A stretch of DNA of 64,000 nucleotides, taken from assembly GCF_964204645.1 (NCBI RefSeq), contig NC_134029.1:20044450-20108449 (forward strand), in the 5' to 3' direction. The position numbers and the translations under genes are program-made. Shown piece after piece: positions 1 to 64,000 of this stretch. The notes beneath the pieces were generated by a model. That model made no database searches. It was not told where the DNA came from and saw only the letters and a list, made by a program, of their open reading frames with translations. The first letter of the stretch is position 1, and each line of letters opens with the position of its first letter. The DNA comes from Tubulanus polymorphus (Eukaryota > Nemertea > Palaeonemertea > Tubulaniformes > Tubulanidae).

Positions 1-483
1 GTCGAGAGCCATGTGATCCCTGGTCGGAGAAGTTTCCGGCGCGTTAAGCCAGTTTGAAAAGGACGAAAATCCCGTCGCATACGCGGAGGATTAAGTAAAA
101 CACACACGAGCGAAGGACGTGTTTTGTTCGAAGGATGATGGAAAAATTAGTTCAGAAGCGGCGCGCGACTAGCTCTGGGTGTGTATTCATAGGTGGTTCG
201 TTGTTCTTTTGTTCGTAGATTAGGTCGACTTTCTCCCAAGGGGGAAAAAACGCAGAGTAACTAAGCGACACGCGAACCAGCGTGAAATAAGCTTTGAAAA
301 AACGACATCAGCCTGAACGTTTTAGCATCAACGCGGTTTCCTGGAATTTGGCTTGTTGTTGCCAATTGGTCTGAGTGTTATTCGTCGATGAACACCGCCA
401 TGCAAAAATTAGGCACGGACCCGGCCTGATGGTTTTGGTCGGGTTGAGTTCAAAGAATGGAAATAAGGAGCGCTATCACCAAT

Positions 484-738
484 CAGGGTAGCCACTGACC
501 TGGAAATCTCGGGGAATCGGGAAAAATTCAGGGAATTTGACAACTATTTAAAAAAAACCTTGAAAACTCGGGGAATGTAGATAATGTAATTGACCATGCA
601 TCTCAATCAAAACATGATTCATAGAGAAAGAATAAGTAGTAACATTTGAAACCAAGAAATTCTTTGAGTTTACTCGGGGAATTTTTTGTTTTAGTGGAAA
701 ACAAGGAATTCGTAATTTGGGAGAAAGTGGCCACCCTG
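484..738. mobile_element. hAT-like MITE with CAGGGTRGCCAC ends
   Basis: The left end reads CAGGGTAGCCAC (484-495) and the right end is its near-perfect inverted complement GTGGCCACCCTG (727-738). The interior is AT-rich with repeated GGGAAT/GGAAAA words. Diverged relatives occur near 8870, 14360, 23806 and 32290. CAGGG termini are typical of hAT elements. I do not see a clear 8-bp target duplication, so the class is an inference. Confidence 0.55.
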
Positions 739-1378
739 TCAAAAGTGAGTTCGCCTATAAGGTCATCAGACATTTTTACTGGAGCTGCTTCCAGCATGTA
801 TCGCCGACCGTGAAGTGCTGACTGATCTAAGTAATGTCCGCGTCTCACGACGTCATCCGAAGCCTTCTGTAAGTGGAGTAATTTCTCGCTCGCTAATGCG
901 CCGACGACGCCGATATGTTTGTATAATGTAGCTCGTAAAGTAAGAAAATCATATCGAATTGCTGGAAAGCCGATGCTGCCCGAGATGCTCAATATCCGGC
1001 TGTTCAAATAGGTTTTATCTCGACGTTCCGCCTTATGAAAAAATGTCCAGCCGAAATCGTATTCGGCTGATCGTCGCCTGCTAGGAGGACGGACGTTGAG
1101 TCATTTGTCGTCGTATATAGTATCTGGCGCGCTAGTGTCGTGTTGCCTTCGCGTGCGTGTGCGCCGTTGTCGTGTCGTCATCAAATAATCACATTTATCC
1201 GAGCTCTTAAAACATGCTCGAGCGGTATCCACGTCGTCTCCATGGCACCGCCGGCGAAAACAAAAACAAAAACCTACGCAACGGTCGCGCGATATGAAAA
1301 AAATTCTCGACATATTCAACCTCGCGTTAATAATAATTATGAGCGGTATCGCCTACGGGGGGGGGTCCTGTCTATATA

Positions 1379-1381
<3 letters not shown>

Positions 1382-1441
<60 letters not shown>
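1382..1441. repeat. (TA)n microsatellite
   Basis: About thirty uninterrupted TA dinucleotides follow a short run of G. It is a simple repeat with no coding content. Confidence 0.95.
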
Positions 1442-1444
<3 letters not shown>

Positions 1445-2209
1445 TAATTACTGATTGTTGCTTAGTGATTAGTGATTACTATTGGCAAGCGCGGCCGGTA
1501 AGCAGAGGAAAGCGCGTGTTAAACACGGATTGGTGCCTCGACTAATGCGTGAGACGCCGCTGAACCTCCTCGACAAATAGATTGTCTGACTCGTTCCTTA
1601 CCACCTGGGTCCGGCGTTCATCCATTTGCCGTAACACGCGTAAACGTGAAATTTGTTTAGATTTTTATGGGCTATAAGCGTCGTGGCATATTTTCAGCCG
1701 GCTCGTAGCCCCGGCCGCCTTAATTGTGTTCGCCTTAGGTTCGTCGTCCTTTCGTGCATAACCGTAATCGATTACGCAGTTTTTAGCCCGTGACATTTTC
1801 TACGATCGTACAAAAACCCACGATATCAACCTAGACGACTGTTATTGTTCTGTTCGTTATGTTTCAGGTGGAATACGCCTACTCATCTTCAGAGTTGAAT
1901 ATGCGAAGATTATGTTCACGTTTTTAACCGTGGGTTTTCGCTCGATGGTGTTAAAAATGTTCCGCGATTGCGACGAGTTTCGAGATCATTAGTTTGTTTT
2001 TGCGTCCGCCAGGGGGCGTTGAATATCGGAGTGAAGTAGATTATCCATGTATGTTCGTGACATAGCTCGTGTTCTATGATGGGGCCGAGTTTCGATAGCA
2101 AAGGCTGAAAACTGTTATGTCCGATTTTCAAGTGGCTATGGCGTCGTTTGACACCTGGTTCGACAAGGTTACACATCTGTCAGCATGCTGAACCCGCGGC
2201 TACCAGTAA

Positions 2210-2335
2210 TATAACCCAGGGTCGTGACTTAAGTCCTAAAGTAGTCTTAAATCTTAAGACTGGTCTTAAGTTGTCAGATTGGCTGTAGAACTAAGTTGGT
2301 CTTAGACTGGTCTTAAGTCTAAGCCATGACTGTGC
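2210..2335. repeat. Palindromic short repeat (CTTAAGAC words)
   Basis: A stretch of alternating CTTAAG/GACTGGTCTTAAG words, with a CCAGGGTCGTGACT-like left end and a CATGACTGTGCAACTGG right end. It resembles a diverged member of the palindromic family seen at 31545 and 56275, but the match is weak. Confidence 0.35.
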
Positions 2336-2440
2336 AACTGGCCATTTGTTTTTTCTTCGTGATCACCGGGGCGTAGAATCGCGGACTATTCCTAGCGAGA
2401 AGTACTGATATGATTCATTTGATGCGTACAGTACCAAGTA

Positions 2441-2790
2441 ATATGAAAGATGTTACTGAAGGTTTTACTGTTGATTACTGATGATTACTGTTGATAACTG
2501 ATTAATTTGAACAGAGATATGAAAGATGTTACTGAGGTCTTACTGTCGATAACTGATTGATTTAAACAGAAATATGAAAGATGTTGCTGAAGGTTTTACT
2601 GTTGATTACTGATTGATTTAAACAGAAATATGAAAGTTTTTACTGAGGGTCTTACTGTTGATTACTGATTAATTTGAACAGAGATACGAAAGATGTTACT
2701 GAGGTCTTACTGTTGATTACTGATTGATTTAAACAGAAATATGAAAGATGTTGCTGAAGGTTTTACTGTGGATTACTGATGAATTTGAAC
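2441..2790. repeat. Tandem repeat, about 53-59 bp units, six copies
   Basis: Units begin with ATATGAAAGATGTTACTGA and continue through GTTGATTACTGATTGATTTAAACAG. Unit starts are near 2441, 2518, 2571, 2627, 2686 and 2738, so spacing is 52-59 bp except for a longer first unit. Each unit contains the shorter word TTGATTACTGAT. No coding frame is conserved. Confidence 0.85.
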
Positions 2791-3542
2791 ATTTTCTTTC
2801 ATATTTCAATGAAATGTTACTGAAAGAAAATTCAATTCGTTACCGATAACACTTTTTAAGAGGTTCGTATTTACGGTAGCTATGATATCTAAATTGAACA
2901 TGTCGATTCGTCGATGCGCGTAAATTATCATTTCTCGTCGTCGCTCGGTCGACTGTGTAATGATGAAAAAACGGCTAATATTCGTTGTTGTACGTTTCGT
3001 CTGTTTTTCTCCGGGGAGTAGGGACGGCGACGACGACGCCTGCTCAGTCCGCTCATAGATAGTCGATATTGAAATATTACACAATCGAATTCTATCGGGG
3101 AATGCGTTTATTAGCGTTTGTTATTTACTTCGGTGCGTAATTCAACGCGGATTCCCCCCGAAAATAATATTCTTAAAAGCTTTTGATCGAAGCTCGCAGC
3201 GTCGTCGTCTTGAGGATTTATGTTCCGTTTGCCTCCGTGTTGGATCGCGTTGTATTGAATTACAAATTGAAATGGAACTCCGATCCATTTTTCTCTCGAT
3301 ATTTTACGGAAACGGGGCTCGCGCGACGAGGCCCCGTTTCGCGGCGAAAGATCTTGATCGATTTTGATTTGGTAGACGTAATTGAAAATTCGAGCGCGGC
3401 GGTGTAGCCTACCTAATAACAACTTCAGAATGGGATGATATCGAGCTCTTAAATCAGTTAGTTTCTTTTTCTCGAAATATGGATCGTTGCACCTCTTTAA
3501 TCCATTGATAAAGTTCGATTTCGGATTTGGAGTCCCTTTCAA

Positions 3543-3690
3543 ACCCGCACCACACCTGCTGGGAGCGAAACGGGGTTTGATTTTGAAATTGGAAATCGAA
3601 GTACAGATGTAGTAATGTGTGAAATACAGATATAGTGATCGGCAGTCAAGTTTACAGAATTTTTTGTTTTAATCGAAGTAAGTAAACAAT
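3543..3690 (-). repeat. Dispersed repeat, minus copy (relatives at 31780 and 37570)
   Basis: Read on the minus strand it has the order AAAACAAAAAATTC, a CACTATATCTGTA-like word, a TTCGATTTCCAA-like word, then TTTC(G/A)CTCCCAGCAGGTG and GGTGCGGGTTT. The same order appears on the plus strand at 31780-31955 and 37570-37715. It looks like one interspersed family of unknown class. Confidence 0.6.
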
Positions 3691-3811
3691 CATTCAACCA
3701 GTCTGAAGTGACTGGTTGGGGGCAATTTTTTGGCTTGCCTAATTTCATACATTGAGATTGGCAAATCAATTTGCCCGTAACCGAGCAGCAATCATATCGT
3801 AAATTATCTGG

Positions 3812-3912
3812 ATCCAGTTCCGAAGTTGTGAATTTAAGTTAACTCGTGAGTTGAAATTAGTTAATTTTTAATGTTTTAGAGTCAAATCTTAACTCATGAC
3901 TGTGGAACTAAA
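3812..3912. repeat. Short palindromic MITE-like element (GTTCCACAGT family), diverged copy
   Basis: The left arm GGATCCAGTTCCGAAGTTGTGA is mirrored by a right arm ending CATGACTGTGGAAC. The interior has GTTAACTC/GAGTTAA words. Better copies lie at 31545-31655 and 56275-56395. Confidence 0.55.
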
Positions 3913-4006
3913 ACCGTGAGAATTGTGCCAGTCGAAGCCAGACGGTCCAGCGCTGTTCTTTCCATGGTCGTAGCAATCAGCGCACTTCTCACAGCGCCCT
4001 GGGCCC

Positions 4007-4105
4007 AGTTCCACAGTGTGAGTAAGAGTTAAAGTTAGTTCATTTTCAATGATTAACTCGAGAGTTAAATTGTAACTCGGAACTGTGGGTCTGGACCCTG
4101 GTTTC
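4007..4105. repeat. Short palindromic MITE-like element (GTTCCACAGT family)
   Basis: It starts GGGCCCAGTTCCACAGTG and ends AACTCGGAACTGTGGGTCTGG, so the ends are inverted complements. It sits about 100 bp from a second member at 3812. Confidence 0.65.
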
Positions 4106-4667
4106 TAAACACAGAAATCTGTTACGACCGCAAGAGTTTCATACGACACATAAAGCTGAATTAATGAAGAAATGGAATTGCCTCGAAATTCTTTACAGGG
4201 CCACGATGGCTCGTATAGATCGCTTGTACGTCTTATCGATGCTTGTAAAAAACCTAACTTACTGAACAAATATATATTTTTTATTTGTGCATACTTCACA
4301 GTATTGATACACGCTATGTATGTATAGAGTCTACTCTCGAAATGTGTGGTTCAGATGATCAGATCAAACTGTCGAATCCGATAGCTCGCTCTCCGCTCTT
4401 ATCGGATCTCGGTTCTATCCGGGGAACTTTCATGAAATTCAGTAAGAACATGGCGTTCAAATATCTAATGTTCTGATATCGGACACCTCGATTCTATGGT
4501 ATTACTGTATCAAATCTAACTATATTTCATTATGGAATTACTAAGGATTTGTAGGGTTCGGTAATAATAGTTTCCTGCCTGAAGGGAACCTACCTACTCA
4601 ATAGATCACATTTCATTATTCAGAGGAAAATAGTATTGAATATCATTGTACAGGATACAACTATTAC

Positions 4668-5290
4668 TACCATACCATATCAAGCCATACCAAGCCATAC
4701 CAAACCATACCAAACCATACCAAACTATACCATATCATACATCACACCATGCAATGCCATACCATACTGCACCTTACCATACCATATCACACCATACCAT
4801 ATAATATCACGCCATACTACATCATATCACAGCATATCTCACCATGCCATACCATACCATATCACACCGCGCCATACCATATCATATCATGTCTTGCCAT
4901 ATCATACCATATCATGCCATACCACATCATATCACAGCATATCTCACCACGCCACACCATATCACGCCTTGCTACCACGCCATATCATATCACGCCATTC
5001 CCATGCCATGCCATATCACAGCATATCTAACCATGCCGCATCATATCATTTCACGCCAAACCATATCACGACACACCATACCATATCATGTCTTGTCATA
5101 CCATAACATATCACGCAATACCACATCATATCATAGCATATCTCACCATGCCACACCATACCATATCACACCACACCGTGCCATACCATATCACGTCATG
5201 CCACCACGTCATACCAAACCGTATTACTATGCCATGCCATACCATACCATACTTACATACCATACCATACCGACCATACCATACCAAACA
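4668..5290. repeat. Degenerate CCATA/TCATA pentanucleotide satellite
   Basis: About 620 bp built from 5-bp words (CCATA, TCATA, CCACA, TCACG). Because 5 is not a multiple of 3, open frames arise in several phases and give long His/Ile/Pro/Tyr-rich peptides that are artefacts. The array is strongly strand-asymmetric, with almost no G on the plus strand. Confidence 0.9.
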
Positions 5291-6549
5291 GTGTTGACTT
5301 GTTCAATTGTTTATGTACTGTCTGGAGCAGATAATTGGCACGATTCTGAAGTCATCCTTACAATATCGAAAGCAGATATCTAGTTTATCTTATTTTTGTC
5401 TCATATGTCTCGGGGTATTTAGGGATATCGAAGATGTGCGTAAATTTGGCGCCAGTTGAGTTTTGACTGACACGCCAGAATAGAGCTTCGGCAACTTAAT
5501 CCGGTCAGACTTTTGATGACGGAAATGGTTTGCGGAAAGATCGTTCTGTTCAGCTGCATACATTTCAACGTAATTTCAACCATCCGTATTCATCAGAGTT
5601 TGATGAATTTAGCGAACGTAATTCAGTCATTCCAGATCTCCTTGAGAGACATTTCTCTAAGGACGTATCTTATCCTTTCTATCTGTGAATTATGCAAAAC
5701 ATTGTAAGATTCAGTTTTATGACACCGTATAAAATAATCTGTTACAATGATATTTAAATACATTGATACCTAGTATGCGTTATTTTAAGGGGGTACTGTG
5801 TGGGTCGATGTGATATTGGCGTATCAAAATAACTATTATTATTGCGCAAATTACCGTTTTATTTAGTTAAATATTGATTTTCGTTACTTTATTTTCTATT
5901 TAATGAATTTTCATACACGTGCAATTAACAAATTAGATTATTGTTTTGAGAGGACGTGCACTATGTCATCAATATTTGGGCTAGACCGGAAATGAATTGA
6001 ATTGAATATATTCAAATTAACTCCATTGATCCTATGTTATTTTTCAAGGTGTCGATGAACGTTGAAGTTAGTTTTCGTGTAAGAAGCGTTTGATGTTTTT
6101 GGACGGTTGAGAGTATAATCGTGTAAACACGACAATTTGTTCAATTCATCGCTTTGATATGAAATGCCAGAAAATGCGAGAGACCTCGTCATGTGTACCG
6201 AACGTGTGAAGGGCCGCGACACAAGAAATCCATTATCCAAACCTTGAAACCCGTGTCGATTATGAAAATATGTAAATGCGATTTTTGGCGTCTGCCATGC
6301 CGCCCGTTTAATCGTTCTGCGGCGTTATTTATTATGAGCGGTACAATTCAAATAAGTCTTAGTCTTACATGATGCGGAGTAAGCTCGGCTTTATTAGAAT
6401 TCCCTGACGCCGCACAAAGATAGTCTGTTATACAGCTTATTTACTGATAGCCAGCGTCGTTCGGAAATTGACGTGGCCGCTCTATTTGACTGAGATAACG
6501 CATTCTCTTCTCCCCGACTTTCTGCCTCTCCCCGCGGAGCTCTTATTTT

Positions 6550-6960
6550 CTTCTTCACCCTACTCATTGGTTCTCGGGCTTTGGCGTGACCCTTATTCTC
6601 GTACCGTCTGCATGCATGTCTGTCTGTCTTTCAGCTACTTAGCTTCGTTAATAGTGGTTCAATCTCGATGAAACTTGGTATGAATGTTAGTATGGGGTTC
6701 TAGTTGCGCAGTGCAAAGAATAGGCCCAGTGCGCCACCTAGTGGCAGAAATAAGCACTAAAAACTTTTTCGGTGACACAAACTTGAAGATGACCTCATAA
6801 CTGAGGAACGGTGTGGAAAATTTAAAAAAATGTGATTAAAGTTAATTATTGGCCCTAGATATAACATATCCAAAATGCAAGGAGAATTAGCGCACGGGGA
6901 TTTCGGAGTTGTAGCTCGAGTCTGAGGCCCGAGAACCGTTTGTCGCTTGTGGCTTGTTTT
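6550..6960. repeat. Dispersed repeat, plus copy (inverted relative at 34370-34790)
   Basis: It carries GGTTCTCGGGCTT, CAGCTACTTAGCTTCG, a segment around TGAAACTTGGTATGAATG, the words CAGTGCGCCACCTAG, and GACCTCATAACTGAGGAAC. The same words in reverse order and complement lie at 34370-34790. I cannot assign a class. Confidence 0.6.
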
Positions 6961-7269
6961 ACCCTGTTTTCTATTCCTGCAGCTTCCGTTCGCGTAGAAT
7001 TTGTATTCTATGAAAAGTGTCGGCTGAATTTTTCATCTACGTCTGAAACGGTGAAATTAGATTGTGCGGCGCATAACAGCAATTTATATTATTAATGAAC
7101 CTTCAAACGGTGCAATTAGATCGCGTATGGAATAACGCGCGTTTCTCATATTCAAATTTGTATTATTCGAGTATTTCAACAAATTCTCTAATACGAGAAA
7201 CTATGAATTTACCCGTAGCTCATGAGCTGAGATTGAGAATTGGAAGAGATTCATATCGGCAAGATTATA

Positions 7270-7460
7270 CAGCCGTGATCGCTAGTGCTTTTGGCCCGTG
7301 TCAAATTTGGCCAGTGGGCCGTTTCTGTTTGACCCATGCAATATTTGGGCCTGACGAAAAACATCGGACCAGGCCCAGGCCAAATTTAAGCATCGTTAAG
7401 TAGCGAGTGGTTTACATGTGATGCCCTCTCTTTTTGAGGCCAGGGCCAATTTGACCCACA
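7270..7460. mobile_element. MITE-like element, TTTGGCCC family, diverged
   Basis: It begins CAGCCGTGATCGCTAGTGCTTTTGGCCC and contains TTTGGCC, GGGCCTGACGAAAAACATCGGACCAGGCCC and a TACATGTGATG right arm. Better copies are at 16765 and 15645. Confidence 0.5.
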
Positions 7461-8500
7461 AATTATGGTGACAGACGCTATTTTTCCTTATTGTTCAACT
7501 GAAGTCGAACTGGAGAATACCCCCCCCCCCCCCCTGTATAGATTGTATCGTAAATTTGATTTAGCGCATATCGATTGTCGGAAAATGTTGGAAATATTTT
7601 TGTGGCAACGCAACACATCAGGGGAAACCATCAATGGTATTAATCAACTATAGTTGATATTTTCCCTCAACACGAGTAGTAACAATGTCGTCGTATCAGT
7701 TGTCATAGAGTTTCATTCACTGTTATTGACGGCGTGTTCTCGCAGTTCTCTCACATGTCCCAGCTTTATTCAACAACACTACGCCGCGCTGAAACACCGA
7801 CGACGACGAGCTCGAAATCTATAACTATGAAAATTATAAAAAGGGAAACTGTCATTTTTCAAGTTTATGAGAAATTTATTCGTCGCGTACTCGTGAAACT
7901 TATACGCGTACACTGATGAATAGGAGATAAAAGATAATATTTGACTTCCGAGTCTATTACACCTCGATCCAACTCCAAGTAGATTCCTGAAGTTGCCAGC
8001 AGATGGCGTGTACATGTGTTTTTACAGATCCGCGCGACTCAGACTCAGTAATTACATATATTTGCACCCCGCCGGTAGATGTTTCGAAGAATTTCACACA
8101 TATCAGTTATCAAAACGAAACGTGAAATGTATGCCCTGTATACCAGGGTAGTCCGGTCGTACGCTATAAAATCGAATGGAAATGACTGATGATTTCGTGG
8201 GGAAAAAAATACCCATTGCTTTGAGCGATGTAGAATGTCATCAGCTCGCTAGCAAACCATAAAATGAGCTTCCAATTTGTGGACATTAGCTGCTGCAGCA
8301 GGCGTAATGGGATATTGTAGTTATTAATCCATTTTCTATTTATCCAAATGCCGGGAATATGCAGTTTTTTTTCGGCGCCGATATTGTCCGATCCATTTTA
8401 GATAACTGGCTTATTGCTAGCTGCCGTAGCGCCCGTATAATAGAACTGAATCAATTCGTTATACCTGTCATCGGAACAACGGCATTTCGAATCCTCTTTA

Positions 8501-8776
8501 CATCGTTAGCCGTTAAATAGTTTGTAGTAGGCTTAGCATATTTTCGTCTTTCTTCTACATTAGCTGCCATAGCAGCCATATTGGACATGGGAATCAACAG
8601 TATCAAGATAAAGGCCCTTTGGACAATTGCATCCCCCACATCGTTAGCCGTTAAATAGTTTGTAGTAGGCTTAGCATATTTTCGTCTTTCTTCTACATTA
8701 GCTGCCATAGCAGCCATATTGGACATGGGAATCAACAGTATCAAGATAAAGGCCCTTTGGACAATTGCATCCCCCA
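8501..8776. repeat. Exact 138-bp tandem duplication, open frame on minus strand
   Basis: The segment 8501-8638 is repeated without an obvious mismatch at 8639-8776. The unit of 138 bp is 46 codons, so the minus-strand frame (8780 down to 8451) stays open through both copies. Each copy would encode a hydrophobic stretch (AFILILLIPM) followed by a polar segment (NVEERRKYAKPTTNY). I recognise no family, and there is no supporting splice structure, so I annotate a repeat and not a gene. Confidence 0.85.
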
Positions 8777-8869
8777 CCATTTCTTTGATATCAATTAAAC
8801 TTTGGATTTAAGTAATACTGCCACTATGTAGTGATATAAGAATTGGAATATCAGTCAAGTTGGAAAACC

Positions 8870-9110
8870 TGGAAAACTCAGGGAATCGGAAAAGTCTAGA
8901 AAAAAATCAGGGAAAACTCAGGAAATTTGCAAAATTTTGCAAAAAAATCAGGAAAATTTGGGCAGGCTACTAACCACGCATTTCTTTATCAAAACACAAT
9001 TCATGAAAAAGGAATATATTGGAACATTTCGAACCCAAGAAATTCTTCGGATTTTCTCAGGGAATTTTGTGTTATAACATGGAAAAAGCAGGGAAAGATT
9101 AGTGAATCGG
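8870..9110. mobile_element. Diverged hAT-like MITE copy upstream of the first visible GALNT exon
   Basis: It shares ACCACGCATTTCTTTATC, AATTCATG, TTGGAACATTTCGAACC and AAGAAATTCTTCGG with the inverted element at 484-738. It ends about 60 bp before the splice acceptor at 9170-9171. Confidence 0.55.
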
Positions 9111-9171
9111 TGGAAAGCGGTGATCCTGATCGATTTTGAGCGATAAATCGAATTTCGTTGATATTTTTCAG

Positions 9172-9349
9172 ATCCGATCGCCGAGGATCGTAAAACGGTC
9201 GTCTGTCCGTTCATCGACGTGCTCGATTACGAGACTTTCATGTATCGCGCTCAGGATGAGGGAGCTCGCGGCGCGTTCGATTGGGAGTTCTTCTATAAAC
9301 GACTACCCTTGTTACCGGAGGATAGGGCTAATCCGGCAAAACCTTTCAA
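9172..9349 (+). CDS. GALNT10: GALNT10-like exon: DPIAEDRK to KPFK
   Basis: The acceptor TTTTTCAG ends at 9171 and the donor is GTAAGT at 9350. One nucleotide from the missing upstream exon completes the Asp codon. The exon encodes [20 protein letters not shown], then [19 protein letters not shown]; the DWE segment is the conserved GalNAc-T region that follows the metal-binding site. It ends two nucleotides into the Lys codon. Confidence 0.95.
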
Positions 9350-12300
9350 GTAAGTCGGAAAGTAGACGATCCACACAGCTTGAACTTTCTAAAAACTCTG
9401 GTTTTTTCTACAGGATGCATTAGATTAATGATGTAATTAGTTGAAATTAGTTGTAGGTTCTATCCCGGGTGTCGAATCAGTAAACCATAACAAATGGATT
9501 GCACTTTGAAAGCTAACTAGATTTATTTGAATTACGAGCTTTCGCTACTAGTGCATAGTAGCTTCATCGGGAAAATGACCATAGTCAATGCAGAAACAAC
9601 TTTTATTCCCCCTATAAATACTGTTGTTTCTGCATTGACTATGCTCATTTACCTGATAAAGCTAATATGCACTAATAGCGAAAGCTTGTTACCTAAATAA
9701 ATCTAGTCAACCCTCAAAGTACTATCTGTTTTTATGTTTTACTGATTAGGTAGAATTAGTTAATTTAAATTAGTTAACTCTTTGACTCAGACCTGTGGAA
9801 TCTAAACTCAGACCTGTGGAAGTGGTTCCTTGGTTTTTTGTTAAAAATCGATAATCTTATTCACAATTTGATTTATAGGAGTCCTGTAATGGCTGGGGGT
9901 TTATTCGCTATGGATAAATCGTGGTTCTGGGATCTCGGCGGTTACGATCCCGGTTTGGAAATATGGGGTGGGGAACAATACGAACTGTCGTTTAAGGTAA
10001 GTCGGTTTATTTTAACGGTACATTAAAAAGCCGAATTCTTATCCATGTTAATTAATACATTGCGATTAATTCAGATAAGCTTCTTAAAAGCAAAAACGAA
10101 CTTATTCAAATCGTGATAATTCAAGTAAAAACGGAAATAAATTTAAATGATAATGCATTTTTGATTTGTACATTATGCTTAATATTTTTTCCGCATGCAC
10201 TGTTACTGAATGCCTACGATATATTTTACAATATCTTTGCCAAAATGGTTTCATAAGCTAAATAGTAATCTGCTTGTCTTGCTTTTCATCAAATTGAAAG
10301 TATTCTTTAGTTTAAACACTGTGGGATTTCGAAACTTAGTTTCCATTATACACTGTAGGATTGGAAACTTAGTGTCCACTATACACTGTAGGATTCAAAA
10401 CTTAGTGTCCACTATACACTGTAGGATTCAAATCTTAGTTTCCACTTTACACTGTAGGATTGGAAACTTAGTGTCCACTATACACTGTAGGATTCAAAAC
10501 ATAGTATCCACTATACACTGTAGGATTCAAATCTTAGTTTCCACTATACACTGTAGGATTGGAAACTTAATGTCCACTATATATTGTAGGATTCAAAACA
10601 TAGTATCCACTATACACTGTAGGATTCAAATCTTAGTTTCCACTATACACTGTAAGATTGGAAACTTAGTGTCCACTATACACTGTACAATTCAAAACTT
10701 AGTGTCCACTATACACTGTAGGATTCAAATCTTAGTTTCCACTATACACTGTAGGATTCAAAACTTAGTTTCCACTATACAGTGTAGGATTCAAAACTTA
10801 GTTTCCACTATACACTGTAGGATTCAAAACTTAGTTTCCACTATACACTGTGGGATTCGAAACTTAGAATGTAGATGATATTTCTGTAGTAATTGTGATC
10901 TGTGCATTAATTCACATTTTCTTTAATGTGAAAGAGACAGAAGCCTTTACCAGTAGACAAGCCGCTATCACACGAGCGATTTTGGCCCAGGCCAAAAGCC
11001 AAGAACATCGGACAAGGCCCGAGCCAAATTTTAGCATGGGTAAAATCATTGCATGTGAATGCTTACTGAGTGGTGTGAAAGCGTTCTCTAATTGGGCATT
11101 GACTCCGGGTTCAATCCGGGCCAGATGATCTCCGTGTGATAGTGGCTATAGTGATATTAGGATTTCTCACTGTTAGCTACTCTCTGATAGAGACTGTGGG
11201 TACTTAGAAACGTTCTTTACGAATACCTTTAGCTATCTTGTATATTTTATAGATCTGGCAATGCGGTGGTACGATGGTTGATACTGCTTGCTCTAGAATC
11301 GCTCATGTCTATAGAAAGTTCGCTCCTTTTCCTAATCCGGGACTCGGTGATTTTGTTGGAAAGGTAATATTTTCACGGTAAAAGGTGTTCGACGCGCGGC
11401 GCTTGCGTAAGATGCCCGGTTATTGATCCGGTGTTGTGTGTTGAAAATATTTTTACGCCAACTGTAAGATGGCTATTGAAATATGCATCTAGTTCGTACA
11501 GTTGTGGATTTTTACTCATTGAAAAAGTCAAACCACAGTTACTGCAATTAACAGTTGATAATGAATAATTAATGGATTTCATGTTTAACCCTTTCAAGTC
11601 TACACCGCAGTGCGGTGTATAAATTGGTGATGGACTTTGCTAGTACACCGCACTGTGATGTGTTAATGTAATAATTTTTACCTCTATTGAAAGGTGTCAG
11701 TGTCTGTCCAACATAGTGAAATATTGGTAACTTAAGATACTCCGCACCGCGGTGTAGATACACTAGATCTATATGCCCCTTATTCGACATACTAGAGTGG
11801 AAATTTTCAAATTGTTTCGAGCGCTTTTGGGTATTAATTAGTCAGCACTGAAAGGGTGAACAGATTACGTTTGATTCGGGCATAAACTTGAAATATAAAT
11901 CCACAACTTTGCGGCTGATTCTGCCGAAACTAAATCAATAAAGAATCTTTATCGGTTGCCATCTTTAAACTGCAAACGATTGAAGTATTCTAATGGTTTA
12001 AGACTCATTTGAGACTTCGTCAGTTGATTGTAAATTTCAACACGTGATCGCCGGTATTTATCACCGGGAATCAACGCGCTGCGAACGCGTAATAACGATT
12101 TTGTTTTCGCCGTTGTATGAAGATTTGGCAGTGCGGCGGTCAGATGGTCGATACCGCATGTTCGCGTATCGCTCACGTGTATCGTCGTTTCAACCCGAAC
12201 GGAGGAGGCTCGTCGCTCGGCAGGGTAGGACCTGATGACTTTTTTTCGAATATAGGTGGAGCGTTAGTAGATTTAGAAGTACTGGAGAATCTACGAACTT

Positions 12301-13577
12301 TTTTTTTTTTTTCAACCCCAAAATAGATGTTTCAGTGAATATTTGAAACTAGACTGGTAGATTTATATTCATCTCAGTATTTCACAGTTTATGAGCAAAA
12401 CCAACACTGATGTTGAAGTTTAAGTCAAGACTTTAGAATTGTCGGAATAAATTCTCAAATTATCAACCGCGGCTTTTGCTCATTAACTTTTAACTAGATT
12501 GGCATCTGGTATCGGCACCAATTTCTAGTCTAAGAACATCGTGGCCATTCTCACAGAATTACAGCTTTCAAATTCTTGTGCTCTGATCATCCAAATTAGT
12601 ACAACTGCTTCTAATTTATACAATATCATGAGGGTGCCATGATCGGGAGGGGAACTCGATGTGTTAACAAATAGAATTGGTCTGGTTATGAAGATTCAAA
12701 ACGTCAGTAGTATTTTCTCAAGGAAATTGATAATTTGAATTGACAGACAGGAACTGGGGGGGGGGGGGGGGTTAAAGCTCCCCGTGATTAGGCTTTTAAT
12801 TATTTGGATATTCCGTTGATGAGATATTCACCGCGATTGCTCGTTGAGAAATATGCGAAGATATATCAGTCATTATCTATATACTTCAATATCACCATTA
12901 TGAGGAAATCGAAGAAGTAGTCCTTCAAGTGGCTGGCACTCCAGTCTGATTGCCAATTAAACCATATTGCAAATTACCGGATAAATCCATGTTTAATGTA
13001 CTTGCAAGTACTGGTGTTTAATGTACTCGCAAGTACTGGTGTTTAATGTATTTGCGAGTACTGGTACGTGCCGGTATTGTTTTCTGCACGCATCGACTAT
13101 GTACTGCGGCGTACACCATATATTTGGTACTTTGGCTGCATATAATTGCTGTAAGTCTGCGAAATCCCTGCGGTAATCGAATTCAGTTTTCGAATAGAGA
13201 TGTGAAACACCATTAGCCACATTCTATTCGATAACGGACGCAATTATTAATCGTCGGATCGGCTGAAATTACGGTTATATCCTGAATAGTAGTGGCTATG
13301 AAATTTTCCCCGGTATTCCGGTATTTCAATACCACTGTTTAGTCTGCTGCTATTGAATAGATGACTCGAGAAAATTGTTATGAAAAATTGAAAACTTAAG
13401 TTTTATTTGAGAGCTGTTTAAACCCTCAGTATTTTACATATTGGTCTCGTCAATCCATGGTTCATATGTTTGAACCCTGATCGCAATGGAGTTTCTTGGT
13501 ACGATGATTCTTCTCTGTGGCTTCATTCACTTTGAATAATGATAATAATTATGATAATAACAATAATAATAATAATG

Positions 13578-13621
<44 letters not shown>

Positions 13622-16600
13622 TAATTTGTTTATATAGTGCTATATTATAAGATGATCGTAGCGCTTTACAATAGTAATACATGAAATCATTGAAATACCA
13701 TTGGAATACAAGAACATAAAAACAAGTAACAGCTTTCCTAAAAAGATATGTTTGAGGTTTCGTTTAAAAACATCAACAAAACTGGAGTTTCTCTTACTAT
13801 GAATTTTATTTTCTTGTTGTTTAGAACTATAAACGGGTCGCTGAAGTTTGGATGGACGAATACAAAGAACATTTATACCGACGCCGGCCTCACTATCGAC
13901 AACTGAACGCCGGCGATTTGACGGCGCAAATAGCCATTCGAAACCGTTTGAAATGTAAATCGTTCAAATGGTTCATGACGGAAATCGCGTTCGATTTACC
14001 GAAGCATTATCCACCCGTCGAACCACCTAGCTATGCATCCGGCGAGGTAAGAAAATATTCTTTTCTCTCTTTCCTTCGAGAGAAAAGAATCCTTCAATAT
14101 TGAAATAGTCAAACGGATAAGCGTAAGAAGATTCTCCATCTCGGTAATGAAATCTTTCGATTTTTTGCAGTTGCGTAATCTCGGCAACAATATGTGCGTC
14201 GACACTCGCTTCAAATCCGCGAATGAGAGATTTGGTCTAGAAGAGTGCGTTGCAGACGGGCATGGAAGATCTGGAGAACAGGTACGCCATCTATCGGTGT
14301 CTTTTTATATCATTGTATTCAGTGTATCTTCAAAATGTATCAGAGGAAAAGACTGGTAATTTTCTTTTCTTTAAAAAAGTCAGGAACAGTCGGGGAATTT
14401 TTGTAAAAACCTTAAGATCAGGGAAAAGTCGGGTAAATTTGTTGAGATTGCAAGATCGCGCTTAAAATCAAACAGTTTCCATCTATGTTTTACATATTTG
14501 ACTGAGTTCATTGATCGAATTCTTAGCAGATCCAAATCGGGGAATACAACATGCATATCAGGGAATAGTCAGGGAAAAAGCAAGTCACATAAAATTGGCC
14601 ACGCTGAAATATGCGATATTGTGCAATAAAAACCATTCGTTCTATTTTGTTTTCAGCAATTTGAACTGACCTGGCATAAAGATATCCGGCCAAACAAGCG
14701 AAACGTTTGTTTCGATGTTTCTCAGAGTATTCACAAAGCTCCTGTGATTTTATTTGCGTGCCACGGTATGAAAGGGAACCAATTCTGGAAATATAATGTT
14801 GTAAGTATATATCTACGTATTATGATCATTCGAGGCTTCCAGAAGTTTTCCAGTTCGTCGTACTCGAAAATCTTTTCAGAAACTTGCACGGATACAAAAC
14901 TGTTTTGCCTACTGGATTCGGATATCTCCCTTTAACCGATGAATTTCATTCTAGCTGAGATGCCGGCGAAAGCGGCAGACGCATCCACTTGTCTATTACC
15001 CTACCTTCGCCTTTGGTTTCCGTTGTGTCATTTGTTCGTTATATCTTTCGTTCGCCCCGCGCGAGCAGATCGGATCCACCTATCCGTCTCGACGCCGCGT
15101 ATATTTTCATCTATTTACACATTGTAGGACACTAAGCAAGTTTATCACGTATCCTCTAGCAGGTGCCTAGATTCTAATGGCGATACGAAAGAAATATATA
15201 TAGCGAATTGCGACGCGAACAGTAAAACGCAGCGGTGGTCGTTCAAAACTGTGAACGAAACGGAGTTACGAAGATTGTGGAGCTCCTAGGTTATTTTTAT
15301 GAAATCTATCTTCCCTGTTCACTGGTGGTTATGGCCTTTATATATATCGGTGTAAACAATATAAACTATACAAAAAAATCTAAAATCTAAAAAATAGAAT
15401 AGCGCGGTTTAGATGCAGTTAGTTATTTCAACTTACCTGTTCTTTTGCTTATCAATCAGTCTTCATTTCTCCAGGGTCTCAAGTGCAACGTGAAGATGTA
15501 TTGAAAATAAAAGTTATTAGAAATCTTGCCCTAGAACAAACTCTCTTGCTTAAGCAGGTTTTCATCGAATGCTCTCCAGTTTACGAATAGCAAGAATTGA
15601 GGTTGATGTAAATCCTGATTACAAACACGAGGTTTGTGGATTATAGCCGCAATCACACATAGATGATTTGGCACGGATCAGGCTTTAGTCAAATTTGGCC
15701 TGATACTTGATAGTGCCGCGACAAAGCAAAGTCACTTCCGGAACCAGTTGCAATTCACATGCAGTAATTTGGCGCATGCTAAAATTTGGCTCGCCCTGAT
15801 GCGAACTTTTTGATCGAACCAACCATTCACACGGGTGCCAAATGAACCTGGGCCCAGTTTTGCGAAAAAGTTTAAGCCTAAAATGTTTAAGTTTGAATTG
15901 TAATCCTCATTGAAAACATGAAGTAACCAAAGGCAATTACGCCAAAAATTTGAGTAAAACTTTTTTGTGAAACTGAGCCCTGGGCAAAACTTGGCCCGGG
16001 CCAAAAGCGCTCGCGTGATCGTGGTTTATGCTATTATGGAATATGTTTAGGGTATATTCAAGGCTTGTAATGTAAACAATGAGCGTGGTATAGTTTCTAA
16101 CCTCTTTTAACCTCGAAGTAATGAATAGCTTTTTTTGTAGTTCACTTAATGATTTTTCAGATCATGTACTTTCACATTAAACAACTCGTGACAAAAAACA
16201 GTGCTACTGCTACATCAGCATTTCATAATATGAGATACAAGTAAATTGAGACGCACACGATACCATTTACGTATACAATACATTTCACAAATAGGCGATG
16301 AAAAATTTATCAAGCTTCTCAATCTAACTACACGCGTACACACATGTTCATCATTGATTTTTTCCATATACGTGTTACATAAAGTACTAGTCTAGCTTTG
16401 ACGAATGAAAAATTGTTGTACCATAGCAATAAAGAGATCTAATCTGTATGTTGACAAATGTTAGGGACTTGATCTTTTACATGATGGTTAAATCTTCTGA
16501 ATATACCGCTACTCTGTGCCGTGGGAATTGTCCCGCAGATATTTCATACTTTGTTAGTAACAAGAAGGTTTTGCGCTGATTATGTTTGTTCGATTATGAT

Positions 16601-17439
16601 TATGGTCGATTAATTGGTGCTTCTTATTCTTCCGATTAGTGACTTCTCATTATCTATAGATTCCTCCGGGGTATATATCAGTCTCAGGCCAGATGCTCAA
16701 AAGTTGTTTAAAGTTAACAAGCGGATAAGTACCATAGTAAGAAGGAACTTGTAATTGTCACTATAGCCGCGATCACACGGAGACGATTTGGCCCGGACCA
16801 AATTGGCACGGATCAGGCTCGAGCCAAATTTGGCCCGTGCCTAATTAGAGAGCGTCTTCACACGTTAACCATTCACTTGATACTAAACAATGCTCAAACA
16901 AAGTGAAGTGGGTCATTTCCGGTACCAGTTGCAATTCAAACGCAATCATTAGTGCTAAAATTTGGCTGGGGCCAAACAGGGGCCCATTTGGCACCCGTGT
17001 GAACAGTTGTCCTGGGCAAAATTTGGCACATGCCAAAAACGCTTGTGTGACCATGGCTTGTATCAATTATCTCCTCTGGTTAACTCCAACCAACTTTTGA
17101 GCCACTGGCCCCAGAATATTATTCCTAGGCTGTACGAACTGTAGATCCTCTTCGAATGGTGTGCATGACTGTAGTCGACGCTTATACTATTAATGACTAT
17201 CCATAGCCGGACAGCTGCTAGAATTTGTCTGAAGTACGAAAAATGCTTTACTGTTTATTTCTTCTGTTTTTCAGGATACCAAACAATTATATCATCCTAT
17301 ATCGAATAATTGTTTAGACTCTGACGCCGGGACTAAAGAAATATTCATGACCGCGTGCAGTTCGTCCACTAGAACTCAGATGTGGAAAATTTCCAACATC
17401 AACGAAACTGAATGCAGAAGATTATGGGATCTATCGTGA
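9172..17439 (+). CDS. GALNT10: Polypeptide N-acetylgalactosaminyltransferase, GALNT10-like (3' half; alternative exons)
   Basis: This Golgi type II membrane enzyme starts mucin-type O-glycosylation by moving GalNAc from UDP-GalNAc to Ser/Thr; members of the T7/T10 group prefer partly glycosylated substrates. The window holds the second half of the catalytic domain and the C-terminal ricin-type lectin domain. The exon chain is 9172-9349, 9879-9996, then 11253-11363 or 12123-12224, then 13825-14046, 14171-14281, 14657-14800, and then 15128-15289 or 17275-17439. Diagnostic motifs are [53 protein letters not shown] (with the metal-binding His), [10 protein letters not shown] and three QxW-type lectin segments. 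T10 is favoured by [20 protein letters not shown] and by PVEPP before the lectin domain. The start and DxH motif lie outside the window. Confidence 0.93.
9350..9878 (+). other. GALNT10-like intron with a foldback repeat
   Basis: This GT-AG intron contains the palindromic element at 9501-9728 and, at about 9735-9835, a diverged GTTAACTC/CTGTGGAA member of the short palindromic family. I see no exon. Confidence 0.8.
9501..9728. mobile_element. Foldback element, GAGCTTTCGCTACTA family
   Basis: Two arms are inverted complements: the left arm has GAGCTTTCGCTACTAGTGCA, TAGTAGCTTCATCGGG and CATAGTCAATGCAGAAACAA. The right arm mirrors these in order, with several mismatches. The same core recurs at 18941-19290 and 59235-59438. 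Confidence 0.75.
9879..9996 (+). CDS. GALNT10: GALNT10-like exon: [12 protein letters not shown] to ELSFK
   Basis: The acceptor TTTATAG ends at 9878 and the donor GTAAGT starts at 9997. The exon encodes [17 protein letters not shown], then [25 protein letters not shown] (WGGEN in most isoenzymes) is the signature of the GalNAc-T family; the Gln variant is shared with T7/T10. It ends in phase 0, so either of the next two alternative exons can follow in frame. Confidence 0.96.
10316..10867. repeat. 33-bp minisatellite, about 16 copies
   Basis: Unit: CACTATACACTGTAGGATTC followed by AAAACTTAGTTTC, with variants GGAAAC and CAAATC. The 33-bp unit equals 11 codons, so the array has an open plus-strand frame repeating [11 protein letters not shown]. 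There is no start context, splice site or flanking coding sequence, so it is read as an intronic minisatellite. Confidence 0.9.
10965..11145. mobile_element. MITE-like element, TTTGGCCC family
   Basis: The left end GCCGCTATCACACGAGCGATTT and the right end TCCGTGTGATAGTGGC are inverted complements. The interior has GGCCCAGGCC, AACATCGGACAAGGCCCG and GGGTTCAATCCGGGCC. Confidence 0.7.
11253..11363 (+). CDS. GALNT10: GALNT10-like alternative exon A (catalytic loop, 37 codons)
   Basis: The acceptor TATTTTATAG ends at 11252 and the donor GTAATA starts at 11364; both borders are phase 0. It encodes [20 protein letters not shown], then [17 protein letters not shown]. The His of SRIAH matches the family's metal-coordinating His. 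The segment after HVYR corresponds to the flexible catalytic loop of vertebrate enzymes, and its length is close to T10. It is paralogous to the exon at 12123, which encodes the same first 21 residues with one change. Only one of the two is expected in a transcript. Confidence 0.92.
11364..12122 (+). other. Intron between the two alternative catalytic-loop exons
   Basis: This 759-bp spacer contains a piggyBac-like MITE (11589-11856). I see no third copy of the exon. Confidence 0.75.
11589..11856. mobile_element. piggyBac-like MITE, TTAA target, CCCTTTCA ends
   Basis: Left flank TTAA (11585-11588), then CCCTTTCAAGTCTACACCGC. The right end is GTCAGCACTGAAAGGG followed by TGAA, a one-base decayed TTAA. 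The interior has several CACCGC(A/G)CTGCGGTGTA palindromes. A better-preserved copy with TTAA on both sides is at 45591-45867. Confidence 0.75.
12123..12224 (+). CDS. GALNT10: GALNT10-like alternative exon B (catalytic loop, 34 codons)
   Basis: The acceptor is GTATGAAG ending at 12122, weaker than that of exon A; the donor GTAGGA starts at 12225. Both borders are phase 0. It encodes [20 protein letters not shown], then [14 protein letters not shown]. Compared with exon A the first part is nearly identical, but the loop is three residues shorter and Gly/Ser-rich. Conservation of reading frame, phases and the metal-binding His argues for use, not decay. A Met codon at 12117 is upstream of the acceptor and is not a start. 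Confidence 0.9.
12225..13824 (+). other. GALNT10-like intron with simple repeats
   Basis: It contains a T-run near 12300-12312, a G-run near 12757-12771, three copies of ATGTACTTGCAAGTACTGGTG-like words at 12995-13065 and an AAT microsatellite (13536-13623). No exon was found. Confidence 0.8.
13536..13623. repeat. (AAT)n / (AATAATG)n microsatellite
   Basis: AAT trinucleotides with a few GATAAT and CAATAAT interruptions, becoming pure toward the 3' end. Confidence 0.95.
13825..14046 (+). CDS. GALNT10: GALNT10-like exon: [13 protein letters not shown] to SGE
   Basis: The acceptor TTGTTTAG ends at 13824 and the donor GTAAGA starts at 14047; phase 0 on both sides, 74 codons. It encodes [20 protein letters not shown], a hallmark of the family's catalytic C-terminal end. 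It then gives [20 protein letters not shown] and [12 protein letters not shown], which matches the linker into the lectin domain in GALNT10. Confidence 0.96.
14171..14281 (+). CDS. GALNT10: GALNT10-like exon: lectin alpha repeat
   Basis: The acceptor TTTTTTGCAG ends at 14170 and the donor GTACGC starts at 14282; phase 0 on both sides, 37 codons. It encodes [20 protein letters not shown] and ends SGEQ. CVDT corresponds to the CLD-type motif of the first ricin-like repeat. Confidence 0.92.
14360..14610. mobile_element. Diverged hAT-like MITE copy in intron
   Basis: Repeated AGTC(A/G)GGGAA words and a right end GGCCACGCTG resemble the CAGGGTRGCCAC-ended family. The ends are decayed. Confidence 0.45.
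14657..14800 (+). CDS. GALNT10: GALNT10-like exon: lectin beta repeat
   Basis: The acceptor TGTTTTCAG ends at 14656 and the donor GTAAGT starts at 14801; phase 0, 48 codons. It encodes [20 protein letters not shown], then the [12 protein letters not shown] end. CFDV and QFW are the CLD-like and QxW motifs of the second lectin repeat. Confidence 0.95.
15128..15289 (+). CDS. GALNT10: GALNT10-like alternative last exon A (lectin gamma repeat)
   Basis: The acceptor ATTGTAG ends at 15127. The 53-codon exon plus stop TAG (15287-15289) encodes [20 protein letters not shown], then [24 protein letters not shown] and QRW are the sugar-binding and QxW motifs of the third ricin-like repeat. It is paralogous to 17275-17439. 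Using this exon with the AATAAA at 15506 would give a short 3' UTR. Confidence 0.9.
   Translation, partial: DTKQVYHVSSSRCLDSNGDTKEIYIANCDANSKTQRWSFKTVNETELRRLWSS
15506..15511 (+). terminator. AATAAA polyadenylation signal, short GALNT10-like transcript
   Basis: AATAAA lies 217 bp after the stop codon of last exon A and before the next transposon-like element. Confidence 0.5.
15645..16022. mobile_element. MITE-like element, TTTGGCCC family, with inner insertion
   Basis: The left arm TAGCCGCAATCACACATAGA and the right arm CGCTCGCGTGATCGTGG are inverted complements. Inside are TTTGGCACGGATCAGGCTT and AAAATTTGGCTCG. An inner stretch (about 15840-15975), bounded by GGGCCCAGTTTTGCGAAA and AACTGAGCCCTGGG, looks like a second nested palindromic element. 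Confidence 0.65.
16765..17062. mobile_element. MITE-like element, TTTGGCCC family, best copy
   Basis: The left end AGCCGCGATCACACGGAGAC is matched by the right end CGCTTGTGTGACCATGGCT, its inverted complement with a few changes. Sub-terminal GATTTGGCCCGGACCAAATT and AAATTTGGCACATGCC words are also inverted. It lies between the two alternative last exons of GALNT10. Confidence 0.75.
17275..17439 (+). CDS. GALNT10: GALNT10-like alternative last exon B (lectin gamma repeat)
   Basis: The acceptor TGTTTTTCAG ends at 17274. The 54-codon exon plus stop TGA (17437-17439) encodes [20 protein letters not shown], then [22 protein letters not shown] and QMW are retained. YHPIS is closer than exon A to YHPVS of vertebrate T10. 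The same phase and the same first codons as exon A show a duplication. Confidence 0.9.
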   Translation, partial: DTKQLYHPISNNCLDSDAGTKEIFMTACSSSTRTQMWKISNINETECRRLWDLS

Positions 17440-17667
17440 TAGAAATCTAGACAAACGAAACAATTTTTTTTTTAGATTTGCTTCAATATTTATCTTTATA
17501 ATGTTTATTTAAAACGAATTTCATCGTCGATTTAGACACAAACGATTAAGGGACTAAGTTCCAAATGTTTTCTCAAGGCGGTCCGAATTTACTTGTCCGA
17601 AATTCTAAAATAATATTCCTTGTTTTTGATTATTATTTTGGATTTTCGTGGTATGTAACTCTGGTAT

Positions 17668-18022
17668 AAGCCCAACGCACACGGCAAGGAAAGGCATTTT
17701 CGATATGTTTTGTTATGCACTGAAGTCAAAACAGAAAATGCCGAACAGAGAAACGTTTTTTTGCAAGACCAGCACTGCTTTATTCGCGAAAAATGTTTTC
17801 TTTCATCAAAAACATTTTTCGTCCCATGTGCAGTGATCAGGGAGCATCACTGCATCACATGATATACACAAAAATTCATATGAATAACTGAGTTTATTTT
17901 TGCACCATTGATTCCACGGTGCAACAACTGTTTTCTCCTCATTTTTTGATGCCGTGCTTTGAACATCACAAACGAGTTTCCTGTTTAGATGAAACAAATG
18001 TTTTGCTGAGTGCGTTGGGCTT
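17668..18022. mobile_element. MITE with 13-bp ends AAGCCCAACGCAC
   Basis: The left end AAGCCCAACGCAC and the right end GTGCGTTGGGCTT are perfect inverted complements 355 bp apart. The interior shows more partial inverted pairs (ACATTTTTCGTCCCATG). Confidence 0.7.
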
Positions 18023-18113
18023 AAACCAACGCCACTTTGAAAAATAAGTTAACTGCCAATTAATTACTTAAGCTGTCATTATATGCGTTTTATTGAGCTT
18101 GTTTAAAGTTCTG

Positions 18114-18119
18114 AATAAA
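18114..18119 (+). terminator. Candidate AATAAA for the long GALNT10-like transcript
   Basis: This is an AATAAA downstream of last exon B, 675 bp after its stop and beyond the MITE at 17668-18022. Weak support. Confidence 0.3.
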
Positions 18120-18940
18120 TGGGGCTTTGGGAATCTATCCTGTATCATTTCCTTGCAGTTTGTTATTCAGAAATCATCGGTAGACATTCTAATGAAATTC
18201 GAGCATGTACTGAAAAAATACGTGTCCACGCATTAGGCCATCCCAAAGTAATTAATTGTCTGTTTGCCGTAACACCGACTCAAGTTTTCAGGATGAGTCG
18301 GTAGGTAGGTAGAAGTGCAAATTTATCACCTTTTTTATATGGAAAAAATATCAAAAATAAAATTTAAATCAATGAATTCCAAGAAAACTGGTTTTCACTC
18401 GATACCTTTGAAGTCGGGTCGGTCGGGTTACGACAAATAGACCATTATTTTGGGATGGCATTAGAAGCAATTCATAGTACAGGAAGATACTTCCATTCCC
18501 GTATTTATTGATTTTACATACACCAAGTGTATATATTTTTCATCTGAATTCATTTTAAATCAAGTCTCATTTTATAGTCTAGAAGTTGTAGTAGTAGTCA
18601 CTATTTTGCATATACGCGTATATGATATTTCAGTTGATTATAATTGTGGTGTGGGATGGCTCCAGTCGGATCACGTCGCATCGAGGTGTCGGTAGCACTT
18701 TTTACTATTCTGAAAAATATTGGGAGCCGTTTCACGGGGTTCAAAATCGACCCCAGCTAACTGGGAAAGAGCCGACTCCTTTTCTAAACAGTGGAAGCAG
18801 GATTGAAGATTGCGACCGAATTTTTATTCACTCCATGAGACCCTTACGAAAAAGAATGTACATGTTTAGCATAAATTACCGGTAGATACGTTATAATTCG
18901 TAGAGGAGCCATGTTAACCTGGTGTAGAATAAATAAAACC

Positions 18941-19137
18941 GGACGGATAGTACTTAATAGTTTATTGATAGGTATTCGGAGTACGAGCTTTCGCTACTAA
19001 TGTATAGTAGCTTCATCAGGTGAATATCCTCCTTTACATTAGTAGCGAAAGCTCGTCACCCGATGAAGCTACTATAGGATAGTATCGAAAGCTCGTACTT
19101 CAAAGAAACAAGTTAACCTATGAAGTACTATCCGTCC
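18941..19137. mobile_element. Foldback element, GAGCTTTCGCTACTA family, copy 1 of a tandem pair
   Basis: The left end GGACGGATAGTACTTAATAG and the right end TGAAGTACTATCCGTCC are inverted complements. Inside are TACGAGCTTTCGCTACTAAT and its inverse. A second copy follows 20 bp later. Confidence 0.8.
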
Positions 19138-19158
19138 CTGGTGTAGAATAGATAACAC

Positions 19159-19290
19159 GAGATGGATAGTACTTAATAGGTTAACTTGTTACTTTGAAGT
19201 ACGAGCTTTCGCTACTAGTGTATATAGTAGCTTTATAAAGTGAATGTTCACCTGATGAAGCTACTATACATATAAAGTACTATCTGTCTC
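19159..19290. mobile_element. Foldback element, GAGCTTTCGCTACTA family, copy 2, right arm shortened
   Basis: It starts GAGATGGATAGTACTTAATAG and ends AAAGTACTATCTGTCTC. The right arm lacks part of the GCGAAAGCTC segment present in copy 1, so this is a partly deleted copy. Confidence 0.75.
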
Positions 19291-22200
19291 ATTTTAGTTA
19301 CGATATAGTAAGGGTAGTTTAGTACTTAAGCTTTTTTCCTTTCGATCAAATAATCATCCATCAACGATACGGGAATATGACCCAATCCATGCACGATAAA
19401 AGATACTGCTGAAAATATTTTCATTTGATTTTTCATTCTATGTAATATTGTTGAATACATACGAAAAAGGTTAGTTGTAGATTTCATTGTTAATGTCTCT
19501 TACTATTAGTCATTGTAACTTTCAAAAAAATACTGAACAGACTTGGAAACGATGGTTAAACTGTCTCTATATATCTCCGATCTGGAGCCGGTTCCACGGA
19601 TCTGAGTTTATTTCTCGAGTGGAACTGAATCCTGAATTGGAGATGGAAATCGACTGTCTGTCTACCAGTTTTAAAACTTGAAGGATTGATTCTCTTTACG
19701 AGCAGGGTTTACTCGTTTCTTGTCCATCGGCGGCGATTGATTATTAGAACCAATACTAGTACATCATTATGTAATGATAAGATTTCTGCTGTTACACGAC
19801 AGCAGTTCATCGAGTTATAGATACAGTTGCCATGTTCTACTCGAAAGCCGAATGAACAATTATACATTTTGCGTCACAATCAATGTACGTGTCGAGTTGT
19901 GTGTAGGGAAACCGGTTCAAATCTTGAATATCCAAGAAGGTACAAAAAGGGCTGGTAAAATACGATATCTAATGGTTTATAGGTAACTGTGTTGTTGAAG
20001 TTTAACGTAAATATCGTTGATTGTTTCGGTATGTTGGGTCAGTGTTTGAGTTATCCAGTGCTATCCGTAAAGTGAATATTCTTACGCACTAATATTTGAT
20101 GTACTGTTATGAGAAAAACTGTTATTACATTTTATGGCAAAGTTTAATAATCATGTATATTTAGATACAACGGGTGCATTGGGATGAACCCTATCTGTTT
20201 GTGATCGTGTTTAGTGGCGTGGATCTTGTGGAACGTAATGGCATAAAACTATATGGCAGCTGTCTATGTTCTCTATGATGACCACCTTTTAGGTTAACCA
20301 ATTGTTCAATGAGAAAACGTGAAACTTTTTCATTGGCGTACATGTACATTAATTATATTAGGATTCTGTTTCCCATTGGTGATTCTCTCGAGATAGAATT
20401 TACCGGTACTGTTGAACGGTCTATTTGTATTTTCGATGCTCATTGATTAAACCTACTTACTACAAAGTGTCATTAGATATGATAACGTTTGTGTTCTGTA
20501 AATAGAGATGTTACATTCCACTGGTGTAGTCTTATCGTTACCACTTTTGTTCAGTATTTTTTTACGGTAAGAATGTAAAATACGATGATGGATCGTGCTG
20601 AATCTTTTATAGATGTTCTATATTTCATACTTTCAAGCATATCATGTTCTATAAATAATGATAGTATTTATAAAATCTGTACAATGAATAAAGAAACAAG
20701 TATCTTTTTAATTCCTAGCCTCGTTTAGAATGTTGACCGAGGATAAATGGAGGTCCGTCTGTGATCCATTATTCATGTGGTGGGCTGTACTCCAGAGGGG
20801 ACACCATGCCTGCTTGGGAGGTGGTTCGAAATGCTCGATCACACAATTTCAATACCCAACGCCCCCTAATGAACATGTATAAACCAACGACCTTGAACTT
20901 TCCCCACAAAAGAAAGGTCATGAGCTAATACGCATAGGTACCAAAATAAAACGACAAATACTTAGGAAGCTACAGCACTTCCCCAGGCTGGGTAAAAGTT
21001 GTAGAAGTGATAAATAAACCAGCGAATGACATAAAAACAAGAAATTCAAAATAGCAGAATATTTTATTAACAAAATAATGTCTATAATGACCTTGTATGC
21101 ACTGAAAAACAAAATGCTAAACGTCGAGAGCTAAACACAAAGACTCACCTGAGAGATCACATCATACCTGATACACGTACAACAACAATCGATTCAAAAA
21201 ACACTGACAAAAAACTGCGCGATCTAATTTTGTGAGGTGTCTTACATAATCAGTGAGAAGCCATGGATCAATACAAGAAACGTAGATCCACAGCCTTTTA
21301 TCAACATGTCCAGCATTTTCTAATTCATCAAGAACCGACCTCTCGATCCACGGTTGATAGATTTGATTCGCTATCATTTTTCAGTGTCGAGAACTCACCG
21401 AAGAGTGAAATTCAGATAACAACTGAGGAAATGAGTACTGAATTAGTAATCATTGTTTTGTTTATGAACGAATGAAAAAATGCTTCGTAAGAATCGGCTA
21501 AATTATGAAATCTCGGCATTTCCACTTTCTAGTGAGCTTTCGTATCGCCACATACGTAAGTACGATCTGCTACTGAGGCTTAAAACTGTGTCGAACATTT
21601 AACAAGTGCGCGCCTATACATCGGAGGTAAGTAAAAATAACATACACGCTTCAAAATTGAGACTATGAATAAGAAAGAGAGATCGACGGTAGTATGTTCG
21701 GATACATATCATCCGAAAACAGAAAATAATAAGTTGTACAAGACTGGAGACAAGGGATCAAATGCTTTTAAAAATAAACAATGCAGCAAATCTTATAGAC
21801 CTCGGTACTTTAAACAACGTATTACAGTTAGTAGACATAGAGTCTAACGTCGAGATATACCGTTTTAAGAAAAACGTTAACAGCAAGTTGTTAATCTTCA
21901 AAAATTCCAGCGTGGAAGGAGATTTGATTGTCGCATACATCAACCGAACAACATACAGTATGAGATGCATTGATGAACCATGATTTAATACAACAGGAGA
22001 CTGTTAACTGCACCTTGAATCGTTGAGGGCGACTGAATTCAGCCCCCAGGCTCAGTGGTATTCCGATATAAGTGAGGTAATTTCTTAATTACATGAATAT
22101 CAAATACTAGATTTCAATTCTGAGCTAAGCGATAACCTGGCCTATCAAATCCAAGGTACTGGTAAGTAGAGTCTACTGAACTAATTAATATGAAGCATTT

Positions 22201-23805
22201 CGTTATTATGCTTTAAGTTTTACTCAGGTTTCTAGCGCAGTGCACTCGATGTCAAGCAATTTAAAACATATGAACCATGATACGCATACGCGTAATAAAT
22301 TATGCATTGTATTTACAGTTTACAATTGCAGCTTCATACCAGTAAAATATTGATCGCGACTAAAGTGCAGCGACATTTAGTAACTGGATTATTTACTCGT
22401 GAAACGCTGAATTTCTAGAGAAGTGGTTCTTCTATATGAATTTAGCGTGTACTTCTGTACATGAAAAATTGAATGAAGTAATCTACAGTCAAGAGTAGTT
22501 CGTGTTCTTGATTTCGAGAACATTGAAATGAAACTTAATGTGTAACCTATTCATACAAACTTTTCCCCAATGCGATAACAGATCTGAATCATTCAATCCT
22601 ATATACGTATAATCCTGCATCATTAAATTTCTCTCTCAAAAGGCATACACAGTCCATTAGCATGACATAATACTATCAAACATTCATTCCAGGTTCAACC
22701 TAACACTACATATTATTACATGTACAATGAGATTTTGCTTTAAAATCCAATGACACAATCTTTTCAATTAGCCCTGGTGTTTTTTTTTATAAGACAGATT
22801 CTACGGTCACTCTAAGCTAATGAACGTTTTGATTACGGATTCAAGCTTCGCGAAGCAAAATCAATATTGAAACTCGTACCAAGCGTCAGTTCGTGAAATC
22901 TATAATAGTTCTGCAGCTTCACCCAATAATCCTCACGCTCTAGATATGCTTTCATTTTACTAATTAATCATCGTACTAAATACTTATCAGAAACTATTAC
23001 TACAATGTATCTATACAAAATATATTTGAGGGAGCATAGTTAGTTTATAGTTTGTTCTAAATATAACACGTGTACCTAAAATATCCGGTGATATGATGAG
23101 AAGATATGTACACAAACGATATTGACGTATTTAAATACAGTTTTACAATGAAATTAAACATACCGATGGTTAAATAATATGCAGTTGAGTGTTGCATTTT
23201 CAAAAACATTTCGAATCACTTAATCAGGCATTTCACAGTATCCAATCACTGATAATCTCGGCGCCTCGAACACCCAAAACAACTAAAAAATCAGCCTTTT
23301 CTTTGGAATCTTGAGAACTCCTCGTGAGAATTAAAATGCCTTGTAAATGGCGTTCAGCTAGAAATGCAAATGGCAAATATGCTCATCATAATTTCAGACA
23401 CAGAATACACTTGAAACCCTCAAGATTACCAAACCACTAATGTAATTTAATTATACAAGTATCAACAGCCCAGAGCAGACGACAAAAAATGGATATTAAA
23501 AGTTCTAACAAATTTTCAGTGTTAAAATGCCTCCTTAAATTACATTATATTGCATCAAACAGTTTTTCTGGCCTCCGTATAAATACATTCAGATAAATAT
23601 AACTGTGCGTTATTTGAGTGTGAACCTATGAACAACGAACATAGTTACGCAATTCCAAATACAGTAGACTCTGCTGCACAAGTCTGTGACCACTTGAGAC
23701 CTAGTATGTGTATAAGGTCAGAAAAATATCTATCCAAGCCGATAAATATACAAGTTGAATGTTTACGAGCAGAGTCAACTGAAATAATATGCGAAAATTC
23801 AAAAT

Positions 23806-24167
23806 CAGGGTTCTTACGGGTTTTGCAATTTCATTTTCCATAACTTTTCCATACCCAGATTAAAAATTTTCCATACCCCAAAGTTACACATTGCCAACGT
23901 AGGACAGGCAATGTGTAGGCCCAATTAAAAGTAAATAAGAGCCAATTATCAATTCCATTGAAAAAGTGTTTTCATAAAGCTTGTTATCTAATATGTAGTG
24001 AGACATTCAAAATAGAAGGAAAACTTTCTTTTGAGACCATTTTGAGATTCTCTATGAACGAGATTTTCATAGAGAAAAAAAACATTTCCATGGTTTTCCA
24101 GGACCTGGAAAAAAAATTCCCATTTTCCAAAACTTTCCAAGACTTCGCAAAACCCGCAAGAACCCTG
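23806..24167. mobile_element. hAT-like MITE with CAGGGTTCTT ends
   Basis: The left end CAGGGTTCTTACGGGTTTTG pairs with the right end CAAAACCCGCAAGAACCCTG (one mismatch). Inner arms CATTTTCCATAACTTTTCCA and GGAAAATGGGAATTTT also pair. I see no target duplication. A decayed relative is at 32290-32612. Confidence 0.8.
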
Positions 24168-24837
24168 AATATACATGTATCATCATTTAAGATTAATCGT
24201 TGCACGATAAACGATATGTAACAATGTGACCGTATAAGATTAATTCAATTGTCAAGAATCGTCATTTAAAAAATATACATTTCGTTCGTATAAAAAGTTG
24301 TCCGGTTTAAGTACAACTGGTATGATTGATTGACAATAGATGTCCCCACCACAAATTGGCCAACGTCAGAAAATGATTAAAGCTGTTCGTATATATTCTT
24401 GATTTTGATATGAAAATAAGAATGAAATTGAGAATATGGATGTGTATACATATGTATGGAGATTCCGCGAAATAAATAAAAAGATTACAGCACCGTATGT
24501 TCCTAGTAAAATGTTCCATTACAACATTATAAATTACTAATAAATTAATGCACTAAATGATATAATTGCTATTATTAAGTATAAATGCCGATTAGTAAAA
24601 ATTAGGTTTTGCTTTTTATTCTTTTTTTTTTTCGTTACAAATTTCGGTCATGTAAGTAGGTTTTTCACACTTTCATTTGAGCAACCACGATTGAGTACGA
24701 ATGAATCGACGAGCTCTCAACCTGGCCGTAGTTCAGATAGAAATGAAGAGAATGAAAGATGGAAACCCTGTACGTACTGGCGAACTGTCTGAAAAATCTC
24801 GGTTCAGACAGATTTGTGGCTCTATATTGTAAAGGAG

Positions 24838-24843
24838 TTTATT
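24838..24843 (-). terminator. Candidate polyadenylation signal of the otopetrin gene
   Basis: TTTATT on the plus strand is AATAAA on the minus strand, about 340 bp after the otopetrin stop. A second candidate is at 24615-24620. Confidence 0.4.
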
Positions 24844-25184
24844 ACATACACAGCCAAAAAGACTCAACAACAATATTATTGCCTCGTAAAAAGAGAATTT
24901 GATTGAATTTTCTGCGATTATTGCATGGTAGTTTCCAACAAGGCAGCTCGTATGAAAATTGTGTAAAACGGTTTTAAAACATTTGTCAAATATTGGTTAT
25001 TGCTTTCAGAAATGTTATCAAAAAAGAAACGCTAGTTCTCGAGAATAAATGCCATTTTAAGATATACAAGGTTACACCCCGACTTAGCTCAAACCGGTTT
25101 GAAAAATCGTAACCCTTAGATTCAAGCTCATTTTATAGTCTCAAATGTTTGTTTCGCGGTTTATCGTTCGTTGTACTCGAGACT

Positions 25185-25966
25185 TTATTGGATTTTGATT
25201 TTGTACGCGCCTCGCCAGACGTTGGCTAGGCAGACGGTCGAATGGAAACGATACAGAATTATGAGAGGTATGCACAAATGGCTGATAATGTTCCACGGCA
25301 AAAACGTGTAGAAATTCAACTGGACTGGATTCGTGACCAAACGCATTTTTTCGAATGTATTCATGCCCCACATCGCCAGATTGCAAACCAACAGAAACGT
25401 GACGAACTCGCGGCCGGGCTTCGATTGTTCGTGCGACGCTTTCGTCGACACGCGTCGCAAGCCGTTGAATATGAAAACCGTTTGGATCGTCGACTGAACG
25501 AGCACCATCACCGCCGATATGAGCATCAACAGTCCGCCGATGCTGTCCGTGTGGTAGCGTCCGGCCAACACGCCGAACACGGCGTACACGTAAACGCCGG
25601 TCGTCGATATCAACAACAACGACTCGTCGAGCGAGTTGTCGCGTTCGCCGAGAAACTGCATATCGCGCATGCGCACGAACGCGAACACCGCCGCCATGCC
25701 CGTCAGAAAGTACAGCCCGATCTCCGACGAGTAGACGACGACGATCGCCGAGCCGACGAACTCTTTCTGACGCACGAGCACGTAGAACACGATCAACGAA
25801 ACGATGCCGCCGACGAACACGAGAATGCCGAAGAACAGGCCCTTGTTCGAGCCGTGGCAGTCGACGCTGACTCGGTTTCGTTTCTTGCGCAACGCGTCAT
25901 CTTCGTTGTAAAATGCGTCTCGCGTTAACGGACTTCCGATATTCCTCCACATGATGTACAGAATGC
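25185..25966 (-). CDS. OTOP: Otopetrin exon 8 (last; C-terminal helices)
   Basis: The minus-strand acceptor TTTCTTCAG precedes 25966. The exon starts GILYIMWRNIG, has a hydrophilic linker (DALRKKRNRVSVDCHGSNKG), then about six hydrophobic helices, and ends YKIKIQ before the stop at 25185-25187. The C-terminal PVQLNFYTFLPW and YRFHSTVCL motifs identify the family. The opposite strand has a long open frame caused by biased codon use; it is a shadow. Confidence 0.95.
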
Positions 25967-28900
25967 CTGAAGAAAGAAAAAAACATTGGTAATCACAAAT
26001 TATTCATCTTTCACAGTTGATTTCCTTGGATTTATAAATTTCTTGGGATTCTAGAACCATTGCCCCCAAACCTCTATTTTTGAGTGCCATGCCAAGATTT
26101 TAGTTCATTTGCCATATCAAAGGGAAACTTTAGAATTGGTAATTCTGTTACTTAACAATCATTGAATAATGCAAATTCAAAAAAAAAATTGGGGACTATC
26201 CATGGGTCCCGATACCGATGTTGCAATTGGTCGATTACCTGTCGTTATGAGGCTATACTGAATAGTCATCGGATATAAATAAGGACTGGCTTGTTCAACA
26301 GTGGCTCCCATCAGGTCGATATGCCGACATCCACCAGTAGGATCTGTGTCTACAAAAAACGAATTGGGAATAATTCAGCTTAGAAATTGAATTCCTAATG
26401 GTCGGCTAAGGTGCCGTTTATAAGTTACTAACCGTTGAGCAATAATTTTCTGACAATTCGGTATTTTCCGTTGTGTTTCGAGATATTTGCGGTTCCTCCG
26501 TCGGTCACGTACGATGACACTTGATCGTTTTGCTGTCGTTGTATTTGATTGTTAACCATGTCGGTGTAGTAATCGCGAAGGATCTCTTTGATCGTCACGC
26601 GACTCAACACGCAAAGATTCGTCGCGATCATGTGCATCAAACCGAATCGCGCCAGCGTCTTGAATTTATGGATGCACATCTGCAAAATTCATTCAAAATA
26701 ACAGTTTCATTCAAATTTGACTAGTTGTACAGTGGAACGTCGAATATAACAAGTTAGAACAAATCTAGAATTAAATCCAGAAAAGGATGAAATTACAAAT
26801 TTCATACTGGATATAACGAACTATCGGTTATAGCGAACATATTTTCTGGTTGCCTGAAGTTCGTTGTAACGAGGTTTCACTCTATCTAATAGCGTAGACT
26901 GTATTGAGCACTCTTTTATTCAGAGCTAAAAATTCAGTAGCAGACGGATATCTTAGTTTCATATACACCTGATAGATGGCATAAGAGTCAATAACAACGC
27001 AGCGATGACGTTAACCATGGATTTTACAGGTGAGTTTATAACTTGCCTTCGAGTTCAGGAATACGAAGTAAAGCTGTATGAAAGTGAATCCCAGATGTAA
27101 CATCGGTCGTACGACAACGAGTATGTTCGTGCAAGGCGATAATTTCTCCATATCGAATACTTCGCTGAATTTCAGACCATCGTGAATCATACTGCCGATG
27201 CCGAAAGCTGTAAAAAAAGTAATTCTTATTAATTATGCCGGCACAATTTTTTACAAGCCTGCTAATTGGCCTTTAATAAATCAATATCTTTTTTCTGAAA
27301 AAAGAAATATGATACACTTTTCCAGGTCAATTTTATCCTTATTTAAAAGAAAGTAATTTTAGAATGTAGGGTTTATTGCGTGCATCATAGTACATGTCTG
27401 CATGCATATACATTGATTACAATTTCATGTACACGAACTTCTAACTGTTTATATTTTCCCCGCATGCAGACATTGATCTAACCAGGCCAGACAATTACAC
27501 TTTCAAACCTTCCAGTCCTACGGATATGAATTACTGGCAATATGTAATATATTCAGCAGTAAGGATTAACCCAAAGTAGGTAGGCAAACATGTTTTACCT
27601 TTACGAGAGGTGTAGTGCTGTTTACTGGGTAAACATTCTAATATAAATTGGTTTCTTATTGAATAACAAGTGCCAGTATTTGAACTAGAAAGGTGTGGCT
27701 GAACGAGATGGCTGCAGTTCAAAATATGATTCAACGCTACCTAGATTATTTCTCTAGCCCCTAATAGCAAATGGCATGAAAAAACAGGTATGGAGGCTCA
27801 AGCTTTGAAACAAGTCATCTACCTTCTTAACTGTATTCTGGAATGTTACTATTCTGGCAAAGGGCTTAAACGCATAAGTTGACGAGAAAAGCCCCCACTT
27901 TGAATTCAAAGGTTTGCAGGGATACAGGGGACTTTTGAGACTTGTACAAGTCCATCAAATCTTTTGTATGCCATATTTCATTTGACCAACATGGAAAATC
28001 GGTGCATTTCAGCGTCTTATAATGCTTTTTGGACATCAACAATGTGCTCGTTGTAAATAGTTGAGACTATTCCCAGTCTTGGATGAATACCATTAAGAGT
28101 AACTGACGATATCAATTTAAACAACCGTAATCATTTTTTTCCCTATGTCTTGGGCAGAATTCTTCCATAAATTTGTTTCAATTGATATTGCGTGATTTTC
28201 TCAAATGACATCAAAGAGCCCTTCTGGGATGTGGCAAGTTCAATCAGGGTCTGTATAGCTCCTCTTACTTCAAAATACGACTTTCTTTCTGCGAGACATT
28301 TCGACTTGTATACGTACCGACTGAACCGACGCGTAGATAGAAACTGCCGGTGTGATGCGTACCGACGATCACGCCGATTTTACGCTTCCTCGGCTTGTCC
28401 ATCAGCGCGTGCGTCGTCAGTCCGTTCTCTTCGCACTTCTTGCGTTTCTGCTTGCGATACGTGCGCACGGTTTTGTTGCGCAACAAATACGCGTACACGT
28501 ACACGAGGAACAGTATCGCGATGCCGTACAGATAGATGTAGAACGCTTCGTAGAGGTTGTACGGAACGGCGTGCGCGAAGATCTCCGTGATCGGCATCAC
28601 CGTACCGAGAACGACCAACGCGATCGCGTACAAACTGCTCGTTATATTGAAGAAACAGTCTCTGAAAAATACAAGAAAACAACGCACATTATAGTACAAC
28701 GTCGATCACGAGTAATATGAAATGAAATAACGCTCCTCCCCCGGCAGGGATTCGAACCTGATGGCATCAAGACTCGCAACAGTACCGAAACACCGCCTGA
28801 TTAGCCCGAGTGCGCCGCTTAGATGATGCCATTATCAGCCAATCAGAAATTGCGTTTTATTTTGGCCCAAGTTTGTCCATTTATAGTTTATCCATGAAAT

Positions 28901-31900
28901 TTGCATCAAATAATACAACAGGTAATCTGATTGATGCTGCACATTTTCGTGCGGTTAACCTGCGCACTAGGACTAGTCAGGCAAGGTTTCGTGCTGTGGC
29001 TGAGTCAAGCTATGCCATCAGGTTTGAATCCCTGCTGGGGGATGATGGATTTCACAGTTATATGTATTCAAGTCAGTAGAAAGTATTCATTTTGATGAAT
29101 CTGAATCAAATTCGCTAGAAAGTGATTGTTTTTCATCCAATGAAATGTATAAATACAATATTCAAAGAGAGATACATAGTAAAAATATGGCATTAGAACA
29201 AATTTGGCGTTATAAACAATGGTATTCACATTGAAGTTAAATTGAGCTAATCTTCTTGAAAATGTTGGCATTAAGTGAACACTGGCATTAATGGCATCAG
29301 GATGGCGTCATAACGGACTTTGACCGCATCGATATTTTGGCATTTCTTCAGGGATGCTGTATCAACAACTTATGAAAGGGTATAATTTGATATCTGCGCT
29401 GCTCTCTGCGCTGTAACAGTGTCGCAGTCGACTGGCAGTTTCCCTCGAGTGACACTGGAGACATATTTACATGAAAATGGTCATCAGATATCCGCGCTCA
29501 GTGAGCAATCATGTCCAATAATCTGATAGCGCTCGCTGGTGTTACTACTGCTAGTCGTATATCAACAGCTGTTATGGCGGCGTCTGACAGACGGATGGAT
29601 GGCCAGCTTCTTGTCAATCGAGAAAATGTCTCTACATTACATTATCAGAATACATAGCGACATACTAACGAATTCCTGGCGTATTGATCCATGGTCGTTT
29701 TAAGCTCTGTCTACACAAGCATTTTGTACCCGGGTTATGCGTCTACACTACGCTTGAAACACAAGTTCAATGCAGAGTTTTCGGGCTGCAAAACCCAGGT
29801 TTTAGAAAGCCCGCATTGAACCCACATCGCGTAAAAATCTGCATCTTCTCTTTAAGTGTAGACGGTAAACCCGTGTTCAATGCAGCATTCGGGTGCCACA
29901 ATTGACCTTGAACTTGCACTAGAGATGTTGATTCTTACTACCGAAACTGAGTTGAGTGTAAACGCTACACGCTGCGAACCCGGGTTTACGTCGAAACCCA
30001 GGTTTTAACGCGCTCTTATGTAGACGTGGTTTTAGAATCCATGATCGAACTGAACCGACATTTTGCGGGAGGCAGCGGCGATCTAACTACTCGAGAAACT
30101 TCCACGGCGATAGATTTCAAATTTATAACAATATACAGAACTCGAAGACTCGCGCGCGTACGACGACTATATATCGATTTCGCGTCAAATCCGGTGAGAA
30201 ACGACACGACCGTCGGCAGTACCGGTCTGTACGGCGCGGCTGTGTACTAATTACTCCACGCTTCGATACACAACCGATGTAAGCCCGAGTATTAAACGCT
30301 CTACCGGTCGAGTCTCTTAATTCTTCGCAGATGACTCTCGTCGTATACTTTGACTTACACCGGGAAAGTCATCATCATCGCGATGTTGTTACAAATAGGT
30401 TTGACAATATACAGAGGGGTTTGACAATATACAGCGGGGTTTGACAATATGCAGCGGGGTTCGATGACAGGTTACTGAAAAGTTCTTACTTATGGAAAAA
30501 TTTAGGATACGACCTGATCAGTGCTTACTTTCCGGGTTAAATCCTGAAAGCGCTGAAAAGTACTTTCTTTTTGGACTGAATATCATCGCTAGAGATATTT
30601 ACTGATGAACTCTATAGCGGTCTATCGCCTCTGTCCAGTAACTTAGTCGCAATCTTAAGAAGTTGTTTCTTTCGAAATAAATATTAAATTTGAATGGCGA
30701 TACAGAATTTCATATTTCATGTCTCGATCCCTGATTTAGAAAAATGCCAACAACTCGTCTTAAGCCGCAATTGCACAGAGATGATTTGGCCCGGGCTAAA
30801 TTAACCGGGATCAGGCTCGAGTCAAATTTGCCTAATTAGGGAGCGTGTTCACGAGCAAATCACTCACTTGATACTGAACAATGCTCAAACAAAGTAGAGT
30901 ACTAAACATGGATCGAACTTTGGCTCTAAACTTGGGTTCGACGCTGTGGTTCATCTAACACATCTAAATCTCAACTCAGAAATCTCCGATATCGATGAAA
31001 TTTCCTAGAAAATCTCGTAAAATCTTAATTGAGATTCGCTGTCATTGAAAACCGTGATAACGCATACCGACATCGAGATTGTGAAACAAGTTTTCAAAAT
31101 ATGAAGAACTTGGACGAGCGAGTGTTCTCGAAACATTTTGTTGTTGCTGAAACTTTCGAGAGGCCATTGAACGTTGCCGTGTATATCGGAGATAACACGT
31201 AAAAAAGCCGACAGACTTTATCAAGTGATATACTCTACTCAATACTAGACTCAGACTGTAGCCGGGATAAGAGCCATGTATGTTACCAATCGAACAGATG
31301 CCTTGTAGCTATATTTTTAACGATAAATCTCGAGAATCCGACCAGAATCCGACCGGCTCTATGTGTTGACAGCGTTTTACTGAATTTTACCACTTCGCTG
31401 ATTTTACATCTGCTCGCCGCGGAACGAACTACACCTGCAGCTACTCCAGGTGAAATTCAAATATTCATTTGTCATTACGTTCAGCCCGGGAGTAGACTAG
31501 CTGTAGTTCGTTCAATCAATAGACTTATATAGCAGGACCCAGTTCCACAGTTGTGAGTTAGAGTTAACTCTGAGTTAAAGTTAGTTCATTTTCAATGATT
31601 TAACTCGGGAGTTAAATCTTAACTCGGAACTGTGGAACTGGACCCAGATTGTTTAGAAAATAATGGAAATTGCTTTCTGGAATTAAATGTCTGTACATTC
31701 TGGTATTTGAAATTTTGAGTCTGGCCAGAATAATTTTCGTGGGCATCATAAGGGGGGTCGGGGGAGCAAACCAACCCCTGTTTGAAATTTTAAGTTCTGC
31801 TCATTTTACTTCGATTTAAACAAAAAATTCCATAAATTTGACCGCCGATCACGTAACTATATCTGTACCGTACTTCAATTTTCGATTTCCAAATCAATCC

Positions 31901-34900
31901 CGCCCCATTTCATTCCCAGCAGGTGCGGTGGGTTTATAAGGGACGAAATCTACCTAGCAAGCGAAATCTACCTAGCAAATAAATAACAGGGTCAATCACT
32001 ATTTTAAGAATAGCCATGCTCCGATGAATCAGTATAACACACAGGTGCAGTACAGGGCTCTTTACACTAATGCAGTCTCGAGGCAGTCAGCCGAACAGAT
32101 GGTGAATTATTCTTACGTAATAAATACATCATCATCATCATCAATAATTAGTAAAGTTTTCACGTACAATTACGAGAACAATCAAATACACTCTGAACTT
32201 TACATCATTCATAATCGATGAATATATCGTATTCAACGTACACACATCAAATATATGTGGCTATGATTCACTGTTGCAAAGATTAGGTTTCCCGATTTCA
32301 TTTTCTATAACCTTTCCATAGCTTTTCCATACCCAGATTTATCCATACCCCTAAGTTACACAAAACCAACGTAGGCCCATTCAAAGTACCGTAAACAAGT
32401 ACCATTATCGCTACCTTCGGCAAAGCGTTTTCATAAAGTCTGTTATCAAATGCCTAGTAAGACATTTCAGGTATGCAGCGTCAAATTCGGAATAGAAGAA
32501 AAGTTTTATCAGATTTTCTGATTTTCCATGCTTTTTCCCATAGCCATACAGAGAAAACAAAATATCCATAGCTTTTCCAGGGCCAAAGCTTTCCAAAACC
32601 CGTAACAACCTTGATACGGTGGAGGCATGCCAAAATATAAAACCATACTGGGGGGAGATAAGGATAGATGAACGCAGATGATCTATATCAAGTCTAAGGA
32701 GACGATGATATATTAATATAGCGAAATCATCCGATGTATTTCGCGTCGGTAGTGACTGCGGCCGACCAGTCGTAATCCATATTCAACTTTTCACGCTTGG
32801 AAAAATAGCCCGAAGCCTCGGTTATCGCGGCGTTAGATGGAGAAAAAAATAACGCCGATGCCGATAAGAGATTAGAAAACACTGTGGCAGTCAATAAAAA
32901 GTCAAAGGTAACATTTTTCCATCGATACAACATACCGAGTATTAACGCGTACTGTTTTACTTGCGGGAATCTTTGAAAATAGATAACAAGGACATCAGCA
33001 GACGCCAGAGTTGTGTGAATTGATTGCTGGAAAACAATCAGGGTAGCGAAATCCATTTTGTAGGAGAAGCGTTCTTAACATTCACTTTCGAAATAATATC
33101 TCCCCACAGTCTGAATGAACAGTTCCACAAAATTCTGATACAATATCGATAACTTATCAGACGTTTGCCTACACGCTGTCTGAGAACTTTACAGCAACAT
33201 CTCGTTGAAAAATTACAAAAACCATTTGCAAATGGAAGGAAAATAACGAAGAAACTACGAAGAAACAGACAATGCTTTCAAATCTTAACCCATTGCTTCC
33301 AAGTGTGTATGTGTTAAGTAAGCAGGCAAAACATAAATCCTGGGGATTCGTTTGCCAGTTAACATCAATTACAGATGAGACCAATTCTTACCCTAAAGCA
33401 CTGGAGATGATTTAAAAGATTTGAAAAATTCTACACCAGTGCCCTGCAGTGCATCTACACCGCAGTGCGGAGTATCGTAAGTTACTCATATTTCACAATG
33501 TTTGATAAGTGCGACCAACTTTCAATAGGGATTATAACAACGAACTAATAATCAAATCAGTACGACGCACTAAGGTGTACTAGCAGTCCGTCATTAATCC
33601 ATTTTACATCGAACTGCTGTGTACAAGCAGTCCATCACTTAGCCTTTTAACACCGCACTGCAGTGTACTGGCAGTCCATCACTGATCCATTTTACATCGT
33701 ACTGCGGTGTACAAGCAGTCCATCACTAAGCCTTTTTACACCGCACTGCAGTGTACTAGGTCCGTCACTGATCCCTTTTACACTGCACTGCAGTGTCGAC
33801 GCGCTGAAAGGATTAAGAAGTATATATATTTAAAAAACCCGGGAATAGACAAATCGAATTAAGTCTCATCTGCGTAACTTTCATTTGTAACTATCTCCGC
33901 GCGATTATTGTTGTCATGCGCAACGAGCTTAATCACACAACAAACCGCGGCTGAAACGTCAAGGGATTGAATATTGGCGTCACATTCGAACTGTAGCCGT
34001 CGAAAAAAGAGCTGCGGCAATTCCTCATTGACGCCAAATCCATGATGATTCCTTACGGGAGAAAACAACGCGCCGCAACTGTTCAATATTCATGATTACG
34101 AAACGGCGGAATTCGAACGTCGCTTCCAGCGCGGTATATACACAGCAGACGACTGTTTCGAAGAATGTTGACGGCACGACTTGTTGCGCGAGAAGTCTGA
34201 CAATGACGAACGAAACACCCGAGAGGGTATCCGTAGACAAATGCGTCGAAGCGGATCGGATTGATACGGTAGATACTCAGCTCAAGTCAGATCTTATAGA
34301 AATGCGGAATTCATCCGACTTTAGGATATCCGCGCTGGATGACATTGTATAGGACACAAGCCATGAGTGAAAATGGTTCTCAAGCTCCGACTCCTACTTT
34401 GAAATTACCTTGCGTTAGTTCTCATTGCATTTTGGATATGTTGTACCTAAGACAAATAGATTTAAATTTTGTCAAGACAACATTTTTAGATTTTGACCCC
34501 GTTCCTTAGTTATGAGGTCATCTTCAAGGTCATGTTGCTGAAGAACATTTAATGCCTAGTTCTGCAGCTAGGTGGCACACTGGGCCCATTATTTGCACTG
34601 GGCAACTAGACCCCCGTACTAACATTGTACCATTGTAACATCGAAAGTTTCATCAAGATCAACCTACTATCAACGAAGCTAAGCAGCTGAAAGTCAGACA
34701 CACACATACAAACAAACTGACAGACTACCAAAAGGGTCTCACGGAAGCCCGAGAACCAAAAGTTTTTTACGAACATCAGATGAGTTGAATGGTTATATCC
34801 AAGTTGATTGTATCCAAATTGAATGCAAACCAACTACGAGGTGAAAGCGAAAATGTCAGCGAGAGTATGGAAATAGATGATACTACTACTCGCATAATGA

Positions 34901-37900
34901 ACAGCATTGATGAGATTACGGAAGAAAAAAACACGTTTTATGGAAATCTCTGACAAATATGACATCGTAATCGAGAATCTGCCGATGAGGGCACTAACTT
35001 GCAGCTGTAATTGCTGCCATTAATAATAGATTCATTTACTCGCGATTCCAGTGGCATATAAGCACTTAAAACACTTCTCGATTAATGCAATTAGCTCTGT
35101 AACGAAGCCCCCACTACGCACGCTTAAACAGAGGGCAAACCGTTTTAGTCATCATTATTTTTATGTGCAATCACAGAGATTGAAATAGATTAACTTCCAG
35201 TGGAAAGATCAACCGATTTTAGTCCTTATTCCACCAAAATATAGAACATTTAGACTTAGAAGTAAAAATCTCCGCATTTGTGCAGAACGATTTTGGTGGT
35301 ATAGAGTGGCGGTATAATGGGGGTGTTTTACGATGTATTATGGCGGTATAATGGGGGTTTTATTATGTATTATGGCGGTATAATGGGGGTGTTTTACTAT
35401 GTATTATGGCGGTATAATGGGGGTGTTTTACTATGTATTATGGCGGTATAATTGGGGTGTTTTACTATGTATTATGGCGGTATAATGGGGGTGTTTTACG
35501 ATGTATTATGGCGGTATAATGGGGGTTTTACTATGTATTATGGCGGTATAATGGGGGTGTTTTACTATGTATTATGGCGGTATAATGGGGGTTTTATGAT
35601 GTATTATGGCGGTATAATGGGGGTGTTTTACTATGTATTATGGCGGTATAATGGGGGTGTTTTACTATGTATTATGGCGGTATAATGGGGGTGTTTTACG
35701 ATGTATTATGGCGGTATAATGGGGGTTTTATGATGTATTATGGCGGTATAATGGGGGTGTTTACTATGTATTATGGCGGTATAATGGGGGTGTTTTACTA
35801 TGTATTATGGCGGTATAATGGGGGTGTTTTACTATGTATTATGGCGGTATAATGGGGGTGTTTTACTATGTATTATGGCGGTATCATGGGGGTGTTTAAC
35901 TATGTATTATGGCGGTATAATGGGGGTGTTTTACTATGTATTATGGCGGTATAATGGGGGTGTTTACTATGTATCATGGCGGTATTATGGGGGTGTTTTA
36001 CTATGTATCATGGCGGTATAATGGGGGGTGTTTTACTATGTATCATGGCGGTATAATGGGGGTGTTTTACTATGTATTATGGCGGTATAATGGGGGTGTT
36101 TACTATGTATCATGGCGGTATTATGGGGGTGTTTTACTATGTATCATGGCGGTATAATGGGGGGTGTTTTACTATGTATCATGGCGGTATAATGGGGGTG
36201 TTTTACTATGTATCATGGCGGTATAATGGGGGGTGTTTTACTATGTATCATGGCGGTATAATGGGGGGTGTTTTACTATGTATTATGGCGGTATAATGGG
36301 GGTGTTTTACTATGTATTATGGCGGTATAATGGGGGTGTTTTACTATGTATCATGGCGGTATAATGGGGGGTGTTTTACTACGTATCATGGCGGTATAAT
36401 GGGGGGTGTTTTACTATGTATTATGGCGGTATAATGGGGGTGTTTTACTATGTATTATGGCGGTATAATGGGGGTGTTTTACTATGTATCATGGCGGTAT
36501 TATGGGGGTGTTTTACTATGTATTATGGCGGTATAATGGGGGTGTTTTACTTTGTATTATGGCGGTATAATGGGGGTTTTACTATGTATTATGGCGGTAT
36601 CATGGGGGTGTTTTACTATGTATTATGGCGGTATCATGGGGGTGTTTTACTATGTATCATGGCGGTATAATGGGGGGTGTTTTACTATGTATTATGGCGG
36701 TATAATGGGGGTGTTTTACTATGTATTATGGCGGTATAATGGGGGTGTTTTACTTTGTATTATGGCGGTATAATGGGGGTTTTACTATGTATTATGGCGG
36801 TATCATGGGGGTGTTTTACTATGTATTATGGCGGTATCATGGGGGTGTTTTACTATGTATTATGGCGTTATAATGGGGGTGTTTTACTATGTATTATGGC
36901 GGTATAATGGGGTTTTTACTATGTATTATGGCGGTATAATGGGGGTGTTTTACTATGTATTATGGCGGTATAATGGGGGTGTTTACTATGTATTATGGTG
37001 GTATAATGGGGGTGTTTTACTATGTATCATGGCGGTATAATGGGGGGTGTTTTACTATGTATTATGGCGGTATCATGGGGGTGTTTTACTATGTATTATG
37101 GCGGTATCATGGGGGTGTTTTACTATGTATTATGGCGTTATAATGGGGGTGTTTTACTATGTATTATGGCGGTATAATGGGGTTTTTACTATGTATTATG
37201 GCGGTATAATGGGGGTTTTAACAATGTATTATGGCGGTATAATGGGGGTTTTAACAATGTATTATGGCGGTATAATGGGGGGTGTTTTACTATGTATTAT
37301 GGGGGTGTTTTACTATGTATTATGGCGGTATAATGGGGGTGTTTACTATGTATTATGGTGGTATAATGGGGGTGTTTTACTATGTATCATGGCGGTATAA
37401 TGGGGGGTGTTTTACTATGTATTATGGCGGTATAATGGGGGTGTTTTACTATGTATCATGGCGGTATAATGGGGGGTGTTTTACTATGTATTCTGTATAA
37501 AGATGTGCATTGAGAAAACCTGGCGGTAGGCAGGGGTATGTGGGAGGGCAGTATAATGGGGGGGGGGGGGGTGACTGTATATACTTCAATTTAACAAAAA
37601 ATCTTGTAAATTCGACCCATCATCCAACTATATCTGTTCTTCGATTTTGATATCGAAAAACCCTATTTTGCTCCCAGCAAGTGTGGCGGGTTTGTAAGGG
37701 TCACCAAATCAAATCAATTCTAATGAAAAACGGGGTCAACCCCTATTCCAAGATCAAGCCCTAGGAGAAGTACTTCAGTCAACGAACCGCTAAAGTCAAA
37801 ACAAAGCTATTACAGCATTTTGGTAATCTAAATATAAATTCCATTGAAATAGATAACTTTGAAGAATAAGAAAAGTAAATTGGGAAAGAACTTTTAAATA

Positions 37901-40900
37901 TCGAAATATGGTAACAGCTTTTGTTCTGACGCTTATAGCACACTTGATCCGACTGCATTCACTTGATTCCACTACTGTAAATGGCGATGCGGATCAAGAT
38001 AATAGCTGTTACTAGAGATATACGGCAGTGGGGCAGTAGAGAATACTGTTGTTATATATTATTCAGATTCGTCGCTAAACGTTCTAGTAAATCATGTCGT
38101 ATTACATCTCAATGATTCTCGAGAGTGTAATAAATGATGACTATTTACATGATTCATAGAAATGGAAATATTCCAGCAGCAGCAGCAGCAGCAGAAGCAG
38201 CAATTGAGGAGAAACTTTGTTACGATGACGGATGTACGCTATCACGCTAATGGCCAATAATCCTTTACTAGTGAATGGACACCGAAATGTTTCATTCATT
38301 CGTCGGTTTAAAACCTAGTAACTCATTCTCTGGTGACCATAATAACAGCAATCAGGCTACTTACATACACTACAGATATAACTAATCAGTGATTTACATA
38401 GCCTCCTCCAAGCGATCATCATTACTGAATATATATGTATATATATTAAGGCACAATACAGATGAACTAAGAATGCTGAAATGCCACTTATAGATAATAA
38501 TCCAGCAAAGTCGGTTTCACCATGGACTCTAAGAGTCCACGGTTTCACCATGAAATTTGGGAAATTTAGTCAAACCGGTTCATAAACCCGGGCAGATTGA
38601 ATCCCAATTCTATCCCATTATTGATAGCTGCGAGACAATTTGGCCAGGATCAGACCCGAGTCCAATTTGGCCCATGCCTAATTGGAGCGCGCAGTTTATA
38701 ATGTAAATCAATCGCACGTTACTAAAATGCTATCATATTGAGGGCAAGAGATGCAGGCCTCTTCCAGAACCAAATATCATTCGCACAGAATAATTAGACG
38801 AAGACTTGAATCTGGCACAGGCCTCGACTGACGTATTTTGTCGGACCCATTTGATACCGGAGTGAACAGACAGCCTGGGCATAACCCAGCAATAACACTC
38901 GTGTGATTGTGGAAAATGAATGCGATCGCTATTTCAATGATGGAGCAGGCGTCTCTATTGTTGGGCAGAGAATTCTACCCGTATATCGATGGTTCGATGT
39001 TATCCATACCTGAATTGAATTCCGACCGGTGATTTCTGGTCGGCGTTTTTAAGTATACTGGATAGCGGCGTGGCAGGTGGCGTTACCGGTCGCGGTACGG
39101 CTGCCGGTTCGATGTTCAGATACGACGGAGGTCGCGAGCTGCGACTGGTCGTCGGCGGTGGACTGTCGTTGCTTATACCTACAAACAGACCAAAAACACA
39201 TTATAGTCTATAAATCAATATCGACAACAACTACTTCAACATTCAAATCATTTTTTCTTAGGCTAGGCCTACACAGTGTCTCAGAAAAAATGCCACATAG
39301 TCAGGCAGTTCGGTGAAAAAATTGCGCCATTTAGGCGAGGAGCAGGCCTGACTGACAGTTAGGAAATTCACGCTAGCGGAAACCAAATTTCAAAGCCACA
39401 GTAAACACTGGTTTTGCTACAGATACCCAGGTTCAAGAACATGGGCTTCATTTCCATACGTAATTCGTGTTGATACGGTTTCGGGACACACATCTAGCGT
39501 TTAGCATCATATAGATATCGATATGAATCCACGATTATCATTAAAATTTGATAAATTTTTCTCTTAAAATATCTACGACAGGCTACGCCTTACTCAGAAC
39601 CGGGTCGACAACTAGGGGGGATAGAACTGCTCAAGGCGGGGAATTCACTAAAATTTGTCTCCTGACGATGGTCTCTTGAAAGATTCCGCAACGTTGTGTC
39701 ATTCGTATTGATTTCTTCAGTAAGAAATTCCATTTTAAATCTTTTAAATTTGTCGATACCGGGTTTTAAACTCTCCACATCAGAGTGTACCGTCTATTCT
39801 ACTTCTAATTCCCCGTTTCACATTTCAATATCCAGCCAATTCTGTGAAATATTACTGATGCTAATGCTACTACTAAAGGCTGAGTTAAATGTTAAACAGA
39901 AGCTGCGATCACAGGAAGACGATTAGTCCTGGGCCAAATTGGCACGGATCAGAATTCAAATGCAATCATTTGTCTGGAGCTTAAACTTGGCTCGGGCCTG
40001 GTACGACATTTTTGGTCGGGCCAAACGAGCTCGCACCCATTTGGCACCCGTGTGAACAGTTGAAAAATGCTCGTGTGATCGCGGCTCCAGGGTTCATAGT
40101 CTCCATGACCAGTCTCATTCCATGACTTTCAAACACCTTTTTGACTCCAATTCAATGACCCGCTTTGTTGATCAAATTGACATTAATAGATCACAATTAA
40201 CTGACTTCGACTATCAAATGTATCATTTAATATAATACTATTATATCAAAATACTTTGAAATATATTTGATACGGAAATGTTATTTTACAAACAAAATTA
40301 TTCAAATAAAAACTATCATATTTCTTCAAAAACAGTATAACCAGTATGACCAAACAGTAGGAAAATCAACGAGAAGAGTCAAGAGAACAAAAGCAGGCCA
40401 CTCATGGATCATGCTTAAAGCCTAGCGCACATCGACACTGCAATTGGAGACAACTAGTTGCTACCGAAAGGATTACCCCGCCCACATCGAAATCTAGTTA
40501 CAACCGGTCAGTTGCAGCAACTGCATGGCGCGTGTCGATCGTCGAAATCCAGAGTGCGCACATCGACGGATATGACTGCAATTGAGTACAACCAGTTGCT
40601 CAAAAGTAGAACATGGGCAACTGGCTGGAACTGGAGATAGATCGACGCTTACCAATCGCAAGCTCGCTCACATCGACACATTCAAGCAACTGATTGTATC
40701 CAGTCAGTTCCTCTCATGCGCCGAAAACTGCGTTGCAACTAGTTGTCTCCAATCGCAGTGTCGATGTGCGCTAGGCTTAACGTTTTGCCTACACCCACAC
40801 ACTGGTTCTATGAAGAACATGGCTTAAGAAAGTCGTACGACTTTTTCTTTCGGTATCGTGTCTCAGCGGGCTGTGGCATTAACGGCGACCACTTGATGCA

Positions 40901-43900
40901 TGATCTGACCGGTGACTGTAAGCAGCCGGTGAAGTGTGATACATCACCTGAAGCACTCTAAACCATCAACCGGTAATCCTATTAACGCGTCGTCGTCGGT
41001 CTGACCATCCATGACTTCAACGCTCGCTCGTCTTCCACGCAGTAATACAAATAGCCACACCATGCTGCGTATCAGGAGCCCCCACCGTTACATCGAAATT
41101 AAAAATTACTCGGAAATTTTCTGAGCCCAGGCTTGAAATTTTGTATCCCCGTCAGAATTACACGGTTCCATAAAGTTTAGAAATTGGATTCCTTCGCCAG
41201 TGAAATTAGTAATTTTTCTTTCAGCCCATTTTAGAACAGATAACTAACGACAAATAAAGATCCATAAAGACTAGAATTTTTGCCCGACTCATTAGTTGAG
41301 ACCCGCGGGACATTGCTTGCTTTCTATTACATCGATGTTCAGTTTTAATCATGTAACATTCCTCAATTTATACCTCAGACGACTCTCAATAAACAAAATT
41401 GTTCTATTTACGAGGAAACTACAAAAGACTGGGTTCCTGCAACATCCTGCAACTGACGCTTTCATCCCAGATTCCCTGATATTTTCTTGATCCAGATATC
41501 TCAAATTCCCCGATCCGAAATTCCGATCTCCACTCGAAAGAAATTTGTCCAAAATTATCCGGTTTCTCATCCCAAAGTCTAACATTCAAAATCTGTAAAA
41601 ACATCGATGTTAGATTTTTTCTTACAAAGGAATCGAGTTTCAGCGATTTCCACGACGATAAATAGCGTCGAAAAAGACGCGGAGATCGGCGCCGGATTTT
41701 AAACGACGAACGTTCGCCGTTAGAAAACGCAACGTTTAACGGCACGAAACCGCACTTACGAGTTTTCGAGCGTTGAATACACGCTCTGCGGCGAATGAAA
41801 TAGAATTTATTATTCTCATTACTGTCTGTAGATTACCGATGACTTGTAGGAGCTCTTCCCGCATCGACACGCATTCAACACGTCGCTGAAATCATCGCAT
41901 GAAAATCTCCCGCCACGACGAGAAATTCTATTAGTCGAATATTGAGTTAAACTCGAATCGCATTTAGCTCCCCGCAGTAAATTCCACGACTTTACCGTGG
42001 CCTTTCTTCCCAATTTTCCGCGTTATTTCTTGACACCTCTAACTCCAAAACTGCACGATTTCTAGAATAGATGTCCAGGGAATTTCAACTCGCGCGCGCA
42101 TGAGAAGATTGTCAGAGCCTAGAAAAATTACTCGATAAAAATCGGACAGAAAATACCCGGCCATTTACTACATCAAAAATTTCATCTAGACTTTCACTGA
42201 CTTGAGCACCTAAGACGGCTGAAATTCCCGGACTTTTCTGAGGATTTTCATCGACCACGGGAACCCTAGTTGATTGCAGGGGTCACATGCGTATGTATCA
42301 TATCATAATATAATCTATTCCAGATGGCAAATTTTCAAAGATTTTCTGAATGGTTCATTTTTCGACTCAACCTAGCAAGCGATCATATTCAATAATGAAA
42401 ATCCTCAAATTCGATTTTTTTCAGATTTCAAAGCGGAAAAGAACCCAACAATGGTAGCACAAAAGCCAGGGTCCAGTTCCACAGTTCTGAGTTAAGATTT
42501 GACCCTGGAAAATGAACTAACTTTAACTCAGAGTTAACTCTAACTGGGTCCTGTGTCTTGTCAAAATGTGATTAAAAGCAATACAAGCATTCCATTTAGT
42601 GTGAATAAAATCAGAAATAGACAACGTGGACAGCAACAGGCAGCTGAATATAAATAATGCTTAGACTCGTTGTAGACTTGTTCATCTATGCTAAAATAGA
42701 ACGTTTGTTCACATTTGACCACACGCCGATGACGCTATTGATAATGATGAAAAAGAAACACGAATGACTGCAGAAATCTAATTTCGGAATCAATGGCGTA
42801 CGTGCTCATACTGTAGCGATCGTAAATGAGATGCCACCGAGCGAGCGCCAAGACGACGACGGGTCATTGCTGCTATCAGACGTCGCACTGCGCGCTGCTT
42901 TTTATACACGAGACGAGCTCAATAACGCGGCCTTTGAATGGGAATAAAATTGATACGACTCGAACGAACCATCCAATTTCTCGCTCGTCGGGCCGCCGCG
43001 CGTATTCACTTAGTCCACGGACGGGAATCGTTTTATCAGCAGCGGGGGAATCGATGGGGGATTTGTTCGAACTTTAAGGGGGAGAAATAGAGAGGAGCGA
43101 GTGAGACTTGATCACCATTTCATATCCCGATTATAGAGTAGACTCCTCTTATAATATCAGTACTGTTGATCTCGGTAAACTGGTAATTCGGTGGTTTTGT
43201 AAACAGATTTTTCAATTAGGACAGTCCCAAAAATGTACCAAATTAGGTGAAGTCTAATACACAGAAAATCTCTAATCGCCTATTTCTGAAAATTGAGCAC
43301 GTTTTAATGGAATTTCGGATGAAAGGAGTTTCGAACACATTTAAAAGCAATTCGATTTTTCTGTTTAGAGGGAGTTACGAATGTATCGAAGAGTCGTAAG
43401 GTCCCCGAGTGCGGAATGGAGAGAATGAGGGGAATGTTCAAGCGAAATGAATGGAGAGGTAAAGTGGAAGATCCAGTCGGCGACTAATGACGGCTACGAC
43501 GGCGACATTTTCGATCTGTTGCTTCGTCGCGGAAAATCAATTTCGCCTCGACGACGTTTATTAAACGCTACTAAACGCGACGACTCGCAGCCGCGCTGTT
43601 TGGTTAGAGAGACAGTTCACCGGCAGACGACGACGACGGATCGACGAAGAAGAAAAAACGAGAAAAAGATCGAAAGGTCGGATGCTGCTTCGGCGCTCCG
43701 TCTGCTGGATATCAGAAATGCGGAGCAACAAACCGAGCAAGTGACAAAATCTGATAACGACGTCGTTGAGTATTAGGATCGCGAACGATACACGTCTGAA
43801 CCGGTGAATGAAAGCCACGACGACGGCGGTGCGGTAATCATGACGCTCTTTGAGAATCGTTCAACCCGAAGCCAATAACAGACAACGGTATTCATTAAAC

Positions 43901-46866
43901 GAACTTTCATTGATTTATAATCTCCGCCAGTAACGAAACTTTTTTCCCCTCGTTTTACAAACGATCGAACTAATTACGTTCACCTAATTATTCGCCGGAA
44001 GCGTTTTAACGAGAAAATGATTAAGCCGATTATAAAAATAGGTACTATAATTCCAATCAGCCGGCGGTTAACGAATTTTCGTCGTTACGAAGCTAGAGTC
44101 GTCTAAACCATCTCCCACATAGATGGTAAAATTCTCAGGGCAGGGTCCCTACAGATCGGTCATTCTTGGAACAGGATACAAGCAGTTTTCAAGCAGTTTC
44201 AAAGGAGAACAATTTTGAGGAAGCATGTACTGCATCACTAATCTTCATATCTAAATTACAGTAGACATCTCCTAAAATCGGTACTGTTCATCTCGGTAAA
44301 CTTTACAAATTAAATTTGGTGGTTTTGTAAGCAAATTTTCATCCTTTTTCACCATCTTCACTCAGTTTCTAATTCGATTACCGCTCAAATTAAAAGAGTT
44401 TCAAGCACCTTTAAAAGCATTTTCCATTTCAAAGGATATTTTAAGGAATCAAGGAGTCGTCGGAGAGATTTTTCATACAAACTAACCACGTGAACATCTC
44501 AGCTATTTTCAGAGAGTTCGACGGATATCACCGCCGCCGTATTAATATTCAGACCAGCAGTAGATGATTTACGTTGCTCCGTGAACCACACGTGAAGATC
44601 AGAGATAAGAAAGGTAGCAGCAGGTTCAAGTTGGAATGAATCACGGATCACCGTACAGTGCAGGATTACGCCAAGCATTGTATAAATACACTAACTGGCA
44701 ATAACTGCCAGAAAGCTTCGAATGACTTTTGATACATCACGAGTTCGACGAAACATTGTACGAACAGCCGTTTTCTTCATTATCGGTGGAACAAAAAGAT
44801 TAATCTATCCAAGCAAAGAAATATGCTTGATTCTTAACATCCAGAGAATATCTATGTCCTCTTGGATAATGGGCTTAAATATTGTGGAACCTCTAGCCAA
44901 CATGCCAGGCACCAGTCCTACAAACCAGTAACTAAATTGCCAACTCTGATATACTGGTTAGGTATGCTTCTCTTGAGATTGTCTGTTTTGATTCGTAAAT
45001 TTCATCATTTCCAGGGCATCCCCTTTATTGACACAGCGTTGTTTAGGCTCAGGGATGTCGTATCAATTATTTCTAAACATTGTTTAATGGGATTTGTATA
45101 TTTCATCTTTTCCACAGGGCATCCCCTTTCTTCATACAGTGCTGTTCAGGCCCAGGGATGTCGTATCAATTATATAGGGCAGAGGTGATATGACAACAAT
45201 TATACAAATCTAGTACACCGATCGATAAATCAATTTGGCTTACAATTTAGCTTACCAGAGTCACCATTTCCGCTGTTTCCAGTCATATGTTCGATAGCGG
45301 CGGAAAGCGTCGTTTCTATTTTGCCGCTGACGCTGCTGTGACTGACGATGCTGTTACGTTTCGGAACGTGCGTATTGATCAGTTTCGGCGTCGCCGTATT
45401 CGATTGTAACGTACTCGTTCGCGAACCGCTCTGCATATACGGCGCCATTCGACCGACGTCTTTCTCTTTCGCCGACGATTTAAAAGGAACCCAACTGAAA
45501 AATAGCGGAATGAATATCAAGGCGATGAAGAGACCATACATGGTTTTAGTTGAAGTCAGGGGCTTGTTTAACAGATTGGTATCTACTTAACCCTTTCAGT
45601 GCGTCTACACCGCAGTGCGGTGTATATATCGGTGATGGATTTTGCTAGTACACCGCGCTGCGGTGTATTGATTTAATTAGTAATTATCTCTCTTGAAAGA
45701 TGGCAGCACCTGTCATAGTGAAATACTAGTAACTAATGATACACTGCGCTGCGGTGTAGACGCATTTTAGTGCTATTCCCGTTATTCAACACACTGAAGT
45801 GGAATTTTCCCAAATTTTCACATTTTCTCCAGCACTATAGGGTATTAATTAGTCAGCACAGAAAGGGTTAAAGCCAAGGGTTAGCTCGACTCATTTTCAA
45901 TTGAGTTAGCCGCTTGGTTAAAGTTAATACCAGTCTTATAAAACTGGGCCTAGGTTTCAAAGTAGGCCTAGTAAAGCTTGGAGACAAAAGAAAGCAGTTT
46001 TTAGCCCTTTTTGATCATAAAAGTAAGCGATTTTAAGCACATTAATGCTTTGCTTACTTAATACCACAGTCCTCATACTATAAATCATCCATAACACAAC
46101 CGTCCAAAACGCAATTTTGTAATCAGTAGGCATTTTGTAACAGCCTTTCTTAAGATTTTCAAAGTTAAGCACTTTAAACGGAGAGAATGCCTGTGAACTG
46201 TAGAAATGGGCTCCAATAGCGAATAAAAGCCACTTGAAATTTCACTTGCCACCCCAAAAATAAACTCACCCTACACAGACAGTCTGATTGGTGGCACATC
46301 ATCTGCTGTATGAAGTGGGAAAATAAACTTGTACTGGGCAATCGGACAAGTGCTTTGATCGGACCCTGAGCGTCAAGCTAAAAGGTCTAGATTAAAGGGG
46401 TTTCCAGAATTTTCAATCGGTCAATAACCTATCTGATGTTTATCTATCTACTGAATGCTTACATTTGAGTTCCATCTGAGCTTGAACTCGAGTCGCTGTC
46501 CTGTTCTACGTTTCCTTGAAGCGAGGCGTCTTCCGAATCGCTCGAACTCGAATCGCCGTCGTTGTTGCGCGATCTCTTCGGCTCCGGCACCGTTTTTGGC
46601 AACTCGCGCATCGCGATATTTTCCTGTCGCCGCGTGTTCGAATTGTCGTCCAAGTCATCGTGGTCTAAACTGTTACAAACCGAATCGCTGAAACTGTCAG
46701 ATTCGTCGTGGCTCCCCGAGTTGTTTACGTCGTTATTCGCGTTCGCGAACAAATCGCGATTTCCTCCGAGTCCGGTGAGCCTGTAATCCGAGTCGGGACG
46801 CAGGTTTATCACCGATATCGGACTCTCCGATTCCTCGGTCGATTCGGTATCCAAATTGTTATCCAT
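25185..46866 (-). CDS. OTOP: Otopetrin-type proton channel, eight exons, 818 residues
   Basis: Otopetrins are dimeric, 12-helix proton-selective channels of the plasma membrane used in acid sensing and pH control. The chain (minus strand) is 46866-46463, 45494-45256, 39178-39010, 28661-28318, 27207-27047, 26679-26433, 26349-26239 and 25966-25185. All split codons join correctly and the sum is 2457 nt, exactly 819 codons with the stop. Residues 1-270 are a polar, probably disordered tail; helices begin at about residue 275 (ITSSLYAIALVVLG). Family signs are the THHTGSFYLRVG segment, MIHDGLKF, and the C-terminal TFLLVCNLAMWGMNTFE ... PVQLNFYTFLPW ... YRFHSTVCL. I cannot say which otopetrin paralogue it is. 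Confidence 0.9.
26239..26349 (-). CDS. OTOP: Otopetrin exon 7
   Basis: The acceptor TTTTTTGTAG precedes 26349 and the donor GTAATC follows 26239. It encodes DTDPTGGCRHIDLMG, then PYLYPMTIQYSLITT and joins to exon 8 through a split Gly codon. It includes the start of a transmembrane helix. Confidence 0.9.
26433..26679 (-). CDS. OTOP: Otopetrin exon 6
   Basis: The acceptor TTTTGCAG precedes 26679 and the donor GTTAGT follows 26433. It encodes MCIHKFKTLARFGLMHMIAT, then NLCVLSRVTIKEILRDYY and an extracellular-type hydrophilic loop. ARFGLMHMIATNLC is a recognisable otopetrin helix. Confidence 0.93.
27047..27207 (-). CDS. OTOP: Otopetrin exon 5, ending at a GC-AG intron
   Basis: The acceptor TTTTTTACAG precedes 27207. 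It encodes AFGIGSMIHDGLKF, then LVVVRPMLHLGFTFIQLYFV and ends NSK. The donor is AAG|GCAAGT, a GC donor with otherwise perfect consensus; no GT at this position keeps the frame. The end is phase 0 and matches the phase-0 start of exon 6. Confidence 0.92.
27208..28317 (-). other. Otopetrin intron 4
   Basis: GT-AG intron of 1.1 kb. I see nothing but unique AT-rich sequence. Confidence 0.8.
28318..28661 (-). CDS. OTOP: Otopetrin exon 4 (helices 1-3)
   Basis: The acceptor TGTATTTTTCAG precedes 28661 and the donor GTACGT follows 28318. It encodes DCFFNITSSLYAIALVVLGT, a second helix (YIYLYGIAILFLVYVYAYLL), a basic cytosolic loop (RTYRKQKRKKCEENG) and IGVIVGTHHTGSFYLRVGS. The split Arg codon joins to exon 3 at 39010. 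Confidence 0.94.
28735..28815 (-). repeat. tRNA-like SINE head, minus orientation
   Basis: Read on the minus strand it has CGGGCTAATCAGGCGG (box A-like) and CAGGTTCGAATCCCTGCCGG (a good box B and T-arm). The acceptor stem and anticodon arm do not form a proper tRNA, so it is taken as a tRNA-derived SINE or tRNA relic. An inverted relative follows at 28955. Confidence 0.6.
28955..29045 (+). repeat. tRNA-like SINE head, plus orientation (inverted partner)
   Basis: It has CGCACTAGGACTAGTCAGGC (box A-like) and CAGGTTTGAATCCCTGCTGG (box B-like), diverged from the minus copy at 28735. Together they form an inverted pair about 140 bp apart. Confidence 0.5.
29685..30035. mobile_element. Candidate MITE with TCTACAC-type ends
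   Basis: The left part GTTTTAAGCTCTGTCTACACAAG and the right part CTTATGTAGACGTGGTTTTA are imperfect inverted complements. Inner segments with ACCCGGGTT and AACCCGGGTTT are also inverted. Class unknown. Confidence 0.5.
30399..30461. repeat. 21-bp tandem repeat, three copies
   Basis: Unit GGTTTGACAATATACAGCGGG, three times with two substitutions. Confidence 0.9.
30762..30900. mobile_element. TTTGGCCC-family fragment (left half only)
   Basis: It starts AAGCCGCAATTGCACAGAGATG and GATTTGGCCCGGGC, and continues to CTCAAACAAAGTAGAG like the copy at 16765. The right arm is missing. Confidence 0.6.
31545..31655. mobile_element. Short palindromic MITE-like element, best copy
   Basis: The left end GGACCCAGTTCCACAGTTGTGA and the right end ACTGTGGAACTGGACCCAG are inverted complements. 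The interior arms AGTTAACTCTGAGTTAAAG and AACTCGGGAGTTAAATC also pair, so nearly the whole 110 bp can fold. Confidence 0.8.
31780..31955 (+). repeat. Dispersed repeat, plus copy (family of 3543-3690)
   Basis: Contains TTCGATTTAAACAAAAAATTCC, CTATATCTGTAC, TTCGATTTCCAAATC, CCCAGCAGGTGCGGTGGGTTT in that order. Confidence 0.6.
32290..32612. mobile_element. Decayed hAT-like MITE copy
   Basis: Shares CGATTTCATTTTCTATAACCTTTCCAT, CATACCCAGATT and CCAAAACCCGTAACAACC with the copy at 23806-24167. The terminal CAGGG is lost on both sides. Confidence 0.6.
32727..33056 (-). CDS. Unrecognised 109-codon open frame in otopetrin intron 3
   Basis: The ATG-started frame has a hydrophobic middle (FDFLLTATVFSNLLSASALFF) and no family I recognise. 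It lies in the same strand as the otopetrin gene but does not match any part of it, and I see no clear splice signals or polyA site that would make it an exon or gene. It may be chance. Confidence 0.15.
   Translation of the reverse strand: MDFATLIVFQQSIHTTLASADVLVIYFQRFPQVKQYALILGMLYRWKNVTFDFLLTATVFSNLLSASALFFSPSNAAITEASGYFSKREKLNMDYDWSAAVTTDAKYIG
33440..33815. mobile_element. piggyBac-like MITE relative with internally expanded palindromes
   Basis: It has the CTACACCGCAGTGCGG words of the 45591-45867 element, then about five units of roughly 60 bp, each with a CACCGCACTGCAGTGTAC-type palindrome and CAGTCC(A/G)TCACT. The right end GCGCTGAAAGGATTAA is a decayed GCACTGAAAGGGTTAA. Confidence 0.65.
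34370..34790. repeat. Dispersed repeat, inverted copy of 6550-6960
   Basis: Contains CGTTCCTTAGTTATGAGGTC, AGGTGGCACACTGGGCCCAT, GAAAGTTTCATCAAG and GAAGCCCGAGAACC, the complements of words in 6550-6960 in reverse order. Confidence 0.65.
35300..37495. repeat. 34-bp minisatellite, about 65 copies (2.2 kb)
   Basis: Unit: TATGGCGGTATAATGGGGGT, then GTTTTACTATGTAT. Variants are TCATGG for TATGG, an extra G, or a missing TG. Because 34 is one more than 33, each unit shifts frame, which gives overlapping open frames such as MYYGGIMGVF; they are not genes. Blocks of several variant units recur (for example around 36530 and 36740, and 36820 and 37100), a higher-order structure. Confidence 0.95.
37570..37715 (+). 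repeat. Dispersed repeat, plus copy (family of 3543-3690)
   Basis: Contains CAATTTAACAAAAAATCTTG, CTATATCTGTTCTTCG and TTTTGCTCCCAGCAAGTGTG. It directly follows the G-rich end of the minisatellite. Confidence 0.6.
38175..38205. repeat. (CAG)n microsatellite
   Basis: Nine or ten CAG/AAG triplets within otopetrin intron 3, non-coding. Confidence 0.9.
38626..38915. mobile_element. TTTGGCCC-family MITE, diverged
   Basis: Left arm GATAGCTGCGAGACAATTTGGCC; right arm CAATAACACTCGTGTGATTG. Inner words ATCAGACCCGAG and TTTGGCCCATGCCTAATTGG match other copies. Confidence 0.6.
39010..39178 (-). CDS. OTOP: Otopetrin exon 3 (cytosolic N-terminal tail)
   Basis: The acceptor GTCTGTTTGTAG precedes 39178 and the donor GTATGG follows 39010. 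It encodes GISNDSPPPTTSRSSRPPSY, then a Pro/Val/Thr-rich part and SSILKNADQKSPVGIQF. It has no helix. The phases on both sides match exon 2 and exon 4 exactly, which is the main reason for assigning it to this gene. Confidence 0.8.
39900..40085. mobile_element. TTTGGCCC-family MITE
   Basis: Left end AGCTGCGATCACAGGAAGACGA and right end GCTCGTGTGATCGCGGCT are inverted complements. Inside are GGGCCAAATTGGCACGGATC and TTTGGCACCCGTGTGAAC. Confidence 0.75.
40419..40777. mobile_element. MITE with 42-bp terminal inverted repeats
   Basis: The left end AGCCTAGCGCACATCGACAC extends through GGAGACAACTAGTTGC. The right end is its complement with one mismatch. TTAA lies at both borders (40415-40418 and 40777-40780, overlapping by one base), consistent with a TTAA target. 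The interior repeats the CGCACATCGAC motif several times. Confidence 0.85.
42470..42555. mobile_element. Short palindromic MITE-like element
   Basis: GGGTCCAGTTCCACAGTTCTGA on the left; AGTTAACTCTAACTGGGTCCTG on the right (the ACTGTGGA part is lost). Confidence 0.65.
45256..45494 (-). CDS. OTOP: Otopetrin exon 2 (cytosolic N-terminal tail)
   Basis: The acceptor CTATTTTTCAG precedes 45494 and the donor GTAAGC follows 45256. It begins WVPFKSSAKEKDVG, continues as a Ser/Thr-rich polar segment, and ends TGNSGNGDS. The open frame upstream of the acceptor (reading MYGLFIALIFIPLFF) is the pyrimidine tract, not a transmembrane helix. Confidence 0.8.
45495..46462 (-). other. Otopetrin intron 1, with piggyBac-like MITE
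   Basis: GT-AG intron of 968 bp; the MITE at 45591-45867 starts about 100 bp from the exon 2 acceptor. Confidence 0.8.
45591..45867. mobile_element. piggyBac-like MITE with intact TTAA on both sides
   Basis: TTAA (45587-45590), CCCTTTCAGTGCGTCTACAC, ..., GTCAGCACAGAAAGGG, TTAA (45868-45871). The 277-bp interior has CACCGC(A/G)CTGCGGTGTA palindromes. TTAA targets and CCC-starting ends are features of piggyBac transposons; no transposase is in the window. Confidence 0.85.
46463..46866 (-). CDS. OTOP: Otopetrin exon 1 (start; acidic Ser-rich tail)
   Basis: The ATG complement is at 46864-46866 and the donor GTAAGC follows 46463. It starts MDNNLDTESTEESES and encodes 134 residues, very rich in Asp, Ser, Asn and Glu, ending in a DSDSSSSSDGT tract. 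It is predicted disordered and cytosolic. The assignment to the otopetrin gene rests on exact phase matching to exon 2, not on homology. Confidence 0.75.
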
Positions 46867-48044
46867 CGTCTCAGTTTATTGCGTTTTCAAGAGAACGGCG
46901 TGCATTTTATCGACAGCGAGAATGATTTACAGCAACAAAGACTAGCGCGCGCTCCGTCCACCATTTTGGCCAGTGTAGATCACGTGACCGACCAATTGCT
47001 ACTTTATCGCCATCTATCGTAAACTGGGCGAAATATTACCATAATCGCACTGGCTTCGAACCCCATAATTAGACATAAGCCCTCCAATAAGATAGAATTT
47101 TAAGATATACTTTTCACAAGACATGATTAAGACTTACCTGTTATCTTAAAGATCTAATCGTTTGATAGCAACTACTATTTTCTTGGCTTAAGTGGATAGG
47201 GTTAATTCGACTTAACAAGGTTCGACTTAACAAGGGAGGTCCAGGCGTAGATTGTTTCAAGCCCGGGCCATTGAAAATTTGGTGGAGAGGACAAAGTCTT
47301 CATCAGCTTTCACTACTGACCGATTTTAATAAAGTACAAAGTTATCTCATAGATTACGCATAAAACCAGTTGAAATAATTTTCTTCCATCCAAGAACTGT
47401 AGTCTATTGAAATAATCCAGGTTGTCCTCATCCTTTTTTTCAAATATAAAACGAAAGTTCATCATTCGGAGAATGTTCATTTATTTTGCATGATCATTCA
47501 AACTTAATACATGTAATCTTATATGAAATACAGCACAGACTTCTTGAATTGCTTCATTTTCTATTCATTTAATAGAGTTTCATATACAACAAAAATGAAG
47601 AGTTTATCAAGTTCATAAACTTGTACATTGCAATTTCAAAGAATAGGAAGATATGATACAAAATTGGGTCATTAACAATTTTCGATACCAAAGACACACA
47701 TATGGCAGTGTAAATTATAACAGCATTAATAGCATACGATAGCTAAAATTCAATAAATCTTACAATGTAGCTGACATTTCATTTGTTACAAAACTGCCTG
47801 ACCTATTTCCACATTTGAAATATTAGATTAGTACAGGGGTGGATCTAGGGTCTGATTCAGGGATGAGTGCACCCCGAAATAGGGCATATCATATGATTTT
47901 TAAAGGCACCCAGCTCATCAAAAGAAATTAACTACCTTTTGGAAATACAGAAAATTAAGCTTATGAATCTAAACTGGATCCACCCCTGCAGTACCGGGTT
48001 TATATACATTGTGTAAGTGACATAAATTTCGCATTGAGTCAAAT
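46867..48044 (-). other. INTS1 3' UTR and otopetrin promoter region
   Basis: This 1.2-kb stretch contains the INTS1 3' UTR and the otopetrin 5' region (both genes on the minus strand). I looked for the missing C-terminal INTS1 residues in all frames and found nothing; the open frames are short. Confidence 0.7.
47480..47485 (-). terminator. Candidate INTS1 polyadenylation signal
   Basis: TTTATT on the plus strand, about 560 bp after the INTS1 stop. It leaves no space for the usual C-terminal region before the otopetrin gene. Confidence 0.45.
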
Positions 48045-51000
48045 CTAAGCGGAAGGCGTTTCTTCTCGTTCCAACTCTCCAGCGATATTTTCGATCAACA
48101 TTTCGATTTGTTTGATAGATAAATGCAGCATATCGCCGGAAAACGTATTCTTCGATACTTTCTTGTCGCACCCTTGCCATATTTTCGGTATATGCATGCA
48201 AGCCGAGAGAAAATCCAACACTTCCCGCGACTTGCATTTATCCGATGCCGGCAAATTGTCTTTCAGCATATTGTCGATACACTGTTGAAGAGTCGACCAG
48301 TTCGACTGATGAATTAGCAAAGCCAACAGATACGTAATTCTTTTCGAATGGTCGAGGTAATCGGGATGTTTGCCGTCCGGGTCTAGTAATTCCAACCAAT
48401 CAACTAACACACCGGTAGCTAAACTGTCGTGTTCGGTATTTTTCAAATGATCGAACAAAACGTCGAGCGACTTATTATTTACGGCGCCATCTTTCAACCC
48501 GTCCGATATGAACCGCTTAACGATCTCTTCCAGTCTAGGATTATTCAACTCGGTGATTCCGTCGGTCAATTTCTTTCCGTCTACGGGCTCATTCTCAACG
48601 ACAGACGAGGCCGGTTTAATCTTCTCGCCGACGATTCTCTTTGCCAGACAAATCACCGGCGACGAACAATTAGGAGCGCTGTCCAAAAGCATCGCCATTA
48701 CGGAAGTCAGCATTTCACTCGGCGGCTTCTGTTTCGTCGTGATTATTTTCAACAACGGAGAAGAAATGCTGGTATGCAAGAGAAAAGCTTGAACGAAACG
48801 TCGACCGTCGTCCGACTGTAAAATCTGATGAATCGACGACAAAACGACGTCGCAAACCTTCGCATTCTTCATTATAGCCTTTTGAACGTCCTTGAGGAGC
48901 GACTGCCGATGGTTGAAAGCTACATCTTCATCTAAGAAAAGTTTCTGCACGACTTTCGTAGCCGACGCTACGTTTTTAAACGTTACCGCTACGTCGGGGA
49001 GCTTCTTGCTGAGGTCGAGATTCAGCGTCGCGTGTTTCGGAGGCATCGCCTTCCAATTTTCCGTTTGCGGCTGCTCTTCCGTCGGAGTCAATATCGAGTA
49101 GAACTTATCGCCTCCGCAAGCGCCGCGCAGTTTTTGTACGTCAATGAGTTGAGCCATATACGATTTATCGACGATATTTTCCTCGACAGACGGCAAGTCG
49201 GTCTCGACGGCGCAATCTAAAGCGTTCAGGAGTTTACTCATGCTGCTAACCGGAATGCCGAACGACTGCACGAACAGAAGCAATTGCGACGCTTCGAGGT
49301 CTTGCAAAGCTCCGTCGACCAGTCGCGGCGTGGCCGACCTGATCAAACGCAGTTTCAGCCAATCGGGCAACAACAAAGCCTCTTCCGAAGTATCGACCAA
49401 GAACGCCGACGGCGGCAAAGTTTCGGCGGGAAACCACGTCTCGAGAAGTTCAGAGAAATCGCTCGGTTCGTTCGGATAACCGTAAGTGAGGAGTATAATC
49501 ATAGCGTGTACGACGAGAATATGTAAGGTGACCGTGTCTCCGTTCTCCCACTGAATCAGAATCTGGTCTTGTTTATCGGACCAGGCGTACGCTTCCTTTT
49601 TAGGTTGCTTCGCCAGGCGGATATACCGTACAAAAATGTTAATCAACGCGGCATGCACATTATCAGCGTATTTAGAACATTTTTCTTCGCCGGGTAAAAC
49701 CTGATTCATTACCAACGCTCGCTCGACAATCAACTGAGCCAGGTCCAAACATAGATCGGCGAGTTGTTGGGGCTCTTCCGGTTCGAGTCGGTGTCTCTCC
49801 AAGAACAGGATATAGGCGGATATGGCGTTCGTATCCATTTCTACTCGACACGCCTGCCGCAGCGCGAGCGCGATCTTCGGCTGAAGCGACGCAAAATGCG
49901 TCAGTAAAGGAATCTTATTCAGCAGCCATTTATACGACAGAAGCAGATCGTCGGCGCGTCGTTCCGTCGAATCCAGGTCTTTGTTTTCCGGATTGGCTGA
50001 ACACAAAACCATCGATAAGCCCTGAACGGCTAGCGCTCTCGACGACGCTTGCTGATTCGATAAACGCTTCATGAAATAATCGAGAACTTCTTCCGAAGCT
50101 TTGCAATCGCTTTGCGGCGAGAACAGCAACGCGTTCAGGCGTTTCAGCAACAGTTCCTGTTTCTTGATCTTCTGTTTCTTTTTCAACTTTTGCGCGCCGG
50201 TCTCGTCGTCGTCTTGTTGGAAAAGGCCGATGTCCGATTCGTGTAGCAGGAACTCGCACAAACATTGAACAGGCAACACCTCGAGCGAGCCCTCGTTTGA
50301 TTCGACGAGCTCGGCCAACCACGGCATCGATTGCGACGTGCCCTGTCGCTGAATTATATCCATCAGGAAGTCGGGTTCGCGACTGCAACACAACAAATGC
50401 CCGATTCTCAACGACTTGTTCATCAACTTCAGTTGGTCGATCACCCACAACGGCGGCTTTCTCGCCGGACCAGTGGGATCCATCGACGTAAGCTGCGAAA
50501 TCAGAAGGCTGTTGTTCTCCGTGATCGTCACCTTGCTCGTAGCCGCGGCCAAATGACCTTCGAATTCGAGAATTTGCTGCTTTTCCATCGCGACGAGTTG
50601 TCGATCGTTATTCCATATTTCTTCGATCGACGCGTCGTCCGTCGCGCAAGTCGGGGGCGGAAATTTGTAATTGTTCGTCATCACCATCTCCATCAGCGAC
50701 TTCAACGTCGGGTACAGATCCCACGCGGCTCGACCCAAAGTCGACGGGTTGAAAGCCGCGATTACCAACAGCATATCCCACGCCTTCCAATAAAGGTTCG
50801 ATATCGCGAGTGTCGGCGGCTGGTATCCGCGCGGTAAGGCGATATTTTCCGGATGATGGTAAGTACACGCGTTCAATACGGCATCGAAAAATTCCAATCG
50901 TTCGACGTTCAAAACTGGAATGCCTTCCATTTGCAGAGCGGCCGCGCGTTCGACTAGCTTATCGGCTAATTCCAGCGCGTCGGCCGAATTCAGAGGTAGA

Positions 51001-52991
51001 TCTTTCGACAAACCGACGATGAAAATTCGCATCAGCGTGTCCTCGTGAACGGGTACCTCCGACACGGCCCTTATCATCAGTCCGCGCTCCGATTCCGTAG
51101 GCCAGTTATCCTTATTATAGTACTGCTCCGGCTTTTCCAAGAACACAAGCTTGTGCAAACACAAAAGGAACTCGGCGTTTTTCAGGGTCGTCAGCTTCGG
51201 TACGATCGTGTGAAGCCAGCAAACCGAATCGCGTTGGATGCCGGCGATCTGCTGTTGAAACGATGTCAACGTCGCCAGCTCGCGGAAATCGCCGCGGTCA
51301 TACGCGGTGATTGTTTCTTTGATGTGAGGCGTCACCGACAACAAGCAGGTCATACACACGAGATCGACGATTGACAGGATCAACCGCTCTTTGAACATCG
51401 TTTCCAAATCGGCGAACTTCGGCTCCGAGCGTTCGGCGAGCAAGCCGAGCACGAACGCCGCGAAGTTCATGTCGTACTTCAACGTGCGCACGATCTCGCG
51501 TAACAACGCGCGCAACGCTCGCAGGTAATCGTCGCGATTGATCAGGAAATCTTGGAATATTTCGGCGAGGATTTTCGCCGCTGTGTCAGGAGTGTGCTGA
51601 AACACGACCGATATGATACCCATGTTGTTCGGGTTGCGAGCGCTCGACAGTTCGTTGTAGATCGTGTGCGTCAGCAGGCTGCGCACGTGCACCGGCGCCT
51701 GGATGATGATCTCGCGAATGCAACCGAGGTAATGATTGATCAACGGCTTCGTTTTCATGCGGATCTTGATGATCTGCGCCAAGATCTCCTGCGTCGCGCC
51801 GCAATTCATACAAACCGACATCAGCAACTCCTGTGCTGGTCGCGTCAGTTTCGGATTCTGCAGCCACATCTCGAGGCGTTGCGCGGCCATTACGCGCACC
51901 TCGTTGTAGCCGCATGTCGCGATCATCAGTTTCAGGAAATTACGCGAGATGTTATCGAGACCTTGACCTCGCCGAGTCAAATGCTCTTTGATCGTGTCGA
52001 CGACGAAGTTCTCGACGACCGTCTGCTGATAGATGTACCGCGGGAAAACAACGATGTTCTTCAACTCTTCAGCTGTTTTTACGAAGACGCCACTCGCTCC
52101 GCCGCTGACCGTTTTATCGCCGGTATCGCTATCTGTCGCTTCTTCATCCGGGTACGACGTAAACATAATCGGACTCGAACAAGACGACGACGATTCGGCC
52201 GGTTTGATCGCGAAATTCTCCGATTTCGGCGGTAATTTCGTATCGAACGCCGACTGGATATTATCGACGAACCCCTGACAGTCCTCGCGGTCGACCCAAA
52301 TACGTTCGCCGAGCGAATCTTCGATGTACACTTTCAGAAACTGGTCGGGCCAGTTTTCCTCCTCTTGAAACGCGGCCATTAACACGTTACAAACGAGAAC
52401 GGGCACGAGCGCGTTTCCTTTCGTCTTAAAGTTGATACCGACGTCGCGTTTCAGTAAACTGCACATCGCTTCGATTACGACGTCGCTGTCGAACAGTTGC
52501 TGACGAGTTTTAGCCAGACACATCAACGTCAGGAATACGGCTTGATTCGGTTTCGTGCGGTTATTTCGTAAATGTTTGACGGCGCCGCACAGAAGCCCCT
52601 CGAGTTGTACGTCGTCGCCGGTCTCTTCGGCCGATTCAATCGCGTTGTACAAATCCTGAGGATCGACGTCGATCGCGTTTTCATACGTGAACGTTTGCGT
52701 CTGAGGGGCCGGGGAACCCCGACGGTCCGTATCCGGTCTACCGAGCGGTGTAAATGTTTGAGAACCCAATAGTTTTGGTCTCTTGGCCGCCGAACCGCAA
52801 GTATGCTGAGCCGGCTTTTCGCGTTTCATTCCGCTCGTGAGTCCAGCTTTTTTCGGTAGAGCGGAAGGCGGTCTCAAATCGACTTCGCTCGAAGACCTCG
52901 GTTTGGAACCTAAAGCGATTAAGTCTCCAGGCGGAAGGTGACCTTTTTGTTTGCCACCAGGGCGTCTTGTCATTGGTTTTCCACGCTCCAT
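48045..52991 (-). CDS. INTS1: Integrator complex subunit 1, single-exon, C-terminally short (1648 aa)
   Basis: INTS1 is the large scaffold of the nuclear Integrator complex, which processes snRNA 3' ends and cuts nascent RNA at paused polymerase. The start is the ATG at 52991; the N-terminus has PGDLIALGSK (residues 21-30) as in other animals, a basic Ser/Pro tail, and YIEDSLGERIWVD at 222-234. Further down are LTRPAQELLMSVCMNC, FNELSSARNPNNM, FLVDTSEEALLLPDWLK and SFGIPVSSMSKLL, then helical repeats to IWQG at 1604-1607. The frame stops 41 residues later (ETPSA). Known INTS1 proteins are around 2,050-2,200 residues, so some 400-450 C-terminal residues are absent. The whole 4.9 kb has no intron, unlike vertebrate INTS1 and unlike its neighbours. 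Confidence 0.95.
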   Translation of the reverse strand: MERGKPMTRRPGGKQKGHLPPGDLIALGSKPRSSSEVDLRPPSALPKKAGLTSGMKREKPAQHTCGSAAKRPKLLGSQTFTPLGRPDTDRRGSPAPQTQTFTYENAIDVDPQDLYNAIESAEETGDDVQLEGLLCGAVKHLRNNRTKPNQAVFLTLMCLAKTRQQLFDSDVVIEAMCSLLKRDVGINFKTKGNALVPVLVCNVLMAAFQEEENWPDQFLKVYIEDSLGERIWVDREDCQGFVDNIQSAFDTKLPPKSENFAIKPAESSSSCSSPIMFTSYPDEEATDSDTGDKTVSGGASGVFVKTAEELKNIVVFPRYIYQQTVVENFVVDTIKEHLTRRGQGLDNISRNFLKLMIATCGYNEVRVMAAQRLEMWLQNPKLTRPAQELLMSVCMNCGATQEILAQIIKIRMKTKPLINHYLGCIREIIIQAPVHVRSLLTHTIYNELSSARNPNNMGIISVVFQHTPDTAAKILAEIFQDFLINRDDYLRALRALLREIVRTLKYDMNFAAFVLGLLAERSEPKFADLETMFKERLILSIVDLVCMTCLLSVTPHIKETITAYDRGDFRELATLTSFQQQIAGIQRDSVCWLHTIVPKLTTLKNAEFLLCLHKLVFLEKPEQYYNKDNWPTESERGLMIRAVSEVPVHEDTLMRIFIVGLSKDLPLNSADALELADKLVERAAALQMEGIPVLNVERLEFFDAVLNACTYHHPENIALPRGYQPPTLAISNLYWKAWDMLLVIAAFNPSTLGRAAWDLYPTLKSLMEMVMTNNYKFPPPTCATDDASIEEIWNNDRQLVAMEKQQILEFEGHLAAATSKVTITENNSLLISQLTSMDPTGPARKPPLWVIDQLKLMNKSLRIGHLLCCSREPDFLMDIIQRQGTSQSMPWLAELVESNEGSLEVLPVQCLCEFLLHESDIGLFQQDDDETGAQKLKKKQKIKKQELLLKRLNALLFSPQSDCKASEEVLDYFMKRLSNQQASSRALAVQGLSMVLCSANPENKDLDSTERRADDLLLSYKWLLNKIPLLTHFASLQPKIALALRQACRVEMDTNAISAYILFLERHRLEPEEPQQLADLCLDLAQLIVERALVMNQVLPGEEKCSKYADNVHAALINIFVRYIRLAKQPKKEAYAWSDKQDQILIQWENGDTVTLHILVVHAMIILLTYGYPNEPSDFSELLETWFPAETLPPSAFLVDTSEEALLLPDWLKLRLIRSATPRLVDGALQDLEASQLLLFVQSFGIPVSSMSKLLNALDCAVETDLPSVEENIVDKSYMAQLIDVQKLRGACGGDKFYSILTPTEEQPQTENWKAMPPKHATLNLDLSKKLPDVAVTFKNVASATKVVQKLFLDEDVAFNHRQSLLKDVQKAIMKNAKVCDVVLSSIHQILQSDDGRRFVQAFLLHTSISSPLLKIITTKQKPPSEMLTSVMAMLLDSAPNCSSPVICLAKRIVGEKIKPASSVVENEPVDGKKLTDGITELNNPRLEEIVKRFISDGLKDGAVNNKSLDVLFDHLKNTEHDSLATGVLVDWLELLDPDGKHPDYLDHSKRITYLLALLIHQSNWSTLQQCIDNMLKDNLPASDKCKSREVLDFLSACMHIPKIWQGCDKKVSKNTFSGDMLHLSIKQIEMLIENIAGELEREETPSA

Positions 52992-54426
52992 TTCACTCTG
53001 ATTTCTGAATCACCACTACTACACCAGCAGCCGGAGAGGGACAGGATCCAGACTTTTTTCGTCTTAGTCTTGTCTTATAGGATACATAATTAACTGCAAT
53101 ATAAAACACAAATATATATATATATCAATTCCATGCAGAACCATTTGAATAATACCATTTGAAATTGTACACACGAAGGGTCCTCCTTATAAGGAGGATC
53201 GCACACGAATACATTTTAGGCTAGTCTGAATACCAGTCGTTGTTACCTGGTTACGGTTCGATTACGACGTCGCTGTCGAACAGTTGCAGGAACAACGGCT
53301 AGGTACTAGACTAATTTTAGGCCTACTAAATAAATTAGGTGAATTTAATTTTAGATTGAATGAAATTTTCTGATATTTAAAGGTTTTTGATTAATTTTTT
53401 AGCTCTATTGTGCAGGAAAATATTCAACAGATTATAAATTCTTACCGGCAAAGTTTGACAGATAGCCGCTTTTGCTAGAATTGAAGTAAAAATGGATAAC
53501 ATCATAAATTCGGCCGATTTTGCTTTTTGCACCGCTTTCTACCCGGTAGGTAAAACGCGGAAATGTTTCCAGTCCGAGACCGTGTTTTCTCTATTGCTTA
53601 CGTTGTTGTGCTGTCGCGAAACGATTTGCGGCGGTTCGAGTCCCGAAATTAACATTCAATATCTTTTCCACTGAGTTAGAGGTCAAATCCATTTCGCTTG
53701 TATTTTAGCTGTCCGGTCGCGAATATCAGTGTAAACTTAGTGAGCTTAATCGAAATATATTGGTCCCTTAATAGCTAAACGCTAAAGACTTCGGGTGAGT
53801 ATGATTTGTCCGGTTTTCCCTGAAATTCAGTGGATCTGGACCTGACCTGTCTTACAACAGTTACAAAATATGTAAAATAATATGACTCCAGCAGGCATTT
53901 ATTACTGATATAATATGATTTCAATTGTTAAAATCAATGAGGAATAAATAAATTTGTTATATTCCATGTCATCTCGGTAAAATACGTCATCTCGGTAATA
54001 AGGATGAACGGTCTGTCCTGTCTGCCCCTGATATTTTCACAAACCACATACGCCCATATATATGGTATAAGCCCATCCGATCACAAAAACCTTAGCACAA
54101 ACGATTAGGTAACTAACTAGAACTGGAAGAGAAGTCAAAAGAGGAATTTCAATCAAATAAAAGGCAATGTTTTTTTCCTCGACACTACACGGATATCTGT
54201 AATCTTCGATGCCACTTGCTGAGTCTTCGTTGGCTCTGCATGAAAATGTCTAAGTAACAAAATGATTTGCGTTATTCTTCGCTTTCAGATTGTCAGGATG
54301 ATCTTCAAGTAAAGCTGACACATCTTCACAAGAATTCCTAGCGATAGCCGTATCAATAACAAAACTGAGGGACCGGGAGGTGTAGCTCACCGTTAGTCTG
54401 AGTTCAGTCTTGAATTTGGAGTAATA
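52992..54426. other. Divergent INTS1 / COQ2 promoter region
   Basis: The 1.4 kb between two divergently transcribed genes should hold both promoters. I see a palindrome TCCTCCTTATAAGGAGGA (about 53181-53198), a copied fragment of INTS1 (53257-53287) and no clear TATA box. No gene is supported. Confidence 0.6.
53257..53287. repeat. 31-bp exact copy of INTS1 coding sequence (52470-52500)
   Basis: The 31-base segment starting TTCGATTACGACGTCG and ending CGAACAGTTGC is identical at both places and in the same orientation. The flanks differ, so it looks like filler DNA from a repair event rather than a gene copy. Confidence 0.9.
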
Positions 54427-54847
54427 ATGGCGGCTGTGATATTAACACGAAATTCTTCCTTTATACGGAATCTCAAACACTTACGGATATTTTCTACGTC
54501 GACATTTCGCCGTCGAAATGCGGCGAATTCAGAGCAGAACGGTAGTAGCGAATCGAATTCATCGAAATTCAAATCGAACAGAACGATCTCAGAACGTAAC
54601 GCGGTTATGTGTCGGAGGGATAAACTTTCGGCGAACTTCTTAAAACCTTTAAACAACCGGTTGATTTCGGGATGCGCCGTCGTAAATAATTACCACGGAT
54701 TGAACAGAAATTCGATCGACTACCGAACGACGAAATGTCCACGGGTCGATACTTATCGCGGAATGTTTTCATTGACAAGCGTCGTCGATTGCGCTCCAAA
54801 TAATATCCAGCCATACTTGAGATTGATCAGATTTGACAAGCCCATAG
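54427..54847 (+). CDS. COQ2: COQ2 exon 1 (targeting signal)
   Basis: Starts at ATG 54427 ([20 protein letters not shown]) and ends with [19 protein letters not shown], a conserved UbiA start (PY.RL.R.DKPIG). The donor GTAAGC starts at 54848; the Gly codon is split. The stretch between about residues 30 and 120 is low in homology. Confidence 0.95.
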
Positions 54848-57800
54848 GTAAGCCCAAATTCGAGATTTTCTGTCTTTTTGGATGAAAATACTCATCCCAT
54901 ATTTCCTATCAGTTTTTAGTTCAGGTTTTAAAAAGCTTTGCCCCTAAAAGTGGTGCCAGAAATTGTAGCCCAGTGATTCTACAATGTCAAAATTACTCTC
55001 CCCTCCTAAAATAGAATATGAAAATTTCTGTCACCTGGGTATCTACCACTTAGGCTATATCTTTGGAATAAGTACATCTGCAGCTAATTGATTGGTAGTT
55101 GGTGACCTACCGCGCGGTTGTAGTTGGCGATAAGCTGTTAGGCCTCTATTCACTTGGGCTGATATCATTATCAACCAATTTAGTTTTTGAAATATGCAAT
55201 CATGAACCTTCCCCTACAGAGTCCGGTTTCTGGCTAATTTATCGGGGGGGCTATTTCACACACAGAATTCTAAATCTCGGGAAAATTGTTTGAAATTAGA
55301 AGAATTGGCTCGTGTAACTATCGTTCAGTCTTGTAAATATGATTTTCAATGAATTATGGAATTCAAAAAGGAAAATATTTTCATAAAAAAAACGTCATCA
55401 ACTTTATACTAAATGATTTACAAACATCTGAGAATGCAAGCAGCAAATGGTTGCATACGTATGAAAAAGGACTAATAGGATTGTGCAACCAACTGCACGA
55501 TTTTAGTAAAAAGGTTCGTTTGGGACCTTACCCTAAAATATTTACCTGTGGACTATTTTGTATATTGATAATCTATTTTATAGGTACATGGCTTTTATAT
55601 CTGCCGTGCACGTGGAGTATAGCGATGGCCGCGTCGGCCGGACACCTACCCGACCTGTATCTACTAGCGCTGTTCGGCGTTGGGGCGTTCGTTATGAGAG
55701 GTGCTGGTTGTACGATAAATGATATGTGGGATAAGGATATCGATAAGAAAGTGGCGCGCACGCGGATGCGGCCTCTGGCTTGCAATCAGATTACGCCGTT
55801 TCAAGCTCTAGTGTTTCTCGGCGCTCAGCTTTCGGTCGCGTTGACGATTCTAATGCAACTGAATTGGTACAGGTACGTCGTGTTCCGTGTACTTCATACA
55901 TCACTATTAATCAAACTATAATGATCTGTTTTACCGGTGTTTTTGGAAGCTGACATTCTTCCGACCTTTGATAAGCTTATAGAGTTGATGCACATGACAT
56001 GATACTTTGTTTGCTGGTGGTCAGTGCTGGAGCCAGTTGCTCAAAAGTTGGTAAGAGTTAACCAATAGTTAGTTGACGTAGTGACCGTTAAAAGTTCTTC
56101 GTTACTTTGGTATTTATCTGCCGGTTATCTTTAGCCAACTTTTGAGCAGCTGGCCTCTGGAGGCTTGGCATTACTAAGAACATAAGATAATCTGAACCCG
56201 GTTTTATAGGCTGGTATTAACTTCAGCCTGGGTGCTAACCCCCGGGTTAAAGTTAAACTTTTGAACAACTGGCTTCTGGACCCAGTTCCACAGTGCCGAG
56301 TTAAGATTTAACTCTGATTTAACTCATCGAAAACGAACAAACTTTAACTCAGAGTTAACTCTAACTCACAACTGTTGAACTGGGTCCTGGAGGCTTGGCA
56401 TTATTAAGAACAGAAGATAATCAGGGGATCTATGGTAAACTTCGAGGGTCTGTCATGTAAATCACTTATCGTGATCAGCCATCATTCAATATGGTATGGT
56501 CACACGGAATAGCGCATGGCTACATTTTCAGGATATAAGCTTATAAACTTATTCCATATTTTCAGTGTTTGTATCGATCACTTTCCTAAGCAGTTATTCG
56601 TTAACAGATATTTATTGGATATTTTCAGCGTTCTGCTCGGCGCTAGCTCAATGGGTTTAGTCGTACTTTATCCTTTAGTTAAACGTTACACTTACTGGCC
56701 TCAGATTGTATTAGGTACGTATCGTTAGGAGCAATGTTTAATTCGTCGATAGATAATCTATAATATCGAATCATACTTGTGCATAAATAGCTATGCTTCC
56801 TTTTTTTCGGTTTAAGGTATTAAGACTGCGAGGAAATGTATTTGATATCGTATTTCTGCAAATTTCATAAATGAAAAAAAAAGAAAAAACTTTCCGGCAA
56901 TTTTTGATTTTTCGGTGGAATTTTCCAACAAAAAAAATATCCATTTCATCCCGGCGTTTTCATTCGTTTTTGTTTTGTAAACCTGTTAATCAGGTTGCAT
57001 TTTACTGCGTTTTATTCTCTCAGGTATAACATTAAACTGGGGTGTGTTGTTGGGTTGGTCAGCCGTTCAAGGTTCGTGCGGCCTTGTCGCGCTAACCCTA
57101 TACACATCTAGCATTCTGTGGACGTGTATATACGACACAATATACGCCCATCAAGTGAGTAAGCCCCGCCCCTTCTCGCTTATAGCTATAGGTGCTCTGC
57201 ATATAATCATGTATATTATTTATAACTCGCTTTATACAATGGAGTTCATTGTACTTGTCATGACATTTCAGTTTGTTTTATTTCCATATTGCAAATGAAT
57301 TTCATTCGTTCATTCATCAATAACAGAAAATCATTTCAGAGAAAATATTGAGGGAGAGTCGTTAAACCTATAGCCCACTATGTATATGGGCCGGGGTAGA
57401 CTTAGTGTGTAGTCTAAATTGTCTAATGCCCAATCAGAAAGCTAAAAGAACAGAGCTGAACACTACACAGTTTCCTGAGATGATACAGTATTTGCGTCGG
57501 TTGTGAATAGCCCAAAATCTGTCAAATATGAACACTGCATGTTTTCATAAGCAAAGCAAAATATCGTTGAACTTCTTCAAAGTTGTTTATTGCTGTAAGC
57601 AATAATTCATTTTCAATTTAAAGCAGGTGACCGCAGCTCTGCTGCTGGAAAAGCTTTATAGTCGAAACATCTAGTAATATGTCTGTAACACCTGTAAGAT
57701 ATCATAGACCCAAACTGTCACCAAATAGTGCTTTCAGTATGTGTGTAGAATCTGTCGTCGAACCCACCTCCCATTAATGTTTACTACATGTCACATCACA

Positions 57801-60587
57801 CAGTGTCCCATTAGAAATCATTCACTATTCCATTGCAGCTCCACACTTTTTTTTCGGTTTCAATTTTCAATCGTGAAAAACGGATCTGCAATTGATAGAT
57901 TGGCTGGTCCGGAGAAATACGGAAAGAAAATTCCTCATTCGGTTTAATTTAGGGCATAATTTTGCATTGCTCCTGTTGGTATTGGCTTCGTTTTTTTTTT
58001 CCGCGCTCAAATCTTTCTCGCACAAGATTGCGCTGTCGCTGATTTCCGCGCGTTCTCTGAACAATCCTAATTCTAATCGAATCGAATTTGTGCTTGTTTT
58101 TGTCAGGTATGACTTTCAACTGGGGTGCCCTATTAGGCTGGGCAGCAGTTCATGGAAGTTGTGCGTGGCCGACTGTTGTACCCTTGTACCTTTCGGGCAT
58201 AGCTTGGACTTTAATATATGACACCATATACGCGCATCAAGTGAGTAGAAAATTTCATCAAAACAAAAACAAAATTGCCTTGTTCATCACTGTTTGGAAG
58301 CTTGACTTATATCAGTGTCACGATTCCATTGATGATACGTAATATCGACGGTTTACATCGGCTAGTTCGGTTTTCTGGAAATAACATATTATTCTAGTGA
58401 TTGAATTAATTAGAAAGAGCTAAATGATTCACGTGCCGTGGGTTTCATACTGAAATTGGTGTTGGGTTTTCATATATACGATGTGAAAATATAACCGGGC
58501 ATTACACTATTTTACTTGCGCGCTGTTAATTCTTTGTTGGCTTTTCGCGAATGAAATAGATTCACCCTGATTGGGAGTGGATGTCAATGAATCAAAACCC
58601 TTCACCTCGCCCCGAATAGCTTCTCTTACACGTGCTTTCCTTCCTTTCGAAATATGAAATCTATCATCATCTCAATCACGATGGCTCGCTGCAGATTAAG
58701 AATCGCTGTCCAGCCTAAGGGGTGTGTTCAGAATACGAAAAATAAATACTTTGTACAAATTTCTAAAATGTGACGTTGTAAATCAGCAGCTGCAACCCCT
58801 CTGTGAAATTCAATGGTATCTTTTTATTTTTTTCTTAGCATGGACGTATGATTTTGATTATTCGGCTTCTTTTATTAAGATGATGCATTACGCATAAGAT
58901 CAAATAACTTACTATTCACCCATAAGCTAATTCAGACATTAATGAAGCTTCTTTGCTTGTTATCGGAAATAAATATCGTTACGATTAGTTATTTTGTCTT
59001 CAATAACATGTACCTTATTTTTTTCTTATCATTTATTTGCACAAACAAAGAAACCTTTTTTTCTTTTTTTACTTATTTGTTCGCCGTGCTTTAACTGTCG
59101 CTGCGCAATCCTTATAAGTAACAATTTAGCGTCCATTGAATTTGAAGGCTGTCTTACGATAAATTGTGTTTAGATGATGCAGAGACAATTGGAATTACAA
59201 AATGTATGTCGCGCGAAGAGATGTTGTATCAAATCAGTAAACACAAAGACCGGTATTACTTCGTAGGTTAACTCGATTTTGTTAAAAGTACAAGCTTTTG
59301 CAGCTAGGGCATAGCAGCTTCATCAGGTAATTGAGTGATCACTGACGCGATGAAGCTAGTATGCATTAGTAGCAAAAGCTCATATTTATAATAAAATCAC
59401 ATTAACATCGAAGTAGTACTCAGTCTTTGCGTTTACTGAAATGTATATCACGTGTAGTAAACCTCGCCTAACTCCGACGAACTGGTACTGGAAAAATTGG
59501 TCAGAAGTTAACGAAGTCAGAGTTTAGGATAGGAAAATATGTTAGGAAGCTTGAAAATGATTTTGTTGTTGTCCGAGTTTGCCATGTCCGAGTAAAGCAA
59601 GGTTTACTGTATTACAGCAGCATTTAAAAACCGATTTACATAAAACACCCTTCAAACATCTGGTCTTCGGTGTTTCAAACCATTTCCTCTTATGTTGAAT
59701 GCATTGTTTTCCTAGAAGTTTTTATTTCGATCGTTGAAACTGATTTTCTCGATGCGTGATTGTATTCAAATACTTTTACAGGATAAAACCGACGATATTT
59801 TGATCGGCGTTAAATCAACGGCGTTGAAATTCGGCGAGCAGACGAAATATTGGGTATCCGGATTCAGCGTGGCGATGCTGGGCGGATTGGTATCGGCCGG
59901 ATACATGTGCGATCAGACATGGCCGTTCTATACAGCAGTGGGCATAGCCGGAGCTCATCTAGCTAAACAGGTCAGTTGTCTGCAGGTGTAGGCTGCATTT
60001 GTCTCTGAAACCAGTTCTCCTAAAGCAGGGAGCACACTCGGCGATTTTTCCACCTTCAATAGCGTTTGAAAATTTTACTGGCGATTGAATCCGCAATCAC
60101 GCAGAGATAATTCTGTTCGGGGCAAATTGGCTATTTCACAAATAAAGGTTTTTTCACAAAAAGCGGCCCCCTCGGTTGCCTAATCGAGTCGCTGAAAGTG
60201 CCACCTACTCGGTGCAAAAGAATTGGCAGTTGAGTGCGGGCATTCAGTCACAACGATAATCACCTAGTTTATCACTGGCTTAAACTGATTTCGCTAAGAA
60301 AGTTAATGCAAGCTAAGAAGCTTCATTTCAAAAACTGGCAATTCATCTAGGGCTTGTAATTGCTACCTGCTTATATTGTTCATCTATGTTTTACTCGCTG
60401 CTTTTTCCAGATTTACACGTTAGATATGGACGATCCCGACGACTGTTTCCGCAAATTCTGTTCTAATAAACAGCTTGGTTTATGGCTGTTCGGCGGAGTC
60501 GTGTTGGGCACGTTGTTGAAGACGTCTGCTGCAGATGAGGAGACCGAGGTATCCGACGATACTGTATTCACCGAAACTGTTAAATGA
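54427..60587 (+). CDS. COQ2: COQ2, 4-hydroxybenzoate polyprenyltransferase, with alternative exons 4e/4a
   Basis: COQ2 is the inner-mitochondrial-membrane UbiA-type enzyme that attaches the polyprenyl tail to the benzoate ring in quinone synthesis. Exons: 54427-54847, 55584-55872, 56629-56714, then 57024-57154 (4e) or 58107-58240 (4a), 59782-59970 and 60411-60587. With 4a the sum is 1296 nt (431 residues); with 4e, 1293 nt (430 residues). The N-terminus is Arg/Ser-rich, as expected of a mitochondrial targeting signal. The first aspartate motif is NDMWDKDID (186-194); the second, [13 protein letters not shown], is split by the exon 4/5 junction. About eight hydrophobic helices are visible. The two exons 4 suggest a choice between ubiquinone and rhodoquinone precursors. 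Confidence 0.96.
54848..55583 (+). other. COQ2 intron 1
   Basis: GT-AG intron of 736 bp. I see no repeats or exons of note. Confidence 0.85.
55584..55872 (+). CDS. COQ2: COQ2 exon 2 (first aspartate-rich motif)
   Basis: Acceptor TTTTATAG, donor GTACGT. It encodes [17 protein letters not shown], then [20 protein letters not shown] and [23 protein letters not shown] is the Mg-diphosphate-binding motif of the UbiA family. It ends LNWY and a split Ser codon. Confidence 0.97.
55873..56628 (+). other. COQ2 intron 2
   Basis: 756 bp with a short palindromic MITE-like element (56275-56395) preceded by diverged GAGCAACTGGCT fragments. Confidence 0.85.
56275..56395. mobile_element. Short palindromic MITE-like element
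   Basis: CTGGACCCAGTTCCACAGTG on the left; CAACTGTTGAACTGGGTCC on the right; interior GAGTTAA/TTAACTC arms pair. Confidence 0.75.
56629..56714 (+). CDS. COQ2: COQ2 exon 3
   Basis: Acceptor ATTTTCAG, donor GTACGT. It encodes [20 protein letters not shown] and TYWPQIVL, a conserved COQ2 segment (YP..KR..YWPQ). The last nucleotide begins the Gly codon completed by either exon 4. Confidence 0.95.
56715..57023 (+). other. COQ2 intron 3
   Basis: 309-bp intron, A/T-rich with runs of A; nothing further seen. Confidence 0.85.
57024..57154 (+). CDS. COQ2: COQ2 alternative exon 4e (rhodoquinone-type candidate, 131 nt)
   Basis: The acceptor TTCTCTCAG ends at 57023 and the donor GTGAGT starts at 57155. 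It encodes [20 protein letters not shown], then [18 protein letters not shown]. Compared with exon 4a it has Leu for Phe (TLN/TFN, residue 269), Val for Ala (GVLL/GALL), Ser for Gly (SSI/SGI), and Cys for Leu (WTC/WTL), and one residue fewer. These are places where human COQ2 agrees with 4a, so 4e is the derived copy. Both splice sites are intact. The 'e' name follows the nematode naming and is an inference. Confidence 0.93.
57155..58106 (+). other. Intron between COQ2 exons 4e and 4a
   Basis: 952 bp. No third exon copy is visible. An RNA structure that enforces the choice could be here, but I could not identify paired elements by eye. Confidence 0.7.
58107..58240 (+). CDS. COQ2: COQ2 alternative exon 4a (ubiquinone-type, 134 nt)
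   Basis: The acceptor TTTTGTCAG ends at 58106 and the donor GTGAGT starts at 58241. It encodes [20 protein letters not shown], then [29 protein letters not shown] and [14 protein letters not shown] match vertebrate COQ2, so this is the ancestral, ubiquinone-type version. It begins and ends in the same phases as 4e, and the two cannot both be included without a frameshift. Confidence 0.95.
58241..59781 (+). other. COQ2 intron 4 with foldback element
   Basis: 1.5 kb, AT-rich; holds the foldback element at 59235-59438. No exon seen. Confidence 0.85.
59235..59438. mobile_element. Foldback element, GAGCTTTCGCTACTA family
   Basis: Ends CAGTAAACACAAAGACCGGT and GTCTTTGCGTTTACTG are inverted complements with a few changes. 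The interior has CAAGCTTTTGCAGC and TAGCAAAAGCTCAT. Confidence 0.75.
59782..59970 (+). CDS. COQ2: COQ2 exon 5 (second aspartate motif)
   Basis: Acceptor TTTTACAG, donor GTCAGT; phase 0, 63 codons. It encodes [20 protein letters not shown], then [13 protein letters not shown], closely matching DK.DD.LIG.KSTALRFG of the family. The leading DKTDD completes the motif begun in either exon 4. Confidence 0.97.
59971..60410 (+). other. COQ2 intron 5
   Basis: 440 bp; it includes a fragment of the TTTGGCCC family near 60085-60150 (CCGCAATCACGCAGAGATAA). Confidence 0.8.
60411..60587 (+). CDS. COQ2: COQ2 exon 6 (last)
   Basis: Acceptor CTTTTTCCAG. It encodes [20 protein letters not shown], then [16 protein letters not shown] and an acidic tail ending ETVK before TGA at 60585-60587. 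IYTLD and the ...NK.LG.. segment fit the COQ2 C-terminus. Confidence 0.96.
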   Translation: MYTLDMDDPDDCFRKFCSNKQLGLWLFGGVVLGTLLKTSAADEETEVSDDTVFTETVK

Positions 60588-61366
60588 GATATATCTCTGA
60601 GATGAGCCAAAGTTGTGTATTCTATATATAAACTTTCATTAAGCGAACTTGAACCACTTGAACTTGAGCCGAGACAAAACTTCGATCTCAACCATTGCGA
60701 AATGTGTTTTTAAGCATCATATGGAAAATTGCTAGAGATATGCGATTAGTTAAGTCTTATCACTCTCCAAGCTTTCCGAACAAAGATTGTGTCGTCTTAT
60801 TTATTGATGTTTATGAATGTAATGTCTCGAAAAGGAGGAAAAGTTGATGAAATATAACTTACATATGATATAAGTCGTATGCTTGTTTATTAAAGTGGTT
60901 TGCTCTGCTCAGTTCAATCATTTATGGTATGCTGCAGTAATAATTATCAATACATTCTTACCAAGTTAATACGTTTGCTGCCACCGTGATAATACAGCGC
61001 TACCCCCAATTACCACTATGGATTGGAATATACTCACAAGTCGGCGCTGAAGCCCTTACATCGTCAACCTTTGCTGAAATTGACTAATGCGTATTGAGAA
61101 TGAATCGGAGTTAGTTCACATTGCCGGCGAATCAAGAACCGTCATTAGCAAAGAAGCATCTGTTTTGCGTTTATTATGGTTCATGATGTTGTATAGTGTG
61201 GACGAAACATCTTCAAAGACTTCCTTTTCGACGAAGTACAGTGGAATATTGTTAATACTTCTCAGAATCTTGTGGGCAAAAGGGAAATTGTTGTATAAAA
61301 TGGGTATCGTATCTAAATCTTGAGCGATACGAATATGTTAACATGGGACATGCTGGAAATAATTGT

Positions 61367-61372
61367 AATAAA
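61367..61372 (+). terminator. Candidate COQ2 polyadenylation signal
   Basis: AATAAA about 780 bp after the COQ2 stop. Confidence 0.45.
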
Positions 61373-61625
61373 CAGCTTTCGTCTTAAGCAGAAACGTATT
61401 AACGAGGTCCAACAGTACTGATATACAATAAGCGACAATTAAAACGGGAACAATTTCATATGACTGTTAAGGTAACATTTATTTTCTCTCTTGCTATTTA
61501 CACATCAGTTAAACCGTAGTCATTTACAACTTTATGTACAGAGTTTTCAAAATGTGAACAAGAAGGAATGACGAAGCGTATGTACCCTGCTACAACACCG
61601 ATTTTAAGCTAAGCTATGCAGAACG

Positions 61626-61777
61626 GGGTCATTCATTTATTACGTACGCATTAGGGGAGGGGGTCGGTGCAATTGCGTACTGTAATGCTTAAGGTATACG
61701 AAAAAATGGCCGCTTTTGCGTACAGAGGGGGATTGAAAAATTAAAATTTTATGCGTACATAATTAATGAATGATCCC
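61626..61777. mobile_element. 152-bp MITE with ends GGGTCATTCATT
   Basis: Left GGGTCATTCATTTATTACGT and right AATTAATGAATGATCCC are inverted complements with few mismatches; TACGTACGCA and TGCGTACA extend the pairing. Confidence 0.75.
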
Positions 61778-63763
61778 AACTCGTATCGAATTTAAAGACG
61801 GCTGGAGAAAGTGATTTCGAAGGTGATGGATTTCGCTACCTATCAACAGCGCCAGAATATCAATTAATTACTTACATACTCTGATCGAAACACTTGACCT
61901 TGTCAATCAACAGATTACAAATCAACTCTGATACAGCTAACAATAGATTACAAATCAACTCTGATGCCACTAAAATAATACCATTTACTTAAAACATACA
62001 AATGCTGCCGAGACCTAAGCATAAAAACGAAATGAACGACAATGAACTGAAAATACTTAAACGATTATTAAATGCTCGCGATCACAGGCAAAAACAAGCA
62101 CTTGCGCATAAATTAACATTAACCATTCCACACGTAACATCAGATTATAAGCGTTATAAAATTAGTCGACAGAATTGAAATAAACAGTAGAAGCTAGAAC
62201 CTGATGCACCAAAACAATCGGGCACCAAAAATAAAATCGATGAAGAAATTACATGATTTCTTTTTTTAATCTTTTACTAAACTATAGTTCTCTTTTAACG
62301 CGTTACTACACGAAGCAGGAGGAATTACACTATTTCTATTATTATGCCATCAAAATTTATAGTTAAATACAAACTCGGTATATGTCTGCTGCCTCAGTAA
62401 CTAACAGAAATGATCAACAGAAATAATGGAATTATATCCATTTAAAAACAATCCCCAAAATGGTAGAACATATTTTCAACTTTTGAACAACTATATTTCT
62501 ATGTCCTTCTTAAGCCTAACTCGGGTCAAATAAGATCTGACCTAATCGTTGAGTGTTAAGGACTTGGCAACCAGTCGCCGCTTTTTCAGTCGGGGAACAT
62601 GAGTGTACTTACGACTGTTGAAACTGATCGCAGACCAGTCGTAAGCCGATCGGACATGTTATATTTCTTACTACGATCGGTATGGATCTTATGTGACGGA
62701 TCTTATGTGACCTGAGTGTACTTACAACCATTTGTAGCCAAAGAACAACGACGTACAAATCACACGACTTAGGCATTCGGTTCAAAATGATCGTGGATCT
62801 CAGGTGACCTTAGAATAGCTAAGATGTAACAAACGAGTCGTGGCTGAATCTGTGACTCGACCTCGCGATGTGACATGAGTTCTTAAGACTGAATTGCAGA
62901 CAATCTGAATCAGATCCAATCTTAGTGCGACCTGAGTATGGTGGTATAGTCCATATACTTGTTTTGCAAAAGTAAGTGAGGATATTAGAATTTTTGAAAA
63001 TGTATTTAATGAGATATGAGGGCGTTTTCTATTAAATAGCTGGTAGTGTAAATGTAGATGTATATATGTTATACTTGGAGCAGGAATGACGATGGGACAC
63101 AAAAATGAGATATTTTCATAAGACTCTCGGTCAAAAAAAGTTAGAAATATAAAATTTGGACCATTTATTATAATGTTAGTGAAGTTTGTTTAAGAGTTAA
63201 AACAATTGTTATTTTCTCTAAATACCGGGTAATCAATAGAGAATAATATAATATTGAGCACACCTATTTATTATACGTCAATTTGTGTAAGTCTTCGATT
63301 ACAAACTCTGTTCATTATTAAAACAATAAATAAAATAATGTCCCCCAATACCGACATTCGATTTTAAGAATAGCACATTTTTTTCTCCTAAATAACTTTC
63401 TAAAATATATCAGAGATATCATCGTTGATTTTCAAGCCTCTCAACTGCGATAATAAATAAAATCTTACCAAATGAATAACAAGAATATAATGTGAACATC
63501 TATCTGATTTAAACTCTTTTAATACGTAATACAGATATTCTTCTTATACGAAGTATCATCTTTTGGACAGCAGAGTTCTTCATATTTTTAGGCTATGTAC
63601 TAGCGTTGCTTTGAGCAACGGGCTGCAGACGTGTTTACTAATCGCGCACTCCGAAAGCGATTTCCGAGTGATATCCGTACGTTGCAATTATAATTCCCAG
63701 ATAAAATTTTGCAAATTTCCAGTTCGAAAAGCGTGCGGCGCATCTTCATCCGGGGGAGGGATG

Positions 63764-64000
63764 CTAGGTGCTGTCGTAGCCATCGTCGACTCCGCTAAGC
63801 ACGGCGTGTTCTTGCGAAATAGCCGCGAGCTCTTTGAGAAACTCTTCAAGAACGATGGCCGCGTAAACGGAGTTTTTCACCTTGATCGACTCGGCCGGGT
63901 CTGGTTGAATAGGCTGGATTATCGGTCGACTGTTTATGTAGCGGTATCCGCCGTGCAGCAGTTTCTCCAATCGTTGACCTTTCCTATCTTTATCCGGCTG
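63764..64000 (-). CDS. C-terminal exon of a FHIP/FAM160-family protein (5' part off the window)
   Basis: The minus-strand frame is open from the right edge to the stop at 63764-63766 (78 residues visible). It reads QPDKDRKGQRLEKLLHGGYR, then KNSVYAAIVLEEFLKELAAI and ends SGVDDGYDST. LEEF.KELAAI is the C-terminal signature I associate with the FHIP (FTS-Hook-interacting, formerly FAM160) proteins, which link Hook adaptors to dynein on early endosomes; AAIVLEEFLKELAAISQEHA would fit the FHIP2 group best. A start-like codon at 63970 is TTG and not the real start, because the frame continues upstream. The family call is from one short motif. Confidence 0.55.
   Translation of the reverse strand, partial: QPDKDRKGQRLEKLLHGGYRYINSRPIIQPIQPDPAESIKVKNSVYAAIVLEEFLKELAAISQEHAVLSGVDDGYDST

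Follow-up and report, generated by a model that had tools for sequence, protein, structure and literature searches.

Alternative use of two homologous exons in coq-2, an a form and an e form, has been described in nematodes, flatworms, two molluscs and one annelid; no e-exon was found in mammals (PMC7434440). In that study, two a-to-e changes are invariant: Leu for Phe at 204 and Ser for Ala at 243. C. elegans in which exon 6e is deleted has almost no rhodoquinone, and with 6a deleted it has less ubiquinone; the study does not settle whether the switch had an ancestral or a repeated origin. In PMC8659336, C. elegans COQ-2a with both residues changed restores survival where rhodoquinone is needed. 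A 2025 study of annelids (PMC12403961) describes the first residue (Phe/Leu) as the most diagnostic and the second (Ala/Ser) as having no clear pattern in its sampling. Rhodoquinone has also been reported in mammals (abstract of PMC13174367), so an e-exon is not to be taken as the only animal route to this quinone. Within the literature searched, rhodoquinone with brachiopod and COQ2 with mutually exclusive exon led only to PMC12403961 and PMC7434440, and nothing was found on rhodoquinone in Bryozoa. The original prediction for the locus described here had named an a/e precedent in nematodes, molluscs and annelids, and PMC7434440 bears this out, with flatworms in addition.

Here, we focus on a COQ2 gene lying in a window of 64 kb, by which we mean the whole stretch of DNA that was analysed. 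Its exon layout is of the known coq-2a/coq-2e kind; its value lies in an e-like form with Leu204 but without Ser243. The reading that best accommodates the evidence, and which we consider probable as a whole, is an exclusive exon 4 pair that switches COQ2 between the ubiquinone and rhodoquinone routes. The gene occupies 54427-60587 on the plus strand and has six exons in each transcript, drawn from the following seven:

54427..54847, plus strand: COQ2 exon 1, from the open frame and a GT donor; predicted start ATG at 54427.
55584..55872, plus strand: COQ2 exon 2, from the PF01040 match here and the splice sites.
56629..56714, plus strand: COQ2 exon 3, one of 12 open exon 2/3 junction combinations.
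57024..57154, plus strand: COQ2 exon 4e, 131 nt; putative e-like alternative exon, Leu204 and Ala243 (C. elegans numbering).
58107..58240, plus strand: COQ2 exon 4a, 134 nt; pan-eukaryotic form, Phe204 and Ala243 (C. elegans numbering).
59782..59970, plus strand: COQ2 exon 5, common to both isoforms, from the PF01040 match and a protein match.
60411..60587, plus strand: COQ2 exon 6, common to both isoforms, with TGA stop, from an open frame in register.

All six donors of the model are GT and all six acceptors AG, those of exons 1-3 by construction. Against TIGR01474 (4-hydroxybenzoate octaprenyltransferase; cut-off 275.45) the two isoforms attain 381 and 379.9 bits, which places the gene in COQ2, and the PF01040 match of exon 5 reaches 30.4 bits, under the cut-off when that exon is taken alone. 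Exon 1 is presumed to code for a mitochondrial leader and the start of the UbiA domain, and exon 2 carries NDMWDKDID, which we take to be the Asp-rich motif. The upstream boundaries are less certain, since exons 2 and 3 can be joined in 12 ways that keep the frame open: exon 3 was chosen because the resulting protein aligns with TIGR01474 without a break (280 residues on 280 positions), the chosen combination being the one of the 12 that was scored.

Elsewhere in the window, an uninterrupted 1654-aa frame on the minus strand (48045-53009) matches Integrator subunit 1 through two of its Pfam domains (428.9 and 195.6 bits), and an Otopetrin-family exon, also on the minus strand (25185-26003; 265.7 bits), covers positions 186-434 of a 434-position model. 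Repeats include a large minisatellite at 35307-37492 (65 copies of a 34-nt unit, 93% matches) and a second at 10316-10867 (33-nt unit, 16.7 copies) within a 222-codon open frame. At 8500-8777, a 138-nt unit in exact tandem duplication (100% matches) lies within a 118-codon minus-strand open frame and reflects either a recent event or an assembly effect. In the assembly, twelve contigs span 11.5-32.1 Mb and the next has 0.24 Mb, which suggests n = 12. A search of the assembly for COX1 found nothing, and models of mollusc haemocyanin and annelid erythrocruorin linker were likewise without a hit, although the silence of their controls gives that result little weight.

Exons 4e and 4a are placed between exon 3, ending at 56714, and exon 5, starting at 59782. 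They are alike at their edges, with cag before, GTA first, CAA last and GTGAGT after, and their phases are equal; the original prediction of paralogous exons with matching phases and GTGAGT donors was exact in its coordinates, its acceptors (cag|GT) and its donors (CAA|GTGAGT). Read in gene phase, 4a encodes [G][44 protein letters not shown] and 4e, one codon shorter (131 versus 134 nt), encodes [G][43 protein letters not shown]. The two peptides give a local BLOSUM62 score of 157, with the same residue in 28 of 43 aligned codons, and a repeat finder run on 56715-59781 returned 4e/4a as the two longest direct repeats. A chance open frame or an assembly duplication has nothing in its favour and is scarcely credible: among open stretches of at least 15 residues in all six frames of the window the runner-up to 157 scores 42, and 46 of the 129 aligned positions are different between the copies, with flanks whose likeness stays within the range of shuffled sequence. 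The 300-nt upstream flanks score 26, at the top of that range (200 shuffles, mean 19.3, maximum 26), and the 300-nt downstream flanks score 22 (200 shuffles, mean 19.5, maximum 28). Because the intron flanks keep little or no likeness, the duplication is not recent.

The 46 differences fall 11, 9 and 26 on codon positions 1, 2 and 3 (excess at third positions, binomial p about 0.001), a spread that fits both exons having been kept as coding sequence. The same distribution bears on the idea that 4e is a relic from a rhodoquinone-making ancestor, spliceable but no longer so used. Its missing Ser243 and missing codon are readable as drift, but its frame is open, its splice sites are intact and consensus-like, and its differences are concentrated at third positions, so that we regard a relic as improbable. 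Judged from these sequence features, 4e is a real and probably functional e-like exon, and the pair very probably a working alternative cassette.

A genome-wide search for UbiA domains gave five matches at three places: COQ2, an uninterrupted frame on C7 that is taken for UBIAD1 on its sequence, and a match on C4 that is likewise taken for COX10. COQ2 is thus the only 4-hydroxybenzoate polyprenyltransferase gene found. A second genome search, with 4e plus exon 5 (E up to 1), recovered exon 5, 4e and 4a as all three of its three candidates and found no further copy of exon 4, including any with Ser243, a missing match being no proof of absence.

The lengths of the two exons bear directly on how they can be used. 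Both 131 and 134 leave a remainder of 2 on division by 3, so that inclusion of both or neither breaks the frame and inclusion of one at a time keeps it. With one exon 4 copy, COQ2 is a full protein of 430 or 431 aa. With neither, translation yields 266 aa and meets an early stop 184 nt before the last junction; with both, it yields 310 aa and the early stop lies 317 nt before the last junction. Nonsense-mediated decay of both-exon and no-exon transcripts would be expected, and the frame logic points to mutually exclusive use of 4e and 4a in RNA. With 952 nt of intron between them, the two exons lie too far apart for exclusion by simple steric hindrance. Minor-spliceosome branch motifs gave no hit for any of three patterns within 56600-59800, and regulator words in the introns, as raw counts without a control, were one for Rbfox, none for STAR, one PTB-like, four GU-repeats and seven runs of seven T. 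Within 56715-59781, exact stems extend to 14 nt at most, a length reached in none of 50 shuffles (maximum 13). Control of splicing by base pairing was set aside, since the one perfect pair listed at that length consists of an A-rich/T-rich run; the excess over shuffles stands. The intron after 4a also holds an imperfect inverted repeat (59267-59406; 68-nt arms, 4 nt spacing), perhaps a small mobile element.

Assignment to the coq-2 a/e family depends on the residues encoded. The pair consists of two adjacent, homologous, same-phase exons in the core of COQ2, as described by Tan 2020, and residue 204 is Phe in 4a and Leu in 4e, the Leu204 of that description; the TLN of 4e, against TFN in 4a, had been picked out correctly from the DNA. 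Residue 243 is Ala in both exons, so that the Ser243 of Tan 2020 is absent and the assignment is made by Leu204 only. Position 243 was located in 4a as the Ala of YAHQ, 39 residues on from the only Phe (204), and a legend for Alvinella in PMC12403961 places the residue third from the exon end. Both exons do end in YAHQ, as a predicted common ending YDTIYAHQ implied; that ending holds Ala243, a point the prediction had missed, as it had the shorter length of 4e. Nor do both exons have the 134 nt of C. elegans (131 and 134 here), a length stated for that species and no general rule. Since the second residue is not diagnostic in the annelid material (PMC12403961), Ala243 in 4e weakens but does not sink the e-exon reading.

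The wider comparison is with 21 alphaproteobacterial UbiA proteins, 20 of which are titled SAR116, so that the set represents one clade and few independent cases. All 21 have Phe at 204 and Gly at 243, and all 21 are one residue short in the loop where 4e lacks a codon; the same loop is six residues longer in 4od4 (HMMER alignment). 4e and 4a differ in 16 columns, and in four of these the bacterial majority sides with 4e (at Val273, Ser278, Leu286 and the missing codon, by window protein numbering). It sides with 4a in another two, Phe269, which is C. elegans residue 204, and Leu294, and matches neither exon in the remaining ten. The picture of 4a as conserved and 4e as deviant therefore fits Phe204 but not the exon as a whole, in a comparison confined to one bacterial clade. 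The three solved structures returned were a 4-hydroxybenzoate octaprenyltransferase, a digeranylgeranylglyceryl phosphate synthase and a prenyltransferase, none of which is presumably a vertebrate COQ2 of the kind that 4a was predicted to match.

Precursor genes for rhodoquinone are present elsewhere in the genome. Kynureninase is represented by seven of eight candidates, matched in profile order on C8 and each under the whole-protein cut-off because exons match singly; one of these exons matches solved kynureninases at 5e-17. TDO (three of five candidates, exons in order) and KMO (four of four, arranged in order on C3, with identity to the human query as high as 59%) are also found. Stops fall inside two of seven, one of three and three of four matched stretches of kynureninase, TDO and KMO, respectively, as when a match overruns its exon. 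On these exon-level matches the kynurenine pathway extends to 3-hydroxyanthranilate, which can probably be made. The Ldh_2 family, which we take to be that of the archaeal-like malate dehydrogenase of rhodoquinone makers, is represented by a gene with three matches in order (three of six candidates). Among the solved structures most similar to one of its exons, ureidoglycolate dehydrogenases come first and a malate dehydrogenase ranks fourth of five, and by sequence the exon seems to resemble the two kinds about equally. An archaeal-like malate dehydrogenase is reported for every rhodoquinone maker covered by PMC8659336.

The quinone site of ETFDH reads RPSFN against RPSCH in pig, the one comparison made, with Phe where pig has Cys. 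This residue would be equivalent to Phe437 (C. elegans numbering), going by the Cys/Phe pair that PMC8659336 names as changed in rhodoquinone users; like the Ldh_2 gene, it is a candidate marker. A genome search for alternative oxidase gave no match, and its control was silent too. The active-site loop of TDO (C5, about 4.30 Mb) reads PQD, and three aligned solved enzymes have PLD (two) or ALD (one). Its proline was dropped as a rhodoquinone marker, since PDB entry 4hka, which we take to be fruit-fly TDO, carries it too. The loop appears as PLD, with a listed proline, in PMC8659336. The kynurenine genes are supporting and not decisive, because TDO and KMO are missing from siboglinid worms, which nevertheless carry an e-exon (PMC12403961).

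The proposed mechanism begins with a tandemly duplicated exon 4 in a single COQ2 gene, one copy of which would be used per transcript. Inclusion of 4a would give the ordinary enzyme, which prenylates 4-hydroxybenzoate for ubiquinone. Inclusion of 4e would swap a core stretch, with Leu replacing Phe204 near the substrates, and this form would most likely prenylate 3-hydroxyanthranilate, from the kynurenine pathway, on the way to rhodoquinone. The 4e cassette is likely to serve rhodoquinone synthesis; a change of substrate by 4e, and production of rhodoquinone by this animal, are what the mechanism predicts. The rhodoquinone switch originally put forward is supported in part: the type of switch is rightly named, Leu204, the frame and the 3-hydroxyanthranilate genes speak for it, and the absence of Ser243 and the 131-nt length of 4e speak against its strict form. 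Against the mechanism we count that Ala243 is kept, that the bacterial column majorities do not make 4e simply the odd one out, and that the sufficiency test in C. elegans changed both residues together (PMC8659336). The pair could instead be a true exclusive cassette whose Ala243 form does not favour 3-hydroxyanthranilate and tunes ubiquinone synthesis in certain tissues, for example through altered activity or use of another benzoate. The absence of Ser243 from 4e agrees with this, as does the equally good fit of both isoforms to the 4-hydroxybenzoate model, but in annelids position 204, with its Leu, is the more diagnostic of the two (PMC12403961) and the genome has both kynurenine-pathway genes and a Phe-form ETFDH; we judge ubiquinone tuning rather unlikely.

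A rhodoquinone switch at this locus would raise the question of whether Leu204 alone is enough for the rhodoquinone precursor. The only alternative exon found combines Leu204 with Ala243 and thus offers a natural test of Leu204 sufficiency. The pair is also of value for its distribution, if the species falls outside the phyla in which it is known, and any further lineage that has it informs the choice between an ancestral and a repeated origin. It is a tentative suggestion, which we would not yet favour, that a natural Leu204/Ala243 e-form still makes rhodoquinone, so that one residue sets the switch, and that the pair is older or wider than four phyla, should the animal belong to a phylum other than molluscs, annelids, flatworms and nematodes.

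Compared with the 6a/6e exon pair of C. elegans and helminths (PMC7434440), the pair lies in the same gene, replaces the homologous core exon and has its exclusivity enforced by the frame; 4a, at 134 nt, has Phe204 and Ala243, and 4e has Leu204. Unlike the C. elegans exons, 4e is 131 and not 134 nt, has Ala243 in place of Ser243 and is a predicted exon. In the COQ2 of annelids (Alvinella pompejana and siboglinids; Fig. 9 legend of PMC12403961), a and e exons are likewise adjacent and the first residue is diagnostic, and the second residue (Ala/Ser) is patternless, in keeping with Ala243 in 4e.
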